DNA of 64,000 nucleotides, taken from Pseudomonas vanderleydeniana. Lineage in GTDB: Bacteria; Pseudomonadota; Gammaproteobacteria; Pseudomonadales; Pseudomonadaceae. Below, piece after piece: positions 1 through 64,000 of this stretch (position 1 is the first letter of the stretch; each line of letters starts with the position of its first letter). The notes beneath the pieces are model-generated. The model saw only the letters and a program-made list of their open reading frames with translations, ran no database searches and was not told where the DNA came from. A program made the translations under genes and the position numbers. The stretch covers positions 3,460,001 through 3,524,000 of the forward strand of contig NZ_CP077093.1 of NCBI RefSeq assembly GCF_014268755.2, written 5' to 3'.

Positions 1-2
1 AC

Positions 3-71
3 AGTGAGCGCATGGCCAGCCGCCTGCAACGTCGAGTGCGTTTGCACAATGGCCGGCTGAGCGAGTCATGA
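3..71 (+). CDS. ABC transporter ATP-binding protein, C-terminal end (partial)
   Basis: Only the last 22 residues are in the window. The frame ends in a stretch ending HNGRLSES, which resembles the C-terminal tail of LolD/MacB-type ATPases (a basic helix, then an xxGRL turn). Its stop codon overlaps the start of the permease gene by 4 bases (ATGA), the usual arrangement for an ATPase-permease pair. The assignment rests mainly on this coupling to an FtsX-type permease; the catalytic motifs lie upstream of the window. Confidence 0.6.
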   Translation, partial: SERMASRLQRRVRLHNGRLSES

Positions 72-2557
72 GGACCTTCTACTGGGCCTTGCTGGCCCTG
101 CTCAGTCATTGGTGGCGTCATCGCGTCCAACTGGCCAGCGTCCTGGCCGGACTGTGGTTGGCCACCGCCTTGCTGATCGGCGTGCAGGCGCTCAACAGCC
201 AGGCCCGGGACAGTTACGCGCGGGCCAGCCAACTGATCGGCGGTGCGGCGCCTTACCGGCTGGTCAGTCGTGACGGCGGGCATTTCGAGCAGCAACTGTT
301 TGTCCAGCTGCGCCTGGCGGGGTGGCCGGTTTCACCGTTGCTGCAGGGGCGCCTGGAACTGGATGATCCACGCCAGCCTGGGCATCCCCAGCGCCTGCAG
401 GTGCTGGGGGTCGATCCGGTCAGCCTGCCGCGGGGCAGTACGTTGGCCGGGCAATCCGTGGACAGCCAACAGTTGCTGGCGTTCATTGGTGTGCCGGGGC
501 AGACCTGGGTGGCGGCCGATACCTTGCAGCGGCTCGGCCTGAAGGTCGGCGACCGACCCCATGGCCCGGATGGGCAGTTGCTGCCGCCGCTGGCCTTGCG
601 CCCACAACTGCCGCCCGGCCTGTTGCTGATGGACGTGGGGGCTGCCCAAGAGGTGCTCAATGCACCGGGACAGCTGTCACAACTGCTGTTGGCGACGGAT
701 TTCGCCCGCACCGATCCGCCGTTGCCCGCCGATCTGGTCAATCGCCTGCGCCTGCAGGCTCCCGGTGACGAAAGCGACCTGGCGCATCTGACCGAGAGCT
801 TTCATCTCAATCTCAGCGCCTTGGGCTTCCTGGCTTTTATCGTCGGTTTGTTCATCGTCCACGGGGCGATCGGCCTGGCCCTGGAGCAGCGTAGAGGCCT
901 GCTGCGGACGCTGCGCTCCTGTGGTGTCAGCGCCCGTTGCCTGCTGAGCGCGCTGACGGTCGAACTGCTGGGCTTTGCCCTGGTAGGCGGAGTGCTGGGC
1001 GTCGTCAGCGGTTACGGACTGGCGAGCCTGCTGTTGCCGGACGTGGCGGCCAGCCTGCGTGGGCTTTATGGTGCTGAAGTGGCGGGTAGCCTGAATCTGC
1101 CGGCTGGCGATTGGCTGGCGGGGTTGGGGCTGTCCGTGGGTGGCGCCTTGCTGGCTGGTGCCGGCAGTGTCTGGCGGGCGGCACGCCTGCCGTTGCTGGC
1201 GTTGGCCCAGGCCGAGGCCTGGCGGACGGCGCAGGCACGGCGCCTGCGCCAACAGTTCTGGCTGGCGGTCGCGCTGGCGTTGGTGGTGCCGGCCTGCATC
1301 GCCTGGGGTAACAGCCTGGCCAGTGGTTTTGCCTTGATGGCTGCGTTGCTGATTGCCGCGGCACTGCTGCTGCCGGTCTGCCTGAACGTGCTGTTGAGCG
1401 GCCTGCTGCCGGCTTGCCGGCGACCCTTGAGCCAATGGTTCATCGCCGACAGCCGCCAGCAGTTGCCGGCCCTGAGCCTGGCGCTGATGGCCTTGCTCCT
1501 GGCCCTGGCCGCGAACATTGGCGTGGGCAGCATGACTTCGGGCTTTCGCCAGACCTTCACCAACTGGCTGGACCAACGCCTGTTTGCCCAACTGTACATC
1601 ACCACCCAGGACGCCGGGCAGGACTCGCCGCTGGAGCAATGGCTGGCCGCCCGCGGCGATGTCCAGCTGGTGATGCCGGGCTGGGATGCCGAGATCAGCC
1701 TGCAGGGCTGGCCGACCCAGGTGCGTGGCATACCGGATGTATTGACCTATCGCCAGCATTGGCCCTTGCTGGAGTCTGCGAAGGACGCCTGGGAGCAATG
1801 GGGGGCGGGCGAGGGGGTGATGGTCAGTGAACAACTGGCGCGCCACCTGAAGCTCGAGCTCGGCCAGCAACTGGTCTTGCCCACTCCGGTAGGCGACTGG
1901 TCCGTGCCGGTGCTGGGTGTGTATGCCGACTACGGCAATCCCAAGGGGCACCTGCTGCTGGAGGGACGTGCACTGCAGGCCCATTGGCCGGAGTTGCGGC
2001 CAACCCGCTACAACCTGCTGGTCGCTCCCGAGGCGGTTGCACCGCTCAAGCAGGCGCTGCAGCAGACCTTTCATTTCGACGAGGCGCACCTGATCGACCA
2101 GAGCGAGCTCAAGGACACCGCCGCCAAGGTCTTCGAACGCACGTTCGCCGCCACCACGGCCCTCAACAGCCTGACCCTCGGCGTGGCCGGCGTGGCACTG
2201 TTCATCAGCCTGCTGAGCCTGAGCGAAAGCCGCCTGGCACAACTGGCACCTTTGTGGGCACTGGGTGTCGGTCGCCGCCATTTGCTGCTGTTGAGCCTCG
2301 GGCAGACCTTGCTGCTGGGTTCGCTCACGCTGTTGCTGGCGATTCCCCTGGGACTGGCGCTGGCCTGGTGCCTGGTGGCGGTGGTGAACGTGCAGGCTTT
2401 CGGCTGGCGCCTGCCAATGCTGGTCTTCCCCTGGCAGTTGCTGCACCTGTCGCTGATGGCGCTGCTGGTGACCCTGGTTGCGGCGGCCTGGCCGTTATGG
2501 AAGCTGTTGCGGGTCAGCCCGGTGGCCTTGTTGAGGACGTTTGCCAATGAACGCTAG
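68..2557 (+). CDS. FtsX-like ABC transporter permease
   Basis: This 829-residue inner-membrane protein has two FtsX/MacB-type halves. A first membrane segment lies near residues 17-40, followed by a large periplasmic domain. A hydrophobic cluster runs from about residue 250 to 450. A second periplasmic domain (about 500-690) is followed by the last membrane segments at about 695-815. The family works with a LolD-like ATPase in lipoprotein or lipid export or in mechanotransmission. The gene overlaps the ATPase upstream by 4 bases and the lipoprotein gene downstream by 11, so the three are probably translated together. The substrate cannot be read from the sequence. Confidence 0.85.
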   Translation: MRTFYWALLALLSHWWRHRVQLASVLAGLWLATALLIGVQALNSQARDSYARASQLIGGAAPYRLVSRDGGHFEQQLFVQLRLAGWPVSPLLQGRLELDDPRQPGHPQRLQVLGVDPVSLPRGSTLAGQSVDSQQLLAFIGVPGQTWVAADTLQRLGLKVGDRPHGPDGQLLPPLALRPQLPPGLLLMDVGAAQEVLNAPGQLSQLLLATDFARTDPPLPADLVNRLRLQAPGDESDLAHLTESFHLNLSALGFLAFIVGLFIVHGAIGLALEQRRGLLRTLRSCGVSARCLLSALTVELLGFALVGGVLGVVSGYGLASLLLPDVAASLRGLYGAEVAGSLNLPAGDWLAGLGLSVGGALLAGAGSVWRAARLPLLALAQAEAWRTAQARRLRQQFWLAVALALVVPACIAWGNSLASGFALMAALLIAAALLLPVCLNVLLSGLLPACRRPLSQWFIADSRQQLPALSLALMALLLALAANIGVGSMTSGFRQTFTNWLDQRLFAQLYITTQDAGQDSPLEQWLAARGDVQLVMPGWDAEISLQGWPTQVRGIPDVLTYRQHWPLLESAKDAWEQWGAGEGVMVSEQLARHLKLELGQQLVLPTPVGDWSVPVLGVYADYGNPKGHLLLEGRALQAHWPELRPTRYNLLVAPEAVAPLKQALQQTFHFDEAHLIDQSELKDTAAKVFERTFAATTALNSLTLGVAGVALFISLLSLSESRLAQLAPLWALGVGRRHLLLLSLGQTLLLGSLTLLLAIPLGLALAWCLVAVVNVQAFGWRLPMLVFPWQLLHLSLMALLVTLVAAAWPLWKLLRVSPVALLRTFANER

Positions 2558-3626
2558 GGGCCTGTTTGCCGTGCTGTTCGGCTTGCTGCTGGCGGGTTGC
2601 GATCAGGCGCCGCCGGCAGAGTCGGAAGGTTTCGCCGGACTGGGGGCAAGCGCCGCCGATTTCGCCCAGGTCGTGCCGGGGCAGACCCTGGAATTTCCTC
2701 GTGACCACGGCGCCCATCGTGATTATCGCATCGAGTGGTGGTACATCACCGCCAACCTCAAGGATGCCGAAGGCCACGCCTATGGCGTGCAGTGGACGCT
2801 CTTTCGCAGCGCCCTCAGGGTGCCCGGAGACCTCAAGGGCTGGAGCGAGCCAACCTTGTGGATGGGGCATGCGGCGCTGACCAGCGAGCAGGGCCATCAC
2901 TATGCCCAGGCGCTGTCCCGGGCCGGTGTCGGTACGGCGGGCGTCGAGGCCGAGCCACTGCATGCCTGGATCGACGACTGGCAACTGCGCAGCCTGTCAC
3001 CGGCCAACCAGGGACTGGGGCAGATGCTGCTGACGGCCCATGGCAGCGATTTCGCCTATCGCTTGAACCTGAGCAGCGAGCGCCCGTTGGTGTTGCAGGG
3101 CGATCATGGCTATAGCCTGAAGTCCGGCAAGGGGCAGGCTTCGTGGTATTACAGCCAGCCATATTTCCAGGTGAACGGCAGCCTGCAGGTCGATGGTCGC
3201 GAGGTTCAGGTCAGCGGCCAGGCGTGGCTCGACCGCGAGTGGAGCAGCCAGCCGCTGGCCGCAGAACAGTCCGGCTGGGACTGGTTTTCCCTGCACTTGG
3301 CCGATGGTTCGAAGGTGATGCTGTTTCAGGTCCGCCAGCAGGGAGGCGAGGCCTACCGGGCCGGGACCTGGATCGGTGCTGACGGCCAGGCGCAAGTGCT
3401 CAGGGGCGACGATATCGTGCTGACACCGGGACGGCGGGCCCGTGTCGCCGGACGCCAGTTGCCGGTGCAATGGCAATTGGAGATTCCGAGCCGGCAGCTG
3501 CGTATCGAGACGAAACCGTTGCGGGACGATGCCTGGATGGGCACCACGTTTTCCTATTGGGAAGGGCCGATCAGCTTGCACGGGAGCCAGCAGGGGGTGG
3601 GCTACCTGGAGATGACGGGATACTGA
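2547..3626 (+). CDS. AttH/lipocalin-like (CrtC-fold) lipoprotein
   Basis: The start is taken at the ATG that overlaps the permease stop. This puts a clean lipoprotein signal at the N-terminus, with lipobox LLAGC and Cys at about residue 17. The mature part has motifs typical of the AttH / carotenoid 1,2-hydratase-like two-domain lipocalin family, for example RIEWWYITANL, WMGHAAL, SGQAWLDREWSSQPL and WDWFSLHL. AttH-type proteins commonly follow FtsX-like permease genes, and their biochemical role is unproven. A role with the preceding ABC complex in the cell envelope is inferred from the operon. Confidence 0.8.
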   Translation: MNARGLFAVLFGLLLAGCDQAPPAESEGFAGLGASAADFAQVVPGQTLEFPRDHGAHRDYRIEWWYITANLKDAEGHAYGVQWTLFRSALRVPGDLKGWSEPTLWMGHAALTSEQGHHYAQALSRAGVGTAGVEAEPLHAWIDDWQLRSLSPANQGLGQMLLTAHGSDFAYRLNLSSERPLVLQGDHGYSLKSGKGQASWYYSQPYFQVNGSLQVDGREVQVSGQAWLDREWSSQPLAAEQSGWDWFSLHLADGSKVMLFQVRQQGGEAYRAGTWIGADGQAQVLRGDDIVLTPGRRARVAGRQLPVQWQLEIPSRQLRIETKPLRDDAWMGTTFSYWEGPISLHGSQQGVGYLEMTGY

Positions 3627-3716
3627 AGTCCATGTCGAACGCCGGGTGGGCGCAACGCCCTTGGACAACAACAGCCGTTTCATTCGCTCTAACAACTGCT
3701 ACCCAGGATGACTCAC

Positions 3717-4508
3717 ATGAAAACCGAACAGATTCGCTTCGATGATGGCGCTTCGTATGAGCGCTACATGGGCAAGTGGAGCCAACTGGCCGGGGAGGCC
3801 TTCCTTGACTGGATCGCTCCGGCTCGCGGTCAGCGCTGGCTGGACGTCGGCTGTGGCAATGGTGCCTTCACCGAGATGCTGATCGGGCACTCTGCACCGG
3901 TGGCGGTGGAGGGTGTCGATCCCTCCGCGCAACAGTTGATTTATGCACGTACCCGGCCTGCGCTGGGCAACGTGAAGTTCATTGAGGGTGATGCGATGGC
4001 GCTGCCCTATGGCGAGGACTCATTCGATATCGCGGTAATGCCGCTGGTGATTTTCTTCGTCCCCGAGCCGGCGAAGGGCGTTGCCGAGATGGCGCGGGTC
4101 GTGCGCCCAGGCGGTGTGGTTGCCGCCTATGCCTGGGACATGTACGGCGGTGGTTTCCCCTATGACGCGCTGCTATCGGAAATTCGCGGGCTGGGAATTG
4201 CGGTGCCCAAGCCACCCAGCCCGGAGGCCTCGCGGATCGACGACATGCGCAACCTGTGGGCGGAGGCCGGTCTGGATGATATCGAGACTCGCGCGATCGA
4301 GGTCAGCCGCACCTTCGCCGACTTCGACGATTTCTGGGAGACGGCGCGTGGCGCGCCGAGTGTCGGGGCGACGCTGGCCAGGCTGACGGGTGAGGATCTG
4401 GAATCGCTCAAGGCGCGGGTACGCGAGCGTCTGCCGGCAGATGCCGAGGGGCGTATCACCTACAGTGCACGGGCGAATGCAGTCAAAGGTCGCGTCCGGC
4501 AATACTGA
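3717..4508 (+). CDS. Class I SAM-dependent methyltransferase
   Basis: The 263-residue protein has the Rossmann methyltransferase signature LDVGCGNGAF at residues 42-51 (motif I, SAM binding). An acidic segment near residues 70-75 and a motif around GDAMALPYGEDSFD follow, as in the Methyltransf_11/25 families. The ATG at 3717 is preferred over the one at 3708 because an AGGA sits 8 bases before it. The substrate is unknown. The gene stands alone and converges on the AraC-type gene with only 9 bases between the stops. Confidence 0.8.
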   Translation: MKTEQIRFDDGASYERYMGKWSQLAGEAFLDWIAPARGQRWLDVGCGNGAFTEMLIGHSAPVAVEGVDPSAQQLIYARTRPALGNVKFIEGDAMALPYGEDSFDIAVMPLVIFFVPEPAKGVAEMARVVRPGGVVAAYAWDMYGGGFPYDALLSEIRGLGIAVPKPPSPEASRIDDMRNLWAEAGLDDIETRAIEVSRTFADFDDFWETARGAPSVGATLARLTGEDLESLKARVRERLPADAEGRITYSARANAVKGRVRQY

Positions 4509-4517
4509 CTTGTGGCC

Positions 4518-5402
4518 TCAGCCCTCCACCGGTTCGGCGCCGAGCGTCTGCACCAGGCTCTCGAGCATCTCGGTGGTCACATTGTCCTGCGCCGGCTCGA
4601 TCATCGCACGGGCGCCGAACTGGCGAGTCAGGCGGTATTCGCTGGGGGTGCAACTGACAAACTGCTTGAAGGCGCGGGCGAAGTAGGAGGGGTCCTTGAA
4701 GCCTGCCTCATAGCCGATGCTGGTGATGGGCATCTGGCTGTTGTCCAGCAACTGCTTGGCGAAGTCCATGCGCTTGTTCAGGATGTAGTCGGTGAAACCG
4801 AGCCCGTAGGTTTCCTTGAACAGGCGGCTGAAGCGGAAGGTGGTCATGCCGCAGCGCGTGGCCAGTTCCTTCTGGTCGATGCTGTCGCGAAAGTGCTGGT
4901 CGATGTACAACAGCACATGGCTCAGCGCCTGGTGCTTCTGGTGGTCCGCCGTCATCCGGATGCTGCCCGGCAAGGTCGGCGAATGATCGATTCGCGGGGT
5001 CTTACGCTGCTCGTTGGCCGGCCGGCGCAGCTCGTGGAGCTGCAGCACTGCGGCCAGATAGCGATTCCTTTCGGCGACAGTCAAAGGCAATACCATGTAT
5101 TCCCAAACGCATGAACGCATGGCCCATACGGCCAGCTCTTCGGAGTGCTGTACGGTGAACATGGTGATGGGAATGGTGGGCGCCGTCTGCTTGATCTCCA
5201 AAAGCATTCTCAGGCCCGGTGTGTCGGGGCGGTCGAAGTGAATGCAGATCATGTCGGCGTGGATCTTGCCCGAAAAAACGGGCTCCTGGGCCAGTGTGCA
5301 GTCGCAGGCCTGCTCAAACTGCCTGATGAGCTCGGTGGTGCTTCGATCATGGGTCCGATCGAGCCACAGCAGTGATGGTTTTCGGGTCACCTTCGACGTC
5401 AT
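4518..5402 (-). CDS. AraC-family regulator with degenerate receiver domain
   Basis: The C-terminal part (about residues 160-260) is a standard AraC/XylS DNA-binding domain with two helix-turn-helix units (ELATRCGMTTFRFSRLFKE and SIGYEAGFKDPSYFARAFKQ). Residues 8-125 follow the length and hydrophobic pattern of a CheY-like receiver. The expected phospho-acceptor Asp position holds His55 (in DMICIHFDRPDTPGL), and the expected Lys before Pro is Leu105. The domain therefore probably cannot be phosphorylated in the usual way. An in-frame upstream start at 5459 would add 19 residues with no receiver similarity. The gene is divergent from the flp genes, so pilus regulation is a reasonable inference. 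Confidence 0.75.
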   Translation of the reverse strand: MTSKVTRKPSLLWLDRTHDRSTTELIRQFEQACDCTLAQEPVFSGKIHADMICIHFDRPDTPGLRMLLEIKQTAPTIPITMFTVQHSEELAVWAMRSCVWEYMVLPLTVAERNRYLAAVLQLHELRRPANEQRKTPRIDHSPTLPGSIRMTADHQKHQALSHVLLYIDQHFRDSIDQKELATRCGMTTFRFSRLFKETYGLGFTDYILNKRMDFAKQLLDNSQMPITSIGYEAGFKDPSYFARAFKQFVSCTPSEYRLTRQFGARAMIEPAQDNVTTEMLESLVQTLGAEPVEG

Positions 5403-5668
5403 GCGCTCTGCTCTGAGGTTCGTACGGCCATCCAGTGAACAGTATCGCCAATGTGCCATCAGCTGTTCAGATTGAATCCTGATTAAAAGAACGACACTCA
5501 GTTCCTTGTGTTCTATGTCTCGCCGGCTGCCCGGCAGGCCCGCAAAAAAGTCCTAGCGATACGCAAAATCCTCCTAACCCCCTCGCAAGTGCCCTGACTA
5601 AGGTAGCCACAAGCAGTTCGAAAAGAGCTGCTGCCCCGTAATAACAACAAGCGAATGAGGTGTGCGAA

Positions 5669-5863
5669 ATGACTCTTCAAACTATCAAGGCTTCGGTAAT
5701 GAAGTTCGCCAAAGATGAAGATGGGCTGACCATTGTCGAGTATGCAGTGGCAGGTGGCCTGATTACGGTAGCGGTAGCCGCTGCATTCGTTCTTTTGGGC
5801 GGTGCCGTGAATACCAAGATCAGGGCGCTGTGCCAGGCCGTGAATAATAACGTTGCCTGCTGA
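5669..5863 (+). CDS. flp: Flp-type IVb pilin (first copy)
   Basis: The 64-residue prepilin has a short charged leader ending in Gly19. The class IVb motif G/LTIVEY follows, with Glu at +5 and Tyr at +6 of the mature pilin, and then a hydrophobic assembly helix to about residue 46. Cleavage by the prepilin peptidase encoded downstream would leave about 45 residues, as expected for Flp. Cys55 and Cys64 could form a disulfide. The ATG at 5669 is chosen because GAGGTG lies 8 bases upstream. A second, very similar copy follows. Confidence 0.93.
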   Translation: MTLQTIKASVMKFAKDEDGLTIVEYAVAGGLITVAVAAAFVLLGGAVNTKIRALCQAVNNNVAC

Positions 5864-5909
5864 TCACCCTGGCTTGTTGCGGTGGGACGCGGCTCAGTTA
5901 CCTGAGTAA

Positions 5910-5942
5910 CCGGTGGCAACTGTTTAAAGAGGGTGCCACCGG
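5910..5942 (+). promoter_or_regulatory. Hairpin between the two flp genes
   Basis: A perfect 9-bp inverted repeat (CCGGTGGCA ... TGCCACCGG) with a 15-base loop follows the first flp stop. It is followed by ATGATTTT, which is not a strong U-tract. It may slow or partly stop transcription, or protect the 3' end of the abundant first flp message. The role is inferred. Confidence 0.5.
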
Positions 5943-6011
5943 ATGATTTTAAGCACTTGAATCTGTTCCCGCCAAAATGGGTTGAATGACTGCTCAAGTG
6001 AGGTGTGCAAA

Positions 6012-6206
6012 ATGACACTGCAAACAATAAGAAGCGCCATGCGCAAGTTCGCTGCAGATGACAATGGCCTGACCATTGTCGAGTACGCGGTGGCGGGCGG
6101 GCTGATTACGGTCGCGGTGGCCGTTGCGTTCACGCTGCTCGGTGGTGCGGTGAACACCAAGATCCAGGCGCTTTGCCAGGCCGTAAACAACAACGTTGCG
6201 TGCTAA
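6012..6206 (+). CDS. flp: Flp-type IVb pilin (second copy)
   Basis: This 64-residue pilin is nearly the same length and layout as the first copy. The leader ends in Gly19, followed by LTIVEYAVAGGLITVAVA, and both Cys residues near the C-terminus are kept (Cys55, Cys64). The main differences are in the leader (IRSAMRKFAADDN) and a few conservative helix positions. The same ribosome-site context (GAGGTGTGCAAAATG) precedes it, showing that the duplication included the translation start. Either copy could be the main pilin, or the two could co-assemble. Confidence 0.92.
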   Translation: MTLQTIRSAMRKFAADDNGLTIVEYAVAGGLITVAVAVAFTLLGGAVNTKIQALCQAVNNNVAC

Positions 6207-6233
6207 CGACTCATCCCACCTGGGAGACGCGCC

Positions 6234-6764
6234 ATGTCCACGGAACTGCTGGCTTCTACTGTTTTGCTGATAGGACTGCTTGGCGTGGCGGTGGTGAGCG
6301 ATCTGCTTCGCCACCGTATCCCCAACATGTTGGTCCTGTTGGGACTTGCCCTGGGATTGGTCGGTCAGTTTTACTCGGGAGGTATGAGCGGATTAGGTAA
6401 TGGCTTGTTGAGCGTACTGGTCTGCTTTGCTCTTTTCATACCGATGTATGCGGTCGGGGGCATGGCCGCTGGTGACGTAAAGTTGATGGCCATGGTCGGT
6501 AGTTTTCTACCTTTGCATTATGCCATGTGGGCGGCGTTATTCAGTTTGATGGCCGGAGGTATATGCGGTTTTCTAATCGTACTGTTTCGCGGTCAACTAT
6601 TGAAAACCTTGGGGCGTTACTGGCTGATCATGAGAGCGCAGGCTTATCTGGCGCCGACTTCGGATGAAGTCGCCGGCAAGCCTTTCCCTTATTCAATCGC
6701 CATCTTGTTCGGCACTTTGAATACCCTCAGCTGGCAACTCTTTTCCAATGGGTTGGGAGGTTAG
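6234..6764 (+). CDS. tadV: Prepilin peptidase, A24 family (TadV/FppA type)
   Basis: This 176-residue polytopic membrane protein carries the two aspartates of type IV prepilin peptidases: Asp23 in SDLLRHRIPN and Asp81 in GGMAAGDVKLMA. It lacks the large N-terminal methyltransferase and zinc region of PilD, which is typical of the short TadV/CpaA/FppA enzymes of Tad loci. It should cleave the Flp leader, and probably those of the TadE/TadF-like pseudopilins, at the inner membrane. It lies 27 bases after the second flp and 2 bases before the AAA+ ATPase gene. Confidence 0.92.
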   Translation: MSTELLASTVLLIGLLGVAVVSDLLRHRIPNMLVLLGLALGLVGQFYSGGMSGLGNGLLSVLVCFALFIPMYAVGGMAAGDVKLMAMVGSFLPLHYAMWAALFSLMAGGICGFLIVLFRGQLLKTLGRYWLIMRAQAYLAPTSDEVAGKPFPYSIAILFGTLNTLSWQLFSNGLGG

Positions 6765-6766
6765 TC

Positions 6767-8095
6767 ATGCGCATCGTCGAGAGTGATCTTTATCACAGTG
6801 AACGAGAAGCGGTGCAGCGCCTCGCTCCCCAACCTTGCACGATCAGCGAGACAGGGCTGACCGACAGCTTTCTCGGTGACCTGGTCTGCAAACACCTGCA
6901 TGATGCCGGCGTGCTGGACATGCCACGGCTGGTGGAGCGCCTGGCACTGACCGGGGCCGTGCTGGAGGAAGTCCTGGCGTTCCTGCGCAAGGATGGCCGT
7001 GTCGAGGTATTGGGCCAGGCCGGAGCGCAGACGGGCGGGCAAACGTTGCGTTATGGCCTGACTGAACGCGGGCGCAGTTCCGCCCGCGATGCGCTGTCGC
7101 GCAGCGGCTACATTGGCGCCGCACCGTTTCCGGTGAGCACCTACCGTTCGCTGCTCAAATTGCAGACCATCCATCATGGCAAGATCGGTGCGCACGACAT
7201 GCGCATGGCGCTTGATGGCGTGGTGCTCACCGAGCAGATGCTCGATCAGTTGGGCGTGGCGCTCAATTCCGGGCGGGCGCTGATGATCTATGGCCCGGCC
7301 GGTACCGGCAAGACCTACGTCAGCAGCCGCCTGATTCGCCTGTTCGCCGATCCCATCTGGGTGCCCCAGGCCATCGCGATCAATGAATCGGTGGTCGAGA
7401 TCTATGACCCGCAGGTGCACCAGCGCCTGGATGACGATGCTCAGCTGAACAACCTGATGCTCAACAAGGGCATCGACCGCCGACTGCTGCGTTGCAAGCG
7501 TCCACTGGTCATCACCGGCGGTGAGCTGAGCATGGAGCAGCTTGACATCCGCTATGACCCCTTCACCCGCCAGTACCAGGCGGCGCTGCAACTCAAGGCC
7601 AGCAATGGCTTGTTCATCATCGACGACATGGGCCGCCAGCGCATGACGCCGGCCGAGTTGTTCAACCGCTGGATCGTGCCGATGGAGGAGAAGCGCGACT
7701 TTCTCAACCTGGGCGGCGGGCGCCACTGTGAGCTGCCGTTCGACCTGATCCTGGTGTTCTCCACCAACCTCAACCCTCTGGAACTGGCCGACGAGGCCTT
7801 TCTTCGGCGCATTGGCTACAAGCTGCAGTTCGGTTACCTGAGGCCCGAACAGTATGAGCAGATCTGGCAGCAGGAATGCGAACGCCTGGGGATACGGCAT
7901 GACCCGATGCTGGTGCGTTACGCCCTGCAGAAACTCTACGCCGTCGAGGGCATGCCGCTGGTGCCTTGCCATCCGCGCGACCTGTTGAACATGGCACTCG
8001 ATCGCCAGCGTTACCAGGGCGGCAGCGGGCCACTGTCGCCCCAGGAACTGGATTGGGCCTGGCGCAACTATTTCGTCCAGCTCGACTTTCTCTGA
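6767..8095 (+). CDS. AAA+ ATPase within the Tad locus
   Basis: This 442-residue cytoplasmic protein has a winged-helix-like N-terminal region (about 25-110) and a P-loop, YGPAGTGKT, near residues 175-183. A Walker B-like segment (LFIIDDMGR) lies near 285, followed by a sensor region (LVFSTNLNP) and an arginine-rich segment (FLRRIGYKL). It has no VirB11 features, so it is not a second TadA. It lies between the prepilin peptidase and cpaB on the same strand with spacings of 2 and 15 bases, which argues for a pilus role. It is not part of the classical Aggregatibacter tad gene set, and no precise function can be given. Confidence 0.78.
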   Translation: MRIVESDLYHSEREAVQRLAPQPCTISETGLTDSFLGDLVCKHLHDAGVLDMPRLVERLALTGAVLEEVLAFLRKDGRVEVLGQAGAQTGGQTLRYGLTERGRSSARDALSRSGYIGAAPFPVSTYRSLLKLQTIHHGKIGAHDMRMALDGVVLTEQMLDQLGVALNSGRALMIYGPAGTGKTYVSSRLIRLFADPIWVPQAIAINESVVEIYDPQVHQRLDDDAQLNNLMLNKGIDRRLLRCKRPLVITGGELSMEQLDIRYDPFTRQYQAALQLKASNGLFIIDDMGRQRMTPAELFNRWIVPMEEKRDFLNLGGGRHCELPFDLILVFSTNLNPLELADEAFLRRIGYKLQFGYLRPEQYEQIWQQECERLGIRHDPMLVRYALQKLYAVEGMPLVPCHPRDLLNMALDRQRYQGGSGPLSPQELDWAWRNYFVQLDFL

Positions 8096-8110
8096 GTGGG
8101 AGATACAGAC

Positions 8111-8935
8111 ATGAGTTCTCGTACTGCAACCCTGATTGGTGTTTCCCTGGTCATGGGCCTGGGCGCCGCCTGGATGGCCAACTCCTGGTTGAGCGCACGG
8201 CTCAATGCCAGTCCCGACGACCACCTGCGCAGCGTGGTGGTCTCCACCGTGGAGATTCCGTTCGGCCAGATGGTCGAGGCCCAGCAGGTCACCACCGTGC
8301 GCATGCCCATCGATGCCATCCCGGACGATGCCCTGGACACCACTGAAAAAGCGGTGGGCAAGATCGCCACGTTCGACATCCTGCGCGGTGACATCGTGCG
8401 CGGGGCTCGCTTGAGCGAGCACCTGGGGGGCAGCACCCTGGCTTCGCTCATCGCGCCGGACAAGCGTGCGATTTCCGTCAGGGTGGACGATGTGGTCGGC
8501 GTGGGTGGGTTCCTGCTGCCGGGCAACCGGGTCGATGTGCTGGCGACCAAGCACACCGATGGCAACAGCAACAACGCCGTGTCCAGGACCATCCTCGAGA
8601 ACCTGCGGGTGCTGGCGGTGGACCAGACCGCCGGTACCGACAAGACCCAGCCGGTGGTGGTGCGTGCGGTGACGCTGGAAATGAGTGCTGCCGAGGCGGA
8701 AAGCCTGGTGACGGCGCAGACCGAAGGCAAGTTGCAGTTGGCCCTGCGCAATCCGCTGACCGTGGACAAGAAACCGGTGGCGGCTGCGCCTGTCGAATCC
8801 GTCGCCCGTGTTGAACCACCGGTCACCGTAGCCAGCGCAGTGCAGCCCAAGCCCGCGGTGCGTCGCCGCAACAGCACCGGCGGGACCATCACCGTGATCC
8901 GCGGTATCGAATCCCACGTGGTCAATGTGCAGTGA
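8111..8935 (+). CDS. cpaB: Flp pilus assembly protein CpaB/RcpC
   Basis: The 274-residue protein has an N-terminal membrane anchor or signal (residues 6-26) and an SAF-like domain (about 40-105, around VVVSTVEIPFGQMVEAQQVT). A RcpC-type region follows, with the typical motif RAISVRVDDVVGVGGFLLPGNRVDVL split over residues 119-144. In Tad systems CpaB/RcpC is periplasmic and associates with the secretin CpaC/RcpA. The ATG at 8111 is preceded by GGGAG. Confidence 0.9.
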   Translation: MSSRTATLIGVSLVMGLGAAWMANSWLSARLNASPDDHLRSVVVSTVEIPFGQMVEAQQVTTVRMPIDAIPDDALDTTEKAVGKIATFDILRGDIVRGARLSEHLGGSTLASLIAPDKRAISVRVDDVVGVGGFLLPGNRVDVLATKHTDGNSNNAVSRTILENLRVLAVDQTAGTDKTQPVVVRAVTLEMSAAEAESLVTAQTEGKLQLALRNPLTVDKKPVAAAPVESVARVEPPVTVASAVQPKPAVRRRNSTGGTITVIRGIESHVVNVQ

Positions 8936-8940
8936 GTGAA

Positions 8941-8961
8941 CGCCCCGCCAGGCGCGGGGCG
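8941..8961 (+). promoter_or_regulatory. GC-rich intercistronic hairpin after cpaB
   Basis: An 8-bp perfect stem (CGCCCCGC ... GCGGGGCG) with a 5-base loop starts 5 bases after the cpaB stop. No T-run follows, so it is more likely a processing or stability element, or a weak attenuator, than a full terminator in this long operon. Confidence 0.45.
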
Positions 8962-8996
8962 GGCGATGAGATTCGGTAACGGCCAGTGAGGGACTG

Positions 8997-10331
8997 ATGA
9001 TGTGTCCTCGAATTCAACTCCGGTTTTCACCGATGCCCGAGAGTCAGCGCGGGTCGGTGACCGTCCTGATGGTCATCGCCCTGGCGGCGATCACCATGCT
9101 GGCAGCGCTGGCGCTGGACGGCGGGCATATGTTGCTGAACAAGACCCGCCTGCAGAATGCCGTGGATGCCGCGGCCCTCAGCGGTGCCAAGACCTTGAGC
9201 CAGGTCAGCGGTGGTACCGGTATCGCCAGTACCACGCGCGCCGCGGCGTTGAATACCCTGACACTCAACGCCAACGCCAGCGGCAACACCGAGCTGGCGG
9301 CGGCGATCGGCGGTAACGCCGGTAGTTTCGCCGTGGTGGAACTGGCGAACAGTGTCTACGGGCCGTTCTCCTATCCAGGGCCCGCCGATGCCACCTATGT
9401 CAGGGTAACGGTGTCGAGCTATCGCCTGACCGGCTTTTTCTGGAGTTTCGTCCAGTCACTGGGGACCCCGGGCCTGGGCAACAAGGCCGTGGCGGCAATG
9501 GCCACCGCCGGCCCCAGCCCCACCAGCCCCTGTGATCTGGCCCCTCTGATGGTGTGTGGCGATCCCAGCCAGTACAACCCGGGCGCAGGCAACTTCTGGG
9601 GCTATCGATTTGGCGACCTGCAGGACCTGAAAACCGCGTCGGGTACCTCGTCGGCCATTGGCCCGGGCAACTTCCAACTGCTCGATTTCGGTTCGGGGGG
9701 CAGCACCGTTCGGGAAGACCTGGCCGGTGGTGGCTCGGAGTGCCGCACGGTCGGACAAAACGTCACGACTTCACCGGGCAACAAGGTCGGCCCAACCTCC
9801 CAGGGCCTCAACACCCGTTTTGGCCAGTACGCGGGGGGCGTCAAGGCCTCCGACTATCCGCCTGACCTGGTCGTCAGCTACAGCACCCCGGTGATCGCCA
9901 ACAACTCGGGGGACCTGCAGTACAACGGCCAGACCATCACCTCGAACAACGGCACCCTCACGGCCGGTAGCCAGACGGTGCTGGGCTACAACGAATGGCG
10001 GGCAAGTACGGCGGCCTGTGTCGCCGGTACGGGCAGCGGTTGCCAGAGCAACGGGGTCTTTGAGCGGCGGATGCTGAAAATCGTGATTGGTGACTGTAGT
10101 GGAAAAAACAACGGCGCCACCTCGATCCCGGTGCTCGGCTTCGGCTGCTACTTCGTCGTGCAGCCGGCCGGTGGTACCGGGACCACCTCGGAGATCTTCG
10201 GGCAATTCGTCAGCGAATGCTCCGGTGACAACGTACCGGGTCCAAACCCCTCGGGCGATACCGGGCCGCTGATCATTCAGCTCTACAAGACCTATATCAA
10301 TGGCAGCGGCACTCCGAGCAATGACTCGTAG
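8997..10331 (+). CDS. TadG-like pilus assembly protein
   Basis: The 444-residue protein has the TadG N-terminal pattern: QRGSVTVLMVIALAAITMLAALALD, then GGHMLLNKTRLQNAVDAAALSGAKTL, a single membrane segment followed by the characteristic amphipathic helix. The rest is a Gly/Ser/Thr-rich, Cys-containing exported domain without an obvious von Willebrand MIDAS motif. TadG is thought to be a minor envelope component that helps anchor or initiate the Flp fibre. The start is uncertain: ATGs at 8997, 9000 and 9033 are all in frame, and the first pair follows a GAGGG. Confidence 0.82.
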   Translation: MMCPRIQLRFSPMPESQRGSVTVLMVIALAAITMLAALALDGGHMLLNKTRLQNAVDAAALSGAKTLSQVSGGTGIASTTRAAALNTLTLNANASGNTELAAAIGGNAGSFAVVELANSVYGPFSYPGPADATYVRVTVSSYRLTGFFWSFVQSLGTPGLGNKAVAAMATAGPSPTSPCDLAPLMVCGDPSQYNPGAGNFWGYRFGDLQDLKTASGTSSAIGPGNFQLLDFGSGGSTVREDLAGGGSECRTVGQNVTTSPGNKVGPTSQGLNTRFGQYAGGVKASDYPPDLVVSYSTPVIANNSGDLQYNGQTITSNNGTLTAGSQTVLGYNEWRASTAACVAGTGSGCQSNGVFERRMLKIVIGDCSGKNNGATSIPVLGFGCYFVVQPAGGTGTTSEIFGQFVSECSGDNVPGPNPSGDTGPLIIQLYKTYINGSGTPSNDS

Positions 10332-10339
10332 GAGGCGTC

Positions 10340-10819
10340 ATGGGACTTCATGCGTTCAAGGCCGCCAGGCAACAGCAAGGTCTGGCATTGCTCGAGTTCA
10401 CCCTGGTGCTGCCGTTGATGCTGCTCCTGTTGCTGGCCCTGGGCGAGTTCGGCCGGATGCTGTTTCAGTACAACACCCTGCTGCAGGCCAGTCGTGATGC
10501 CGGGCGTTTTGTCGCCGGCCAGGCGTGGAACCCGACGCTGGGTACCGTTGCGCTGAGCAGCTCGCTGCAGACCCAGACGCAGAACGTGGCGGTCTACGGC
10601 GTGCCGAGCAACACCGGCACCGCCGTGGTATCGGGGCTGACGACTGCCAATGTGACGGTCAGTGCATTGGGCACCGACCATGTGCAAGTCACGATCAACT
10701 ACACCTTCTGCCCGGTCATCGGGGGTGGCGCCTGCACCGGATCGATCCGCGGCCTTTTTCCTACGCCGATTGCATTGAGCATTCCGCTGGTTGCCACCAC
10801 TGTCATGAGGGTGCTGTGA
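10340..10819 (+). CDS. tadE: TadE-family pseudopilin
   Basis: This 159-residue protein has the TadE-like motif QQGLALLEFTLVLPLMLLLLLAL near residue 15, in which Glu follows a short leader as in pseudopilins. LGEFGRMLFQYNTLLQASRDAGRFVA follows. TadE/TadF are small prepilin-like proteins processed by TadV and needed for Flp assembly. The stop overlaps the next start by one base (TGATG). Confidence 0.88.
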   Translation: MGLHAFKAARQQQGLALLEFTLVLPLMLLLLLALGEFGRMLFQYNTLLQASRDAGRFVAGQAWNPTLGTVALSSSLQTQTQNVAVYGVPSNTGTAVVSGLTTANVTVSALGTDHVQVTINYTFCPVIGGGACTGSIRGLFPTPIALSIPLVATTVMRVL

Positions 10820-11313
10820 TGAATCGCAAACATATGAGCGGGCTCTACACGGTCGAGTTCGCCCTGGTTGGCCTGCTGGTATTCATCGTGCTGTTCGGCG
10901 TGCTGGAGATGGGACGCCTGTATTTCACGGTCAATACCCTGGACGAGTCGGTACGGCGTGGCGCACGGCTGGCGGCGGTGTGCAACATCAGCGACCCGGC
11001 CGTCCTGCAGCGGGCCATCTACAACGCGCCGGGCAACACCGGGCCCAGCCCGCTGGTGACCAACCTCAACACCACGAATCTTTCCCTGACCTACCTGGAT
11101 GCCAACGGTGCGGTGGTCACCAACCCCTCCGACACCACCAGCACCACAGGGTTTCGGGCCATCCGCTATGTCCAGCTGAGCCTGTCGGGCTACGTATTCA
11201 ACCTGTTCATTCCCGGCCTTGGCGTGGCCATCACCTTGCCCACCTTCAGGGCGGTGCAGCCACGCGAAGCCCTGGGGCATCACTCCGAATCGGGGGAGGT
11301 CACGCCATGCTGA
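10819..11313 (+). CDS. TadE/TadF-family pseudopilin
   Basis: The 164-residue protein starts at the ATG overlapping the previous stop. It shows the same pseudopilin pattern (GLYTVEFALVGLLVFIVLFGVLEMGRLYF, then a helix ending RRGARLAAVC). It is a second TadE-like product and probably does the TadF job. It overlaps cpaE by 7 bases, which suggests translational coupling. Confidence 0.87.
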   Translation: MNRKHMSGLYTVEFALVGLLVFIVLFGVLEMGRLYFTVNTLDESVRRGARLAAVCNISDPAVLQRAIYNAPGNTGPSPLVTNLNTTNLSLTYLDANGAVVTNPSDTTSTTGFRAIRYVQLSLSGYVFNLFIPGLGVAITLPTFRAVQPREALGHHSESGEVTPC

Positions 11314-12527
11314 ACATGAAGGAAAATCCGTTAACCCTCGCGAGCGGCAAATCCGGGCTGCGCCTGCTCATCAGCAGCCGCGATACCACCGCACTGCGTG
11401 ATCTGCAGGGCGTGTGCCAACGCATTCCCAGCCTGGAAGTCAGCACCCGCCTGGTGAGCAACGGGCATGTCGACCCGCTCTACGGTCTGGAACGGATGCC
11501 CGACCTGCTGCTGTTGCGCGTCAGCCACCTGTGGCGCGAAGAATTGGCGGCACTGCTCCAGCGCCCGGCCCATGAACGTCCGCCGTTGCTGGTGTGCGGG
11601 TTGCTGAACGAGCAGGAGGCCATGCGCCTGGCGATGCAGGCCGGTGCCCGGGACGTCCTGCCCGAGCCGATCGCCGAGATGGAGTTGGTCGCGGCCCTGA
11701 ACCGGCTGGTCGCCGAGGCCCATGCCAGTACGGGGGCGCAAGGCAAGCTGATTGCGGTGATGAGCGCCAAGGGTGGCTCCGGCGGGACGCTGCTGGCGTG
11801 CAACCTGGCCCATCAACTCAGCCTCAAGAACAGCAACACCCTGTTGCTGGACATGGACCTGCAGTTCGGCAGCGTGGCGCATTACCTGGAGGTGGCGCAG
11901 TCGCACAGTCACCTGGAGGTGCTGCAGCAGGTCGATGGAATGGACAGCGTGGCGCTGCGCGGATTCTGCAGCCATTTCAGCCCGACCCTGCATGTGCTGG
12001 GAGGACGCGCCGGTGAGCTGTGTCTGGCCCAGGACGCCCAGCCGGAGCAGGTCGACACCTTGCTGCAACTGGCCCGTGCCAGCTACGACTGGGTCGTGGT
12101 CGACCTGCCGCGGCAGATCGACCATCTCACCGGTTCGGTGTTGGAACAGGCGGACCGGGTTTACGTGGTGGTCCAGCAGAGTGTCTGCCACCTGCGTGAT
12201 GCCAGCCCCCTGATGCGGATTCTTCGCGAGGACCTGGGGGTGCGTGGGGATCAGTTGCAGGTGGTGGTCAATCGTTATGACAAGTCGGCGCCGGTGAGCC
12301 TCAAGGACATCGGTGAGGCCCTGCGCTGCGTCAACCTGTTGAAACTGCCCAATGACTTCGGCCTGGTCAACCAGAGCCAGAACTCGGGCGTGCCGCTGGG
12401 GCTGCAGGCTCCGCGGGCGCCGATTACCGTGGCGATGCGCGAGATGACCGGACAGTTGTACGGCAATCCACTGGCCGGAAACAACGGCCTGTTCAAGCGC
12501 GCCTTCAACCGTATTTTCAGGGGGTGA
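11307..12527 (+). CDS. cpaE: Pilus localisation ATPase-like protein CpaE/TadZ
   Basis: The 406-residue protein begins with a receiver-like atypical domain (about 12-135), followed by a ParA/MinD-like domain from about residue 145. The P-loop region reads SAKGGSGGTLLA, so the usual GKT lysine is a glycine. This is compatible with the atypical TadZ family, which helps place the pilus machinery at a pole. Later motifs include LLLDMDLQFGSVAHYL and YDWVVVDLPRQ. The start is chosen for the GGGGGAGG ribosome site just upstream; the open frame itself extends further 5' inside the preceding gene. Confidence 0.87.
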   Translation: MLNMKENPLTLASGKSGLRLLISSRDTTALRDLQGVCQRIPSLEVSTRLVSNGHVDPLYGLERMPDLLLLRVSHLWREELAALLQRPAHERPPLLVCGLLNEQEAMRLAMQAGARDVLPEPIAEMELVAALNRLVAEAHASTGAQGKLIAVMSAKGGSGGTLLACNLAHQLSLKNSNTLLLDMDLQFGSVAHYLEVAQSHSHLEVLQQVDGMDSVALRGFCSHFSPTLHVLGGRAGELCLAQDAQPEQVDTLLQLARASYDWVVVDLPRQIDHLTGSVLEQADRVYVVVQQSVCHLRDASPLMRILREDLGVRGDQLQVVVNRYDKSAPVSLKDIGEALRCVNLLKLPNDFGLVNQSQNSGVPLGLQAPRAPITVAMREMTGQLYGNPLAGNNGLFKRAFNRIFRG

Positions 12528-12530
12528 CCC

Positions 12531-13973
12531 ATGATCAGCGAATTTCGTAACCGCTTGCGTAAACAGCCCGGCAAGCCTCTTGCCGCACTGGCGGTCCAGC
12601 AGGGGGATGAGCCGCAGGCTCCGGCCGCGCAACTGATGGCGTGGGAACAGTCGGCTCCCGATGTTCCCTACGAGACCAAGAGCCAGGTCACTGCCGTGGA
12701 GGCCGAGTGGCGGGAAAAGATCTACCAGCAATTGCTCAAGGTGATGGACCTGTCGCTGCTCGATGCCCTGGAGCAGACCGAGGCCGCGCGGCAGATCCGC
12801 GAGATCTGCCAGCGCCTGCTGGACGAGTATTCGGCACCGGTGAGTTCGGTCAGTCGCCAGTTGATCATCAAGCAGATCACCGACGAGGTCCTCGGCCTGG
12901 GGCCGTTGGAACCGCTGCTGGCCGACCACAGCGTGTCCGATATCCTGGTCAACGGCCATGCCTCGGTGTATGTCGAGCGCTTTGGCAAGTTGCAGCGCAC
13001 CGACGTACGTTTTCGTGACGACCAGCATCTGCTGAACATCATCGACCGCATCGTTTCCAGCCTGGGGCGGCGTATCGACGAGTCCTCGCCGCTGGTGGAT
13101 GCCCGGCTCAAGGATGGCTCGCGGGTCAATGCGATCATTCCACCGCTGGCGATCGACGGACCGAGCATGTCGATCCGCCGCTTTGCCGTGGACCTGCTCA
13201 ATACCGACAGCCTGATCCAGGTCGGCACCCTGACCCCCGCCATTGCGCTGCTGCTCAAGGCGATCGTGCGCGGTCGCCTGAACGTCCTGATCTCCGGCGG
13301 TACCGGCAGCGGCAAGACGACCCTGCTCAACGTATTGTCCAGCTACATCCCGGTGAACGAGCGGATCGTCACCATCGAGGACTCCGCCGAGCTGCAATTG
13401 CAGCAGCCTCACGTGGTACGCCTGGAAACCCGTCCCTGCAACATCGAGGGGCGCGGTGAGGTCAGTCAGCGTGAGCTGGTGCGCAACAGCCTCAGGATGC
13501 GCCCCGACCGCATCGTTATCGGCGAAGTCCGCGGTGTTGAAGCGCTGGACATGCTCACCGCCATGAATACCGGGCACGACGGCTCCCTGACCACCATCCA
13601 CGCCAATACCCCGCGGGATGCACTGGGGCGTATCGAGAACATGGTGTCGATGACCGGGGCCACATTCCCGATCAAGGCCATGCGCCAGCAGATCGCCTCG
13701 GCCATCGATGTGGTGGTTCAGCTCGAGCGCCAGGAGGACGGCAAGCGGCGCCTGGTCAGCGTCCAGGAAATCAATGGCATGGAGGGCGAGATCATCACCA
13801 TGAGCGAAATCTTCTCCTTTGCCCGCAGTGGCGTGGGCGAGCAGGGTGAAGTGCAGGGCGACTATCGGCCCAGCGGGATGATCCCGTCATTTCGCGAAGT
13901 GCTGGCCAAGCGCGGTATCGAACTGCCGCTCTCGCTGTTCCGGCCCGAGTGGATGGAGGGTCGGCAGTCATGA
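12531..13973 (+). CDS. tadA: Tad pilus assembly ATPase TadA/CpaF
   Basis: The 480-residue protein is a VirB11-like secretion ATPase. It has an N-terminal domain, then Walker [10 protein letters not shown] near 256-264, an Asp box around [11 protein letters not shown], a Walker B-like segment [12 protein letters not shown] and a His box [13 protein letters not shown]. It powers Flp assembly at the inner membrane with TadB and TadC. It starts 3 bases after cpaE and overlaps tadB by 4 bases. Confidence 0.95.
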
Positions 13974-14956
13974 ACCACATTTCCGGTGAATTCATCCTGA
14001 TATTTCTCGGCATGGTGTTCATCGCCGCCTTCCTGCTCGCCCAGAGCGTGGTGGTACCGGTTTTCGGCGAGGCGAGCAGGATGCGCAAGCGCATTCGCAG
14101 CCGCCTGCATGTACTGGAAAAGGCCAACAACCTGCCGAACATGCAGACCGTGCTGCGCCAGAAGTACCTGACGCGCCTGTCGCCCCTGGAGGCGGCATTC
14201 GAGCAACTGCCGTTCATGGCCGACCTGACGCAACTGATCGAGCAGTCCGGACATGACTACCGGGCCTATCGGGTGCTGTTGCTGATGATCGCCCTGGGGC
14301 TGGGCGCAGGCTTGCTCGGCCTGATGTTCACGTCGATCTGGTGGGGGGCACTGCTCATGGCCTTGGCGGTGGCCTGGTTGCCGCTGCTGAAGATCTTCAG
14401 GGACCGTAACCGGCGCTTCGCCGACTTCGAGGCGGGCTTGCCCGATGCACTGGATGCGATGTGCCGTGCCTTGCGCGCCGGCCACCCGTTCAACGAAACC
14501 CTGCGGCTGGTCTCCGAGGACCAGAAGGGGCCGGTGGCGCATGAGTTCGGCCTGACGTTCGCCGACATCAACTACGGCAATGATGTCCGTCGGGCGATGC
14601 TCGGCCTGCTCGAACGCATGCCGAGCATGACGGTGATGATGCTGGTGACCTCGATCCTGATCCACCGCGAAACCGGCGGCAACCTGACCGAAGTCCTGGA
14701 GCGCCTGAGCCGGTTGATCCGCGGACGCTTTCGCTTTCAGCGCAAGATCAAGACCCTGTCGGCCGAGGGGCGCATGTCGGCCTGGGTGCTGGTATCGATT
14801 CCCTTCGTGCTGGCGGCGGTGATCCTGGTCACCACGCCCAGCTACCTGCCGGTGCTGATCAATGACCCGGTGGGCCACAAACTGATCGTTGGCGCCTTCT
14901 GCGCCATGCTGGTCGGGATTTTCTGGATCCGCAAAATCATTCGGATCCAGGTTTAA
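13970..14956 (+). CDS. tadB: Tad inner-membrane platform protein TadB
   Basis: The 328-residue protein has a T2SSF (GspF-like) domain. It has a membrane segment near residues 8-30, paired segments around 105-145, a cytoplasmic helical domain with [19 protein letters not shown], and C-terminal segments at 275-295 and 305-325. With TadC it forms the platform acted on by TadA. The ATG overlaps the tadA stop (ATGA). Confidence 0.93.
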
Positions 14957-14985
14957 GCGGTTCTCACCATCTGGAGGTGCGAGTC

Positions 14986-15954
14986 ATGGACTATCTGCTC
15001 GGGTTGTTCAGTCGGGTGACGGGGAATGAAGCGCTGGCTCGGCTGTTGTTCGTCAGTGCGATCGGTTTGAGTACGGTACTGGCGGTGGTCACCGTCATCC
15101 TGTTGGTGATGGGGCTGCAGGACCCCATGCAGCGTCGCCTGGCATTGATCAAGCGGGGGCAGTTCGGTGGCACGGCGGGGCCGGAGGCGCCGGGTAGCCT
15201 GCAGCTGTTGCTGGAGCGGGTGGGGCAGCATTTCGGTTCGACCGAGACTGCGCAGACCTCTGAAACCCGGTTGTTGCTGATCCATGCCGGGTATCGCTCG
15301 TCCTCGGCAGTACAGATGTATTGGGCGGTGCGCCTGTTGCTGCCCCTGACGCTGCTGGGTGTCGGGGTGCTGGTGCTGCCGCTGGTACCCAGGCTCTCGC
15401 TGGTGACGGGCCTGCTGTTGCTGGTCATGGTGGCCGGTGTCGCCTGGCTGCTGCCGGCGTTGTACGTCAGCAAGCGCAAGCAGGCACGGCAGAGCCGGCT
15501 GCGCGCGGCGTTTCCGGATGCGCTGGACTTGATGGTGGTCTGTGTCGAGTCGGGCCTGGCGTTGCCAACGACCATCGAGCGGGTGGCCGAAGAGATGGCC
15601 GTCAGCCAGGTCGAGCTGGCCGAGGAACTGGCGCTGGTCAATGCGCAGATTCGTGCCGGGGTCAGCAATACCGAGGCACTCAAGCAACTGGCGGTGCGCA
15701 CTGGCCTGGAGGATGTGCAGGGGCTGGTCAGCCTGTTGGCGCAGAGCATCCGCTTTGGCACCAGCGTGGCCGAGACCCTGCGTATCTATGCGGATGAATT
15801 CCGTGACCGGCGCACGCAGGCGGCCGAAGAGAAGGGCGCGAAGATTGGCACCAAACTGATCTTCCCACTGATCTTCTGCCTGTGGCCGAGCTTCTTCCTG
15901 ATCGCGATCGGTCCGGCCATGATCGGGGTGTTCCAGGCGTTCGGCACGCCATGA
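14986..15954 (+). CDS. tadC: Tad inner-membrane platform protein TadC
   Basis: The 322-residue partner of TadB also has the T2SSF fold. The cytoplasmic motif AAFPDALDLMVVCVESGLAL is typical of TadC, and hydrophobic segments lie near residues 20-40, 110-160 and 285-315. The ATG at 14986 follows GGAGG by 7 bases. It is the last gene of the plus-strand Tad run and faces the minus-strand run across a hairpin. Confidence 0.93.
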   Translation: MDYLLGLFSRVTGNEALARLLFVSAIGLSTVLAVVTVILLVMGLQDPMQRRLALIKRGQFGGTAGPEAPGSLQLLLERVGQHFGSTETAQTSETRLLLIHAGYRSSSAVQMYWAVRLLLPLTLLGVGVLVLPLVPRLSLVTGLLLLVMVAGVAWLLPALYVSKRKQARQSRLRAAFPDALDLMVVCVESGLALPTTIERVAEEMAVSQVELAEELALVNAQIRAGVSNTEALKQLAVRTGLEDVQGLVSLLAQSIRFGTSVAETLRIYADEFRDRRTQAAEEKGAKIGTKLIFPLIFCLWPSFFLIAIGPAMIGVFQAFGTP

Positions 15955-15977
15955 TCGCTGGACCCTGGCGTGTCGAC

Positions 15978-15999
15978 GAGCCAGCCCTCCGGCTGGCTC
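15978..15999. terminator. Bidirectional hairpin between tadC and DUF3613 gene
   Basis: A perfect 9-bp stem (GAGCCAGCC ... GGCTGGCTC) with a 4-base loop lies in the 43-bp gap between the two converging runs and reaches into the stop codon of the minus-strand gene. It is followed by ATTTG on the plus strand. Position and symmetry suit a shared terminator. Confidence 0.6.
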
Positions 16000-16264
16000 A
16001 TTTGCTGGTGATGCTTCCCGATGCCTTTTGATCGTAACGTTCGGGAATGGGGTAGTTGTAGCTGTTGAGCCAACGCTGCATGGCCAGGTCACGCTCGGTG
16101 GCCGAAGCGGTCTGCAGCTTGGGGGAGGCCACGACACCGCGAATCTGCAGTTGCAGCCACTGTTCGGTGACCTGCTGCTGGTCCGAGGCCGGGCCCGGTT
16201 CGATCGCCCAGGCGGTCGAGGACAGGCAGGCCAGGGACACGATCAACCACCTTCTGCTATTCAT
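15998..16264 (-). CDS. DUF3613 domain small exported protein
   Basis: The 88-residue protein has a signal peptide (MNSRRWLIVSLACLSSTAWA) followed by a short conserved region with VTEQWLQLQIRGVVASP and a tail WLNSYNYPIPERY, as in DUF3613 proteins. Such genes often accompany Tad loci in Pseudomonas. It is the last gene of the secretin-tadD run, 15 bases after tadD. A periplasmic accessory role is inferred; no biochemical function is known to me. Confidence 0.75.
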   Translation of the reverse strand: MNSRRWLIVSLACLSSTAWAIEPGPASDQQQVTEQWLQLQIRGVVASPKLQTASATERDLAMQRWLNSYNYPIPERYDQKASGSITSK

Positions 16265-16279
16265 CTCGATTCCTCGTTT

Positions 16280-16993
16280 CTACTTGATTGCACTGCCGGC
16301 CGAGGTATCGACGCCCTGTACCGGGCGTGTGCCTTCGGAGGCCACCACTTTCGGTGCCTGGGCCTTGATCCTGGCCGCGCGTGACTGGGCTTCGCTGACC
16401 TGTTTCGGACTCAGGTTGGCGCGACTCGCCAGCTCTGCGGCCTGCTTCCAGTTATCCTGGTAGATCAGCAGCGTCACCATGTTGAAGGCGGCCAGCGAGT
16501 CGGCCTGCTTGAGTTCCATGGCGGTCATGAACTCGAAGCGGGCATCGTTGACCCGGCGCTGGTTGAGGTAGACGACTCCCAGGTCGTTGCGGATCTTCTC
16601 GTCGGTAGGGGACATCCTCGCAGCCCGCTCGAGGTGCTCCAGCGCCGCCGCGTTGTCGTTCCTGGCCGCCGCCAACTGGCCAAGGCCATGCTCTCCTTCG
16701 GCGGCCAGACAGGTACCCAGCAGTCCCTTGTACAAGGGCTCGGCATCATTACGCCCAAGCAGGCGCAGGATGCGCGCCTTGCGCAGCCGAACCTGGACCA
16801 GGTCGTCGGGCAGGCCCTCCAGGTTCGCCAGGCTGGCATACAAGCGGCCATCGTTGATCATCTCGTCGGCCAGGTTCAAGGTCAGTTGCTGGTCCGAAGG
16901 GGGCGGGGTGCAGTTGGCCGGGCGTGACGACACGAGATTGCTGGCACAACCGCTGAGCACCACCGTGGCCGCCAGGGCAATGACCGTTTTCAT
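16280..16993 (-). CDS. tadD: Tad pilotin-like TPR lipoprotein TadD
   Basis: The 237-residue lipoprotein has a signal ending LSGCAS (Cys about residue 16) and three or four TPR-like helical repeats between about residues 60 and 190. TadD proteins are TPR lipoproteins that help the secretin RcpA/CpaC assemble in the outer membrane. The start overlaps the secretin stop by 4 bases, which fits that pairing. Confidence 0.9.
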   Translation of the reverse strand: MKTVIALAATVVLSGCASNLVSSRPANCTPPPSDQQLTLNLADEMINDGRLYASLANLEGLPDDLVQVRLRKARILRLLGRNDAEPLYKGLLGTCLAAEGEHGLGQLAAARNDNAAALEHLERAARMSPTDEKIRNDLGVVYLNQRRVNDARFEFMTAMELKQADSLAAFNMVTLLIYQDNWKQAAELASRANLSPKQVSEAQSRAARIKAQAPKVVASEGTRPVQGVDTSAGSAIK

Positions 16994-18231
16994 TGCGAGA
17001 GTCCCATGCGATTGTCGAAATCACCGCTTTCCAGAAAGTACATGCGGTAGAAGTTCGGGTCGTAGTTGCGCAGCTGTTCGCCGGGCAATGAAGGGAGCTT
17101 GGCGTTGGCTGCCAGCGGTTGCACCAGATGCGGGGTGACGATCATCAACAACTCGCGCTCATCTCGGTTGAGCGTATTGTTGCGGAAGAAGGCGCCGAGC
17201 ACCGGGATATCACCCAGCCCGGGGAACTTGTTCACCTGGGCGGTGTTGCGGCTGCTGATCAGGCCGCTGATGACGAAGCTTTCGCCATCGGCCAGGGAGA
17301 TGCTGGTATCGGTACGGCGAACGGTCAGCGCCGGCACCACGATGCCGGAGATCTGCACGCCGTTGGTGTAGTCCAGCTCGCTGACTTCGGGAGCCACCTT
17401 CAGCGCGATGCGGCTGCTGCCGATGATGGTCGGCGTCAGGGTCAGGCGGACACCGAATTCCTTGTACTCGATGGAAATGGTGTTGCTGCCCGAGCTGGGC
17501 ACCGGAATCGGTACTTCGCCGCCGGCCAGGAAGCTTGCACTCTGCCCGCTGAGGGCGACCAGACTGGGCCGGGCCAGGGTGTAGGCGAAGCCGCTGCCTT
17601 CCAGAGAGTTGATCAACCCCAGCACATTGCCGCCGCCAATACCGATATTGAACGAGCTGTTGTTGAGAGGGATGTTGGGGGCCAGGTTGCCAATCTGGCC
17701 AGGGGTCACTGTCACGCCGGGCACGGTGCCCTGAGAGCCGAACAGGAAGTTGCCGCTCTTGCCGAAAATCGACGTACTGGCCTCTTTCAATTTGGTTCGG
17801 CTGACTTCGACGAAGCGAATATCGGTTTGCACCTGGCTGGGCAGCAGCGGGTCCTCGGAGGGGACCGTCGACACGCTGGTCAACGCCGAGGTGGCCTTGC
17901 CCTTGACGAACACCATGCTCTGGCGGGGCGTCGGCGAGCAGGCCGTCCAGACCATCAGGCTGGTGGCTCCCGGGGCCATGCCGGTGAGGATGAAGGCGCT
18001 GCCGCCGCTGGTTTGCACGTCGGCGATTTTGGGATCGCCCACGGCCAGTTGCGTAATCGGCACGGGCATGCGCAGTTCATCCTGCAGCCCCTGACCGACC
18101 TCGAACACGGTGGGCAGGTTACCCAGCTGCGCGCAATTCCCTGTGGCGGCCTGGGCCGCTTCCATCCCCAGGCCCATCCACAACAGGCCCTGAAAAATTG
18201 TCTTCAAAGCAGGCACGGTACGATAACTCAT
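16990..18231 (-). CDS. cpaC: Tad outer-membrane secretin RcpA/CpaC
   Basis: This 413-residue type II/III secretin-family protein begins with a signal peptide ending AQA near residue 29. It has a pilus/BON-like N-terminal part (GDPKIADVQ, MVWTACS) and a secretin core with ARPSLVALSGQSASFLAGGE, followed by PIPVPSSG. The C-terminal signature VRRTDTSISLADGESFVISGL precedes PGLGDIPVLGAFFR, both classic secretin motifs. It forms the pore for the Flp pilus. The ATG at 18231 is chosen because it precedes the signal peptide; upstream in-frame codons give no plausible signal. Confidence 0.93.
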   Translation of the reverse strand: MSYRTVPALKTIFQGLLWMGLGMEAAQAATGNCAQLGNLPTVFEVGQGLQDELRMPVPITQLAVGDPKIADVQTSGGSAFILTGMAPGATSLMVWTACSPTPRQSMVFVKGKATSALTSVSTVPSEDPLLPSQVQTDIRFVEVSRTKLKEASTSIFGKSGNFLFGSQGTVPGVTVTPGQIGNLAPNIPLNNSSFNIGIGGGNVLGLINSLEGSGFAYTLARPSLVALSGQSASFLAGGEVPIPVPSSGSNTISIEYKEFGVRLTLTPTIIGSSRIALKVAPEVSELDYTNGVQISGIVVPALTVRRTDTSISLADGESFVISGLISSRNTAQVNKFPGLGDIPVLGAFFRNNTLNRDERELLMIVTPHLVQPLAANAKLPSLPGEQLRNYDPNFYRMYFLESGDFDNRMGLSQ

Positions 18232-18610
18232 GATAGGTACATCCTCGCCGAACAGGCCGTCCGTGGGCTGACTGGGATACCCCAGAATGCCCCCCCACAC
18301 CAACCACCAAAGGTTCCAGCAAAATCCTCGATACCGCGCACGAGCAAGGGGAGCAGGGCTGACCGCTCCAGCGCCTGGTCGCTGAAAACAACTAAAACAA
18401 CGGGAAGTCATACAAACCGGTATGGCTTGTTCTTTTTTGAAAAGGTAGTTCAATCAAAGCAAAGCGCCATGATTGCAAGGAAAAACTTTCACTGGAGGGA
18501 GAGGACCTGTTGGCCCGCAAATCCCGGACGGGAAGTTGCGGGCCTGGCGAACTTGCGACGAACTAGAGACGGACTTGCTTGAACTTGGCCGCAAGTCCGT
18601 CGCTGACTGG
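18232..18610. other. Intergenic region upstream of the secretin, with two hairpins
   Basis: No credible gene is seen here. The secretin promoter should lie in the part nearest 18231. Two perfect inverted repeats lie at the other end: an 8-bp stem at 18513-18520/18536-18543 (GCCCGCAA ... TTGCGGGC) and an 11-bp stem at 18568-18578/18591-18601 (GACGGACTTGC ... GCAAGTCCGTC). The second lies 10 bases past the stop of the lipoprotein gene (minus strand) and probably ends its transcript. Confidence 0.55.
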
Positions 18611-19315
18611 TTAGTTGGCGGCGGTGTTCTTTGACGGTGTCTTGGCTTGATACAGCGCCAGGTGGTTGGAGATGCACATGTCGTAGGCCTCTACCAGATA
18701 CAGGTAGGGCTTGGAGGCGATGGGCGGAACCAGGCAGCGGGTGGTGACGCGTTTGCCGAGCATCTCCGTATCGATATAGATGAGATTGACTGGAGATTTT
18801 TTCGGGTTTTCCTCGGCAGTGAAGTAGGCCCGGGTGTATTCCTCCTTGCCTTCGGTCTTATCGAGCGATTGGCTGTCGATCTGGGTGGTCAGGACATCTG
18901 CGGACGGGAATGTCTTGTCCGCCAGGAGGGCGACGCCGATCGGACCGGTAAAGCCGGCCAGCAGCGAGTTCTTGCGCAGTTGCGATTGCAGGTTGGAATA
19001 GGCAACGAAGTGCAGCACCTTGATCGATGGCTGGTTGTTCAGTTCCGGAAGTGTTTCATAGGCGCGATGAGCCAACAGGCGTGGGCCTGTAGGTTTGGTC
19101 GCGGTGTCCGCCACACGATAGATGGCATAGGCATCACTGGTAATCAGCAGGCTGAAGATTTCCTTTTCGCTCTCACTGTGGGGGCGCAGGTCCTGGATGG
19201 CGATCTTGTCGGACTTTTCCAGTCCAGGGTATTGCGGTGGTGGTACTGGCGGCTGGCTGGCACAGCCGGCGATGAGAACGGCACTGATGGCGAGAAGGGT
19301 TTTCAACGGCTGCAT
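18611..19315 (-). CDS. Uncharacterised lipoprotein
   Basis: The 234-residue protein has a lipoprotein signal with lipobox LIAGC (Cys at about residue 17) followed by SQPPVPPP, a proline-rich linker. I recognise no domain. The mature part looks globular with mixed helices and strands, and it has two Cys near the C-terminus that could pair. The ATG at 19315 (MQPLK) is preferred over 19333 because it starts directly with the signal peptide. It stands alone on the minus strand with a strong hairpin after its stop. Confidence 0.6.
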   Translation of the reverse strand: MQPLKTLLAISAVLIAGCASQPPVPPPQYPGLEKSDKIAIQDLRPHSESEKEIFSLLITSDAYAIYRVADTATKPTGPRLLAHRAYETLPELNNQPSIKVLHFVAYSNLQSQLRKNSLLAGFTGPIGVALLADKTFPSADVLTTQIDSQSLDKTEGKEEYTRAYFTAEENPKKSPVNLIYIDTEMLGKRVTTRCLVPPIASKPYLYLVEAYDMCISNHLALYQAKTPSKNTAAN

Positions 19316-19519
19316 GGAACGTCCTGTTGTCATGGAAACGAAAGAGCTTCGAACTGATCTCGAATCTGTCGGGTCGAGGTCTGGGGAGCACTCAATCGAT
19401 AGGTAATGGCGAATAGCTATTTCATGATACGCGGTTATGGGGTGAAAGAGATATCGGGCCGAGCCGCTCAGCCCGTTGCACAGGTGTTCGGGCGGATGCC
19501 CGGGTTGCTGCCACAGCGA

Positions 19520-19867
19520 TCAGGTACCGTATGGGAAACGAAGCATTATCTGCTCCCAGCATCTTCCGATCTCCCGGGCGATGGCGCCACGCCGGTTCCT
19601 GATCGGTGGGTTGTCGAGCACCTTGAGGTTTTCCAGAAGCCATTCATCCGACCATCCGGCCCATTCACCGGCAACGCTTCTGAGGTTCGCCTCCAGTATG
19701 GGAAAGACTTCACACCACAGGATCGTGTGGACCTCAGCCGGTAAGTAGCCGGTGTCCTGGATGGTTCGTGCGATGTCGTCGTAGGTCAGCCCGTCGATCT
19801 CGGTATCGAGAAACAGCGATGAAAGCGCCTGCCAGATCTTCAGGCGGTTCGTATCGACGGCCTTCAT
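19520..19867 (-). CDS. DUF7079-like protein
   Basis: The 115-residue acidic protein has the pattern RLKIWQALSSLFLDTEIDG, then DIARTIQDTGYLPAEVHTILWCEVFPILEAN and VAGEWAGWSDEWLLENL, which I recognise as the DUF7079 family. No enzyme motif is visible. The start at 19867 has GGGAGAG upstream. It lies 17 bases after the ankyrin gene on the same strand, so the two form a small operon. Small acidic proteins of this kind often act as immunity or binding partners, but that is only inference. Confidence 0.65.
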   Translation of the reverse strand: MKAVDTNRLKIWQALSSLFLDTEIDGLTYDDIARTIQDTGYLPAEVHTILWCEVFPILEANLRSVAGEWAGWSDEWLLENLKVLDNPPIRNRRGAIAREIGRCWEQIMLRFPYGT

Positions 19868-19884
19868 GCGCGGCTCTCCCATGG

Positions 19885-20439
19885 CTAGGCCGGGCGCAAA
19901 ACCGATTCGCCATCCATCCCGCAAGGCGGGTCATAGGTGCCATGCCAGCCTACCAGGGTCCGTTCGAACGAGTCCGCATAATATCGGGCGCCCTTGGCGA
20001 TTCTCACCGCTCCACCGGCATAGGCCACCAGCATCGGCGCCTGCGCACGACGTTCGATCGCTTCTTGCCACAGCTGGCTGCTGGGCAGCAGGTCCGGGTC
20101 ATTGGGGCTGACCCAGAGGGATTCGCTGCCCTGAAGCGCGTGCCGCAGCGTTTCCGATAGGGCGGGATGGCCCTGTTCCCGGGCAATGTCCGCCGCCGTC
20201 TGTTCCTTGTACGTCACGCTGTCGAGCGAGGCACCCAGGCGGATCAGGGCCCGGCAGGCGGTCTCATGACCAAAGTAGGCGGCCTGGTGCAAGAAGGTCC
20301 AGCCGGAAGAAGCCTTCTGGTAGTGACAGCAGCGTCGGGCAAGCTGGGGGATCTCGTTCCATTCGACGAGGAGCTGGTCCCAGTTGCCACGCTTGGCCTG
20401 TTCGTAGGCCTGTTCAACGAGGTTCTGCAGTGCGCTCAT
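19885..20439 (-). CDS. Ankyrin-repeat protein
   Basis: The 184-residue protein contains about two ankyrin repeats near residues 40-105 (GWTFLHQAAYFGHETACRALIRLGA, then KEQTAADIAREQGHPALSETL). A C-terminal part without known domains ends in GKARYYADSF-like sequence and a WHGTYDPPCG segment. No signal peptide is seen, so it is probably cytoplasmic and binds proteins. It is followed on the same strand by the DUF7079-like gene. Confidence 0.75.
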   Translation of the reverse strand: MSALQNLVEQAYEQAKRGNWDQLLVEWNEIPQLARRCCHYQKASSGWTFLHQAAYFGHETACRALIRLGASLDSVTYKEQTAADIAREQGHPALSETLRHALQGSESLWVSPNDPDLLPSSQLWQEAIERRAQAPMLVAYAGGAVRIAKGARYYADSFERTLVGWHGTYDPPCGMDGESVLRPA

Positions 20440-20578
20440 GTCGTTCCGCTCATGGGGAGGCTCCAGGCACTATAGCGTGACCCTATGCCGTGGAAAATGA
20501 GGAACCGTACGACAGGGTAGGGTACCTTGCCACCACGACAAGCAAACGGCATGTTCCGGATCAGGGAGATAGCGGTCA

Positions 20579-21076
20579 ATGAGTGCGTTCAGCGTTCGCA
20601 AGCTGGAAGCCGGCGATGCCCAGGCATTACTGGCCTTTGAAATCCGTAACCGCGCATGGTTCGAGTCGCAGATCGATGCGCGCGATCCGTCCTTTTACAC
20701 GCCGCAGGGTGTGACCGCACATATCGCGGACTACCTGTCCGGTTTTGCCGCCGGTACCTGGCACCCGTTTGTCATCGAGGACGCCAGCGGCACTATCGTG
20801 GGGCGGGCCAATCTCAAGGATATCGATTCGGCAAAGGGCTGTGCCGAGGTTGGCTATCGGGTCGGCCTGGATGTGGGCGGGCAAGGGCTGGCGACACAGG
20901 CGCTGGCACAGCTGGTTCGGCAGGCACGGCAACATTGGAAACTCAGGCAGCTGGTTGCGTACGTCTACAAGGACAATATCGGTTCCAGAAAGGTATTGGA
21001 GCGTTGCGGATTCTGGATTGAGCCGGCGCCGCAGGAAGGCGCGAGGGACCGGCATCGATTCGTGCTGACGCTTTAG
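20579..21076 (+). CDS. GNAT-family N-acetyltransferase (RimJ/RimL type)
   Basis: The 165-residue protein has the GNAT fold markers: a strand-turn VGYRVGLDVGGQGLATQAL at about residues 95-113 (acetyl-CoA pyrophosphate loop, GxGLAT) and a C-terminal YVYKDNIGSRKVLERCGF motif, as in RimJ/RimL-like ribosomal or small-molecule acetyltransferases. The substrate cannot be told. It is a single gene. Confidence 0.85.
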   Translation: MSAFSVRKLEAGDAQALLAFEIRNRAWFESQIDARDPSFYTPQGVTAHIADYLSGFAAGTWHPFVIEDASGTIVGRANLKDIDSAKGCAEVGYRVGLDVGGQGLATQALAQLVRQARQHWKLRQLVAYVYKDNIGSRKVLERCGFWIEPAPQEGARDRHRFVLTL

Positions 21077-21231
21077 CAGCCTGTCGAAACCAGGCGATCC
21101 GCGACTGGGCTGAACCCGCTGGGGCAGCCCGGAAGCCGAAGGCCCGGATTGGATTGTGACTGTGTCTGCTTTACTTGCTGAATCGTTTCACTCGCGTTAT
21201 AAAAGTCGGACAATTCCAACAAGGACAGCCC

Positions 21232-22446
21232 ATGAACACCCTCCGACTCCTGCTCGGCGTCACCGCCCTGACCACCGTTTCCCATGCCATGGCCTGGGAC
21301 TTCGTGTTGCTTGACAGCGACACTCCCGCACAGAACCGCCAGATCACCAGCCAGCAGTTGGGGATCAAGACGGACAAGCCCTTCTCCGTAACGATGCGCA
21401 CCTTGCACGGTGGCCGCCAGGAAGGGGTCAGCATCGTCGATATCGACAACGGCACGATGAAGCTCTCGGTGGTACCGACGCGGGGCATGAACGTTCTGCA
21501 CGCCGCCGTGGGCAATGTGCGCATGGGTTGGGACTCACCGGTCAAGGAAGTGGTCAATCCGGCCTTTATCGAACTCAACGGCCGTGGCGGCCTGGGTTGG
21601 CTGGAGGGCTTCAACGAATTGGTGGTGCGCTGCGGCTACGAGTGGGTGGGGCATCCGGGAATGGACAATGGAGAACTGCTCACCCTGCATGGACGGGCGG
21701 CGAATACGCCGGCCAACAAGGTCACTCTGCATATCGATGAACAACCGCCTCATGCCATCCGCCTGCAAGGTGAACTGAAGGAACAGGCGTTCAAGAAAGT
21801 CGACTTCTCCGTGGTCACCGAGCTGTCGACGTTGCCCGGTAGCGTGAGCTTTGCGCTCAATGACACGCTGACCAACAACGGCGACTACCCGAAGGAATAC
21901 CAGGCGCTGTATCACAACAACTTCAGCACGCCGTTCCTGGAGCAGGGCGCGCGCTTCGTGGCGCCGGTGAAGCAGGTGTCACCGTTCAACGACAAGGCCA
22001 AGGGCGACCTGCCGGACTGGCAGACCTATCGCGCGCCGACCCGGGATTACGACGAGACGGTCTATAACGTGGTGCCTTACGCCGATGCCAAGGGCGATAC
22101 CCTGGCGGTGTTGCACAACAAGGCCGCAAACCTCGGGGTTTCGGTCGGGTTCAACACACAGCAGTTGCCGGTGTTCTCCCTCTGGAAAAACACCGACACC
22201 CAGGGCCAGGGTTACGTGACCGGGCTGGAGCCGGGTACCAGCTTCTCCTATAACCGCCGTTACCAGCGTCCACTGGGGTTGGTGCCGACCATTGGTGCCG
22301 GCCAGCAACGACAGTTCCAGATCAGCTACAGCCTGCTGGCGGACAAGGCGGCCGTGGACAAGGCGGTGCAGCGGGTGACGCAGATCCAGGACGGGCGCAA
22401 GACGGAGGTTCGCGGTACGCCACTGGTGGATCTGAGCAAGGAATGA
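21232..22446 (+). CDS. DUF4432 aldose-1-epimerase-like protein
   Basis: The 404-residue protein has a signal peptide (residues 1-20, ending SHAMA). It matches the DUF4432 / galactose mutarotase-like pattern: SVVPTRGMNVLHA, NPAFIELNGRGGLGWLEGFNELVVRCG and LHGRAANTPANKV. The export signal suggests a periplasmic enzyme acting on a sugar or sugar derivative. The ATG at 21232 is preceded by AAGGAC; the frame is open from 21175, but that part gives no signal peptide. Confidence 0.78.
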   Translation: MNTLRLLLGVTALTTVSHAMAWDFVLLDSDTPAQNRQITSQQLGIKTDKPFSVTMRTLHGGRQEGVSIVDIDNGTMKLSVVPTRGMNVLHAAVGNVRMGWDSPVKEVVNPAFIELNGRGGLGWLEGFNELVVRCGYEWVGHPGMDNGELLTLHGRAANTPANKVTLHIDEQPPHAIRLQGELKEQAFKKVDFSVVTELSTLPGSVSFALNDTLTNNGDYPKEYQALYHNNFSTPFLEQGARFVAPVKQVSPFNDKAKGDLPDWQTYRAPTRDYDETVYNVVPYADAKGDTLAVLHNKAANLGVSVGFNTQQLPVFSLWKNTDTQGQGYVTGLEPGTSFSYNRRYQRPLGLVPTIGAGQQRQFQISYSLLADKAAVDKAVQRVTQIQDGRKTEVRGTPLVDLSKE

Positions 22447-22455
22447 CCTATCCGG

Positions 22456-22513
22456 AGCCGCTCGGGTGATCAGGGCACGTCACGGCGGTAACGGCCCGAT
22501 CACCGGCGCGGCT
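22456..22513. terminator. Converging-gene hairpin
   Basis: Nested inverted repeats (AGCCGC ... GCGGCT outer; GGTGATC at 22465 and GATCACC at 22498 inner) lie between the DUF4432 stop and the histidine kinase stop. No clear T-run is present. The position suits a bidirectional terminator. Confidence 0.4.
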
Positions 22514-23906
22514 AGTCGACCGCCATCAGGCTGTCCCGGCACTCCAGGATCAACCGGGCACCGGTACGTTCGCCCGTGCCGATCTTCAGGTTGAAACCAT
22601 GCAGGTTGATGATCGCCGCGACGATCGACAGGCCCAGGCCGAAGCCGCTCTGCTGGTTGCCATCGTCACACCGGTAGAACCGCTGGAACACGGCATCGCG
22701 CTCGGACGGTGGAATGCCCGGGCCGGTGTCGATCACTTCGATTCGCGTGCTGCCATGCTCTTCCGCGGCCAGTAGCACCACCTCGCCACCCGGCGGGGTG
22801 AACTTGATCGAGTTGCTGAGCAGGTTGGCCAGGGCCTCGAAGAGCAGGGCACGGTCGCCGGTGATCAACGGCAGTGTCGCTGGCAGTTCCAGGCGCAGGC
22901 TGATCTCGGCTTCCTCCGCCAGTGGCAGATAGAAATCATGCAGCTCGCGCAGCAGCGGCAGCGGGTCGAGCACCACGAAGCCGGAGCGACGCTGATGGTC
23001 TTCGAGTTCGGAGATCCGCAGCAGCCCCTTGAAACGCGCCATCAGGGTGTCGGTCTCGGCGATCACGCCATCCAGTTGCAGGGCCTCGGGAGAGTCTTCC
23101 GGGGCCTGCTGCTGGATGCGGTAGAGCTGTGCCCGCAGGCGCGTCAATGGTGTGCGCAGGTCGTGGGCGATGTTGTCGCAGACACCCTTGACCTCGTTCA
23201 TCAGCCGTTCGATACGGTCGAGCATGGCGTTGACGATCGCGGCCAGCATGTCCAGCTCGTCACGACGGTTGGACAGCGGCAGGCGATGGCCGAGGTCCCC
23301 GGCGACGATCGCCTCGGCGCTGGCCTGGATCGCGCGGATGCGCCGGATCGGCCGGCGCCTGAGCAGGTGCCAGCCGGCAATGCCCGGCAGGATGGTCAGC
23401 GAAACCGCCCAGAACAAGGCGTGGAGGATGATCCGCGTCACGCCGAACAGCGAGCCGTTGTCACGCACCAGCAGCAGCCAGCGGCCGTCATGGGTCTGGG
23501 TGGCGACGGCGTCGCAGCTGTCCTGCGGCAGGTTGGGATCGTCGGAGTCGATGCAGTTGGCCAGTTCATGGATGCGACCGTCCATGATCAGGTCCGGTGG
23601 CATCTCCATGATCGGGCCACTGAGGTGCATTTTCTGGTCGTTGAACAGACCGTAGGCGTCTACGCCGCGCATGTCGAAGGTCATGCTGGTGGTCAGTGCG
23701 TCCACCAGTTGCTGGCCCTGGAAGCGCGAGAACAGGTGCTGGCGCTGCATCAGCGAGTGGCGCGCCAGGGTATTGAGGTAGCCCGAGACCTCGTAGTAGA
23801 GCACGCCCATCAGGCTGCAGCTCCAGGCCACGAACAGGAAACTGTACAGCGCCAGCATGCGGCTGGTGGAGGAGCGCCAGCCCTTAGAGGGGTTCGGCAA
23901 TGACAT
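22512..23906 (-). CDS. Two-component sensor histidine kinase
   Basis: The 464-residue membrane kinase has one segment near residues 17-38, a periplasmic sensor domain (about 40-155) with two Cys, a second membrane segment at about 157-180 and a HAMP linker. The H-box is NIAHDLRTPL with His248. The N-box (LANLLSNSIKF) and G boxes (DTGPGIPPSE, GFGLGLSI) form the ATPase domain. It overlaps the response-regulator gene by 23 bases and is its likely partner. The signal is unknown; the neighbouring divergent gene is opgD. Confidence 0.9.
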   Translation of the reverse strand: MSLPNPSKGWRSSTSRMLALYSFLFVAWSCSLMGVLYYEVSGYLNTLARHSLMQRQHLFSRFQGQQLVDALTTSMTFDMRGVDAYGLFNDQKMHLSGPIMEMPPDLIMDGRIHELANCIDSDDPNLPQDSCDAVATQTHDGRWLLLVRDNGSLFGVTRIILHALFWAVSLTILPGIAGWHLLRRRPIRRIRAIQASAEAIVAGDLGHRLPLSNRRDELDMLAAIVNAMLDRIERLMNEVKGVCDNIAHDLRTPLTRLRAQLYRIQQQAPEDSPEALQLDGVIAETDTLMARFKGLLRISELEDHQRRSGFVVLDPLPLLRELHDFYLPLAEEAEISLRLELPATLPLITGDRALLFEALANLLSNSIKFTPPGGEVVLLAAEEHGSTRIEVIDTGPGIPPSERDAVFQRFYRCDDGNQQSGFGLGLSIVAAIINLHGFNLKIGTGERTGARLILECRDSLMAVD

Positions 23907-24567
23907 AACCCGAGCCTCGTACCGTGCGGATCAGTGGCGGCAGGCCCGGGCTGTCGATTTTCTTGCGCAGGCGGCCGATGTGCACGTCGATCAGGTTGGT
24001 ACCCGGGTCGAAGTGATAGCCCCAGACTTCCTCGAAGATCATCATCCGCGACAGGATCTGCCCGGTGTTGCGCATCAGGAATTCCAGCAGCTTGTACTCG
24101 GTCGGCAGCAGGCTGAGCAACTGGTCGGCGCGGGAGGCTTCGCGGCTGATCAGGTTCAGTTCCAGGTCGGCGACGCGCAGCGAGGTCTCGAATTCACGGG
24201 CGGGGCTCTTGCGCCGCAACAGCACCTCGACCCGCGCGGCCATCTCGTCGGAGGCGAATGGCTTGGTCAGGTAGTCGTCGCCGCCGGCACGCAGGCCGCG
24301 GACACGCTCGTCGACATCGGACAGGGCACTGATCATCAGGATCGGCGTGGCGACGCCAATGGTCCGCAAGGTGGTGACGATAGCCAGGCCATCGAGCTCC
24401 GGCAGCATGCGATCGAGGGTGATCAGGTCATAGTCACCGCTCACGGCGCGTACCAGGCCTTCACGGCCATTGTCCACCCAGTCCACTTCAAGCCCATGGC
24501 TGCTCAGTTCAGCCACGATTTCCTTGGCGGTTACAGCATCATCTTCAATGGTCAGGATGCGGGTCAT
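23884..24567 (-). CDS. OmpR-family response regulator
   Basis: The 227-residue protein has a receiver domain with acidic pair Glu8-Asp9-Asp10, phospho-acceptor Asp52 in LITLDRMLPELDG, and Lys in LTKPF. It has an OmpR/PhoB winged helix at the C-terminus (EVWGYHFDPGTNLIDVHIGRLRKKID). The ATG at 24567 begins directly with the receiver domain. It is translated before the kinase and divergent from opgD, so it may control opgD or its own operon. Confidence 0.92.
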   Translation of the reverse strand: MTRILTIEDDAVTAKEIVAELSSHGLEVDWVDNGREGLVRAVSGDYDLITLDRMLPELDGLAIVTTLRTIGVATPILMISALSDVDERVRGLRAGGDDYLTKPFASDEMAARVEVLLRRKSPAREFETSLRVADLELNLISREASRADQLLSLLPTEYKLLEFLMRNTGQILSRMMIFEEVWGYHFDPGTNLIDVHIGRLRKKIDSPGLPPLIRTVRGSGYVIAEPL

Positions 24568-24882
24568 TGCAGTTGCCTCGTACGGACCTTCACAACAGGT
24601 GTGGGATTTTGCCAACAAACCAGTGAAAGCTTCCTGAAGAAATATTCATGTTTGCCTGGCGGTCGTTAAGGGGGGCGCCTCGAAATCGGATCAAGGCCTG
24701 AAACATCTAGCCACACCTTTGCTGAATAAAGGCTGTCATCATGTTTTTCAAAGAGATTGCGAACGTTCATCAGGATTTGGTATCTGTTTGCATGCAGCCG
24801 CTGGTCGTGCGTAGCGGCTGACTCTCCTGTCCGACACTTCACGTTTTCCAGTGTCCGGATCGTCCTCAGTACAGGTCTTTTT
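24568..24882. promoter_or_regulatory. Divergent promoter region between response regulator and opgD
   Basis: This 315-bp region must hold the start sites for both divergent units. It is less GC-rich than the genes, with AT-rich stretches around 24640-24660 and 24715-24760. I cannot name a specific operator. An AGG lies 9 bases before the opgD ATG. Confidence 0.4.
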
Positions 24883-26502
24883 ATGCATCGCCGTAATCTC
24901 CTGAAAGCTTCCATGGCCCTGGCGGCCTACACCGGCCTGTCGGCCAGCGGTCTGTTCGCGGCGCGGGCGCTTGCCGCCACCGCGGACGGTGACATCGAAC
25001 ATTTTGATTTCGAGGCGTTGCAGGCCCAGGCGAAGGGACTCGCGGGCAAACCTTATGTCAGCACCCGGCAGATCCTGCCGCCGACCCTGGCGAACATGAC
25101 GCCGCAGCAGTTCAACGCGATCCAGTATGACGCCCGGCATTCGCTGTGGAACGAGCTCAAGGGCCAGCTGGATGTGCAGTTCTTCCACGTCGGCATGGGG
25201 TTCAAGCAGCCGGTGCGCATGTACAGCGTCGATGCGCAGACGCGCCAGGCGCGGGAAGTGCATTTCCGGCCGCCGCTGTTCAACTACGCCAGCAGCGGTA
25301 TCGACCAGTCCCAGCTCAAGGGGGACCTGGGCTTCTCCGGCTTCAAGTTGTTCAAGGCGCCGGAGATCGACCGTCACGACATCGTCTCCTTCCTTGGTGC
25401 GAGCTACTTCCGGGCAGTCGACAAGACCGGGCAGTACGGCCTGTCGGCACGTGGCCTGGCGATCGACACCTACGCGCACAAGCGCGAGGAGTTCCCGGAC
25501 TTCACCAAGTTCTGGTTCGAGACCCCGGCCAAGGAGAGCACGCGTTTCGTGGTCTATGCCTTGCTTGACTCGCCAAGCGCTACCGGCGCCTATCGCTTCG
25601 ATATCGACTGCCAGGCCGAACAGGTGGTGATGATGGTCGAGGCGCATGTCAATGCGCGGGTGGACATCGAGCAGTTGGGTATCGCGCCGATGACCAGCAT
25701 GTTCAGCTGCGGTACCCACGAGCGGCGCATGTGCGACACCATTCACCCGCAGATCCACGACTCCGATCGCCTGGCGATGTGGCGGGGCAATGGCGAGTGG
25801 ATCTGTCGGCCGCTCAACAACCCGGCCAAGCTGCAGTTCAATGCCTTCGCCGACAAGGACCCCAAGGGCTTTGGCCTGGTGCAGACCGATCACGAGTTCG
25901 CCAGCTACCAGGACACCGTGGATTGGTACAGCCGCCGGCCAAGCCTGTGGGTCGAGCCGACTACGCCATGGGGCGAGGGCTCGGTGGACCTGCTGGAAAT
26001 CCCGACCACGGGCGAAACCCTGGACAACATCGTTGCCTTCTGGACGCCGAAACAGCCGGTGAAGGCCGGCGACTCGCTGACCTATGGCTACAAGCTGTAC
26101 TGGAGCGCATTGCCGCCGGTGGGCACGCCGCTGGCGCGGGTGCATGCGACGCGCTCGGGCATGGGCGGCTTCACCGAGGGCTGGGCGCCGGGCGAGCATT
26201 ACCCCGAGGTATGGGCCCGGCGGTTTGCCGTGGACTTCAACGGTGGTGGGCTGGAGCGGTTGCCGGAAGGGACCGGAATCGAGCCAGTGGTGACCACCTC
26301 CAATGGTCAGGTGAAGGATTTCAATGTCCTCAAGCTGGATGAGATCGGTGGTTATCGGGTGACGTTCGACTGGTATCCGACCAACGACAGCGTTGATCCG
26401 GTTGAGCTGCGGCTGTTCATTCGCAGTGGCGAGCGGACGTTGAGCGAAACCTGGCTGTACCAGTATTTCCCGCCAGCACCGGACAGGCGGCGTTATCCCT
26501 GA
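24883..26502 (+). CDS. opgD: Glucan biosynthesis protein D (OpgD)
   Basis: The 539-residue exported protein has a twin-arginine signal ([17 protein letters not shown] ... ARALA). The body matches OpgG/Opg[19 protein letters not shown], then [19 protein letters not shown] and a PHY-like [20 protein letters not shown] segment near the end. OpgD acts in the periplasm on osmoregulated periplasmic glucans and helps set their structure. The start at 24883 is chosen because the Tat signal begins there. No opgG or opgH is next to it. Confidence 0.92.
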
Positions 26503-26509
26503 GCCCTGG

Positions 26510-26535
26510 GGCACCGCCTTGGAACAGGCGGTGCC
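26510..26535 (+). terminator. Putative terminator of opgD
   Basis: A perfect 9-bp stem (GGCACCGCC ... GGCGGTGCC) with an 8-base loop starts 7 bases after the opgD stop. The following sequence is TGCTCC rather than a T-run, so efficiency is uncertain. A degenerate REP-like stretch (GTTCGCGGGCAAGCCACGCT) follows near 26548. Confidence 0.5.
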
Positions 26536-26664
26536 TGCTCCAGGCTGTTCGCGGGCAAGCCACGCTCCAACAGTATGGTGTCGTACACAACTAGAGTGCT
26601 CGGCATATTCCTGTAAGCGCGTGGTTTGCCGGGGCGGCGGTTCGCCGCGAATGGGCCCTCAAAC

Positions 26665-27390
26665 TCACTGCACGTTGGGCACCAATACCGGATCCTCTCG
26701 ATACAACTGCGGCTCCATGCGCTTGAGGTTCTCCACCTTCGGCAAGTCGTTGATGGCGATGTACGGGGCGTAAGGATGCAACGTCAGGTAATTCTGGTGG
26801 TAACCCTCGGCCGGATAGAAGACCTTGTTGTCCTCGATCCGGGTGACAATCTTCGAGGGGAACACCTTGGTCCCGTCCAATTGCTCGATGTACGCCTGCG
26901 CGACTTTTTCCTGTTCGGCATTCACCGGAAAGATTGCCGAGCGGTATTGGGTGCCGCTGTCCGGGCCCTGGCGATTGAGTTGGGTCGGGTCATGGGCGAC
27001 CGAGAAGAACACCTGCAACAGCTTGCCGTAGCTGACCTGGCTCGGGTCGTAGGTGATCTGCACCGATTCGGCGTGACCGGTATCACCCTCGCCAACCTGT
27101 TCGTAGTGGGCGGTGCCGGCCGCGCCACCGGCATAGCCGGACACCACGTTCTGCACCCCGCGCACGTGCTGGAACACACCCTGGACACCCCAGAAGCAGC
27201 CACCGGCGAACACCGCCGTGGCCTGGCCGGCCGTGGCAGGTTCATCCAGCGCCGGCGGGGCGATCTGCACGGCCGGTTCGGCGGCAAAGGCAAAGCGCTG
27301 GACCAGCAGGATCGACAGGGCCAAACCGGCTACACCGGCGATCGTCAGCAGGGGCGAGGCGGTCTTTTTCTGCATCACGGACTTGCTCAT
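26665..27390 (-). CDS. msrA: Peptide-methionine (S)-S-oxide reductase MsrA, exported
   Basis: The 241-residue protein has an N-terminal membrane segment or signal (about residues 11-37, ending FAFAAEP). The catalytic motif GGCFWG follows with Cys65, then GYAGG, GDTGHAESVQ and the C-terminal EGYHQNYL. It reduces the S form of methionine sulfoxide in proteins; the leader puts it in the periplasm. It is the last gene of the msrB-DipZ-msrA run, 20 bases after the DipZ-like gene. The ATG at 27390 follows GAGG by 9 bases. Confidence 0.93.
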   Translation of the reverse strand: MSKSVMQKKTASPLLTIAGVAGLALSILLVQRFAFAAEPAVQIAPPALDEPATAGQATAVFAGGCFWGVQGVFQHVRGVQNVVSGYAGGAAGTAHYEQVGEGDTGHAESVQITYDPSQVSYGKLLQVFFSVAHDPTQLNRQGPDSGTQYRSAIFPVNAEQEKVAQAYIEQLDGTKVFPSKIVTRIEDNKVFYPAEGYHQNYLTLHPYAPYIAINDLPKVENLKRMEPQLYREDPVLVPNVQ

Positions 27391-27410
27391 TTCATGCATC
27401 CTCTTGGCAA

Positions 27411-29222
27411 TCAACCGAAGGTGAAGGCGTAGGCCTGGACACCGGGGTCGAGAAATTCGATGGAAAAGGTGTGGTCGCCGACCTCGCCGGCCTGGCGCAC
27501 CAGCTGATAGAGGCGCTGCTCGGTCACCGTGCCCTGGCCGCTGGCGTCGGTGTCGGTACCGTGGCTCGCGCCTGGTGTCTGGCCGTCGATCAGCACCTTG
27601 AAGCGCACCGGCTTGCCATCGGCGCCAGGGCCGAGCACCAAGTGCAGGTCACGCGCGTGGAAGCGGAAGATGATCCGGCCGCCGTTCTGGTTCAGCGCCG
27701 CCTGTTCCGAACGCACCGTCCAGTCGCCAGCGAGGCCCCACTGGTTCAGTTGTGGCTGTTGCGGTGCGCTGTACAGCTTCGGTTGATCGGCTGCCTGCTG
27801 GCCCGGGGAGGCGAAGTTTTCCGCACGTTCGTAACCGATGTAGGTTTCCGGAGACTTCACCTCGGCCTCATCGGCCGCCTGCATGACGCCGCTGGCCTGG
27901 GTGCTGACCATGCCGCCGGAGACGTTGCGGTTGCCGGCTTCGGCCAGCAGCTGCTGGATCACCTGCTCGGAACCGGCATAGTCGCCTTCGCCGAAATGGT
28001 GGTAGCGAATCCGGCCCTGGGCGTCGACGAAGTAGTGCGCCGGCCAGTACTGGTTGTTGAAGCCGCGCCAGATCGCGTAGTTGTTGTCGATCGCCACCGG
28101 GTACTGGATGCCCAGCTTAGCCACAGCCTGGCGCACGTTGTCGATATCACGCTCGAAGGCGAACTCCGGCGCGTGCACGCCGATCACCACCAGGCCCTGG
28201 TCGCGGTACTTCTGCGCCCAGGCGTTGACGTACGGCAGGCTGCGCAGGCAGTTGATGCAGGAGTAGGTCCAGAAGTCGATCAGCACCACCTTGCCCTTGA
28301 GTTCGGCGGCGTTCAACGGGGAGGAGTTGAGCCACTGCACGGCGCCGGAGAGGTCGGGCAGGGTGCCCTCGACCGGCAGGCTGCGTTCGGTCGCCGCCGT
28401 TTTGGCGGCCATTGCCATCATGCTGCCGGCCGGCTGTTCATCGTGAACCCCGGCAGCCATCATCGCGCTGCCCTGCATCATGGCGTTCTGTTGCGGTGCC
28501 GGATTGAAGGTGTCGAGCAGTTTCTGTTCGATGCCGGAAGTGGCGACTGTCGACACCCGGGTCAGCAGGCCGGTGTCCAGGCCCAGCGCGATTGCCGCCA
28601 CGCCGGCCAGCATCGCCGCGCCGAGGCCACGACGCAGCCATTCGCCGGTACCGAGGTTGCGTTTCATCGCCGTGAACAACCGCCCACCGACCAGCAGGGC
28701 GCCCGCCAACGAGGTGGCGGCACCTGCGGCATAGGCCAGCAGCAGGAAGGTCGTGCCGATGTTGGCACCCTGCAGGGCCGCGCCGGTAAGGATCAGGCCG
28801 AGGATCGGTCCGGCGCAGGGCGCCCACAGCAGGCCGGTGGCGATACCCAGCACAAAGGACGAACGCACGCTGGGTTGGCCGTCGTCGCCCTGGGCCGAAC
28901 GCGACAGCCGATCACCGGCCGATACCAGCGGCCGGGCCAGGCGATCGGCCAGGTGCGGGAAGAGCAGGGTAATTGCGAAAAACGCCATCAGGGCCATTGC
29001 CAGCCAGCGTCCGTACTGGTTGGCCCGCACCACCCAACCACCGCCGACGGCGGCCAGGGTGGCGACCAGGGCGAAGGTCAGGGCCATGCCGCACAGCAGA
29101 GGCAGGCCGCTGCGGCGGAACGATTCGCCGGAGCGGGCGAACACGAACGGCAGCACGGGCAGGATGCAGGGGCTCAGGATGGTCAGCAGACCGCCCAGAT
29201 AGGCCAGGGTGAGTAGAAGCAT
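27411..29222 (-). CDS. DipZ-like thiol-disulfide interchange membrane protein
   Basis: The 603-residue protein has an N-terminal CcdA/DsbD-beta-like membrane domain (residues 1-220). Its paired Cys19 (LSPCILPVLPF) and Cys136 (WAPCAGP) pass electrons across the membrane. A Met-rich linker (about 245-275) leads to a thioredoxin-like domain with Cys322-x-x-Cys325 (YSCINC) and a C-terminal carbohydrate-binding-like domain, the DipZ layout. It probably carries reducing power to the periplasmic MsrA and MsrB encoded on either side. Confidence 0.88.
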   Translation of the reverse strand: MLLLTLAYLGGLLTILSPCILPVLPFVFARSGESFRRSGLPLLCGMALTFALVATLAAVGGGWVVRANQYGRWLAMALMAFFAITLLFPHLADRLARPLVSAGDRLSRSAQGDDGQPSVRSSFVLGIATGLLWAPCAGPILGLILTGAALQGANIGTTFLLLAYAAGAATSLAGALLVGGRLFTAMKRNLGTGEWLRRGLGAAMLAGVAAIALGLDTGLLTRVSTVATSGIEQKLLDTFNPAPQQNAMMQGSAMMAAGVHDEQPAGSMMAMAAKTAATERSLPVEGTLPDLSGAVQWLNSSPLNAAELKGKVVLIDFWTYSCINCLRSLPYVNAWAQKYRDQGLVVIGVHAPEFAFERDIDNVRQAVAKLGIQYPVAIDNNYAIWRGFNNQYWPAHYFVDAQGRIRYHHFGEGDYAGSEQVIQQLLAEAGNRNVSGGMVSTQASGVMQAADEAEVKSPETYIGYERAENFASPGQQAADQPKLYSAPQQPQLNQWGLAGDWTVRSEQAALNQNGGRIIFRFHARDLHLVLGPGADGKPVRFKVLIDGQTPGASHGTDTDASGQGTVTEQRLYQLVRQAGEVGDHTFSIEFLDPGVQAYAFTFG

Positions 29223-29303
29223 GGTGAGAGTCCTTGTCGGTAAAGTTGGATCGTCGCCGGCGCGGGCTCCTGCCGAGCAGGGCCCTTTGGGAACACGGCT
29301 GTT

Positions 29304-29375
29304 TGTGGGAGCGGGCCTGCCCGCGAAGCTTTTGGCGTCCTGGAGGGCCTATTCGCGGGCAAGCCCGCTCCCACA
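29304..29375. repeat. REP doublet (REPIN-like)
   Basis: Two copies of a Pseudomonas REP lie in inverted orientation: TGTGGGAGCGGGCCTGCCCG at 29304 onward, and CGCGGGCAAGCCCGCTCCCA ending near 29374, with about 24 bp between. It sits in the 167-bp gap between the msrB and DipZ-like genes. Confidence 0.8.
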
Positions 29376-29389
29376 GGGATACCCTCTGT

Positions 29390-29914
29390 TCAGGCCGCAC
29401 TCGCGCTTGGCGCAAAGCTCATCGCCACGCCATTCATGCAGTAGCGCAATCCGGTCGGTGCCGGCCCATCGGGGAACACGTGGCCCAGGTGACCGCCACA
29501 GCGATGGCAATGCACTTCGGTACGGACCATGCCCAGCGTGCTGTCACGGCGGGTGCCGACGGCGTTCGCCAGTGGGGCGGTGAAGCTCGGCCAGCCGGTG
29601 TGGCTGTCGAACTTGGTCGATGAGGAGAACAGCGCCTGCTGGCAGCCGACGCAGGCGAACACACCGTCACGATGTTCGTCGTTGAGGGGGCTGGTATAGG
29701 GGCGTTCGGTGCCTTCGTGGCGCAGTACCTGATACTGGCTGTCGCTCAGCATCGCCCGCCATTCGGCGTCGCTGTGGTTGACTTCGAAGGTCTCGTCCGA
29801 AGCCTCGGGGGCTGCGCTGCTGCCGAGGGTGGCCGCCACTGCGCGCCAATCGACGAAGCCGGCGGCGAGCAGGGCAGCGGCACTGGAAAACAGAAAGCGT
29901 CTTCTGGAGGACAT
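29390..29914 (-). CDS. msrB: Peptide-methionine (R)-S-oxide reductase MsrB, exported
   Basis: The 174-residue protein has a twin-arginine-like signal (SSRRRFLFSSAAALLAAGF). The MsrB domain has zinc cysteines Cys88/Cys91 (CVGC) and Cys136/Cys139 (CHRC), then GGHLGHVFPDGP and catalytic Cys159 in RYCMNGVAM. It repairs the R form of methionine sulfoxide, here outside the cytoplasm. It is first in the operon and divergent from a two-component pair. The start at 29914 places the Tat signal at the N-terminus. Confidence 0.93.
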   Translation of the reverse strand: MSSRRRFLFSSAAALLAAGFVDWRAVAATLGSSAAPEASDETFEVNHSDAEWRAMLSDSQYQVLRHEGTERPYTSPLNDEHRDGVFACVGCQQALFSSSTKFDSHTGWPSFTAPLANAVGTRRDSTLGMVRTEVHCHRCGGHLGHVFPDGPAPTGLRYCMNGVAMSFAPSASAA

Positions 29915-30089
29915 GGCGTAGATTCCATGGCAATTGATCAGGCTTTCAGTGTCGGGCGGCAACGGTCGCCAAATCCTCCCGTAAAGTTAAATTAATCGTG
30001 AACATTTTCCTCTCGACGATTCGGCACAATGGGCTCGACGCCTTATGCTGTGAGCGTCACGGATACTTCACTTGCAGGAACGCCCTTCC

Positions 30090-30806
30090 ATGGATTCACC
30101 CAAACGCATTCTGATCGTCGAAGATGACCTGCACCTGGCCGGGCTGCTGAGCCTGCACCTGCGTGACGAGGGCTACGAGGTCACCCATTGTGCCGACGGC
30201 AACCTGGGCCTGGCGCAGCTGGAAAAGGGCGGTTGGGATGCCTTGATCCTCGACCTGATGCTGCCCGGTGTCGATGGCCTGGAGATCTGTCGCCAGGCCC
30301 GGGCCATGGCGCGCTACACGCCGATCATCATCACCAGCGCCCGTTCCAGCGAGATGCACCGGGTATTGGGCCTGGAACTGGGGGCCGACGATTACCTGGC
30401 CAAGCCGTTTTCCATGCTTGAGCTGGCTGCGCGGGTCAAGGCCCTGCTGCGGCGGGTCGATGCCCTGGCCAAGAGCCTCAAGGTCGATGCCGGCAGCCTG
30501 GAAGCCAATGGTCTGAGCCTGGACCCGCTGACCCGCGAGGCCCGGGTCAATGGGCAGGAACTGGACCTGACGCCACGCGAGTTCGACCTGTTGCACTTCT
30601 TCATGAAAAACCCCGGCACGGTCTATTCGCGCCTGGACCTGCTGAACCAGGTCTGGGGCTATCAGCACGATGGCTACGAGCACACGGTCAATACCCACAT
30701 CAATCGCCTGCGAGCCAAGATCGAGGCCGATCCGGCACAGCCTGAACGCATCCTCACGGTCTGGGGCCGTGGCTATCGGTTCGCTCCTGCGGGGCGTGCC
30801 GAATGA
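30090..30806 (+). CDS. OmpR-family response regulator
   Basis: The 238-residue protein has a receiver domain with Glu11-Asp12-Asp13 and phospho-acceptor Asp55 (ALILDLMLPGVDG), then Lys in LAKPFSM. It has an OmpR/PhoB winged helix (LNQVWGYQHDGYEHTVNTHINRLRAKIE). It overlaps the kinase gene by 4 bases. Being divergent from msrB with a 175-bp gap, it may control the sulfoxide repair operon; no binding site was identified. Confidence 0.92.
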   Translation: MDSPKRILIVEDDLHLAGLLSLHLRDEGYEVTHCADGNLGLAQLEKGGWDALILDLMLPGVDGLEICRQARAMARYTPIIITSARSSEMHRVLGLELGADDYLAKPFSMLELAARVKALLRRVDALAKSLKVDAGSLEANGLSLDPLTREARVNGQELDLTPREFDLLHFFMKNPGTVYSRLDLLNQVWGYQHDGYEHTVNTHINRLRAKIEADPAQPERILTVWGRGYRFAPAGRAE

Positions 30807-32266
30807 AACTGACCCTGTCCCAGCGCTTGTCGGTGGTGTTCTCGATCCTGCTGCTGGCCTGTTGTGGCGCGTCGGTATGGCTGCAGGTACGTGCCAGCGA
30901 CATGCATGAAAAGGAAGTGGTGCAGGGGCTTTCCCGTGACCTGGCCCGCAGCATCGCCCTGGAAAACCGCCTGGTGGGTACCGAGGGCCTGACCATGGAG
31001 GGCGTGCGCGCGTTGTTCGGGCAGTTGATGAACGTCAACCCCAGCGTCGAGGTCTACCTGCTCGATCCGAATGGGCGGATCACCGGCGATGCGGCGCCGC
31101 AGGGGCATCTCAAGCGTGACCAGGTCGACCTGGGCCCGATCCGGCGCCTGCTGGACGACCAGCCGCTGCCGATCCTCGGTGATGACCCTCGCAGCACCGA
31201 CGGGCGCAAAGTCTTCAGTGCCGCTGCGTTGCAGGGCGGTGGCAAGGCACTGGGCTATCTCTATGTGGTGTTGCAGGGCGAGGAACATGATCGCCTGGCG
31301 GCGCGGGTCACCGCCAGCTCGGTGCTGCGCACCACGTTGTGGGCGATGGGCCTGGTGGCCTTGCTGGGGTTGATCGCCGGCCTGATTGCCTTTCGCCTGA
31401 TCACCCGGCCATTGCGGCGCCTGACCGAGACCATGCGCGACTTCGATACCGATGCCGCGCCCGTCAACCCGCCGACATTGCCCCTGGCCGGCTCCGGCGG
31501 TGGCAACGAAATCGAGGTGCTGGAAGCCAGTTTCGCGCAGATGGCGACGCGGATCGGCGAGCAGTGGCGGGCCTTGACCCAGCTCGACCAGGATCGCCGC
31601 GAACTGGTGGCGAACATCTCCCACGACCTGCGCACACCGCTGGCTTCGCTGCATGGCTACCTGGAAACCCTGTCGATCAAGGGCGAGGGATTGGCCGTGG
31701 AGGAACGCCAGCGCTATCTGGCGACGGCGCTGGCCCAGAGCAACAAGGTCCGGCAACTGGCCCAGGCACTGTTCGAGCTGGCGCGCCTGGAGCATGGACA
31801 GGTCCGCCTGGAGCGGGAGGACTTCTCGCTCAGCGACCTGATCCAGGACGTGTTCCAAAAGTTCGAACTGATGGCCGAGACCCGCCATTCGAAGCTATTG
31901 GCGGTGTTGCCACGCGGCGCGTCGATGGTCAGTGCCGATCTGGGCATGATCGAGCGGGTGCTGACCAACCTGATCGACAACGCGCTGCGCCATACCCCCG
32001 AAGGTGGCAACATTGAAGTCGCGCTGGTGCATGAGCCGGGCAAGGTTCGGATCACGGTCAGCGACACCGGGCCGGGTATCCCGCCCAAGCTGCTGGAGAA
32101 CCTGTTCCGGCGACCGTTCAACCAGGACGGTGATCGTCGTAGCGGCGGGCTGGGCCTGTTGATCGTAAGGCGCATCCTGCAACTGCACGACAGCCAGATC
32201 CGCCTGCTGTCCATCCCCGGCAAGGGCGCGGTGTTCTGTTTCGAACTGGCGGCGGCCGGGGAGTGA
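30803..32266 (+). CDS. Two-component sensor histidine kinase
   Basis: The 487-residue kinase has a membrane segment at about 8-28, a periplasmic sensor domain (about 30-170), a second segment at about 175-200 and a HAMP region. The H-box is NISHDLRTPL with His274. The ATPase domain has LTNLIDNALRHTPEG and DTGPGIPPKL. It pairs with the upstream regulator (4-base overlap) and converges on the LysR gene with 1 base between the stops. Confidence 0.9.
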   Translation: MKLTLSQRLSVVFSILLLACCGASVWLQVRASDMHEKEVVQGLSRDLARSIALENRLVGTEGLTMEGVRALFGQLMNVNPSVEVYLLDPNGRITGDAAPQGHLKRDQVDLGPIRRLLDDQPLPILGDDPRSTDGRKVFSAAALQGGGKALGYLYVVLQGEEHDRLAARVTASSVLRTTLWAMGLVALLGLIAGLIAFRLITRPLRRLTETMRDFDTDAAPVNPPTLPLAGSGGGNEIEVLEASFAQMATRIGEQWRALTQLDQDRRELVANISHDLRTPLASLHGYLETLSIKGEGLAVEERQRYLATALAQSNKVRQLAQALFELARLEHGQVRLEREDFSLSDLIQDVFQKFELMAETRHSKLLAVLPRGASMVSADLGMIERVLTNLIDNALRHTPEGGNIEVALVHEPGKVRITVSDTGPGIPPKLLENLFRRPFNQDGDRRSGGLGLLIVRRILQLHDSQIRLLSIPGKGAVFCFELAAAGE

Positions 32267-32267
32267 T

Positions 32268-33146
32268 TCAGCCACTGGCGATGTTCAGCTCTTCTTCCAG
32301 AAACCGCTGCAGGGCCTTGACCGCCGTCGCCTGGGCGGCGGGGACCGGACGGACGTAGAGCCCGAAGGTCACCACCGGCGCCGATGGCAGGCCTTCGGCC
32401 GGGCCCAGCACGCGCATGCTCTGTGGGCGGATATTGCCCTCCAGCAGTACGGCAATGCCCAGTCCCGCCTCGATCGCCGACTGTACGGCGGGCAGGCTGG
32501 TGCTGCTGCAGACCACCCGCCAGCCGAGCCCGGCCTGCCGGAGTTTCTGCTCCACTTGAGGCTGCCATAGGCACGTGCCGCTGAAAGTGACCAGCGGCAG
32601 CGGCCGCCCGCCCAGGTCCGGTTCCAGCACCAGCCCGCGGGCACCGACCCAGAACAATGGCTGGTCCCAGCTCACCAGGGGTTTGGCATGGATGCCATGG
32701 GCGTCGCCAATGACGATATCCAGCGCGCCGTCCAGTAACCGGGACGACATCGCCGCACTGCTGTCGACGGTGATCTCCAGGTTGATATGCGGATAGGCGG
32801 CGCAAAACCGCTGCAAGGCGCGCGGTAGGCTACCGACTGCAATGTCCTCCAGCATCCCCAGCCGGACCGTGCCGGCCACCTGGCTGGCCGACAATACTCT
32901 TCGGGCATCGGCTCCAGCACCCAGGATGCTGTGGGCATAGGGCAACAACAGATGGCCGGCTTCGGTCAGGCGCAGGCCTCGGGGAGAGCGTTCGAACAGG
33001 CGGCGCTCCAGGTCTTCCTCCAGACGGCGCAGTTGCATGCTGACGGCCGCCTGAGTCCGCCCGAGGCGTTGGGCCGTGGCGCTGACCGCACCGGTTTCAG
33101 CGACGGTGACGAAGGTTCGCAACAGGTTGCTGTCAAGATCGCGCAT
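32268..33146 (-). CDS. LysR-family transcriptional regulator
   Basis: The 292-residue protein has the LysR N-terminal winged helix (LDSNLLRTFVTVAETGAVSATAQRLGRTQAAVSMQLRRLEED, residues 3-43) and a periplasmic-binding-like effector domain from about residue 90. It is divergent from the EamA transporter gene with 94 bp between the starts, the usual arrangement for control of that gene. Confidence 0.9.
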   Translation of the reverse strand: MRDLDSNLLRTFVTVAETGAVSATAQRLGRTQAAVSMQLRRLEEDLERRLFERSPRGLRLTEAGHLLLPYAHSILGAGADARRVLSASQVAGTVRLGMLEDIAVGSLPRALQRFCAAYPHINLEITVDSSAAMSSRLLDGALDIVIGDAHGIHAKPLVSWDQPLFWVGARGLVLEPDLGGRPLPLVTFSGTCLWQPQVEQKLRQAGLGWRVVCSSTSLPAVQSAIEAGLGIAVLLEGNIRPQSMRVLGPAEGLPSAPVVTFGLYVRPVPAAQATAVKALQRFLEEELNIASG

Positions 33147-33240
33147 TATAAAATATCGTGAAGTGGGTTTTAGAAATATCAGCTTATTTGAAGGCTGATC
33201 GACTGGCTAGGATGGCGACTCACTCAAAGGAGTTTGCGTC

Positions 33241-34119
33241 ATGCAGGACAACGCTGCCGTACTGAGCCCTACCGCTGTTCGAACATCGCGTCGCAACCTG
33301 TTGCTGGCGGCGGCGTTGTGTGTGCTGTCGATGCTCTTCGTGCAATTCGGCGCGGCGCTGTCGACACCGACCATGGACCGCTACGGGACTTTCAGCACCA
33401 CCTGGCTGCGGCTGTGCTGGGCCGCGACCCTCCTGGCGCTATGGGTGCGTCCGCGACTGCTGACCTATTCGTTGTCGCGCTGGTGTGCTGCGGCCGGTCT
33501 GGGGTTGGCCATGGCCGTGATGACCAGTTGTTTCTTCGCTGCCATTCAGCGTATCCCGCTGGGCTTGGCGATCGCCATCGAGTTTCTCGGCCCGTTGCTG
33601 GTGGCGAGTGTGGCCATACGGCGTTGGCGAGCCTTGCTCTGGCCGCTGCTGGCGCTGCTGGGCGTGGTGCTGCTGGCACGCAATGACCAGGGGTGGATCG
33701 GGGAGCCGCTGGGCTTGCTCCTGGCCTTCGGTTCGGCAGCCGGCTGGGCTGCCTATATCCTGCTGATGAAGCGCGTCGGCAGCTTGTTCCCGGGGTTCGA
33801 AGGACTGTCGGTGTCACTGCTGGCGGCTGCTGTCATCACGGCTCCCCTGGGGCTGTGGCAGAGCGGTGGTCATTTGCCATGGCTACAGGTCATCAGTTGC
33901 GCCGGGCTGGCGTTGTTCGTGCCGTTGTTGCCCTACGGCCTGGAGATGATCGCGCTGCGGCGGATGCCGACGTCCGCCTTCGGCATCCTGATGAGCGTCG
34001 AACCCGCGGTGGGGGCATTGGCCGGCTACGTGGTGCTGAGCCAGCCCATGGTGCCGTTGCAGTTCGTCGGTACCGCGCTGGTGGTCAGTGCCAGCCTGGG
34101 CGTGCTGGTAGCCCCTTGA
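33241..34119 (+). CDS. EamA-family inner-membrane exporter (RhtA-like)
   Basis: The 292-residue protein has about ten hydrophobic segments in two EamA halves. Motifs such as RIPLGLAIAIEFLGPLLVA and SVEPAVGALAGYVVLSQ resemble RhtA-type amino-acid exporters. It has a good ribosome site (AAAGGAG, 5-6 bases before ATG). The substrate is unknown; the divergent LysR gene is its likely regulator. Confidence 0.85.
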   Translation: MQDNAAVLSPTAVRTSRRNLLLAAALCVLSMLFVQFGAALSTPTMDRYGTFSTTWLRLCWAATLLALWVRPRLLTYSLSRWCAAAGLGLAMAVMTSCFFAAIQRIPLGLAIAIEFLGPLLVASVAIRRWRALLWPLLALLGVVLLARNDQGWIGEPLGLLLAFGSAAGWAAYILLMKRVGSLFPGFEGLSVSLLAAAVITAPLGLWQSGGHLPWLQVISCAGLALFVPLLPYGLEMIALRRMPTSAFGILMSVEPAVGALAGYVVLSQPMVPLQFVGTALVVSASLGVLVAP

Positions 34120-34122
34120 GCC

Positions 34123-35253
34123 TCATGCCGGCTGGTGGGGGCGGTTCGTCGCCGGCACGGTGGGTAGCAGGCCGTATTGCTGGTCGGTGACCTGGGCCAC
34201 GGCATGACCATGCCTGGCGATACGGTCGAAGACCTCGTGACCCAGGCGATTCAGGCTGGTGGGGAAGTTTGCGGCAAAGGCGGCATCGCTGCCGGGCGGT
34301 GCCGCGATCAGCGTGCTGGCAATGCCCAGGTAGCTGCCGCGCCCTGGCGCCTGGTTCAGGTACTCGACAAAGGTGCGTACCCGCAGGGCCCGGGACTGGT
34401 CGGACATGATGTCGGCCATGCGCTTGAGTCGCCAGGGGCTCAGTATGCCGGCTTCGAAGCCCGGCTTGAGCGGCGCACCGGCATCGCAGGCCACGATCGG
34501 GTATTCGTAGCGCTTGCTGCGTCCGGTGCTGGCGTCGAAGAACGGCTCCAGGCCCAGGTTGTCGTAGACCCCGCCGTCATACAGGTGCAGCCTGGCGAAG
34601 GGCAATTTCGTTTCCACCGCCGTGTTGAGCGGCGCATCCCAGGCCCGTTGCATCCATTTGAAGCGTCGGCTGTCGAGTACCAGCGGCCCGATCCCGCCAG
34701 GAAAGGCCGCTGAAACCGCCAAGGCCTCGGCCAGGCTCATGTCGCCGGTGGCGGCGTAGCCGATGGAGTAGTCACCCATGTTGCTGCGCTTGAAGCGGAA
34801 ACGCTTGCCGTTTTCGGCCGTGGTGCCATTGATCGACCAGTCAGGCCGAGTTCCGACCTGTGACAGCAGCCCATCCACTCCCCATTCGTTACGCAGCCCC
34901 AGGGCCAGCAGGTTGGCGCGTGACAGGATGTAACGCCAGTTCAATGGGTTGAGCAACTGGCGCAACCCGCTGAGCAGCAGGCTGCGCGAGCACAGTTTGT
35001 CACGCAGCGCCGGATACAGCCGTTGCAGGAAGTCGGCCGAGCCGGGCCATTGTCCGCCGTTCTCATGCAGCAGCAGGCCTACCAGCAGGCTGCCACCGGA
35101 GACGGTCGAGAGTTGGCCGACCCGCTCCAGGGCGCCTTGTTCGGCCAGGTACTTGAGCACCCCCAGATGAAACACCATGGCCCGGACACCACCACCGGAC
35201 AGGGCCAGGGCGAAATCCGGACGTTGACCTAGCGAGACTGCAGGAGAATCCAT
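34123..35253 (-). CDS. Patatin-like phospholipase family protein
   Basis: The 376-residue protein has the patatin oxyanion box LALSGGGVRAMVFHLGVLK near residue 20 and the nucleophile motif TVSGGSLLVG. The Asp of the dyad is in LYDGGVYDNLG (DGG). It should hydrolyse acyl ester bonds in lipids. No signal peptide is present. The ATG at 35253 follows GAGAGGAACA. It converges on the EamA gene with 3 bases between the stops. Confidence 0.87.
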   Translation of the reverse strand: MDSPAVSLGQRPDFALALSGGGVRAMVFHLGVLKYLAEQGALERVGQLSTVSGGSLLVGLLLHENGGQWPGSADFLQRLYPALRDKLCSRSLLLSGLRQLLNPLNWRYILSRANLLALGLRNEWGVDGLLSQVGTRPDWSINGTTAENGKRFRFKRSNMGDYSIGYAATGDMSLAEALAVSAAFPGGIGPLVLDSRRFKWMQRAWDAPLNTAVETKLPFARLHLYDGGVYDNLGLEPFFDASTGRSKRYEYPIVACDAGAPLKPGFEAGILSPWRLKRMADIMSDQSRALRVRTFVEYLNQAPGRGSYLGIASTLIAAPPGSDAAFAANFPTSLNRLGHEVFDRIARHGHAVAQVTDQQYGLLPTVPATNRPHQPA

Positions 35254-35493
35254 TGTTCCTCTCTGATAGGGGCTGATACTGGAAAAAGGCTGGAGTAGTA
35301 GCCTTTCGATATTAACTGTTCCGCTGGCGAATGGTTGTACTTGCGCTGCCCACCCTCCGGATTTTTGACCGGGGATGGGCACAGAGTCAGCGTGTTTTGT
35401 AGGAGTTGTCTGAATTGCTGGCGGTGGTTACCCGCCGCATGAACTTGTCAGCGTATGGGGATCTTATGACGAACGTTGGCGCAGGCTGATTGA

Positions 35494-36246
35494 TTATTGC
35501 TCACCCTGGGACCCGCAGCAGGAATGCCGGGTGCTGTCGGTGTAGCGGTCATGGAACCTGACCCAGTTCATGATCGGGCCTTCATTACGCCCCTTGGGCG
35601 TCAGGTCGAGGACGTTGTGGGCACCGATGAGGATGTCCAGGCCCCGCGCATAGGTTGAATAGGTATGAAAGATCTCACCCCCGCCATTGCGATAGAACAC
35701 GCTGAGCCCGGGCATTTCCTCGGCACCGCCGGCGAGGGGCTGGTAGTTGTAGTCGATCTGGCCGCTGGCCTGCTCCTCGGGGGTGAAGCTGACGCCAAAG
35801 TCATGGTTGAAGTCGCTGCCGGCCGAAGACAGCCATTCGAAGCGCCAGCCCATGCGCTGCCTGAACGGCTGGAACTGCGCCCAGGGCGCATGGGAGATCA
35901 CCACGAAAGACACGTCGTGATGAGCCAGGTGCAGGTTGGCACCGTCGAAGTGATCGGCCAGAAACGAACAGTTCGGACAGCCCTGCGTCCAGCCATCACC
36001 GAACATGAAGTGATAGACGACCAGCTGGCTGTTGTGGCCGAACAGGTCGGCCAGTCGGCGCGGTCCATTGCCGCCGTCAAACCGATAGTCCTTGTCGACC
36101 CGGACCCAGGGCAGGGCGCGTCGAGCGGCATTGAGCTGTTCGCGCTGACGGCTCAGGGCCTTCTCCTGGATCAGGTGTTCCCGGCGCGCCGCCAGCCACT
36201 CCTGGCGCGATACCACGGCATGTTGTTCAACGTTGGGCTGCTTCAT
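35494..36246 (-). CDS. DUF899 thioredoxin-like protein
   Basis: The 250-residue protein matches DUF899: LPWVRVDKDYRF, LADLFGHNSQLVVYHFMFG and WTQGCPNCSFLADHFDGA, the last carrying a CPNC pair that looks like a thioredoxin-type redox site. The C-terminus has a CCGS motif. The biochemical role is unknown. The start at 36246 follows AGGAAACC. Confidence 0.85.
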   Translation of the reverse strand: MKQPNVEQHAVVSRQEWLAARREHLIQEKALSRQREQLNAARRALPWVRVDKDYRFDGGNGPRRLADLFGHNSQLVVYHFMFGDGWTQGCPNCSFLADHFDGANLHLAHHDVSFVVISHAPWAQFQPFRQRMGWRFEWLSSAGSDFNHDFGVSFTPEEQASGQIDYNYQPLAGGAEEMPGLSVFYRNGGGEIFHTYSTYARGLDILIGAHNVLDLTPKGRNEGPIMNWVRFHDRYTDSTRHSCCGSQGEQ

Positions 36247-36486
36247 CACGAGGTTTCCTTCTGGTCGGTGCCGCCCGGCCACTGCGCCGGGAAGCGAGGG
36301 CGGTACAGTTCTATGCTTAGTCGATTGACGCCTCGCATTCTCGACAGTCAGTTGTGGGCAGCTTCTGAACCGGACCAGCGGTACCCGGGAAAATATTTTC
36401 GGCGGCCTGTCGATTCCGTCCCCGGCCATTCGATTAATCCGTAGAGCCGCCACAGGGACGGCTCATCCACCATCAGGAGAACAGAC

Positions 36487-36912
36487 ATGCGATTTATGGT
36501 GATCGTCAAGGCCAGCCCGGAATCGGAAGCCGGGGCCATGCCCAGTGCCGAGCTGCTGGCGGCCATGGGGGCCTACAACGAGGAACTGGTCAAGGCCGGG
36601 GTGATGCTCGCGGCCGAAGGCCTGCATCCCAGCGCCAAGGGTGCCCGCGTACGGTTTTCCGGCAAGCAGCGTACGGTCGTGGACGGCCCCTTCATCGAGA
36701 CCAAGGAACTGATCGCCGGCTTCTGGATTTTCCAGGTCCAGTCGCTGCAGGAGGCCATCGACTGGGTCAAGCGTTGTCCGAACCCGATGGTCAGCGACAG
36801 CGATATCGAAATTCGCCAGATCTTCGAAGCCGAGGATTTCGGTGAGTGCCTAACCCCCGAGTTGCGTGAGCAGGAAGACCGTATGCGCGCGCAGTTGTCC
36901 GGCCAACCGTGA
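36487..36912 (+). CDS. YciI-family (DGPF) protein
   Basis: The 141-residue protein has the YCII/DGPF pattern MRFMVIVKASPESEAG ... VVDGPFIETKELIAGFWI. Small YciI-like domains are ferredoxin-fold proteins of unclear activity, often beside extracytoplasmic sigma factors or VOC proteins. Here a VOC gene follows 23 bases later on the same strand. Confidence 0.87.
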   Translation: MRFMVIVKASPESEAGAMPSAELLAAMGAYNEELVKAGVMLAAEGLHPSAKGARVRFSGKQRTVVDGPFIETKELIAGFWIFQVQSLQEAIDWVKRCPNPMVSDSDIEIRQIFEAEDFGECLTPELREQEDRMRAQLSGQP

Positions 36913-36935
36913 AACCTGACGACAGGAGAACCACC

Positions 36936-37343
36936 ATGAGAATCATTCCGTACCTGACCTTCAACGGTCACTGCAAGGAAGCCTTCGCCCTGTACCAGCG
37001 CGTGCTGGGTGGCGAGCTGTTTTCGTTGTCCTTTGCCGATGCGCCACCGGAGGCCGAAGTGCCCAAGGACAGTGACAAGATCCTGCATGCCTGCCTGACG
37101 GTAGGTGGGTTCAGCCTGATGGCTTCGGACTGCCCATCTGGCCAGCCTTACCAGAAGCCTCAGGGCGTATCGGTCTCGCTCAACGTCGACAGCACTGCCG
37201 AGGCCGAGCGTTTGTTCAAGGGCTTGAGTGAGGGCGGCAAGGTCGTCATGCCGTTGGCGAAAACCTTCTGGGCTGAACGGTTTGCCATGTTCGAGGATCG
37301 TTTCGGCGTGGCCTGGATGGTGAACTACGAGGGGGCCAGGTAA
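36936..37343 (+). CDS. VOC-family (PhnB/glyoxalase-like) protein
   Basis: The 135-residue protein shows the PhnB-like VOC pattern: IIPYLTFNGHCKEAFALYQRVLGGEL, HACLTVGGFSLMASD and FWAERFAMFEDRFGVAWMVN. These are small beta-alpha-beta-beta-beta proteins related to glyoxalase and fosfomycin-resistance folds; the substrate is unknown. The ATG at 36936 follows AGGAGAACCACC. It probably shares a transcript with the YciI gene. Confidence 0.85.
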   Translation: MRIIPYLTFNGHCKEAFALYQRVLGGELFSLSFADAPPEAEVPKDSDKILHACLTVGGFSLMASDCPSGQPYQKPQGVSVSLNVDSTAEAERLFKGLSEGGKVVMPLAKTFWAERFAMFEDRFGVAWMVNYEGAR

Positions 37344-37370
37344 CCCGCATTGCGTATCCGGTAGAAGAAG

Positions 37371-37400
37371 CTGCGGGAGCCGGCAAACCGGCCCCCGCAG
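37371..37400. terminator. Strong hairpin between converging genes
   Basis: CTGCGGG-A-GCCGG, a CAAA loop, then CCGGC-C-CCCGCAG form a 12-bp stem with one opposed pair. It lies between the VOC gene (plus) and the small minus-strand gene, so it probably serves both. Confidence 0.6.
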
Positions 37401-37405
37401 TCGAA

Positions 37406-37594
37406 TCATGCGGTCTTGCGGCGCTCAACCCCGGTCGGGCTGCCGAGGTCGACCATTCGACGTTCGATCAGCACATTGCGCAGGGCCTGACGTGAAGGCG
37501 CGTCCAGTTGATGGGCACGCAGATTGAGTTCCAGCAGGATCGGGGTGGACCAGTTGCGGTAGGTGCGTTCGGCCATCAGTACGGGGGTCGTCAT
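37406..37594 (-). CDS. Small hypothetical protein (62 aa)
   Basis: The 62-residue protein starts at an ATG preceded by a near-perfect AAGGAG 6 bases upstream. It ends before the strong hairpin at 37371-37400. It is basic at the C-terminus (GVERRKTA) and has no signal, Cys pair or known motif (TYRNWSTPILLELNLRAHQL is the most distinctive part). The open frame extends much further upstream, but that part is GC-rich and lacks a ribosome site. Confidence 0.6.
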   Translation of the reverse strand: MTTPVLMAERTYRNWSTPILLELNLRAHQLDAPSRQALRNVLIERRMVDLGSPTGVERRKTA

Positions 37595-37752
37595 TGATTT
37601 CTCCTTGAACAATAGTCTGCTGAGCAAACGGGTAATTCCATGAGTAGCCAAGGCTAGTAGAGAACCCAAAATGGTGCATGCGGTGTCCGACGGCTGGCAT
37701 TGTGCAACCGTGCTGTTCGTCGGATTGCCATCGCCTGGCCGGACCACAGGTG

Positions 37753-38232
37753 TCACCCCTTGAGCGCGGCCTCGATCACGGCGATGTCGATCTTGCCCAT
37801 GCCCATCATTGCGTCGAACGCCCGCTTGGCCGCCGCCGGGTCCGGGTGGCTGATCGCTGCGCTGAGCATCCGCGGGGTGATCTGCCATGACAGTCCCCAT
37901 TTATCCTTGCACCAACCGCAGGCGCTTTCCTGGCCGCCATGGCTGACGATGGCATTCCATAGGCGGTCGGTTTCGGCCTGGTCGTCGGTCGCCACCTGGA
38001 ACGAGAAGGCTTCGGTATGAGGGAAGATCGGGCCACCGTTGAGGCCGAGGCAGGGGATGCCCATGACCGTGAACTCGACGGTCAGCACATCGCCCTGCTT
38101 TCCCGATGGGTAGTCGCCGGGTGCGCGGTGTACCGCCGTAACCGAACTGTCGGGAAAGGTCTGGGCATAAAAGGTCGCGGCCTCCAGGGCCGTGCCATTG
38201 AACCAGAGGCAGATGGTGTTCTTGCTGGGCAT
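37753..38232 (-). CDS. VOC-family (PhnB-like) protein
   Basis: The 159-residue protein has NTICLWFNGTALEAATFYAQTFP and a FSFQVATDDQAETDRLWNAIV segment. WGLSWQITPRML follows, as in the PhnB-like VOC proteins sometimes annotated as 3-demethylubiquinone methyltransferase-like. No methyltransferase motif is present. The start at 38232 has GGAG 7 bases upstream. It follows the cystathionine gamma-lyase gene by 37 bases on the same strand. Confidence 0.85.
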   Translation of the reverse strand: MPSKNTICLWFNGTALEAATFYAQTFPDSSVTAVHRAPGDYPSGKQGDVLTVEFTVMGIPCLGLNGGPIFPHTEAFSFQVATDDQAETDRLWNAIVSHGGQESACGWCKDKWGLSWQITPRMLSAAISHPDPAAAKRAFDAMMGMGKIDIAVIEAALKG

Positions 38233-38269
38233 GCCGGGGCTCCTTGGGTGGTGGTCGGGAGAGGGGGGG

Positions 38270-39448
38270 TCAGATTCTTGCCAGTGCCTGTGCCAGGTCG
38301 GCCCGCAAGTCCTCGACGTCTTCCACGCCCACGGACAGGCGCACCAATGCATCGCCGATGCCCAGTTGGGCACGGGTCGCGGCGGGGATGGTGGCGTGGG
38401 TCATGATCGCCGGGTGTTCGATCAGGCTCTCGACGCCACCCAGGCTTTCGGCCAGGGCGAAAACCTGCACGTTTTCCAGGAAGCGGCGCGAGCCGGCCAG
38501 GTCGGTTTTCAGGTCAACCGAAATCATTCCGCCAAAGCCGCGCATCTGCTGCCGTGCCAGCTCATGTTGGGGGTGCGAGGGCAGGCCGGGGTAGTGCACC
38601 CGTGCCACCTGGGGCTGGCGTTCGAGCCAGGTCGCCAACTCCAGCGCGTTGCTGCAGTGGCGCTCCATGCGCAAGGCCAGGGTCTTCACGCCGCGCAGGG
38701 TGAGGAACGCATCGAATGGCCCGGCGATGGCCCCGACCGCGTTCTGCAGGAAACCCAGGCGATCGGCCAGTTCGGCATTCTGCCCAACCACAGCGATGCC
38801 ACCGATCACGTCGGAGTGGCCATTGAGGTACTTGGTGGTCGAGTGCACGACGATATCGAACCCCAGCTCCAGTGGACGCTGGACCCAGGGGCTGGCGAAG
38901 GTATTGTCGGCCACGCACAGGATGCCCCGGCTGCGACAGAGGCGGGCGACGGCTGCCAGGTCGGTGAGGCTCAGCAGGGGATTGCTCGGTGTCTCGATCC
39001 AGACCATCCGCGTATCTTGCTGCAGCACCGCTTCCAGTGCCCCGGGGGCGGTCAGATCGGCGAAGCTGAAGCGATGCCCGGCGCTGCGCTGGCGGACCTT
39101 GTCGAACAGGCGGAAGGTACCACCGTACAAGTCATTGCCGCAGACCACATGGGCGCCGGCGTCGAGCAGCTCGAGCACGGTCGAGATCGCTGCCAGTCCG
39201 GAGGCAAAGGCGAAGGCCCGGCTGCCGCCCTCCAGGTCCGCCACGCAACGCTCCAGGGCAAAGCGTGTCGGGTTGTGCGAGCGGCCATAGTCGAAGCCCT
39301 TGTGCACGCCGGGGCTGTCCTGCAGATAGGTGGAGTTGGCGTAGATCGGTGGCATCAGGGCGCCGGTGGTCGGGTCCGGCGCCTGGCCGGCATGGATCAC
39401 CCGGGTGGCGAAGGCGCGCTCGGTCGCGGACTTGTCGTGCTGGCTCAT
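38270..39448 (-). CDS. Cystathionine gamma-lyase / gamma-synthase family enzyme
   Basis: The 392-residue PLP enzyme of the Cys/Met metabolism family has the PLP lysine at about Lys206 in VHSTTKYLNGHSD. It also has RSHNPTRFALE (residues 56-66), FASGLAAIST and VADNTFASPW. Family members split or make cystathionine. Its overlap (ATGA) with a cystathionine beta-synthase gene makes cystathionine gamma-lyase of the reverse transsulfuration route (cystathionine to cysteine) the best call. Gamma-synthase activity cannot be excluded. Confidence 0.88.
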   Translation of the reverse strand: MSQHDKSATERAFATRVIHAGQAPDPTTGALMPPIYANSTYLQDSPGVHKGFDYGRSHNPTRFALERCVADLEGGSRAFAFASGLAAISTVLELLDAGAHVVCGNDLYGGTFRLFDKVRQRSAGHRFSFADLTAPGALEAVLQQDTRMVWIETPSNPLLSLTDLAAVARLCRSRGILCVADNTFASPWVQRPLELGFDIVVHSTTKYLNGHSDVIGGIAVVGQNAELADRLGFLQNAVGAIAGPFDAFLTLRGVKTLALRMERHCSNALELATWLERQPQVARVHYPGLPSHPQHELARQQMRGFGGMISVDLKTDLAGSRRFLENVQVFALAESLGGVESLIEHPAIMTHATIPAATRAQLGIGDALVRLSVGVEDVEDLRADLAQALARI

Positions 39449-40821
39449 GCGAGGGATCTCCGTAGGTGATTGAGCAGGTCGAAGCGGGTGATCAGGCCAT
39501 GGAAGCCCGAGGCGTCGGCAATGATCGCCACCAGCCCGCGATCGAGTTCCGCCTGCAGCTCGGCGAGACTGGCCGCGGGCGAGAGGGTATGCAGTTGGTC
39601 GGTCATGACGCTGGCGACGCTCAGGCGAAAGTGCGCGGCATCGTCATGCATGCCGAGCAGGATGTCGGATTCGTCGATGACGCCGACCAGTCGCTGGCCA
39701 TCCACCAGCACCGGCAGTTGCGAGACATCGGCCAGGCGCATGCGCTGGAACGCGGTGAGCAGGGTGTCGTCCGGGCCGACGCTGATCACCCGGCCGTCCT
39801 CGAAGCGGCGGGCGATCAGGTCGCGCAGGTCGCCATAGCGCTTGTACTGCAGCAGGCCCTGATCGTTCATCCACTGGTCGTTGTAGACCTTGGACAGGTA
39901 GCGGGTACCGGTATCACAGACGAAGGTGACGACCCGCTTGGGCCGGGTCTGTTCACGGCAGTAGCGCAGCGCCGCGGCCAGCAGGGTGCCGGTCGAGGAA
40001 CCGCCCAGGATGCCTTCGGCCCGCAGGAGCTGGCGGGCATGATCGAAGCTTTCCTCGTCGGTGATCGAGTAGGCCTGGCGTACGCTGGACAGGTCGGCGA
40101 TCGACGGGATGAAGTCCTCGCCGATGCCTTCCACCGCCCAGGAGCCCGCCGTGCCGAGCGCTCCGCTACGACTGTATTCCGCTACCACCGAGCCAAGCGG
40201 ATCGGCCAGCACCATGGCCAGGTTCGGCTGCACACGCTGGAAGAACCGGGTCAGCCCGGTCAGTGTGCCGGCCGAGCCGACGCCGACGACGATGGCATCC
40301 ACATCATGCTGGGTTTGCGCCCAGATCTCCGGTGCCGTGCTCGTTTCGTGGGCCAGTGGATTGGCCGGGTTGTTGAATTGATCGGTGAAGAAAGCGTCGG
40401 GAATTTCCCTGGCCAGCCGGGCGGCTACATCCTGGTAGTACTCGGGATGGCCCTTGCCGACGTCGGAGCGGGTGATATGCACTTCGGCGCCCATGGCCTT
40501 GAGGTGCAGGACCTTCTCGGTGGACATCTTGTCCGGAACCACCAATACCACCCGATAGCCCTTGGCCCGGCCCACCAGGGCCAGACCCAGGCCGGTGTTG
40601 CCGGCGGTGGCTTCGATGATGGTCGCGCCGGGGCGCAGTCGCCCGTCGCGCTCGGCGGCATCGATCATCGCCAGGCCGACGCGGTCCTTGATCGAACCGC
40701 CGGGGTTCTGCGATTCGAGTTTGAGAAACAGCGTGCAGGGGCCGGTGTCGAAGCGGCTGACCCGGACCAGTGGGGTATTGCCGATCAGTTCGAGTACGGC
40801 GGGGCGGGAGTTGTTCTGCAT
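39445..40821 (-). CDS. Cystathionine beta-synthase
   Basis: The 458-residue cytoplasmic enzyme has a fold-type II PLP domain: Lys45 in NPGGSIKDRVGLAMI, EATAGNTGLGLALV and the GVGSAGTLTGLTRFF phosphate loop. It has a C-terminal pair of CBS domains (about 335-458). It condenses homocysteine with serine to give cystathionine and works with the lyase encoded downstream. The CBS domains may bind an adenosyl ligand. There is no haem-binding N-terminal extension. Confidence 0.92.
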   Translation of the reverse strand: MQNNSRPAVLELIGNTPLVRVSRFDTGPCTLFLKLESQNPGGSIKDRVGLAMIDAAERDGRLRPGATIIEATAGNTGLGLALVGRAKGYRVVLVVPDKMSTEKVLHLKAMGAEVHITRSDVGKGHPEYYQDVAARLAREIPDAFFTDQFNNPANPLAHETSTAPEIWAQTQHDVDAIVVGVGSAGTLTGLTRFFQRVQPNLAMVLADPLGSVVAEYSRSGALGTAGSWAVEGIGEDFIPSIADLSSVRQAYSITDEESFDHARQLLRAEGILGGSSTGTLLAAALRYCREQTRPKRVVTFVCDTGTRYLSKVYNDQWMNDQGLLQYKRYGDLRDLIARRFEDGRVISVGPDDTLLTAFQRMRLADVSQLPVLVDGQRLVGVIDESDILLGMHDDAAHFRLSVASVMTDQLHTLSPAASLAELQAELDRGLVAIIADASGFHGLITRFDLLNHLRRSLA

Positions 40822-41153
40822 GTCGTCACCTCGTTACGGATAGCTTCGTGCTCGATGGCTTCGTATTGGATGGACAGCGGCTCAGGGAGCGGGGCAGTGA
40901 AGGGGGTGTTGTTTGGACCTTAGGTCGTGATTGCGTTGATCGCAAACCCGCTGGCGCGGGATGTTTGGGCCCGGCCGGTGTCAGCAAGGAATGGCGCTCT
41001 GCTGGCCATGAATAAATAAGTAGCTGTATTAAAAGAAATTTTTTATCCCAAGGGGCTTCCCATTGGGAATAAAGCTTGATACATTTATCTCCGTTGTCGC
41101 AGTGGTCCGCCAGGGTTGCAAAAGAAAGCGGCAATATCAGGCTGTAAAGCTAC
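40822..41153. other. Intergenic region between cystathionine beta-synthase and tRNA-Gln
   Basis: No gene is seen in these 332 bp. The part next to 40821 must carry the CBS promoter. AT-rich DNA around 41018-41045 and an imperfect inverted repeat at about 41044-41075 (TTATCCCAA ... TTGGGAATAA) lie upstream of the tRNA gene. Confidence 0.4.
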
Positions 41154-41228
41154 AGGGGCGTCGCCAAGCGGTAAGGCAGCAGGTTTTGATCCTGCCATGC
41201 GTTGGTTCGAATCCAGCCGCCCCTGCCA
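41154..41228 (+). tRNA. tRNA-Gln (anticodon UUG)
   Basis: A full cloverleaf can be drawn: 7-bp acceptor stem AGGGGCG/CGCCCCT, D arm with GCCAAGCGGTAAGGC, anticodon stem GCAGG/CCTGC around loop TTTTGAT (anticodon TTG), and T arm GTTGG-TTCGAAT-CCAGC. Discriminator G and an encoded CCA end the gene. The anticodon UUG reads CAA (Gln). Confidence 0.96.
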
Positions 41229-41397
41229 TTTTCTCCAATCTCCAGATTTTCATCCCAAGGCATTTTCCGCCTCGAATCTTCGTTTTTTATTGTTCGTCCT
41301 GCATGTCGCGCCAGGCAAAGGCTCTGCATTGTCCGCACAGCAGGAAACTTGATAAAACAGAGGCCTTCCGCTACGCGCCAATACCAGGGATGGCCGA

Positions 41398-42135
41398 ATG
41401 ATCCACGACGGACTTGTTGCTCTCATTCACTACGGGCTCTACCTGATCCCGGGGCTGCTGCTGTGCGGTCTCTGGTTTGGCCTGGTGCCCAGGACCCAAC
41501 CGGCCCTGCGCATCGCGATCCTGCTGCTGACTTTCGTATTGCTGCGCGACGCGATGACACCGCAGGGCTTGTGGTCACTCAGTCGCGACTTGCAGATCGG
41601 TTTTATCGCCAACCCTTTCGTCCTGGCAGCGCTCGGAGGCATGTCCCTGGGGCTGATAGCGTTGTTGGCCAGGCTGGCGCCGGAATTGTGGCGATGGGTG
41701 GTGCTTTCCAAGGGCAGCCCGCTGGCCGGATTGGCGGTGGGCCTGGCTACAGGTTGCCTGATAGGCCTGCCTTTGCGGCTGTATCAGGGGATCGAGGCGG
41801 GCGCGATTGCCGGTTACTGGCGCTGGCTCCCCGGGATGCTGGTGCTGGCCTATGGCGCCAATGCACTGGAAGAGGTGTTGTTTCGCGGGTTCCTGCAGGG
41901 CTACCTGGAGCAGCAGGTGACGGCACTGCGTGCGGCGTTGATCAGCGCCGTGGCGTTCTCCGCCTGCCATGTGTTCCTGGCACTGACCGTTACCCAATTG
42001 GGCTGGCCGGTACTGCTCTTTACCCTGCTGGAGGGACTGGCGTGTGCGTTGGTGCGGATGCGCTACGGGGTAGTGGCTTCGACGGTGACCCATGGCACGG
42101 CGATCCTGCTGATTGCCGTGCCGATGTCGGGGTGA
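41398..42135 (+). CDS. CPBP-family intramembrane protease
   Basis: The 245-residue polytopic protein has seven or eight hydrophobic segments. The CPBP/Abi motif 1 is Glu158-Glu159...Arg163 in ALEEVLFRGFLQG, and motif 2 is FSACHVF with His191. These residues form the active site of glutamic intramembrane proteases such as Rce1. The substrate is unknown. It follows tRNA-Gln and converges on the ABC ATPase gene. Confidence 0.85.
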   Translation: MIHDGLVALIHYGLYLIPGLLLCGLWFGLVPRTQPALRIAILLLTFVLLRDAMTPQGLWSLSRDLQIGFIANPFVLAALGGMSLGLIALLARLAPELWRWVVLSKGSPLAGLAVGLATGCLIGLPLRLYQGIEAGAIAGYWRWLPGMLVLAYGANALEEVLFRGFLQGYLEQQVTALRAALISAVAFSACHVFLALTVTQLGWPVLLFTLLEGLACALVRMRYGVVASTVTHGTAILLIAVPMSG

Positions 42136-42147
42136 ATGGTCGCCGGT

Positions 42148-42939
42148 TTAGTGGACCAACTCCGCCAGCAACTGCTCCTTGTAGGCCTGCAGCAGTCCGG
42201 AGGCACGATCGCGTGGATGAGGCAGTTCGATGCTGATTTCATGCTTGATCCGACCTGGGCGGGCATCCATGACGATGACCCGGTCGCCCAGGTACAGCGC
42301 CTCCTCGATGTCGTGGGTCACCATGATCACCGTGCAGCGCTGTTTGACGCAGATACTCTGCAATTCATGTTGCAGGCGCACCCGGGTCAGCGCGTCAAGG
42401 GCACCCAGGGGCTCGTCCAGTAGCAATACCTTTGGTTTGTTGACCAAGGCCCGGGCGATGGCCGCACGCTGCGCCATGCCGCCGGAAAGCTGGTGCGGGT
42501 AGGCATTCTCGAAACCCTCCAGATTGACCAGGGCAATGTGCTCGGCCACCAGCTGGTCCTTTTCCTTCTGCGACAATGGATGGTTCTTCAGGGCCAGGGC
42601 GATGTTCCTGCCCACGGTCATCCAGGGGAACAGGCGGTGATCCTGGAACACGATGCCACGTTCCAGGCTGGTACCGGTCACGGGTTTGCCGTCCAGCCGT
42701 ATTTCACCTTCGTAGTCGGCCTCCAGGCCAACGATCAGCCGCAGCAGACTGGACTTGCCGCAGCCGCTGGCCCCGACGATGCTGATGAACTCGCCGGGGC
42801 GGATGCTCAGATCGATGTCCGCCAGCACCGGCAGCGGCTTGCCTTCGATCCGATAGGTCTTGCTCAGGCCACGAATCTCCAGGGCGCCACTGTGCAGCGG
42901 GGTCTCGGTGGGGGGCAGGTGTTGGGCTATGGCATTCAT
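42148..42939 (-). CDS. ABC importer ATP-binding protein (SsuB/TauB type)
   Basis: The 263-residue ATPase has Walker A GASGCGKSS (56-64), Q-loop VFQDHRLFPWMTV, signature LSGGM (151-155), Walker B VLLLDEP (171-177) and H-loop His in VMVTHD-like IMVTHD. The sequence resembles SsuB/TauB/NitD-type ATPases that import sulfonates, taurine or nitrate. The ATG at 42939 follows the permease stop by 11 bases. The open frame continues far upstream inside the permease gene, but that part is not coding. Confidence 0.9.
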   Translation of the reverse strand: MNAIAQHLPPTETPLHSGALEIRGLSKTYRIEGKPLPVLADIDLSIRPGEFISIVGASGCGKSSLLRLIVGLEADYEGEIRLDGKPVTGTSLERGIVFQDHRLFPWMTVGRNIALALKNHPLSQKEKDQLVAEHIALVNLEGFENAYPHQLSGGMAQRAAIARALVNKPKVLLLDEPLGALDALTRVRLQHELQSICVKQRCTVIMVTHDIEEALYLGDRVIVMDARPGRIKHEISIELPHPRDRASGLLQAYKEQLLAELVH

Positions 42940-42950
42940 GGTCAGACCTT

Positions 42951-43712
42951 TCAACGGGTGACGCGCCAGCGCAGCAGGTGCCGGCTGAGGCGATTGAACA
43001 GGAGGTTCATCAGGTAACCGCACAGGCCGATGCACAGGACGGCGAGGACGATCACTTCCATGCGTGAGCCAGCCTCGGCGTTCATCATCAGGTTGCCCAG
43101 GCCGGCCCCTGAAGACAGGAACAGCTCGCTGCCGATCGCTGTGACCCAGGCGAAGGCCAACGCGTGCAGCACACCAGTGGCGATGGCCGGCAGCGCTGCG
43201 GGTAACAGCACGTGGACGAACTGCTGGGTCCGGCTGAGTACCAGCACCTGGCCGACCTCGCGGTAGCGTTGCTCGACATGGCGCAAGCCCTGGTAGGTGT
43301 TGAGCACCATCGGGTAGAACGCCGCGAGACTGACGATTAGCATCTTGGAGAATTCGCCGTTGCCAAACCACATGGCGATCAGCGGGATCCAGCCCAGCAT
43401 TGGCACTTGCCGGATCGAGTGAAAGAGTGGGCCGATCAATCGATTGCTCAAGGACGACAGAGCCATCAGAACGCCCAGAGCAATACCGAACAGGATCCCC
43501 AGTGCCAGCCCGCCGCAGGTTCGGGCCAGGCTGGCTGCGAGGTTCACCAACAGCTCGCCATTGCCGAGCAGTTCCAGCAGGGCTGCACCGATGCTCGACA
43601 GCGGCACGAAGGCATAGGCACCAGAGGCACCCTGACGTGACAGGTATTCCCACAGCCCGAGCAGCAGCAGGGGCAACAGCAGGCCGCGGCCTTTGCCAAG
43701 TAGACGACTCAT
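42951..43712 (-). CDS. ABC importer permease (SsuC/TauC type)
   Basis: The 253-residue inner-membrane permease has six or so segments and the BPD-transport EAA-like loop (EVGQVLVLSRTQQFVHVLLPAALPAIATG). This is the SsuC/TauC subfamily. It overlaps the preceding permease gene by 4 bases. With the ATPase and the second permease it forms a heteromeric importer; no substrate-binding gene is in this run. Confidence 0.9.
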   Translation of the reverse strand: MSRLLGKGRGLLLPLLLLGLWEYLSRQGASGAYAFVPLSSIGAALLELLGNGELLVNLAASLARTCGGLALGILFGIALGVLMALSSLSNRLIGPLFHSIRQVPMLGWIPLIAMWFGNGEFSKMLIVSLAAFYPMVLNTYQGLRHVEQRYREVGQVLVLSRTQQFVHVLLPAALPAIATGVLHALAFAWVTAIGSELFLSSGAGLGNLMMNAEAGSRMEVIVLAVLCIGLCGYLMNLLFNRLSRHLLRWRVTR

Positions 43713-44482
43713 GGACGCCCCCGGTTGGCCTGCCAGCGAAACAGGCGTTGTTCAAGCTGGCGAAAGGAATAGTCGAGGGCAAAACCGATCACCCCGGTAA
43801 TGAGCACGCCGACCATCACCACATCGATGCGCAGCATTTGCCGGCTCATTTCGATCATCTGCCCCAAACCACTGTCGGCGGCCAGCAGCTCGGTCGCCAC
43901 CAACACCACCCAGGCACGGGTCAGTGCAATACGAAAGCCGGTGATGATCGAGGGGGCGGCGGCGGGCAGGGCAATTTCACGGACGAAAGTCGGCCAGCGC
44001 AGCCGGTAGACGTCGGCGACTTCGAAGTAGCTGCGTGGAATGGCCTTGATGCCCTCGCTGGCGGCCAGGGCCACTGGAAAGAAGGCAGTCTTGGCGACGA
44101 TGACGATCTTGAAGGTCTCATCAATACCGAACAGCAGCACGAACATCGGGATCAGCGCGATACTGGGTATCTGGCGCAGCGTATGGAACAGTGGGCCGCA
44201 ATAGGCCTGGACCCGTTTCGACAAGGCCATGACGATACCGAATGCCAGGCCGGCCAGGGCCCCAATGCCAAAACCCAGAGTCAGGCGCGACAGGCTGTCG
44301 TGCAGGTGTTCGAGCAGCTCGCCGCTGGCCAGCAGTTCCTCAAAACTTTGCAGGACTCGCGCCGGGGGAACCAGCAGGTTGCGTGGGAAGAAACCGGCGT
44401 CGGCGACCAGGGCCCAGAGGAGTAGCAGGGCCAGGGGCGAAATGAGCCAGGTCAGGGATTCGAGCAGGCGCTTGTGGGGCAT
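43709..44482 (-). CDS. ABC importer permease (SsuC/TauC type)
   Basis: The 257-residue permease is of the same subfamily as the next gene, with loop VADVYRLRWPTFVREIALPAAAPSIITGF. Having two different permeases next to one ATPase suggests a heterodimeric membrane part rather than the SsuC homodimer. It is the first gene of its run and lies downstream of a sigma-54 type promoter at 44519-44535. Confidence 0.9.
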   Translation of the reverse strand: MPHKRLLESLTWLISPLALLLLWALVADAGFFPRNLLVPPARVLQSFEELLASGELLEHLHDSLSRLTLGFGIGALAGLAFGIVMALSKRVQAYCGPLFHTLRQIPSIALIPMFVLLFGIDETFKIVIVAKTAFFPVALAASEGIKAIPRSYFEVADVYRLRWPTFVREIALPAAAPSIITGFRIALTRAWVVLVATELLAADSGLGQMIEMSRQMLRIDVVMVGVLITGVIGFALDYSFRQLEQRLFRWQANRGRP

Positions 44483-44518
44483 GAGGGATCGGGACCGGGT
44501 GAAATTCCCCGGGGGTAT

Positions 44519-44535
44519 CGCAAGAGGTGTGCCAG
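44519..44535 (-). promoter_or_regulatory. Sigma-54 type promoter for the ABC importer
   Basis: On the minus strand the sequence reads CTGGCACACCTCTTGCG. It has the invariant GG and GC elements 10 bases apart and matches TGGCAC-N5-TTGC exactly. It lies 37 bases before the permease ATG. Confidence 0.75.
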
Positions 44536-44560
44536 TTGGTGGTGGGATGTCCGGGCGGGT

Positions 44561-44656
44561 GCTATCGCCAGCCAGCCGGCTCCCACAATGACCGCGTCGT
44601 TCACGGATTCATCATATGACACAGATCCCAGCAGGAGCTGGCTGGCTGGCGACAGC
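44561..44656. repeat. REP-like inverted pair
   Basis: CTATCGCCAGCCAGCCGGCT (from about 44552) and GAGCTGGCTGGCTGGCGACA (to about 44654) are inverted copies of the REP type seen again near 47303, 50008 and 53470. They lie between the ABC importer promoter and the palindrome at 44700. Confidence 0.65.
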
Positions 44657-44699
44657 ATTACCACGGGCACCCTGGATTGATGCCCTGGCAACACCCGAC

Positions 44700-44715
44700 T
44701 GCTGCTCCAGCAGCA
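44700..44715. promoter_or_regulatory. Palindromic enhancer candidate, copy A
   Basis: TGCTGCT-CC-AGCAGCA is a perfect palindrome apart from the 2-base centre. Here the symmetry extends to 11-bp arms (44696-44719). It lies about 187 bp upstream of the -12 element of the ABC importer promoter. The same 16-bp element occurs at 49929, 53521 and 58800. Confidence 0.7.
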
Positions 44716-44731
44716 GTCGATCAGCAATCCC

Positions 44732-47200
44732 CTAGAAGTTGTAGCTCAGGCTGGTGTAGTAGAACGCCCCCTGGGCCCCTTCGGGACTGGTGATCGAGTA
44801 CTTGGGGACGCCATAGAGTTGCGTGCCGCTGGCCTTGTCCGGATAACTGTCGAACAGGTTGATCGCGCCGACCGACACCTTGAGGGACTTGTTGAAGGTG
44901 TAAGACACGTCCAGGTCGGTGACCCACTGTGCACTGTAGGTCTGGTCCAGGGTCGGGTTGGTGGCGTTCAGGCTCTTCCATTCGCCATAGCGGCGCTGGG
45001 CGATGGTCACGCCCCAGTTGTCATACAGCCAGTTGGCGCTCAGGGTCAGCTTGGAATCCGGCGTCCCGTCCTCGATCAGGCCCTGGGTGGCGCGCCCGAT
45101 GATTTGCGAGCCGCTGATCCCGCCGACGTCGCGTAGCGCGGTGATGGTGGTGTTGTTCTTGCTGAAACCGCTGCTCAGGTTCAGCCGCCCCCATTGCTGC
45201 AGGTCCAGTTGGTAGTTGCCGGTCAGCTCGACGCCGTCGGTGCGGGTGTCGGCGATGTTGGTGTAGAACGCCGCACTCTGGATATTGGCGTAGGGCGTAC
45301 CAGCAAAGATCGGCGAGACAACCGAGGCGGGCAGCTGGTCGGAGAGGGTGATGCGATTGGAAATGTCGATCCGGTAGGCGTCCACCGTCACCGAGGCATT
45401 GGGCAGCGGGCGCCAGACCAGGCCCAGGGAGTAGTTTTTCGATTCTTCCGGTTTCAGCGCCTTGCCGCCGAGCAGTTGCGCCTCGGGGCTGTCGGCACGC
45501 AGTGTGCGCTGCTGGACCTCGACATAGTTGCCGCTGCCCGGTGGTTGCTCCACCACCTGGACGCTGAAGGATGACATGCCGCTCTGTACCAGCGAGGGCG
45601 CGCGATAGCCCGTGCTGGCGGTGGCCCGGGCGGCCAGTTCGGGGGTGAAGTCATAGCGCAGCGAGAGTTTGCCGTTGGTGGTATCCCCGAAGTCCGAGTA
45701 GTGCTCGGTGCGCACGGCCACGCCCGCCTGGAATTTCTCGGTGACCTGGCCCTCGATGTCGAAGTAGGCACCCAGCACCTTGCGATCCAGGGAGGCGGCG
45801 TCGACCTGGGTGATCCCGGAGTAGTAGCCCGGCAGGCGCCTGCCGGTAATCGGGTCGATCGTGTTGAAAAGAGGACCATTCTGCCAGCCGGCGGCTTCGC
45901 CGGCGGTCAACTCGTAGTTCTCCTTGCGCCAGGCCAGCCCGGCGGAGAGAGTCAACGGTTTGGCCAGCAGGTCGGTGGGGAAGTCACGGACCCAGTCCAG
46001 GGTGAGGTTGGTCTGGTCGGCTTCACGCTTGCCGGTGTAGATGTTGCTGGGGCTGTTGACGCCCCAGCTCGGGTTGATCGCGTTGCGATCGTCCGAGGTC
46101 AGGCTGTTGTCGCCGTGGTTGATTGCCAGGTCGAACTTGCCCAGGCGTTCATCTTCCCAGCGCAGGCCTCCGGTGACGGCATAGTCTTCCAGGGAGTAGC
46201 GAGTGACCGGCAGCCGGCCATCAGGGTAGCGCTGCAAGGCCACGCTGCCGTAATTGCTGCGCAGAGCCGTGGGCGGATCGAAGAAACCCTCGGAGTCGGT
46301 GTTCTTGTGTGAGTAGGTGGCAAAGCCATAGGCGGTCAGCCCCTGGCCAAGACCCATTTCACTGTTGACGATGAAGTTGTACTGGTCGGAAACCCCGTTG
46401 GTGCCCCAGTTCCAGGTGCGATAGCGGTTGTTCTGCTCGCGTGGGGTGTTGGTGCTGGTGTCGCCGGGGTAGAAGATCCTGTTGTCCGGGTTGGTGTTGC
46501 TGGCCGGGTCCTGGCTACCGGCATCGAAGCTCAGTGTCAGGAAGCCGTCGTTGGGCAGGGAAAAGCCCTTCCAGCCGCTGTACTTGCGTTGCAGGCCATC
46601 GCCCTTGTCATATCCGCCGAAGCGGTAACCGATGTTGCCGCCTTCGTCCTTTTCCTTGAGCACGATGTTGATCACTCCGGCGATGGCGTCGGAGCCGTAC
46701 TGGGCGGCGGCGCCATCACGGAGGATTTCCACGCGCTCGATGGCACTCAACGGGATCAGGCTGATATCGACTGCTGCCGCGCCACGGCCGTTGGCCAGGC
46801 TCTGGCGGGTGATGTTGGCGCTGGTATGGCGTCGCTTGCCATTGACCAGCACCAGGACCTGGTCGGTCGCCAGGCCGCGTAGCGATGCCCCCTGGGCAAT
46901 GGAGCCGGCAAATGCGCCCTGGGGAGATTGCGGCATGGTGAAGGAGGGCGACAGGGCGGTGAGGGCGCCTGAGAGGTCGCTGGCACCGGTCTCCTGCAGT
47001 TGCTTGCCGGAGAGGACGTCCACCGGTGCGGCACTCTCCAGCGCGGTGACGTCGCTGCGGCGGGTGCCGAGCACCACTACCGTGTCGAGCTGGTCCTTGT
47101 CGGCTGAGGGTTTGGAGGACGATTCGGCAGCGAAAGCGGGCACGGCAAGGCTGCCAATGACCAGCGCGACGGCGCCGGCCAACGGGTGACGATGGAACAT
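44732..47200 (-). CDS. TonB-dependent outer-membrane receptor
   Basis: The 822-residue receptor has a signal peptide (about 1-24, ending AFAAE) and a plug domain beginning DTVVVLGTRRSDVTAL. The plug carries the motif IERVEILRDGAAAQYGSDAIAGVINIVLK. A large beta barrel follows, ending in an aromatic C-terminus (YTSLSYNF). It should bring a scarce ligand across the outer membrane with TonB energy. Its place among sulfonate-type ABC genes suggests an organosulfur ligand, as known for SftP. No sigma-54 motif was found directly upstream, so it may be transcribed with the receptor gene before it. Confidence 0.92.
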   Translation of the reverse strand: MFHRHPLAGAVALVIGSLAVPAFAAESSSKPSADKDQLDTVVVLGTRRSDVTALESAAPVDVLSGKQLQETGASDLSGALTALSPSFTMPQSPQGAFAGSIAQGASLRGLATDQVLVLVNGKRRHTSANITRQSLANGRGAAAVDISLIPLSAIERVEILRDGAAAQYGSDAIAGVINIVLKEKDEGGNIGYRFGGYDKGDGLQRKYSGWKGFSLPNDGFLTLSFDAGSQDPASNTNPDNRIFYPGDTSTNTPREQNNRYRTWNWGTNGVSDQYNFIVNSEMGLGQGLTAYGFATYSHKNTDSEGFFDPPTALRSNYGSVALQRYPDGRLPVTRYSLEDYAVTGGLRWEDERLGKFDLAINHGDNSLTSDDRNAINPSWGVNSPSNIYTGKREADQTNLTLDWVRDFPTDLLAKPLTLSAGLAWRKENYELTAGEAAGWQNGPLFNTIDPITGRRLPGYYSGITQVDAASLDRKVLGAYFDIEGQVTEKFQAGVAVRTEHYSDFGDTTNGKLSLRYDFTPELAARATASTGYRAPSLVQSGMSSFSVQVVEQPPGSGNYVEVQQRTLRADSPEAQLLGGKALKPEESKNYSLGLVWRPLPNASVTVDAYRIDISNRITLSDQLPASVVSPIFAGTPYANIQSAAFYTNIADTRTDGVELTGNYQLDLQQWGRLNLSSGFSKNNTTITALRDVGGISGSQIIGRATQGLIEDGTPDSKLTLSANWLYDNWGVTIAQRRYGEWKSLNATNPTLDQTYSAQWVTDLDVSYTFNKSLKVSVGAINLFDSYPDKASGTQLYGVPKYSITSPEGAQGAFYYTSLSYNF

Positions 47201-47248
47201 GGGAAAATTCCTTTCAGCTGGAAAATGTTATTTGCCGACCCCGCTTTT

Positions 47249-47302
47249 GGACTGCCCCCCAAGGGTTGGATAAGTATCCAACTTTGTGGGCAGTCCTTTT
47301 TT
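47249..47302. promoter_or_regulatory. Nested cruciform upstream of the receptor gene
   Basis: An outer 9-bp stem GGACTGCCC ... GGGCAGTCC (47249-47257/47288-47296) encloses a second perfect 8-bp stem GTTGGATA-AG-TATCCAAC (47265-47282). TTTTTT follows on the plus strand. It lies 48 bp upstream of the receptor ATG, within its likely 5' leader. It reads as a terminator only for plus-strand transcripts. Confidence 0.6.
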
Positions 47303-47402
47303 GTGGCAGCCGGCTTGCTGGCGATAGCGGTACGACTGCCTCCACTGAAAGCGGTGGATGGCCGCCTTCGGCGGATCGACAGCAAGCCGGCTCTCACAGG
47401 GC
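47303..47402. repeat. REP inverted pair (REPIN-like)
   Basis: GTGGCAGCCGGCTTGCTGGC at the left end and GACAGCAAGCCGGCTCTCAC near 47381-47400 are inverted copies of one REP type. A smaller hairpin (GGCCGCCTTCGGCGG) lies between them. Confidence 0.7.
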
Positions 47403-47432
47403 AGCGCGGCGGGCGTGGGATGGTGTGTATCG

Positions 47433-49706
47433 TTAGAAGCGGCTGGTGACGCTCAAGCCGACGGTACGGGGATCGCCATAGGTGACGACGTACTGCCCGG
47501 CGGTACCGTTGGGCCGGCCATGGACCTGGTAGCGGCGGTCGGTGACGTTGTCGATGAAGCCGGTAACGCTGAGCTTTTCATCCGGGCTGTACCAGGTCAG
47601 CCGGGTGTTGGCCAGGGTGTAGTGCGGCTGGCTGAGCAGTTTGTCGGCGCTGCTCTGGCGGTCTGCCAGGAAGTACTCCTTGTCGCGGTAGCTGACATCA
47701 CCGCTGGCCACCAGCTTGCCGCCGATCGCCAGCGGGAAGGTGTAGTCGGCGCCCAGCGAGACCACATTGCGCGGCGAACGGACGAAGCTGTTGCCGCTGT
47801 AGTCGCCAGTGACTGCGCCGGTAGTGGGGTTGATGTTCTTGAAGTCGGTGTATTCGGTATCCAGGAACGAGACAGCGGCGCGCAGGTGCAGGTAATCGGT
47901 GGGCTGGCCCTCGAGCTCCAGTTCAGCACCCTTGACCTTGCCCTTGGCGCCGTTGGTCAGTGCGGTAGTGAGCACGCCGTTGTTGACGGTCAGCAGGTTG
48001 ACCTGGATATCCGAGTAGTCGTAGTAGAAAACGTTGGCGTTGGCCGTGAGCCGGTGGTTGAACCACTCGGACTTGAGGCCGAGTTCGTAGGCGTCGAGCT
48101 GTTCCGGATCGACCGTGGTCAGTTGCGACAGGCTCGTGGACAGCCCAGTGTTGAAACCACCGGAGCGGAAACCGTGGGCATAGCGCAAGAACACCCGGAC
48201 GTTGTCGTTGATCCGGTATTCGGGGGTCAGGTCGTAGGTCCAGGCTTCCCAGGTCTTGTCTTCCTGGCGATTGCCATTGGTAGCGGTGCCCGCCAGCGGG
48301 ATCAGCGGGCCGTTGGCCGTGGCGCGGGTCAATTGAGTCAGGTCGAGGTCGATGTCTTTCTTTTCCTGGGTCCAGCGCAGGCCGCCGGTCACGCTGAAGT
48401 TGTCGGTGAAGTCGTAGGTCAGGTTGCCGAACAGCGCGTAGCTGTCGGTCTTGTGGGTGTAATTGAGGTTGCGCACATCCGTGACACCGCCGGTCTGGTT
48501 CGAACCCGTGCCATTGGGCGTCGTGCCGGGTGTGATGATTCGTGAGCCGTTGCTGTCGAGGTCCTCGTGGAAGTAGTGGGCACCGGCCAGCCAGCGCAGT
48601 GTTTCCTGCTGCGGCGAGGCCAGGCGTATTTCCTGGGAGTACTGGCGGTAGGCATTGTCGCTGTAACTGGTGCCGTTCACCTCGTAGGGGGTGTAGTCGG
48701 CGTCGCTGGTGGAGCGACCGCGAATATAGTCGTAGGCGCTGATCGAGGTCAGGGTGTAGTCGCCCAGGTGCCAGTTGAGGGTCAGCGAAGTGCCGTCATG
48801 GTCGAGGCGGGAGTCGTCATCGACGTTCTGGTCGACATTGCGTCCGGACGGGCGCTGGTAACCGACGTTGTAGTAGCGGCCAATCGGCAACGTGCCATTG
48901 GCGCCGTCGCCCTTGTATTCGCGGCTGTGGATCTTCAGCAGGGCATCCAGGTCGGGGTTGAGCTTGGCCAGGAACTGCAAGCGAATGGCCTTCTTGTTCA
49001 CGTCGCCATAGGTCGAGTCGTCGAAGCGGTTGTTCTGGAAGCCGTCGCGCTCTTCGGAATAGAGCGAGACTCGTGCTGCCAGACGGTCCTCCACCAGGGC
49101 GCCGCCGATGGCGCCGGTCAGGATACGATCGTTCCTGCTGCCGATGCCGAGGGTGGCGAAACCGTCGGTGTCGAAGGTCGGCTTCTTCGAAATGATGTTT
49201 ACCGCACCGGCCGTGGTGTTCTTGCCGTACAGCGTGCCTTGCGGGCCACGCAGGACCTCGATGCGCTCCAGGTCGAACAGCGGGCCGCCGCCAGCGATCG
49301 GTGCATTGAGGTACACGTCATCGGCGTAGATACCTACCGGAAAGACCGTCGCCGCACCGGTATCGCCGGTACCCAGGCCGCGGATGTACCAACGCGGACG
49401 GGCATCGCCATCCGGGTTCTTGGCCGAGACGTTGGGAATGAAGGTGGTAATGTCGCGCAGGTTGCGCGCGCCATCGGCGATCAGGTTGCTACCCTGGACC
49501 GCCGACACGGCCACCGGAACCTCTTGCAGGGTTTCCTCGCGGTGTTGGGCAGTGACGGTCACGGCTTTCAGGACCGGCTCGCTGGAGGTATTGGCCGCTT
49601 CATTGTCGGTGTTTTCTGCCGCCAGCGAAACTTCGTTGAACGTGCCGCCGGCGAGGGCCAGTGTGAGCCATAGGCTTCGGCTGATTGGATTAAGTGTGTG
49701 CATCAA
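47433..49706 (-). CDS. TonB-dependent outer-membrane receptor
   Basis: The 757-residue receptor has a signal peptide ending near SLAAEN (about 30) and a plug domain with AVTVTAQHREETLQEVPVAVS. IEVLRGPQGTLYGKNTTAGAVNIISKKP follows, which is typical of broad-family receptors that include many catabolic or sulfur-linked ones. The barrel ends with Phe (LSVTSRF). A sigma-54 type promoter lies 37 bp upstream and the enhancer palindrome about 190 bp further. It probably shares a role with the receptor encoded downstream. Confidence 0.92.
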   Translation of the reverse strand: MMHTLNPISRSLWLTLALAGGTFNEVSLAAENTDNEAANTSSEPVLKAVTVTAQHREETLQEVPVAVSAVQGSNLIADGARNLRDITTFIPNVSAKNPDGDARPRWYIRGLGTGDTGAATVFPVGIYADDVYLNAPIAGGGPLFDLERIEVLRGPQGTLYGKNTTAGAVNIISKKPTFDTDGFATLGIGSRNDRILTGAIGGALVEDRLAARVSLYSEERDGFQNNRFDDSTYGDVNKKAIRLQFLAKLNPDLDALLKIHSREYKGDGANGTLPIGRYYNVGYQRPSGRNVDQNVDDDSRLDHDGTSLTLNWHLGDYTLTSISAYDYIRGRSTSDADYTPYEVNGTSYSDNAYRQYSQEIRLASPQQETLRWLAGAHYFHEDLDSNGSRIITPGTTPNGTGSNQTGGVTDVRNLNYTHKTDSYALFGNLTYDFTDNFSVTGGLRWTQEKKDIDLDLTQLTRATANGPLIPLAGTATNGNRQEDKTWEAWTYDLTPEYRINDNVRVFLRYAHGFRSGGFNTGLSTSLSQLTTVDPEQLDAYELGLKSEWFNHRLTANANVFYYDYSDIQVNLLTVNNGVLTTALTNGAKGKVKGAELELEGQPTDYLHLRAAVSFLDTEYTDFKNINPTTGAVTGDYSGNSFVRSPRNVVSLGADYTFPLAIGGKLVASGDVSYRDKEYFLADRQSSADKLLSQPHYTLANTRLTWYSPDEKLSVTGFIDNVTDRRYQVHGRPNGTAGQYVVTYGDPRTVGLSVTSRF

Positions 49707-49742
49707 GTCTCTCCCCCTTGAAAGTATTGCTGAAGGGGCTTG

Positions 49743-49759
49743 AGCAGGGAGCGTGCCAA
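49743..49759 (-). promoter_or_regulatory. Sigma-54 type promoter for the TonB receptor gene
   Basis: The minus strand reads TTGGCACGCTCCCTGCT: TGGCACG is exact, GG and GC are 10 bases apart, and the -12 box is CTGCT. It lies 37 bases before the ATG at 49706. Confidence 0.75.
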
Positions 49760-50076
49760 GAATATTGGCTGTAGGTTTTTTTGTTGTTTAGTGTCTCTAA
49801 TTACTTGAAAAACAAAGGATATATTTTATTTTTTAACGTTATGGAAAGTTATGTTTCGAGCAAATGCCAAGTGCTTTGAAAGCAACTGAAGTGAGTTGCC
49901 GGGGATTCAGCAGAAGTTGCTTGGTAGGTGCTGCTGCAGCAGCAGTGGCTGCGATGGTGAGTGTTGCTGGGCAAGCAGTTGCGCTTGGGGGAAGAGTGAG
50001 GCTTACATGGTTATCGCCAGTCAGCGGAGCATCGCTGCGCTGGCTGGCGATTACGCCCGAATGAACAACAGGGTTT
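49760..50076. other. Regulatory region upstream of the TonB receptor gene
   Basis: No gene is seen. An AT-rich stretch (49775-49860) stands out against the GC-rich surroundings and could bend DNA between enhancer and promoter. The palindrome at 49929 and a REP-like hairpin at about 50008-50053 (TTATCGCCAGTCAGCGGAGC facing CGCTGGCTGGCGATTA) follow. Confidence 0.5.
49929..49944. promoter_or_regulatory. Palindromic enhancer candidate, copy B
   Basis: TGCTGCT-GC-AGCAGCA is a fully self-complementary 16-mer. It lies about 190 bp upstream of the -12 element at 49744-49745. Confidence 0.7.
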
Positions 50077-51135
50077 TCAGACCGCTACCCGGGACGTCGA
50101 TCCGATCACTTTCTCCAGGACACGGAAGTCGATCCACTCGCGTACGTCGAAACGCCGCGGAATGAATGCCCAGCGATGCAGGAAATCGGTGAAGTCCTGC
50201 AGGGCCTCGATCGAGCGCGCATCAAGAGTCGTGCGCAGGCGTCGGTGCGCATCCTCGCCGTAGGCGGCCGATACCCAGTATTCGCTGGTATTCAACTCGC
50301 GGGCGAGAAAGCGTCGGGTTTCTTCCGGATTGGCCCAGGCCCATTGCTCGGTGCGCAGCACGGTATCGACGATCTTCACGCTGGCATCGAAGTGCTCCTC
50401 CAGCAGATGGGTATCCACGGTCAGGGTCCGTGGCGTGCCGTTGTTCGAGCGGATCAGCGGGTCCGGGTGCGAGCCGGTGTCCACCACCACATGCAGGCCG
50501 AATTCATTGGCCAGGTGCACGGCATGGGCACCCTTGAGGAAGATCGCATCGATGTCGCCACGCAGCAGACCGATCAGCTCGTTGTTGCGGCGGCTGTAGT
50601 GAATGACCCCGAGGCTGATCTGCGAGCCATGGACGTAGGCCTTGGGATGGTCGCTGTAGGTGCCACCATAGGGATAGTCCACCAGCTCGACATCACTGAC
50701 GCTCAACCCTTCGAGCTTGAGGGCGTTCTCGAGCCCGCGCAGGGCCTGGGCACGAGTGAAGTCGATCTGTACATTGGCCCATTTCGGCACGCCAAAGCGC
50801 CGGTTCTTCAGGTCGCGAACAGTTCTGACGCCGCTTTCCGCAGTGGTCAGGATCAGTTGCACCTCATCGGTCCACGACAGACCCAGCACCCGCGTCTGCA
50901 CGCCGCTGGAGTAGGCCCAGATGGCCGGGATGTTGCCGCCGTGGCGCACCGAGTTCTGCAGGTGATGATCGTAGTGCGCCTCGCGAACCTCCCTTTCGCT
51001 GGACTCGCGCAGGGACTGGATGTTAGTGCCCCAGGGCTGAAAAGCCTCGGCCAGGCGCCCGGATTGCACGGCGATGCCAAGCCCCGTGGGGACCGGGCTA
51101 TGGGTGTACCAGAGCGTATCGAGTGGTTTGCTCAT
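50077..51135 (-). CDS. DszB-like protein with Ser at the catalytic Cys position
   Basis: This 352-residue cytoplasmic-type protein (no signal peptide) has the periplasmic-binding-protein-like fold shared by SsuA/NMT1 proteins and the desulfinase DszB. The N-terminus LDTLWYTHSPVPTG aligns with the DszB active-site segment, in which Cys27 is the nucleophile; here the position is Ser13. His54 and Arg64 keep the spacing (10 residues) of DszB His60 and Arg70 (HYDHHLQNSVRHGGNIP). It may be an inactive binder or may use other chemistry. It starts 35 bases after the very similar Cys-bearing paralogue. The ATG at 51135 follows GAAGG. Confidence 0.75.
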   Translation of the reverse strand: MSKPLDTLWYTHSPVPTGLGIAVQSGRLAEAFQPWGTNIQSLRESSEREVREAHYDHHLQNSVRHGGNIPAIWAYSSGVQTRVLGLSWTDEVQLILTTAESGVRTVRDLKNRRFGVPKWANVQIDFTRAQALRGLENALKLEGLSVSDVELVDYPYGGTYSDHPKAYVHGSQISLGVIHYSRRNNELIGLLRGDIDAIFLKGAHAVHLANEFGLHVVVDTGSHPDPLIRSNNGTPRTLTVDTHLLEEHFDASVKIVDTVLRTEQWAWANPEETRRFLARELNTSEYWVSAAYGEDAHRRLRTTLDARSIEALQDFTDFLHRWAFIPRRFDVREWIDFRVLEKVIGSTSRVAV

Positions 51136-51170
51136 AAAAGCCTTCAGTTCGAATCCATGAAGCCTGATGG

Positions 51171-52223
51171 TCAACCTGCCAGCGCGGCAGGGGTTTGCAG
51201 CAGCGACTCCAGTGGCCGGTGGTCGATCCAGTCACGTACGTCGAAGCTCTTGGGAATGAAGCGCCAGCGATGCAGGAAACCGGTGAAGTCCTGCAGGGCC
51301 GCGATAGCCTGCTCATCCAGCCCGGTACGCAGGCGTAGGTGGGCATCGTCGCCGTAGGCGGCATTGACCCAGTATTCGCTGCTGTTGGTTTCCCTGGCGA
51401 GGTAGCGACGGGTGTCTTCCGGATGGGTATGGGCCCAGCGCTCGGCGCGCAGCACCGAGTCGAGAATGCCCCGGGCGACGTCGAAATGCTGTTCCAGCAG
51501 GTTCAGGTCCACGGCCAGGGTGCGCGGAGTGCCGTTGTTGCTGCGAATCAGGGGTTCAGGGTGGGCGCCGGTGTCGATCACCGTGTGCAGGCCGAATTCA
51601 TGGGCATGACGGGCAGCGCTGGCGCCCTTGAGGAAAATCGCATCGACTTCGCCACGCAGCAGACCCAGCAGTTCCAGGTTGCGGCCCTCGCTCTGCCGGC
51701 CATTGACCGGTGTACCGGCAACCGTAAGCACCTGTGACTCGCTGAAGGTGCCACCATAGGTGTAGTTGACCACCTGCACGTCGCCGACCTGCAGGCCCTC
51801 GAGCTTGAGGGCGTTCTCCAGGCCACGCAGGGCCTGGGCACGGGTGAAGTCGATCTGCACACTGGCCCAGTCCGGCAGGCCGAATGTGCGGCCCTTGAGA
51901 TCCTTGACGGTCTTGATGCCGCTGTCCGGGCGGGTCAGGATCAACTGCACCTCGTCGGCCCAGGACAGGCCGATCACCCGGGTTTCGCGACCCTGGGCCC
52001 TGGCCCAGATGGCCGGGATGTTACCGCCATGGCGTACCGAGTTGCGCAGGGTGTGGTCGAAGTGCGATTCGCGCACGGCCTTGTCGCTGGACTCGCGCAG
52101 GGACTGCACTTCGGTGCCGAGGGCGCCGACGGTCTCCTGTAGCCAGCCCTTCTGTACGGCAATGCCGAGTCCGGTCGGGACCGGGCAGCGGGTGTACCAG
52201 AGCGTGTCGAGAGGTTGAGGCAT
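51171..52223 (-). CDS. DszB-like desulfinase-family protein
   Basis: The 350-residue protein has no signal peptide. It is a close paralogue of the gene that follows it and keeps Cys13 in LDTLWYTRCPVPTG, His54 and Arg64 in HFDHTLRNSVRHGGNIP. These match Cys27, His60 and Arg70 of DszB, the enzyme that releases sulfite from 2'-hydroxybiphenyl-2-sulfinate. Automatic annotation would call it an ABC substrate-binding protein, but it lacks export signals and sits 19 bases after an SsuD-like monooxygenase gene. A sulfinate or related compound is the inferred substrate. Confidence 0.78.
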   Translation of the reverse strand: MPQPLDTLWYTRCPVPTGLGIAVQKGWLQETVGALGTEVQSLRESSDKAVRESHFDHTLRNSVRHGGNIPAIWARAQGRETRVIGLSWADEVQLILTRPDSGIKTVKDLKGRTFGLPDWASVQIDFTRAQALRGLENALKLEGLQVGDVQVVNYTYGGTFSESQVLTVAGTPVNGRQSEGRNLELLGLLRGEVDAIFLKGASAARHAHEFGLHTVIDTGAHPEPLIRSNNGTPRTLAVDLNLLEQHFDVARGILDSVLRAERWAHTHPEDTRRYLARETNSSEYWVNAAYGDDAHLRLRTGLDEQAIAALQDFTGFLHRWRFIPKSFDVRDWIDHRPLESLLQTPAALAG

Positions 52224-52242
52224 GTTCTTGGCTCCGCAGCGC

Positions 52243-53406
52243 TCAGGCGCTGGCTTTCAAGTGAGGGGCGTCGACCGTGACGGCAGGGCGTTGGTGCACC
52301 AGCGGCAGGACTTCCTGGCCGATGCGCAGGGCTTCCTCCAGATGCGGGTTGCCGGCGAGGATGAAGGTCGAGAAACCAGCATCACGGTACTCGGCCAGGC
52401 GCTCGGCGATGTTCTGGTGGCTACCGACCAGTCCGACGGTGGGGCCGGGCTTGGCCTTGGCGAAACCGGCCCACAGGTTGGGGCCGATGATCAGGTCTTC
52501 GAAACGGTCGATGTTCTGGTGGTAGGCGGTCTGGCGTGCGCCGCCGACCGAGTCCGAACCACTGGTGAAACCCTTGGCCAGGGCGCTGCCGCGACCTTCG
52601 AGTTTGTCGAACTGGCGACGCAGGTCGGCCCAGGCCTGTTCCTCGGTTTCCCGGGCGAACAGATCGACGCGCAGGCCAAAGCGCACGCTGCGGCCCTGCT
52701 TGTCCGCCAGTTCGCGTACCCGTTCGATGTGCGGCTTGAGCTTGTCGATCGGCTCGGCCCAGTTCAGGTAGACATCGGCGTGTCGGGCCGCGACGTCGAG
52801 GGCTGCGTCGGAGAACCCGGAAAAGTACACGCCTGGCTTGCGTTCATCGTGCAGGCCGGGGGGCAGGGAACCGTTCTCCAGTTGATAGATATCACCGTCG
52901 TAGGAGAAGTGCTCGTTGTCCCACAGGCCCTGGATGATGTCGAGGAATTCGCCGGTGCGCCTGTAGCGCAGGTCGTGTTCGAGAAAGTCGCCGTGGGCGC
53001 GCTGGCTGGCCGGATTACCGCCGGTGATGATGTTCCAGTCCAGGCGGCCGCGACTGAGGTTCTGCAGGATGGCTGCCTGCTGCGCCGCATAGGCTGGCAG
53101 GGTCCAGGTGGCCTGGAAGGCGATCAGGAAACGGATGCGACGGGTTTCCCGGGCCAGCGCGGCGGCGGCGATCCATGGCTCGGGGCCGGTGGGCAACAGG
53201 GCGCCTTCGAAACCCGCCAGTTCGGCGGCCTTGGCTACCTGGGCGATGTAGTCGATGTAGGTGAAGTCGTCAGGCTCGCCATTGGGCAGGCGGCCAGGGG
53301 CGATATGGCCTGGACGATGATGGGCGCTGCCGCGGTTGTGCTTGTCGGTGCTCAACTGCGGGCCGTCGGTGCCCAGTGGCAGGCGCCAGAAAAATTCAGT
53401 GCTCAT
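52243..53406 (-). CDS. SsuD-like FMNH2-dependent monooxygenase
   Basis: The 387-residue LLM-class flavin monooxygenase has TEFFWRLPLGTDG, then FLIAFQATWTLPAYAAQQAA and LSRGRLDWNIITGGNPASQRAHGDF, the phosphate and flavin site pattern of SsuD-type enzymes. VGLVGSHQNIAERLAEY comes near the end. SsuD removes sulfite from alkanesulfonates using FMNH2 from a partner reductase, which is not encoded in the window. It is first in the operon with the two DszB-like genes. The ATG at 53406 follows GGGAG. Confidence 0.87.
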   Translation of the reverse strand: MSTEFFWRLPLGTDGPQLSTDKHNRGSAHHRPGHIAPGRLPNGEPDDFTYIDYIAQVAKAAELAGFEGALLPTGPEPWIAAAALARETRRIRFLIAFQATWTLPAYAAQQAAILQNLSRGRLDWNIITGGNPASQRAHGDFLEHDLRYRRTGEFLDIIQGLWDNEHFSYDGDIYQLENGSLPPGLHDERKPGVYFSGFSDAALDVAARHADVYLNWAEPIDKLKPHIERVRELADKQGRSVRFGLRVDLFARETEEQAWADLRRQFDKLEGRGSALAKGFTSGSDSVGGARQTAYHQNIDRFEDLIIGPNLWAGFAKAKPGPTVGLVGSHQNIAERLAEYRDAGFSTFILAGNPHLEEALRIGQEVLPLVHQRPAVTVDAPHLKASA

Positions 53407-53448
53407 GGGTGCTCCCGATTCAAGTGCACGGAGGGTTGGGTACCGATC

Positions 53449-53465
53449 TGCAACGGCCATGCCAC
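53449..53465 (-). promoter_or_regulatory. Sigma-54 type promoter for the SsuD-like/DszB-like operon
   Basis: The minus strand reads GTGGCATGGCCGTTGCA: TGGCA-T-G with TTGCA 4 bases on, and GG and GC 10 bases apart. It lies 43 bases before the ATG at 53406. Confidence 0.75.
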
Positions 53466-53469
53466 GTCC

Positions 53470-53497
53470 CTTGTGGGAGCCGGCCTGCTGGCGATGG
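53470..53497. repeat. Single REP copy
   Basis: CTTGTGGGAGCCGGCCTGCT followed by GGCGATGG matches the REP type near 47303. It lies between the sigma-54 promoter and the palindrome. Confidence 0.6.
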
Positions 53498-53520
53498 CGA
53501 GTGCCTGGGGGGGAGGAGGG

Positions 53521-53536
53521 TGCTGCTGTAGCAGCA
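53521..53536. promoter_or_regulatory. Palindromic enhancer candidate, copy C
   Basis: TGCTGCT-GT-AGCAGCA lies about 78 bp upstream of the -12 element at 53450-53451. A second imperfect palindrome, AGCAATGGTTGCT, lies just beyond it. Confidence 0.7.
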
Positions 53537-53608
53537 CCCCTTCAGCAATGGTTGCTCTGCACGCAACAAGTCCCCAGGGGCGGCGCTGTCTCTGTGAGAC
53601 CCTCTGTT

Positions 53609-55477
53609 TCAGACCGTTGCCATCGCGTTGCTTTCATCCATGTTCATGCCGCTTTCAGCGTTGTGCAGATAGGTCTCGTACAACGTCGCATAGGCTCCAC
53701 CCTGGGCAATCAGCTGGCTGTGAGGGCCTTGCTCGACCAGCCGCCCATGACGGATCACGGCAATACGATCGGCATCGCGGATGGTTGCCAGGCGGTGGGC
53801 GATGATGATCGCCGTGCGGCCTTCGCACAGGCGCCGGAATGCCTGCTGGATACGCCGTTCGGTATGGATGTCGACTGCCGACGTCGCCTCGTCCAGCACC
53901 AGCACCGCGGGATCGGCCAGGTAGGCCCGTACCAGGCACACCAACTGCCGCTGACCATGGCTCAGGTGACTGCCCAGCGGCCCGACCTCGGTCTGGTACT
54001 GATGTGGCAGGCGCTCCAGTACCTCGTCCGCCCCCAGCTCCCGGGCTGCGGCGATCAATACCGCATCGTTGGCTTCCGGCGCCGCCAGGCGCAGGTTGTC
54101 CAGGATACTGCCGCTGAACAGTACGTTGTCCTGTAACACCACCCCAACGTTGCGCCGCAACGTCTGTTGCGCCAGTTCGCGCACATCGATGCCGTCGAGC
54201 CGCACGCTACCGCCCTGCACGTCGTAGAAACGCGTCAGTAACTGCACCAGGGTGCTTTTGCCGTGGCCGGACGGTCCGACGATCGCCAGGACCTCGCCGG
54301 CCGGGATACGCAGGTCCAGGTTGTTGATCACCGGCGATGCCCCGGCGGGGTCGTAGGCGAACCGTACCTGTTCGAAATCCACCTCGCCTCGTGCTCGGTG
54401 CAGCGGACGGGGTTCAGCCGGGTCATTGACCTGGGGGTGGGTGTCGAGCAGCAGAAATATCCGCTGTGCCGAAGCCGAGCCGGTGGCGTAGCGCTCGAAC
54501 AGCTCCGAGAGTTCCTGCAAGGGGCCGAGAAACAGGAACACGTAGAACAGGCTTTCGGCGACCTGGCCGACACTCACGGTCGACTCGGCCAGTCCGTACG
54601 CGCCAACCAGCAACAGCGCGGCCATGCCTGCGGTGCTGAGCAGGGCGGTGAACGGCGCGAACCAACTGGCGCGCAAACTGCCACGAATCAACGCCTGGTT
54701 GAAGTCGACCAGCAGTTGGCGATAGCGTCGCCGGTTGCTTTCCTCGCGGGCGCACTGCTGCAACATGCGCACGCCGCTGACGCTTTCGACCAGGTGGGCA
54801 GTGAAGCGACTGCGATTTTCCGCGACCTTGGCCCAGTTGCGCTGGGAGATGCGTTTGAAACTCCAGGTCGCCAGGACCAGCAGCGGCACGGTGGCCGCCA
54901 GGCTGAGAAAGAATCGCGGATCGATGTACCACAGCATGATCGAAGCGAGGGTACAGCGCAGCAGTGCGCCCAGCAGTTCCGGCGGTCCCTGGATCAGCAG
55001 CGGCTCGAGGGCATCGACATCGCGGTCGGCGCGGGAAATGATCCGACCGGCCTTGGTCCGGTCGAAGTAGCCGACACTCAGCGCCTGGACGTGGGCAAAC
55101 ACCCGTACCCGCAGGTCATTGAGTACGCGGATCGCCGCGCCGCCGGCGATGAATTGCGAGATCCCGGCGAGCAGGAAGCGTCCCAGCCAGCTGGCCGCCA
55201 GGCCGAGTCCGAGGTAAAGCACCAGTTGTTCGTCCAACAGCCAGTGATCGGCGTCGCGGACCAGGCCGTGATCAAGCAGTTCACGGACGAACCAGGGCCG
55301 CAGGAACACGGTGAATACCAGCAGCAGCTCGATGCCGATGACCCCGAGGATCGCCGTGCGGATCGGCCGCAGCAGTGGCAACAGGCGGCCGAACATGCTG
55401 CGATCGAGGGCTTTTCTGGCAAGCATCTCCTCGATCTCGATATCGCTCAGGGCTTTGCCCGCGGTTGGATTAGCCAT
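53609..55477 (-). CDS. ABC exporter half-transporter with LSHGQ signature
   Basis: The 622-residue type IV (MsbA-like) half-transporter has six membrane segments in residues 40-325 and an ATPase domain with Walker A GPSGHGKST (401-409). The signature is LSHGQ (505-509) instead of LSGGQ. Walker B is VLVLDE with the catalytic Glu530, and H-loop His561. It overlaps the partner gene by 8 bases. Combined with the partner it gives one complete and one degenerate ATP site, the pattern of heterodimeric exporters such as TM287/288. The exported compound is unknown. Confidence 0.88.
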   Translation of the reverse strand: MANPTAGKALSDIEIEEMLARKALDRSMFGRLLPLLRPIRTAILGVIGIELLLVFTVFLRPWFVRELLDHGLVRDADHWLLDEQLVLYLGLGLAASWLGRFLLAGISQFIAGGAAIRVLNDLRVRVFAHVQALSVGYFDRTKAGRIISRADRDVDALEPLLIQGPPELLGALLRCTLASIMLWYIDPRFFLSLAATVPLLVLATWSFKRISQRNWAKVAENRSRFTAHLVESVSGVRMLQQCAREESNRRRYRQLLVDFNQALIRGSLRASWFAPFTALLSTAGMAALLLVGAYGLAESTVSVGQVAESLFYVFLFLGPLQELSELFERYATGSASAQRIFLLLDTHPQVNDPAEPRPLHRARGEVDFEQVRFAYDPAGASPVINNLDLRIPAGEVLAIVGPSGHGKSTLVQLLTRFYDVQGGSVRLDGIDVRELAQQTLRRNVGVVLQDNVLFSGSILDNLRLAAPEANDAVLIAAARELGADEVLERLPHQYQTEVGPLGSHLSHGQRQLVCLVRAYLADPAVLVLDEATSAVDIHTERRIQQAFRRLCEGRTAIIIAHRLATIRDADRIAVIRHGRLVEQGPHSQLIAQGGAYATLYETYLHNAESGMNMDESNAMATV

Positions 55478-57251
55478 GGTCGATCCCCAGCAGGTCGCGG
55501 TAGTGTGGGTTGTGCTCGAGCAGTTCGCTGTGCGTGCCGCTGGCGCAGATCCGGCCGCCGTCGAGCAGCAGCACCCGGTCGGCCAGCAGGAGGGTGGAGA
55601 GTCTGCTGGAAATCAGCAGCACGCTGATGGGGCGGGCCTGATCGCCGCGCAGCCTGCGGATGTTGTCCAGCACCCGGCGTTCGGTCTGGGCGTCCAGCGC
55701 GCTGGTGGCGTCGTCCAGGCAGAGAATGTCGGGGGTGCCGAGCAGGGCGCGGGCCAGGCTCAGGCGCTGGCGCTGGCCTCCGGACAGGGTTACGCCGCGA
55801 TCGCCCAGAGGTGTCGCCAGGCCCTGGGGCAAACGCTCCAGCACGTCCTCGGCGGCGGCCAGGCGCAGGCCTTCACGTAGTTGCTCGTCGCTGGCGTCCG
55901 GCGCACCAAGGCGCAGGTTGGCAGCCAGGGTGTCTGAAAACAGGAAGCTCTCCTGCGGCACCACATGCACTCGCCGCCGCAGCTCGGCCAGGTCCAGCTG
56001 GCGGATGTCCTGCCAACCACTGTGGTCGTTACCCAGCAGCAGACGGCCGCTGCTCACATCGCCCAGGCGTGGCAGCAGGCTGGCCAGCAGGCTCTTGCCG
56101 GTACCGGTGGCACCGACCAGGGCGACCACTTCCCCCGGCTGGAGGGTCAAGGAACAGTCATGAAGGATGTCCCGTCCGCCGCCAGGGGCACTGACACTGA
56201 CCTGCTCCAGCTTCAGTCCCACGGGTGTTTCGGGCAGTCGTGCGCTGCCACTGCGAATGGCTGTTGGCTCATCCAGCAGTTGCCAGATCCGTTCGGCACT
56301 GGAGCGGGCGTCGGCGAAGGTCTGCATGACCCGGCCAATACCCTCGATGCGGAACACCAGGGTGGTGGCGATCAGCAGCGAGGTCACCAATTCGCCGATA
56401 CCCAGGCGCCCGGCGGCGACCTGGTGAGCACCATAGACCAGAACCCAGACATGGCCGAGCGCAACCACTGCCTGTGGCAACGGAATGCGCGAGCTGGAAT
56501 AGGCCAGGGCCTGGCGGGCCAGTTCGGCGAATACCGCCACCTGCTCGGAGAAACGACGGATGCGCCGGTGTTCGAGCGCGAACGACTTGATCACCCGGAC
56601 GCCGCCAATGCCTTCGCTGAGGTCCTGGTTGACCCGATCGTAGGCGGCGCCGACGGCACGGTCCAGGCTGACCAGGCGCTCGGTCTGCAGCACGAAGATC
56701 CACAGGCCAAAGGCGGTCAGCAGCAACGGTACCAGTCCCAGCAACGGGTCGTACCAGCTCAGCAGACCGACCGCCGCCAGCACCACCAGCGGTGTTTCCA
56801 CCACCTGGCGCCAGAAACTGATCAGCGCATCACGCACCTTGTCGGCATCACGGGTGGTGCGGGTGATCATTTCACCCATGCCGTGCTGCCAGTGATAGCC
56901 CAGGTGCAGGCGCTGCACCTGTTGCAGGATCCGTTCGCGCAAGCGTGTCAGCAGCTCCTGGCTCAGGACCAGAGACAGTACCCCGGCGGCATATTGCAAG
57001 GCACCACGCAGCACGGCCACGGCGAGCATCAGTCCGAACCAGTACCAGCCAAGACTGGCATCCAGGCTGCCATCGTCGTGGCGCAGTACCGCACGGCCGG
57101 CACTGACGTCGTTGACCGCGTGGCCGATCAGCCACTGCTGCCAGACCAGGCCCAGGTTGACGCTGACGAACAACGCAGCCACCAGCGCGAAACGCCAGGG
57201 CATCTCGCGATAGATCGCCAGGCTGCGGAGCAGGGGGTGTTTTTCGATCAT
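55470..57251 (-). CDS. ABC exporter half-transporter with degenerate catalytic site
   Basis: The 593-residue half-transporter has six membrane segments in residues 20-305, Walker A GATGTGKS (380-387) and canonical signature LSGGQ (489-493). Walker B is LCLDD, so the catalytic Glu is Asp514, and the H-loop reads ISSRL with Ser549 for His. These losses complement those of the partner, so the two must act as a heterodimer. The ATG at 57251 is taken; an upstream GTG at 57281 would add ten residues. It follows the SfnB/DszC-like gene on the same strand. Confidence 0.88.
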   Translation of the reverse strand: MIEKHPLLRSLAIYREMPWRFALVAALFVSVNLGLVWQQWLIGHAVNDVSAGRAVLRHDDGSLDASLGWYWFGLMLAVAVLRGALQYAAGVLSLVLSQELLTRLRERILQQVQRLHLGYHWQHGMGEMITRTTRDADKVRDALISFWRQVVETPLVVLAAVGLLSWYDPLLGLVPLLLTAFGLWIFVLQTERLVSLDRAVGAAYDRVNQDLSEGIGGVRVIKSFALEHRRIRRFSEQVAVFAELARQALAYSSSRIPLPQAVVALGHVWVLVYGAHQVAAGRLGIGELVTSLLIATTLVFRIEGIGRVMQTFADARSSAERIWQLLDEPTAIRSGSARLPETPVGLKLEQVSVSAPGGGRDILHDCSLTLQPGEVVALVGATGTGKSLLASLLPRLGDVSSGRLLLGNDHSGWQDIRQLDLAELRRRVHVVPQESFLFSDTLAANLRLGAPDASDEQLREGLRLAAAEDVLERLPQGLATPLGDRGVTLSGGQRQRLSLARALLGTPDILCLDDATSALDAQTERRVLDNIRRLRGDQARPISVLLISSRLSTLLLADRVLLLDGGRICASGTHSELLEHNPHYRDLLGIDHG

Positions 57252-57280
57252 GAATGGCTCGACAAGACAATTGCAGGTCA

Positions 57281-57332
57281 CCCACTACGTCCTGTAGGAG
57301 CCAGCAAGCCGGTTCCTACAGGACGTAGTGGG
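57281..57332. repeat. Long perfect inverted repeat
   Basis: CCCACTACGTCCTGTAGGA (57281-57299) and its exact complement TCCTACAGGACGTAGTGGG (57314-57332) form a 19-bp stem with a 14-base loop that contains REP-like AGCAAGCCGG. It lies in the gap between the SfnB/DszC-like gene and the exporter genes. Confidence 0.75.
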
Positions 57333-57347
57333 TGGGGCAGTGGGGAT

Positions 57348-58607
57348 TCAGCGGGTGGTGGCGCCCTGTTTTTCCTTCGCGTTGAGGATGGCGGTGTACT
57401 CGCCCGGGTCGACGCCATTGAGGTAGTAGTTGCCGACGTGGTGCAGTCGCCAGCGAATCGGGTCGTGGGTGGTATGCACCCGCGCGTTGCGCCAGAAACG
57501 GTCCAGATTCCACTTGCTCAGGGAGGCGCTGGCACCCAGCAGCGAGAAGATGTCGCTGGAGATTTTCAGCGAGGCGCTGTCGGAATGTGCCCGAGCGGTG
57601 GCCACCGAGAGGATCAGTTCGTCCTGCAATTCCTTGTTTTCCGGGTCCTGTTCATGTTGATCGAATACCCGTGCGGCATCGCGCAGCAGCGATTCGGCGG
57701 CGCGCAGGGCGACGGCGTACTCGCCGATCTGCTTGATGATGTGCGGTTCCTCGCTGGCGTGTTCGACGCCGCTCTCCACCCAGGCGCGAGCGTTGTGCTT
57801 TAGATAGTCCACCGCTGCGGCCAGGGCGCCAGCGGCGATACCGGTGTCGATGGCCGCATGCAGGATCTGCGGGAAGGTCAGGCCGGTGCGTTTCATCGGC
57901 CCCTTGCGCCGGGACACGAAGCGCTCGTCGAGTTCGATGTTGTCGAAGATCACCGTGCCGCTCACCGAGTTCTTCTGGCCGAACGCTTCCCAGTCATCGA
58001 CCAGCGTCAGGCCCGGGGTGTCGCGATGCAGCAGCACACCGGCACCCCCATCGTCGCTGGCGGCAGTCAGGGAGATCCATTCGGCCAGGTACGAGCCGGT
58101 GGAGTAGAACTTGCTGCCATTGAGCACCAGCGTGCCGTCCTCGCGGCGATCGACGCGGGTCTTCAAGGCGAACTTGTTCTTGCCGCCGACTTCCGCCAGG
58201 GCATTGCCCAGGCGCTTGCCGGCCAGTACATCGGCGAACACGCGGTCGCGTACATCGTCGGGGTAGCCCGTCACTCCACGCAGCATCACGTTGTGGATCT
58301 GCAGCAACTGGCCGACGCCACCGTCGGCCACTGAAATCAGGCGTACGGTTTCGACAATGGTTTGCACCGAGGCTCCCAGGCCACCCTGGGCCTTGGGCAC
58401 GCCGATGGCGGTAATGCCGCTGCTCGACAGCAATTGCGCCTGGCGCCGTGGCAACTGGCCATTTTGCCGGCTGTCGGCGGCGATCTTGGCGATTTCCCCG
58501 GCTATCTCCCGGGCGGCCTCGATGGCCTCGGCCTCACTGCGCAGCAGGCGCACCGGTGAGGACTCCTGCAGCGACAGGGTGGTGGGATGACGTTCGAGCG
58601 TACTCAT
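57348..58607 (-). CDS. SfnB/DszC-like acyl-CoA-dehydrogenase-fold monooxygenase
   Basis: The 419-residue protein has the acyl-CoA dehydrogenase fold: helical N-domain with GITAIGVPKAQGGLGASVQT, middle domain with LNGSKFYSTGSYLAEWISL, and helical C-domain with LLGASASLSKWNLDRFWRNARVHTTHDPI. The last motif and the missing catalytic Glu region are typical of the SfnB / DszC / flavin-monooxygenase group, not of true dehydrogenases. Such enzymes oxidise sulfur compounds with reduced flavin. A sigma-54 type promoter lies about 100 bp upstream. The ATG at 58607 follows AGAGG. Confidence 0.85.
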   Translation of the reverse strand: MSTLERHPTTLSLQESSPVRLLRSEAEAIEAAREIAGEIAKIAADSRQNGQLPRRQAQLLSSSGITAIGVPKAQGGLGASVQTIVETVRLISVADGGVGQLLQIHNVMLRGVTGYPDDVRDRVFADVLAGKRLGNALAEVGGKNKFALKTRVDRREDGTLVLNGSKFYSTGSYLAEWISLTAASDDGGAGVLLHRDTPGLTLVDDWEAFGQKNSVSGTVIFDNIELDERFVSRRKGPMKRTGLTFPQILHAAIDTGIAAGALAAAVDYLKHNARAWVESGVEHASEEPHIIKQIGEYAVALRAAESLLRDAARVFDQHEQDPENKELQDELILSVATARAHSDSASLKISSDIFSLLGASASLSKWNLDRFWRNARVHTTHDPIRWRLHHVGNYYLNGVDPGEYTAILNAKEKQGATTR

Positions 58608-58706
58608 GTTTGACCTCTGGCGTTTCACTGGATGAGTCCGCCTTGCCCCTGTGTGTTCTGCGCTCCCACAGGTCACAAGGCAAGGCAGTGGCATTGCCGG
58701 GCCTTG

Positions 58707-58723
58707 AGCAAGTTCTGCGCCAG
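58707..58723 (-). promoter_or_regulatory. Sigma-54 type promoter for the SfnB/DszC-like gene
   Basis: The minus strand reads CTGGCGCAGAACTTGCT: TGGC-G-C with TTGCT, and GG and GC 10 bases apart. One mismatch in the -24 box makes it the weakest of the five. Confidence 0.6.
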
Positions 58724-58799
58724 GGACGCGAAGCGAGGCTGAAAGCCCTGTCGGGCCAGGGCTCCAGCCTCGGGAAAGGGGTTCTCCAGGAGGGCGGCT

Positions 58800-58815
58800 G
58801 CTGCTGGAGCAGCAA
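58800..58815. promoter_or_regulatory. Palindromic enhancer candidate, copy D
   Basis: TGCTGCT-GG-AGCAGCA lies about 99 bp from the -12 element of the minus promoter and about 146 bp from that of the plus promoter. Confidence 0.7.
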
Positions 58816-58938
58816 TGACGCAAGGCGACTGCTCAGCCAGCAGCAGTCCCTGTGCAATGCTGCTTCGCCATCAGCAATTGATCGCCAGCGGTTTTCAGTG
58901 GATGCCCTGCAGCCCTTTGAAATAGAGGCTTTCAGCTC

Positions 58939-58955
58939 TTGGCACGGGCGCTGCA
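58939..58955 (+). promoter_or_regulatory. Sigma-54 type promoter for the plus-strand organosulfur operon
   Basis: The sequence reads TTGGCACGGGCGCTGCA: TGGCACG exact, GG and GC 10 bases apart, -12 box CTGCA. It lies 69 bases before the ATG at 59025. Confidence 0.75.
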
Positions 58956-59024
58956 ATGACGCCTGCAACGGCCCCTGCATCGAGTTGCACAGGCCTCGAC
59001 TTGCCCAAACCCATGGAGCCACAC

Positions 59025-60080
59025 ATGACCGCTGTCGCTACCTTGTCCGAGCCTCAGGCCCGGACCGAGCTGGACCAGATCTGGTTCACCCGTTGCCCGG
59101 TGCCTACCGCTTCCGGCATTGCCTACAAACTTGGCTGGCTCAGTGAAGAGTTCGCTGTCGATGGCCTGCCGGTCTCGACCCTGCAGGAGGCCCGTCAGTT
59201 TGGCCATCACCACTACGATCACCAATTGCCGGGACTGTTTCGCGAAGGTGGCAACGTTCCGGCCCTGGCAGCCCGCGCGGCCGGTTCGCCCAGTCGGTTG
59301 ATCGGCCTGACCTGGATCGAGGAATGGCAGACCATCCTGGTTCGTCCCGATTCCGGCATCAGTCGTCCCGAAGATCTCAAGGGCAAGCGCCTGGCCTTGC
59401 CGGCCTGGGGGGCCAGCCGACCGGGCAGCATCGCCCGAGCCATGAGCCTGCATGGCTACAAGGGGGCGCTGAGCCTGGCCGGGTTGGGTTTCGATGATGT
59501 CGAACTGGTGGAGGTGGCGCTGCTGGACCAGGAACTGGCCAGTGACCCGCGTGCCGGCCTGCAACGACTGTGGTCGGGGCTGGATTACCTGGCCCGTGGC
59601 GAAGTCGACGCGGTCTACGTCAAGGGCGCCTCGGCCGCTGACGCCGCACGCCGCCTGGGCTTGGTGGTGGGCATCGACCTGGACCTGATCGCCGAGCCGC
59701 GCTACCGCATCAACAATGGCACGCCACGTCCGATCACCGTGCATCAGAGCCTGCTGGACAACCATTACGACGTAGTTGTGCGTTTCCTGGCGCAAACCCT
59801 CAAGGCTGCCGAATGGGCTGCCGGCAATCGCGATGCGCTCAACAGCATTCTCGAAGACGAGACCCGCGCCGGCAGCACCGGCGTGGCCGAGGCCTATCGC
59901 GGTGATTTCCACACCACCCTGGCCCCCGATCTGTCACCACAGCGCCTGGAGTTCCTCGGTATCCAGAAAGACTTCCTGTACCTGCACGGTTTCCTCGAAA
60001 GCGATTTCGCCCTCGCCGACTGGGTCGATCCGCGCCCCCTGCAAGCTGCCCACGAACTGTTGGCCAAGCGCCGCGCCTGA
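59025..60080 (+). CDS. DszB-like desulfinase-family protein
   Basis: The 351-residue protein has no signal peptide. It keeps Cys24 in LDQIWFTRCPVPTASG, and His63 and Arg73 in HYDHQLPGLFREGGNVP, spaced as the DszB His60/Arg70 pair. It is a more distant paralogue of the two minus-strand proteins and has a longer N-terminus. It is first in the plus-strand operon. A desulfinase or C-S lyase role is inferred; sequence alone does not exclude a binding protein. The ATG at 59025 follows GGAG by 7 bases. Confidence 0.78.
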   Translation: MTAVATLSEPQARTELDQIWFTRCPVPTASGIAYKLGWLSEEFAVDGLPVSTLQEARQFGHHHYDHQLPGLFREGGNVPALAARAAGSPSRLIGLTWIEEWQTILVRPDSGISRPEDLKGKRLALPAWGASRPGSIARAMSLHGYKGALSLAGLGFDDVELVEVALLDQELASDPRAGLQRLWSGLDYLARGEVDAVYVKGASAADAARRLGLVVGIDLDLIAEPRYRINNGTPRPITVHQSLLDNHYDVVVRFLAQTLKAAEWAAGNRDALNSILEDETRAGSTGVAEAYRGDFHTTLAPDLSPQRLEFLGIQKDFLYLHGFLESDFALADWVDPRPLQAAHELLAKRRA

Positions 60081-60095
60081 AACTGGAGAACTGCC

Positions 60096-60842
60096 ATGAC
60101 TGCACTGCTCAATGAACCGTCCGTGAACGAAGCGCTGCTGGACCAGCCGCTGCAAGACTTTGTCAGCAAAGTCCTGGTGGAGGCCGAGGAGGCGTTCACC
60201 GTCTTTCGCGAAACCCACACCATCACTGCCAATGGCACCGTTGGCTTCATCGAACGGGTTCCGGGGCGTGAACTGCTGGTTTCGGTCAACTACGGCGGGC
60301 CATGGAACTACCGCAAGCCGCTACAGGCAACGGTCACCGATTTTGCCGGCAACGTGCTGCTGGGCAAGGGCAAGGGTGGCCTGGGTCGCTACACCAAGCT
60401 GTTCCAGCAGCATGCGGATATCACCACCGTCTCCCATGTGCATTCACCGTACCTCGGCGCCTGGGCGCAGACCCACCGGACCTTGCCATTCCACTACGTG
60501 CCGGTGCAGCGCTACCAGCTGGCGCGCGAGTTGCCGGTGTACATCGATCGGCGCCAGGCCGAGGTGGATTTCATTCTCGAGAAGATCACCGAAAACCCGT
60601 TCAACCTGGCGATTCTCGAAGCCAATGGGGGCTCCACCGTCTGGGGCAAACAGGGGCTGCGAGCGACGGCGGAATTCATCCTGCTGCTGGAGGAGGGCGC
60701 GCAACTGCAACTGCTGGCCGATGCCCTGGGTGGCTCGCGCCCCTACGGCCCGGGCGTACTGACCCAGCAGTGGAAAATGAGCGGATTGTACGAGCGTGCC
60801 ACCGAGCTGGGCCTGGTGCCCGCGATCGACCGCCGCAACTGA
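60096..60842 (+). CDS. Class II aldolase/adducin-like protein
   Basis: The 248-residue protein has the class II aldolase fold with the zinc pair His114-x-His116 (TVSHVHSPYLGAWAQ). The third zinc His, normally in a HG turn before a WG motif, is Asn177 (ILEANGGSTVWGKQG), so metal binding may be altered. Family members cleave sugar phosphates or decarboxylate. Its place 15 bases after the DszB-like gene suggests it acts on the carbon part left after sulfur removal, which is inference. The ATG follows GGAGAACTGCC. Confidence 0.8.
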   Translation: MTALLNEPSVNEALLDQPLQDFVSKVLVEAEEAFTVFRETHTITANGTVGFIERVPGRELLVSVNYGGPWNYRKPLQATVTDFAGNVLLGKGKGGLGRYTKLFQQHADITTVSHVHSPYLGAWAQTHRTLPFHYVPVQRYQLARELPVYIDRRQAEVDFILEKITENPFNLAILEANGGSTVWGKQGLRATAEFILLLEEGAQLQLLADALGGSRPYGPGVLTQQWKMSGLYERATELGLVPAIDRRN

Positions 60843-60866
60843 CTGCCGCCTTCGAGGAGGCCCCGA

Positions 60867-60895
60867 TCCCACAGGGGCTGTGTGTTTCTGTGGGA
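60867..60895 (+). promoter_or_regulatory. Intercistronic hairpin
   Basis: An 8-bp perfect stem (TCCCACAG ... CTGTGGGA) with a 13-base loop lies in the 81-bp gap between the aldolase-like and SsuD-like genes. It may modulate message stability within the operon. Confidence 0.45.
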
Positions 60896-60923
60896 CCACT
60901 GTGATTATTCAAGGAACATGAGC

Positions 60924-62111
60924 ATGGCCGTAAAAATTCTCTGGTACCTCACTACCCCCGATGGACCTTATCCGTGGGAGCCGGAGGGACGCTGGACAAC
61001 GGATTTCGAACACCTCAAGCAACTGGCGGTGGCCAGCGACCGACTGGGCTACTACGGCTCGTTGCTGGGGTCCAGCCCGAACGAAAGCCTGGCTGTCTCG
61101 GCGGCATTGATCGACGCCACCAAACGCCTGCGTTTTCTGGTCGCGCAGCACCCGGGGGAGCTGTCGCCGGCGGTGCTGGCCAAGTGGGCACTGACGTTCG
61201 ACCAGTTCTCCAATGGCCGACTGCTGTTCAACGTAGTCAACGGCAACGACGCGGGGCTGGCCACACTCGGCGTGCATTACCCGCACGACGAGCGTTATGA
61301 CTTCAGCCTTGAATACTGGCGCAGCTTCCAGAGCATTTATGCCGGTGAAACCGATGGCTACGACGGCCGCTACGTGAAGCTGGCGCCACGCTCGCCGGGT
61401 GCGGCCGGTCATCCACTCGGCGGCTGGCACCCACCCAGGCAGAAACCCGGTATTGCGCTATGGGGTGCAGGCACGTCGGCGCCGGGAGTGGCTCACTCGG
61501 TGCAACTGCTCGACGTCTACCTGAGTTTCGCCAACACACCGCCGGCGCTGGGCGAGAAGTTTCGCAAAGTGGCCGCCGAGGCGGCGAAGATCGGTCGTGA
61601 GCTGACCTTCGGTACGCGCTTGCAGATCATCGTCCGCGAAACCGAGGAAGAAGCCTGGGCTCACGCGGAAAAGCTGCTGCAACGCACCTCGCTGCAAACG
61701 GCACGGGCATCCCTCGAGCGACAGTTGCCGCCGGGCGTGACCCTGGAAAACTTCCACAGCGACGATCCACAGGTCCAGCGCAACGTCGAGAGTATTCGCG
61801 CCGGGCGCCTGCCCAAGGCCCGCGACCTGGAGATCTACCCCAACGTCTGGCTCGGGCCGAGCCTGTTCGGTTTCAACATTCTCGGCCCGGCTGCCGGTAC
61901 TTACCTGGTAGGCAGTGCAGAACAGGTTGCCGAGCGGATCCGCGAGTACGAGGCCCAGGGCACATCGGCCTTCATCCTCTCCGGCTTTCCATTGATCGAT
62001 GAAGCTCACCGTGTCGCCGACCTGCTGTTCCCTCTGCTCGACCTGGATCACGGCTTCGAAGTCCCTCGCCTGGGTGTGAACCCCCCGGCAGCACTGGCCG
62101 AAACGGTCTGA
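60924..62111 (+). CDS. SsuD-like FMNH2-dependent monooxygenase
   Basis: The 395-residue LLM-class enzyme has VKILWYLTTPDGPYPWEPEG, then LRFLVAQHPGELSPAVLAKW and FSNGRLLFNVVNGNDAGLATLGVHY. ALWGAGTSAPGVAHSVQLLDVYLSF and LVGSAEQVAERIREYEAQG complete the SsuD-like pattern. It should oxidise a C-S compound with FMNH2. It differs clearly from the minus-strand SsuD-like protein, suggesting a different step or substrate. The ATG at 60924 has AAGGA 8 bases before it; the ATG at 60918 is too close to that site. Confidence 0.86.
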   Translation: MAVKILWYLTTPDGPYPWEPEGRWTTDFEHLKQLAVASDRLGYYGSLLGSSPNESLAVSAALIDATKRLRFLVAQHPGELSPAVLAKWALTFDQFSNGRLLFNVVNGNDAGLATLGVHYPHDERYDFSLEYWRSFQSIYAGETDGYDGRYVKLAPRSPGAAGHPLGGWHPPRQKPGIALWGAGTSAPGVAHSVQLLDVYLSFANTPPALGEKFRKVAAEAAKIGRELTFGTRLQIIVRETEEEAWAHAEKLLQRTSLQTARASLERQLPPGVTLENFHSDDPQVQRNVESIRAGRLPKARDLEIYPNVWLGPSLFGFNILGPAAGTYLVGSAEQVAERIREYEAQGTSAFILSGFPLIDEAHRVADLLFPLLDLDHGFEVPRLGVNPPAALAETV

Positions 62112-62121
62112 GGAAACGCTC

Positions 62122-63693
62122 ATGAGTCAGGAGTTCTCCCGCCGGGCGTTTCTCGGCAACAGCCTGGCGGTAGGTGGTGGCCTGTTGCTCGGTAGCAGTC
62201 TGCTCGCCGGTTGCGACAACTCGCCAGCGACCGCCGTGGCCAGTGCGGTCTCCACGACGCCGGTCCACGGTGGGCGCCTGCGGGTCGGTATCATCGATGG
62301 TGACCAGGCCGGCAACCTCGATGCCCACAAGCCGGTAGGCGGCGGGATCATTCGTGGCTGGGCGCTCTACAGCAAGTTCTGGGAATGGAACCCGGACGTC
62401 AGCACCCGACTGGCGCTGGCCGAGTTCGCCGAGCCGAATGCCGACGCCAGCGCCTGGACCGTCCGCATCAAGCCGGGCCTGGAGTTCCATCACGGCAAGA
62501 CCATCGATGCCGATGACATGCTGTTTTCGATCCTGCGCCTGACCGACCCAGGGCTGGCTTCGCCATACGCCGGACTGGTAGGCGCCATTGACCGTTCGGC
62601 GTTGCGCAAACTCGACAAGCGCACCATCGAGATCCGTTTCAAGCAGGGCCAGAGCTTCTTCCCGCTGGACGAAACCCTGATCAGCTTCGGCGGCATCGTG
62701 CCCACCGACTACGATCCGGTGACCAACCCGGTGGGGGCGGGCCCTTATCGGCTCAAACGCTTCATTCCCGGGCAGCGCTCGCTCTACACCCGTTTCGAGA
62801 ATTACTACAAGCCCGGGCAGCCCTATGCCGACGAGCTGGAGATCATCGAATTCAAGGACCAGGTTTCCCGCGCAGCAGCCTTGCGAGCCGGGCAGATCGA
62901 TGTGGCCAGTGGCGTACAGGCCGAGCACAGTGCGTTGCTCAAGGCGGATTCACGTCTCAGGCTCTATGTGTCGCCCACCACCTCGTTCACCGGCTTCAAC
63001 CTCAACCTGGCCAAGGAGCCATTCCAGGATGTACGGGTACGTCAGGCGTTCCGCCTGCTGGCCGACCGCCAGGAGTTGGTGGACCGCGGCCTCAACGGCT
63101 TCGGGCGGATCGCCAACGATCTGTATTCACCCCAGGATCCGACCTACAACCACGACATCGACCAACGTCCACACGACCTGGAGCAGGCTCGCTCACTGTT
63201 GCGCCAGGCGGGTCGGCAGGATCTGCGCGTCGAATTGACCACCACGCCGGGGGCAGGGGTCAATGCTGCGCTGGTCTTTGCCCAGCAGGCGAAGAAGGCC
63301 GGGGTCGAGATCAGGGTGAACCAGGTCGATGGCTCGGTGTTCAACGGCCCGCAGCGCGAGAGTTGGCTGTTGTCGCCAGGTTCGACCCCGGCCCGGGGTT
63401 TCCTGGCCTCGGCCCTGCACAACGATGCGCCCCAGGCGATCTACAACCGCAGCAACTTCCACGACGAGCGCTTCACGGCGCTGTACCAGCAGGCGTTGGC
63501 GCAACCCCGGTTGGAGCAGCGCCGGCTGCTGGTGCACGAGGCCCAGCGTATCCAGCACGAGCGTGGTGGCCTGTTGATCTGGGGCTTCAGTGATGTACTT
63601 GATGCCGCTTCGATACGGGTCGGCGGCCTGACGCCGGAACAGACCACCTTCGCCTCCTGGCGTTTTGACGAACTGTGGTTGAATCATGCCTAG
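62122..63693 (+). CDS. Family 5 (peptide-type) ABC substrate-binding lipoprotein
   Basis: The 523-residue protein has a signal with both a twin-arginine motif (SRRAFLGNS) and a lipobox (LLAGC, Cys33). The mature part is a family 5 extracellular solute-binding protein (LALAEFAEPNADASAWTVRI, FHHGKTIDADDMLFSILRL, DVRVRQAFRLLADRQELVD). Such proteins bind peptides, nickel chelates, opines or glutathione-like compounds. Being in a sulfur operon, it may bind an organosulfur ligand. It overlaps the permease gene by 8 bases. Confidence 0.88.
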   Translation: MSQEFSRRAFLGNSLAVGGGLLLGSSLLAGCDNSPATAVASAVSTTPVHGGRLRVGIIDGDQAGNLDAHKPVGGGIIRGWALYSKFWEWNPDVSTRLALAEFAEPNADASAWTVRIKPGLEFHHGKTIDADDMLFSILRLTDPGLASPYAGLVGAIDRSALRKLDKRTIEIRFKQGQSFFPLDETLISFGGIVPTDYDPVTNPVGAGPYRLKRFIPGQRSLYTRFENYYKPGQPYADELEIIEFKDQVSRAAALRAGQIDVASGVQAEHSALLKADSRLRLYVSPTTSFTGFNLNLAKEPFQDVRVRQAFRLLADRQELVDRGLNGFGRIANDLYSPQDPTYNHDIDQRPHDLEQARSLLRQAGRQDLRVELTTTPGAGVNAALVFAQQAKKAGVEIRVNQVDGSVFNGPQRESWLLSPGSTPARGFLASALHNDAPQAIYNRSNFHDERFTALYQQALAQPRLEQRRLLVHEAQRIQHERGGLLIWGFSDVLDAASIRVGGLTPEQTTFASWRFDELWLNHA

Positions 63694-64000
63694 ATCCCAT
63701 CGCAAGACCTCGCGGACACCGGTTTGGTTGTCCTGGTTCATGGGCCGGCTGGGTTACGGCTTGCTGACCGCCTGGCTGATCAGCCTGGTGGTATTCATTG
63801 CAACCCAGGCGCTGCCGTCCGATCCGGCCCGGGTGATCCTCGGGCCCGATGCGCCGTTGCAGAGTGTGCTGACCCTGCGCGAGCAACTGGGGCTGGATCG
63901 ACCCATCATCGAACAATACCTGCGTTGGCTGGGACGCTTCCTGAGCGGTGACCTGGGGACCTCGCTGGATTCCAATGCCGCCGTCAGCAGTATCCTGTCG
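63686..64000 (+). CDS. ABC importer permease (DppB type), partial
   Basis: The first 105 residues are in the window, which ends inside the gene. The N-terminus has a membrane segment (about 22-42). FIATQALPSDPARVILGPDA and LREQLGLDRPIIEQYLRWLG follow, with FLSGDLGTSL, all typical of DppB/GsiC-type permeases. It partners the family 5 binding protein just upstream. Confidence 0.88.
   Translation, partial: MPRSHRKTSRTPVWLSWFMGRLGYGLLTAWLISLVVFIATQALPSDPARVILGPDAPLQSVLTLREQLGLDRPIIEQYLRWLGRFLSGDLGTSLDSNAAVSSILS

Follow-up and report, generated by a model that had tools for sequence, protein, structure and literature searches.

A predicted SfnR-type, sigma-54-dependent regulon for organosulfur scavenging in Pseudomonas vanderleydeniana

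Introduction

SfnR of Pseudomonas is a sigma-54 activator of dimethyl-sulfone use, and P. aeruginosa carries two such proteins, SfnR1 and SfnR2. Sigma-54 promoters depend on an activator of this class, and the SfnR-type activator of P. putida is induced by sulfate starvation through CysB. In the literature on SfnR and its site we found no paper that gives the palindrome TGCTGCT-N2-AGCAGCA as an SfnR site; it may nonetheless be in print.

Here we analyze a 64-kb stretch of the P. vanderleydeniana genome (the window; positions 3460001-3524000 of the single 7,026,924-base contig), for which an original prediction had paired copies of this palindrome with sigma-54-type promoters and proposed that an SfnR-type activator reads them. 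The proposal is supported, as a prediction, with the amendment that the candidate reader belongs to a separate clade and that its sites are often a strong and a weak copy together. The palindrome is highly likely to serve as upstream enhancer (operator) for an activator that we call SfnR-A, which would switch on organosulfur units via sigma-54, and the predicted regulon for sulfur scavenging is well supported. New beyond the first reading are the activator gene, a sister clade whose linked motif differs by one base, phased copies of the site, co-occurrence within the genus, and the Dsz-like content of the locus.

Results

Distribution of the palindrome

The window holds four exact copies of TGCTGCT-N2-AGCAGCA, at the positions originally given except for a shift of one base in the fourth (58799 instead of 58800), and none elsewhere, as had been claimed:

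44700-44715, no strand: palindrome 1, upstream of an SsuC-like permease operon
49929-49944, no strand: palindrome 2, with a weaker core copy at 33 bp
53521-53536, no strand: palindrome 3, with a weaker core copy at 32 bp
58799-58814, no strand: palindrome 4, between divergent genes, with weaker core copies at 31 and 62 bp

In 100 dinucleotide-preserving shuffles of the window the exact palindrome was never recovered (mean 0.00, largest 0), and matches with up to three mismatches numbered 26 in the window versus a shuffle mean of 4.98. From our reading of the open reading frames all four copies are intergenic, and each has sigma-54-type promoters within 200 bp, as originally described.

A genome-wide search, which the original prediction had suggested, located five exact copies in 7.03 Mb (3504700, 3509929, 3513521, 3518799 and 3535586), all within 31 kb of one another. 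Copies with one mismatch occur in 31 further places, and the motif read backwards, used as a control, matches 12 places with at most one mismatch. When a promoter match of at least 13 bits was sought on the proper side, no more than 300 bp away, all five exact copies had one, compared to 1 of the 31 one-mismatch copies. The fifth copy lies 11.6 kb beyond the window end, between a binding-protein gene and the SfnR-A gene, so that two of the five copies (four and five) are placed between divergent genes. By eye, this binding-protein gene resembles one for sulfonate binding.

The degenerate core TGYTGC-N4-GCARCA is found in 20 places in the genome versus 6 for its control, and three of these sites besides the five have a promoter match of at least 15 bits (L192, L248 and L250). 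By eye, a binding protein of sulfonate type appears to be encoded downstream of L192, and one of sugar type downstream of L250. A one-mismatch copy at genome position 2838256 (L134), with a 14.5-bit match, was set aside, its neighbour genes not being sulfur-looking by eye.

Sigma-54-type promoters

Promoters were scored with a sigma-54 matrix whose weights were entered by hand, and the bit scores given here rest on these weights. The five promoter positions of the original prediction were recovered to within one base:

44519-44534, minus strand: sigma-54-type promoter TGGCACACCTCTTGCG, 15.2 bits, toward the gene at 43709-44482
49743-49758, minus strand: sigma-54-type promoter TGGCACGCTCCCTGCT, 17.6 bits, toward a TonB-dependent receptor gene
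53449-53464, minus strand: sigma-54-type promoter TGGCATGGCCGTTGCA, 16.9 bits
58707-58722, minus strand: sigma-54-type promoter TGGCGCAGAACTTGCT, 14.6 bits, toward an SfnB/DszC-like gene
58940-58955, plus strand: sigma-54-type promoter TGGCACGGGCGCTGCA, 17.7 bits, toward a DszB-like gene

With this hand-entered matrix, six sites in the 64 kb reach at least 14 bits, namely these five and one at 11404, which was rejected as a promoter because, as we read the open reading frames, it is antisense inside a gene. The fifth palindrome copy has a promoter match of 16.3 bits toward the binding-protein gene, and 132 bp separate the centre of the palindrome from the -12 box. All six promoters carry -24/-12 boxes of the form GG-N10-GC and are predicted to depend on sigma-54. 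Of the centre-to--12 distances first proposed, 187, 192 and 78 bp hold, while 99 and 146 bp were recomputed by hand as 98 and 147 bp. For the SfnR-A gene itself, no sigma-54-type match of 7 bits or more was seen on its own strand in the stretch read.

Genes predicted to be under control

The genes downstream of the window promoters are as follows:

43709-44482, minus strand: ABC permease, best match SsuC (158.8 bits versus a cut-off of 347)
42951-43712, after the SsuC-like permease: second permease, named from the reading frame
42148-42999, after the second permease: ATPase, named from the reading frame
47433-49703, minus strand: TonB-dependent receptor, downstream of the promoter at 49743-49758
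44732-47200, following 47433-49703: second TonB receptor gene
52243-53406, minus strand: luciferase-like monooxygenase, best match alkanesulfonate monooxygenase (294 bits versus a cut-off of 518)
51171-52223, minus strand: DszB-like protein with the CPVP cysteine present (DszB, 2de2, E 1.5e-10)
50077-51138, minus strand: DszB-like protein with serine in place of the CPVP cysteine (best match 2de3, E 3.9e-7)
57348-58607, minus strand: SfnB/DszC-like flavin monooxygenase (SfnB model 389.5 bits versus a cut-off of 430.9; DszC E 2.4e-49)
55470-57281 and 53609-55477, after the SfnB/DszC-like gene: two ABC-transporter-like genes, named by reading only
59025-60080, plus strand: DszB-like protein with the CPVP cysteine present (DszB, 2de2, E 1.8e-14)
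60096-60842, plus strand: aldolase/epimerase-like gene, a weak match (E 3e-7, far under the cut-off)
60915-62111, plus strand: second luciferase-like monooxygenase, SsuD-like (266 bits, under the cut-off)
After 60915-62111, running out of the window: transporter-like operon, named by reading only

None of the ten proteins scanned reached its curated NCBIfam cut-off, the SfnB/DszC-like protein coming closest. With regard to a DszA-type monooxygenase, both luciferase-like enzymes match the SsuD model best, and the NtaA/DmoA model weakly (94 and 69 bits, respectively). The chain 2de3, best match of the protein encoded at 50077-51138, likewise has serine at the cysteine position. That all five promoters lead into organosulfur genes was too strong a statement, since one leads into a TonB-dependent receptor, which is not a recognised organosulfur gene; the genes nevertheless look suited to drawing sulfur from organic compounds, their predicted substrates.

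The activator SfnR-A and its paralogue

As originally stated, no activator gene was seen in the window. A PF00158 scan of the whole genome placed the nearest full-length match 11.7 kb past the window end, in a gene adjoining the fifth palindrome copy (3535721-3536785) that encodes a 355-residue SfnR-like sigma-54 activator, SfnR-A. The match (239 bits, 3535784-3536281) begins at about residue 22, leaving the protein without an N-terminal regulatory domain, and the GAFTGA loop is present in the translation. A candidate C-terminal helix-turn-helix of Fis type, ISRNIVRARLEKIG, was read by eye, and the precomputed Pfam annotation of the protein lists no PF02954. An NCBI record with 93% identity to SfnR-A (P0012) already carries the name SfnR. 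SfnR-A is the likely reader of the palindrome.

A second SfnR-like gene, SfnR-B, with 61-64% identity to SfnR-A, is present in 12 of the 14 genomes examined. In P. vanderleydeniana, SfnR-B (62% identity) adjoins an sfnG match at 5125296, whereas SfnR-A at 3535721 does not. As msu groups with sfnR (PMC8234197), SfnR-B is taken as the positional equivalent of classical SfnR, an equation made by gene position and not by comparison with the classical SfnR sequence.

The palindrome TGTTGC-N4-GCAACA lies approximately 3 kb upstream of SfnR-B in three other genomes (G006, G010 and G012); two of these sites were read, and both have a promoter match, one of them leading to a reading frame that by eye resembles MsuD. 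The same motif precedes the sfnG promoter match by 100-115 bp at 5 of 10 sfnG loci, with one mismatch at a sixth, and is absent from the sfnG locus of P. vanderleydeniana. Between the motifs linked to A and B, a single base is changed symmetrically in each half-site (TGCTGC versus TGTTGC). Two genomes that have A and no B match carry exact TGTTGC sites without a promoter match (L179 and L181).

A tree was calculated from 27 of 81 SfnR-A rows, 13 SfnR-B rows and 7 other activators of P. vanderleydeniana, leaving out L030, L024 and L043. A and B fall each on one side of a branch with support of 100/99, and A and B together are supported at 97/82, with a long-branch warning, which argues for SfnR-A being a clade sister to the sfnG/msu-linked SfnR-like protein. 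The recognition helix reads ISRNIVRARL in A and LSRNVTRTRL in most B rows, with LSRNIVRARL in L221. Of the three rows in the basal polytomy of the A clade (L122, L127 and L128), two have TGTTGC upstream, as do the later branches L072 and L093. At several A loci, TGTTGC or mixed sites precede the activator gene and the helix is unchanged; separate specificities of A and B are therefore put forward as a hypothesis only.

Phased second copies

Second copies of the core, with up to three mismatches of 12, were searched around 66 of 84 sites that were kept after removal of similar ones. Of 86 secondary matches within 100 bp, 37 lie 31-33 bp away, versus approximately 3 if evenly spread; this expectation was calculated by hand, and many of the 66 sites represent one promoter in different species. 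A second copy is also present at three different promoters of the window, at offsets of 33, 32 and 31 bp, while the first palindrome has one at offset 22, and for the fifth copy none reaches the same threshold within 100 bp. Spacings of two or three helical turns would fit binding of the activator as two dimers on one face of the DNA.

Conservation and co-occurrence

We collected the best 80 of 218 relatives of the SfnR-A gene, a set of loci chosen by the activator and mutually related. Among perfect palindromes of two 7-base arms with gaps of 0-6, TGCTGCT-N2-AGCAGCA is the commonest in these loci, with 42 occurrences at 38 of the 80; the runner-up, at 15 occurrences, is this core again in a shifted register, and the best unrelated palindromes reach 14 and 13. 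In most cases TGCTGCT-N2-AGCAGCA precedes the start of the activator gene by 114-137 bp. Of the 77 sites with at most one mismatch, 46 are accompanied on the proper side by a promoter match, compared to 244 of 8000 random positions; among the exact sites the figure is 26 of 42, and the other 31 of the 77 have no 13-bit match. In five species the region upstream of the TonB receptor gene retains the palindrome and the -24/-12 boxes, with a spacer that has diverged in both sequence and length.

In 13 named genomes and that of P. vanderleydeniana we counted 30 exact copies, 23 of which share a contig with the SfnR-A gene and are no more than 35 kb from it. Six of the other seven were read: L155 and L164 have a promoter and a target gene of the same kind, and L150, L154, L158 and L160 are inside reading frames without a promoter match. 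For one exact copy next to an activator gene, L159, no match reaches 12 bits.

Finally, of 59 sampled genomes, 8 have the activator (E 1e-160 or better) and 9 have exact copies. A match of at least 12 bits is associated with 11 of 13 exact copies in the activator genomes (10 at 13 bits), P. vanderleydeniana itself contributing 5 of the 11, versus none of 4 in the 51 genomes without it when one match that overlaps its palindrome is left aside; these numbers are small. Three of the eight activator genomes (G040, G045 and G067) have no exact copy.

Discussion

In the mechanism that we propose, SfnR-A would bind the strong palindrome and often also a weaker copy spaced about three helical turns from it, assemble there, and by DNA looping reach the sigma-54 polymerase at -24/-12 boxes 78-192 bp distant. 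This would turn on six transcription units, through which organic sulfur compounds would be taken up and desulfurised. Those predicted to run leftward comprise the SsuC-like permease operon, the TonB receptor, the SsuD-like monooxygenase with two DszB-like proteins, and the SfnB/DszC-like protein with two ABC-like ones; a rightward unit would encode a DszB-like protein, the weakly aldolase-like one, the second SsuD-like monooxygenase and the transporter-like operon. As almost no sequence precedes the AAA+ domain, the activity of SfnR-A is presumably set by its own level under sulfate starvation, perhaps through CysB.

It is unlikely, in our view, that the palindrome is read by another protein, such as SfnR-B or one of LysR or TetR type, with SfnR-A present at the locus by descent only. 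The wide occurrence of SfnR-B, the difference of one base per half-site in its linked site, and the TGTTGC or mixed sites at some A loci despite an unchanged helix could be accommodated by such a reader; however, sigma-54 promoters require an activator of the class of SfnR-A, and in the 51 sampled genomes lacking SfnR-A none of the 4 exact copies is paired with a promoter. That the palindromes act as RNA hairpins (terminators) is very improbable. Each could form a hairpin and three sit behind gene ends, but no terminator-like site was called at the four window palindromes, copies four and five separate divergent genes, and positions in relatives are fixed relative to gene starts. Chance matches aided by CTG-type repeats deserve even less credence: copy two does resemble a CTG repeat and other genomes have lone exact copies inside reading frames, yet the shuffles, the clustering with promoters and the conservation in relatives all speak against them.

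Returning to SfnR-A as the reader, a more specific scenario can be offered tentatively, and we regard it as rather less probable than not. SfnR-A and SfnR-B would be sister activators whose operators were split by one base, TGTTGC having given way to TGCTGC in the operator of SfnR-A once the gene had been duplicated. SfnR-A would then be a private switch, insulated from SfnR-B by this one base, for a 4S-like pathway of SfnB/DszC-like and luciferase-like monooxygenases, DszB-like desulfinases and TonB/ABC uptake, and TGTTGC in L072 and L093 would represent reversals or tolerance.

An organosulfur regulon could thus be predicted from sequence alone, a starvation switch and its targets being legible because identical palindromes, promoters and a probable reader gene beside the fifth copy occur together. 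A widespread SfnR paralogue gains a likely DNA target, and duplicated activators that may split their operators by one base pair offer a clean test case. That a single predicted starvation switch would govern both DszB-like and DszC-like proteins in Pseudomonas is also of relevance to soil sulfur cycling and biodesulfurisation.

Like SfnR, SfnR-A is a sigma-54 activator with little before its AAA+ domain, its predicted targets are organosulfur genes with -24/-12 promoters, and SfnB-like and SfnG-like genes are among them. It differs from the sfnG-linked SfnR-like gene of the same genome in its sister clade, its linked palindrome and its recognition helix, and, unlike classical SfnR, which is linked to msu and sfnG, its gene is not beside sfnG. 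As in the 4S (Dsz) pathway of Rhodococcus, DszB-like and DszC-like proteins are brought together, here in one predicted regulon, but the monooxygenases here resemble SsuD/SfnG more than the NtaA/DmoA model, the genes are scattered over several units, and one DszB-like protein has lost its cysteine. With the Ssu/Msu systems of sulfonate use the locus shares SsuA/SsuC-like transporter parts and SsuD-like monooxygenases, all under curated cut-offs, whereas here they are joined with TonB receptors, SfnB-like and DszB-like genes and TGCTGCT-N2-AGCAGCA.

Core palindrome sites and a third activator

At a site of the core palindrome TGYTGC-N4-GCARCA (L192, G000:C1:2706660, TGTTGCTCCAGCAACA), a sigma-54-type match (17.3 bits, hand-entered matrix weights) lies 215 bp away and faces a gene whose product, judged by eye, resembles a sulfonate-type binding protein; L192 is a possible target of the activator paralogue SfnR-B. 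The core palindrome also accompanies sigma-54-type matches at two loci whose adjoining genes, judged by eye, are not sulfur-like in appearance:

G000:C1:2833795, L248, 17.1 bits
G000:C1:3164244, L250, 15.7 bits

A further SfnR-like activator carries a differing helix, ITRNAMRTLL:

G000:C1:2661897-2662922, third SfnR-like activator gene (L035, L222), 52-54% identical

sfnG and the DszB-like protein

The genome's own sfnG (L176, G000:C1:5125296-5126054; open frame of 284 aa) may be shortened, since its match covers only profile positions 98-350, whereas nine relatives match from position 1.

Window 50077-51138, minus strand, DszB-like protein gene, serine replacing the catalytic-position cysteine (CPVP)

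The top match of this protein is 2de3, a solved DszB chain that also has serine there.
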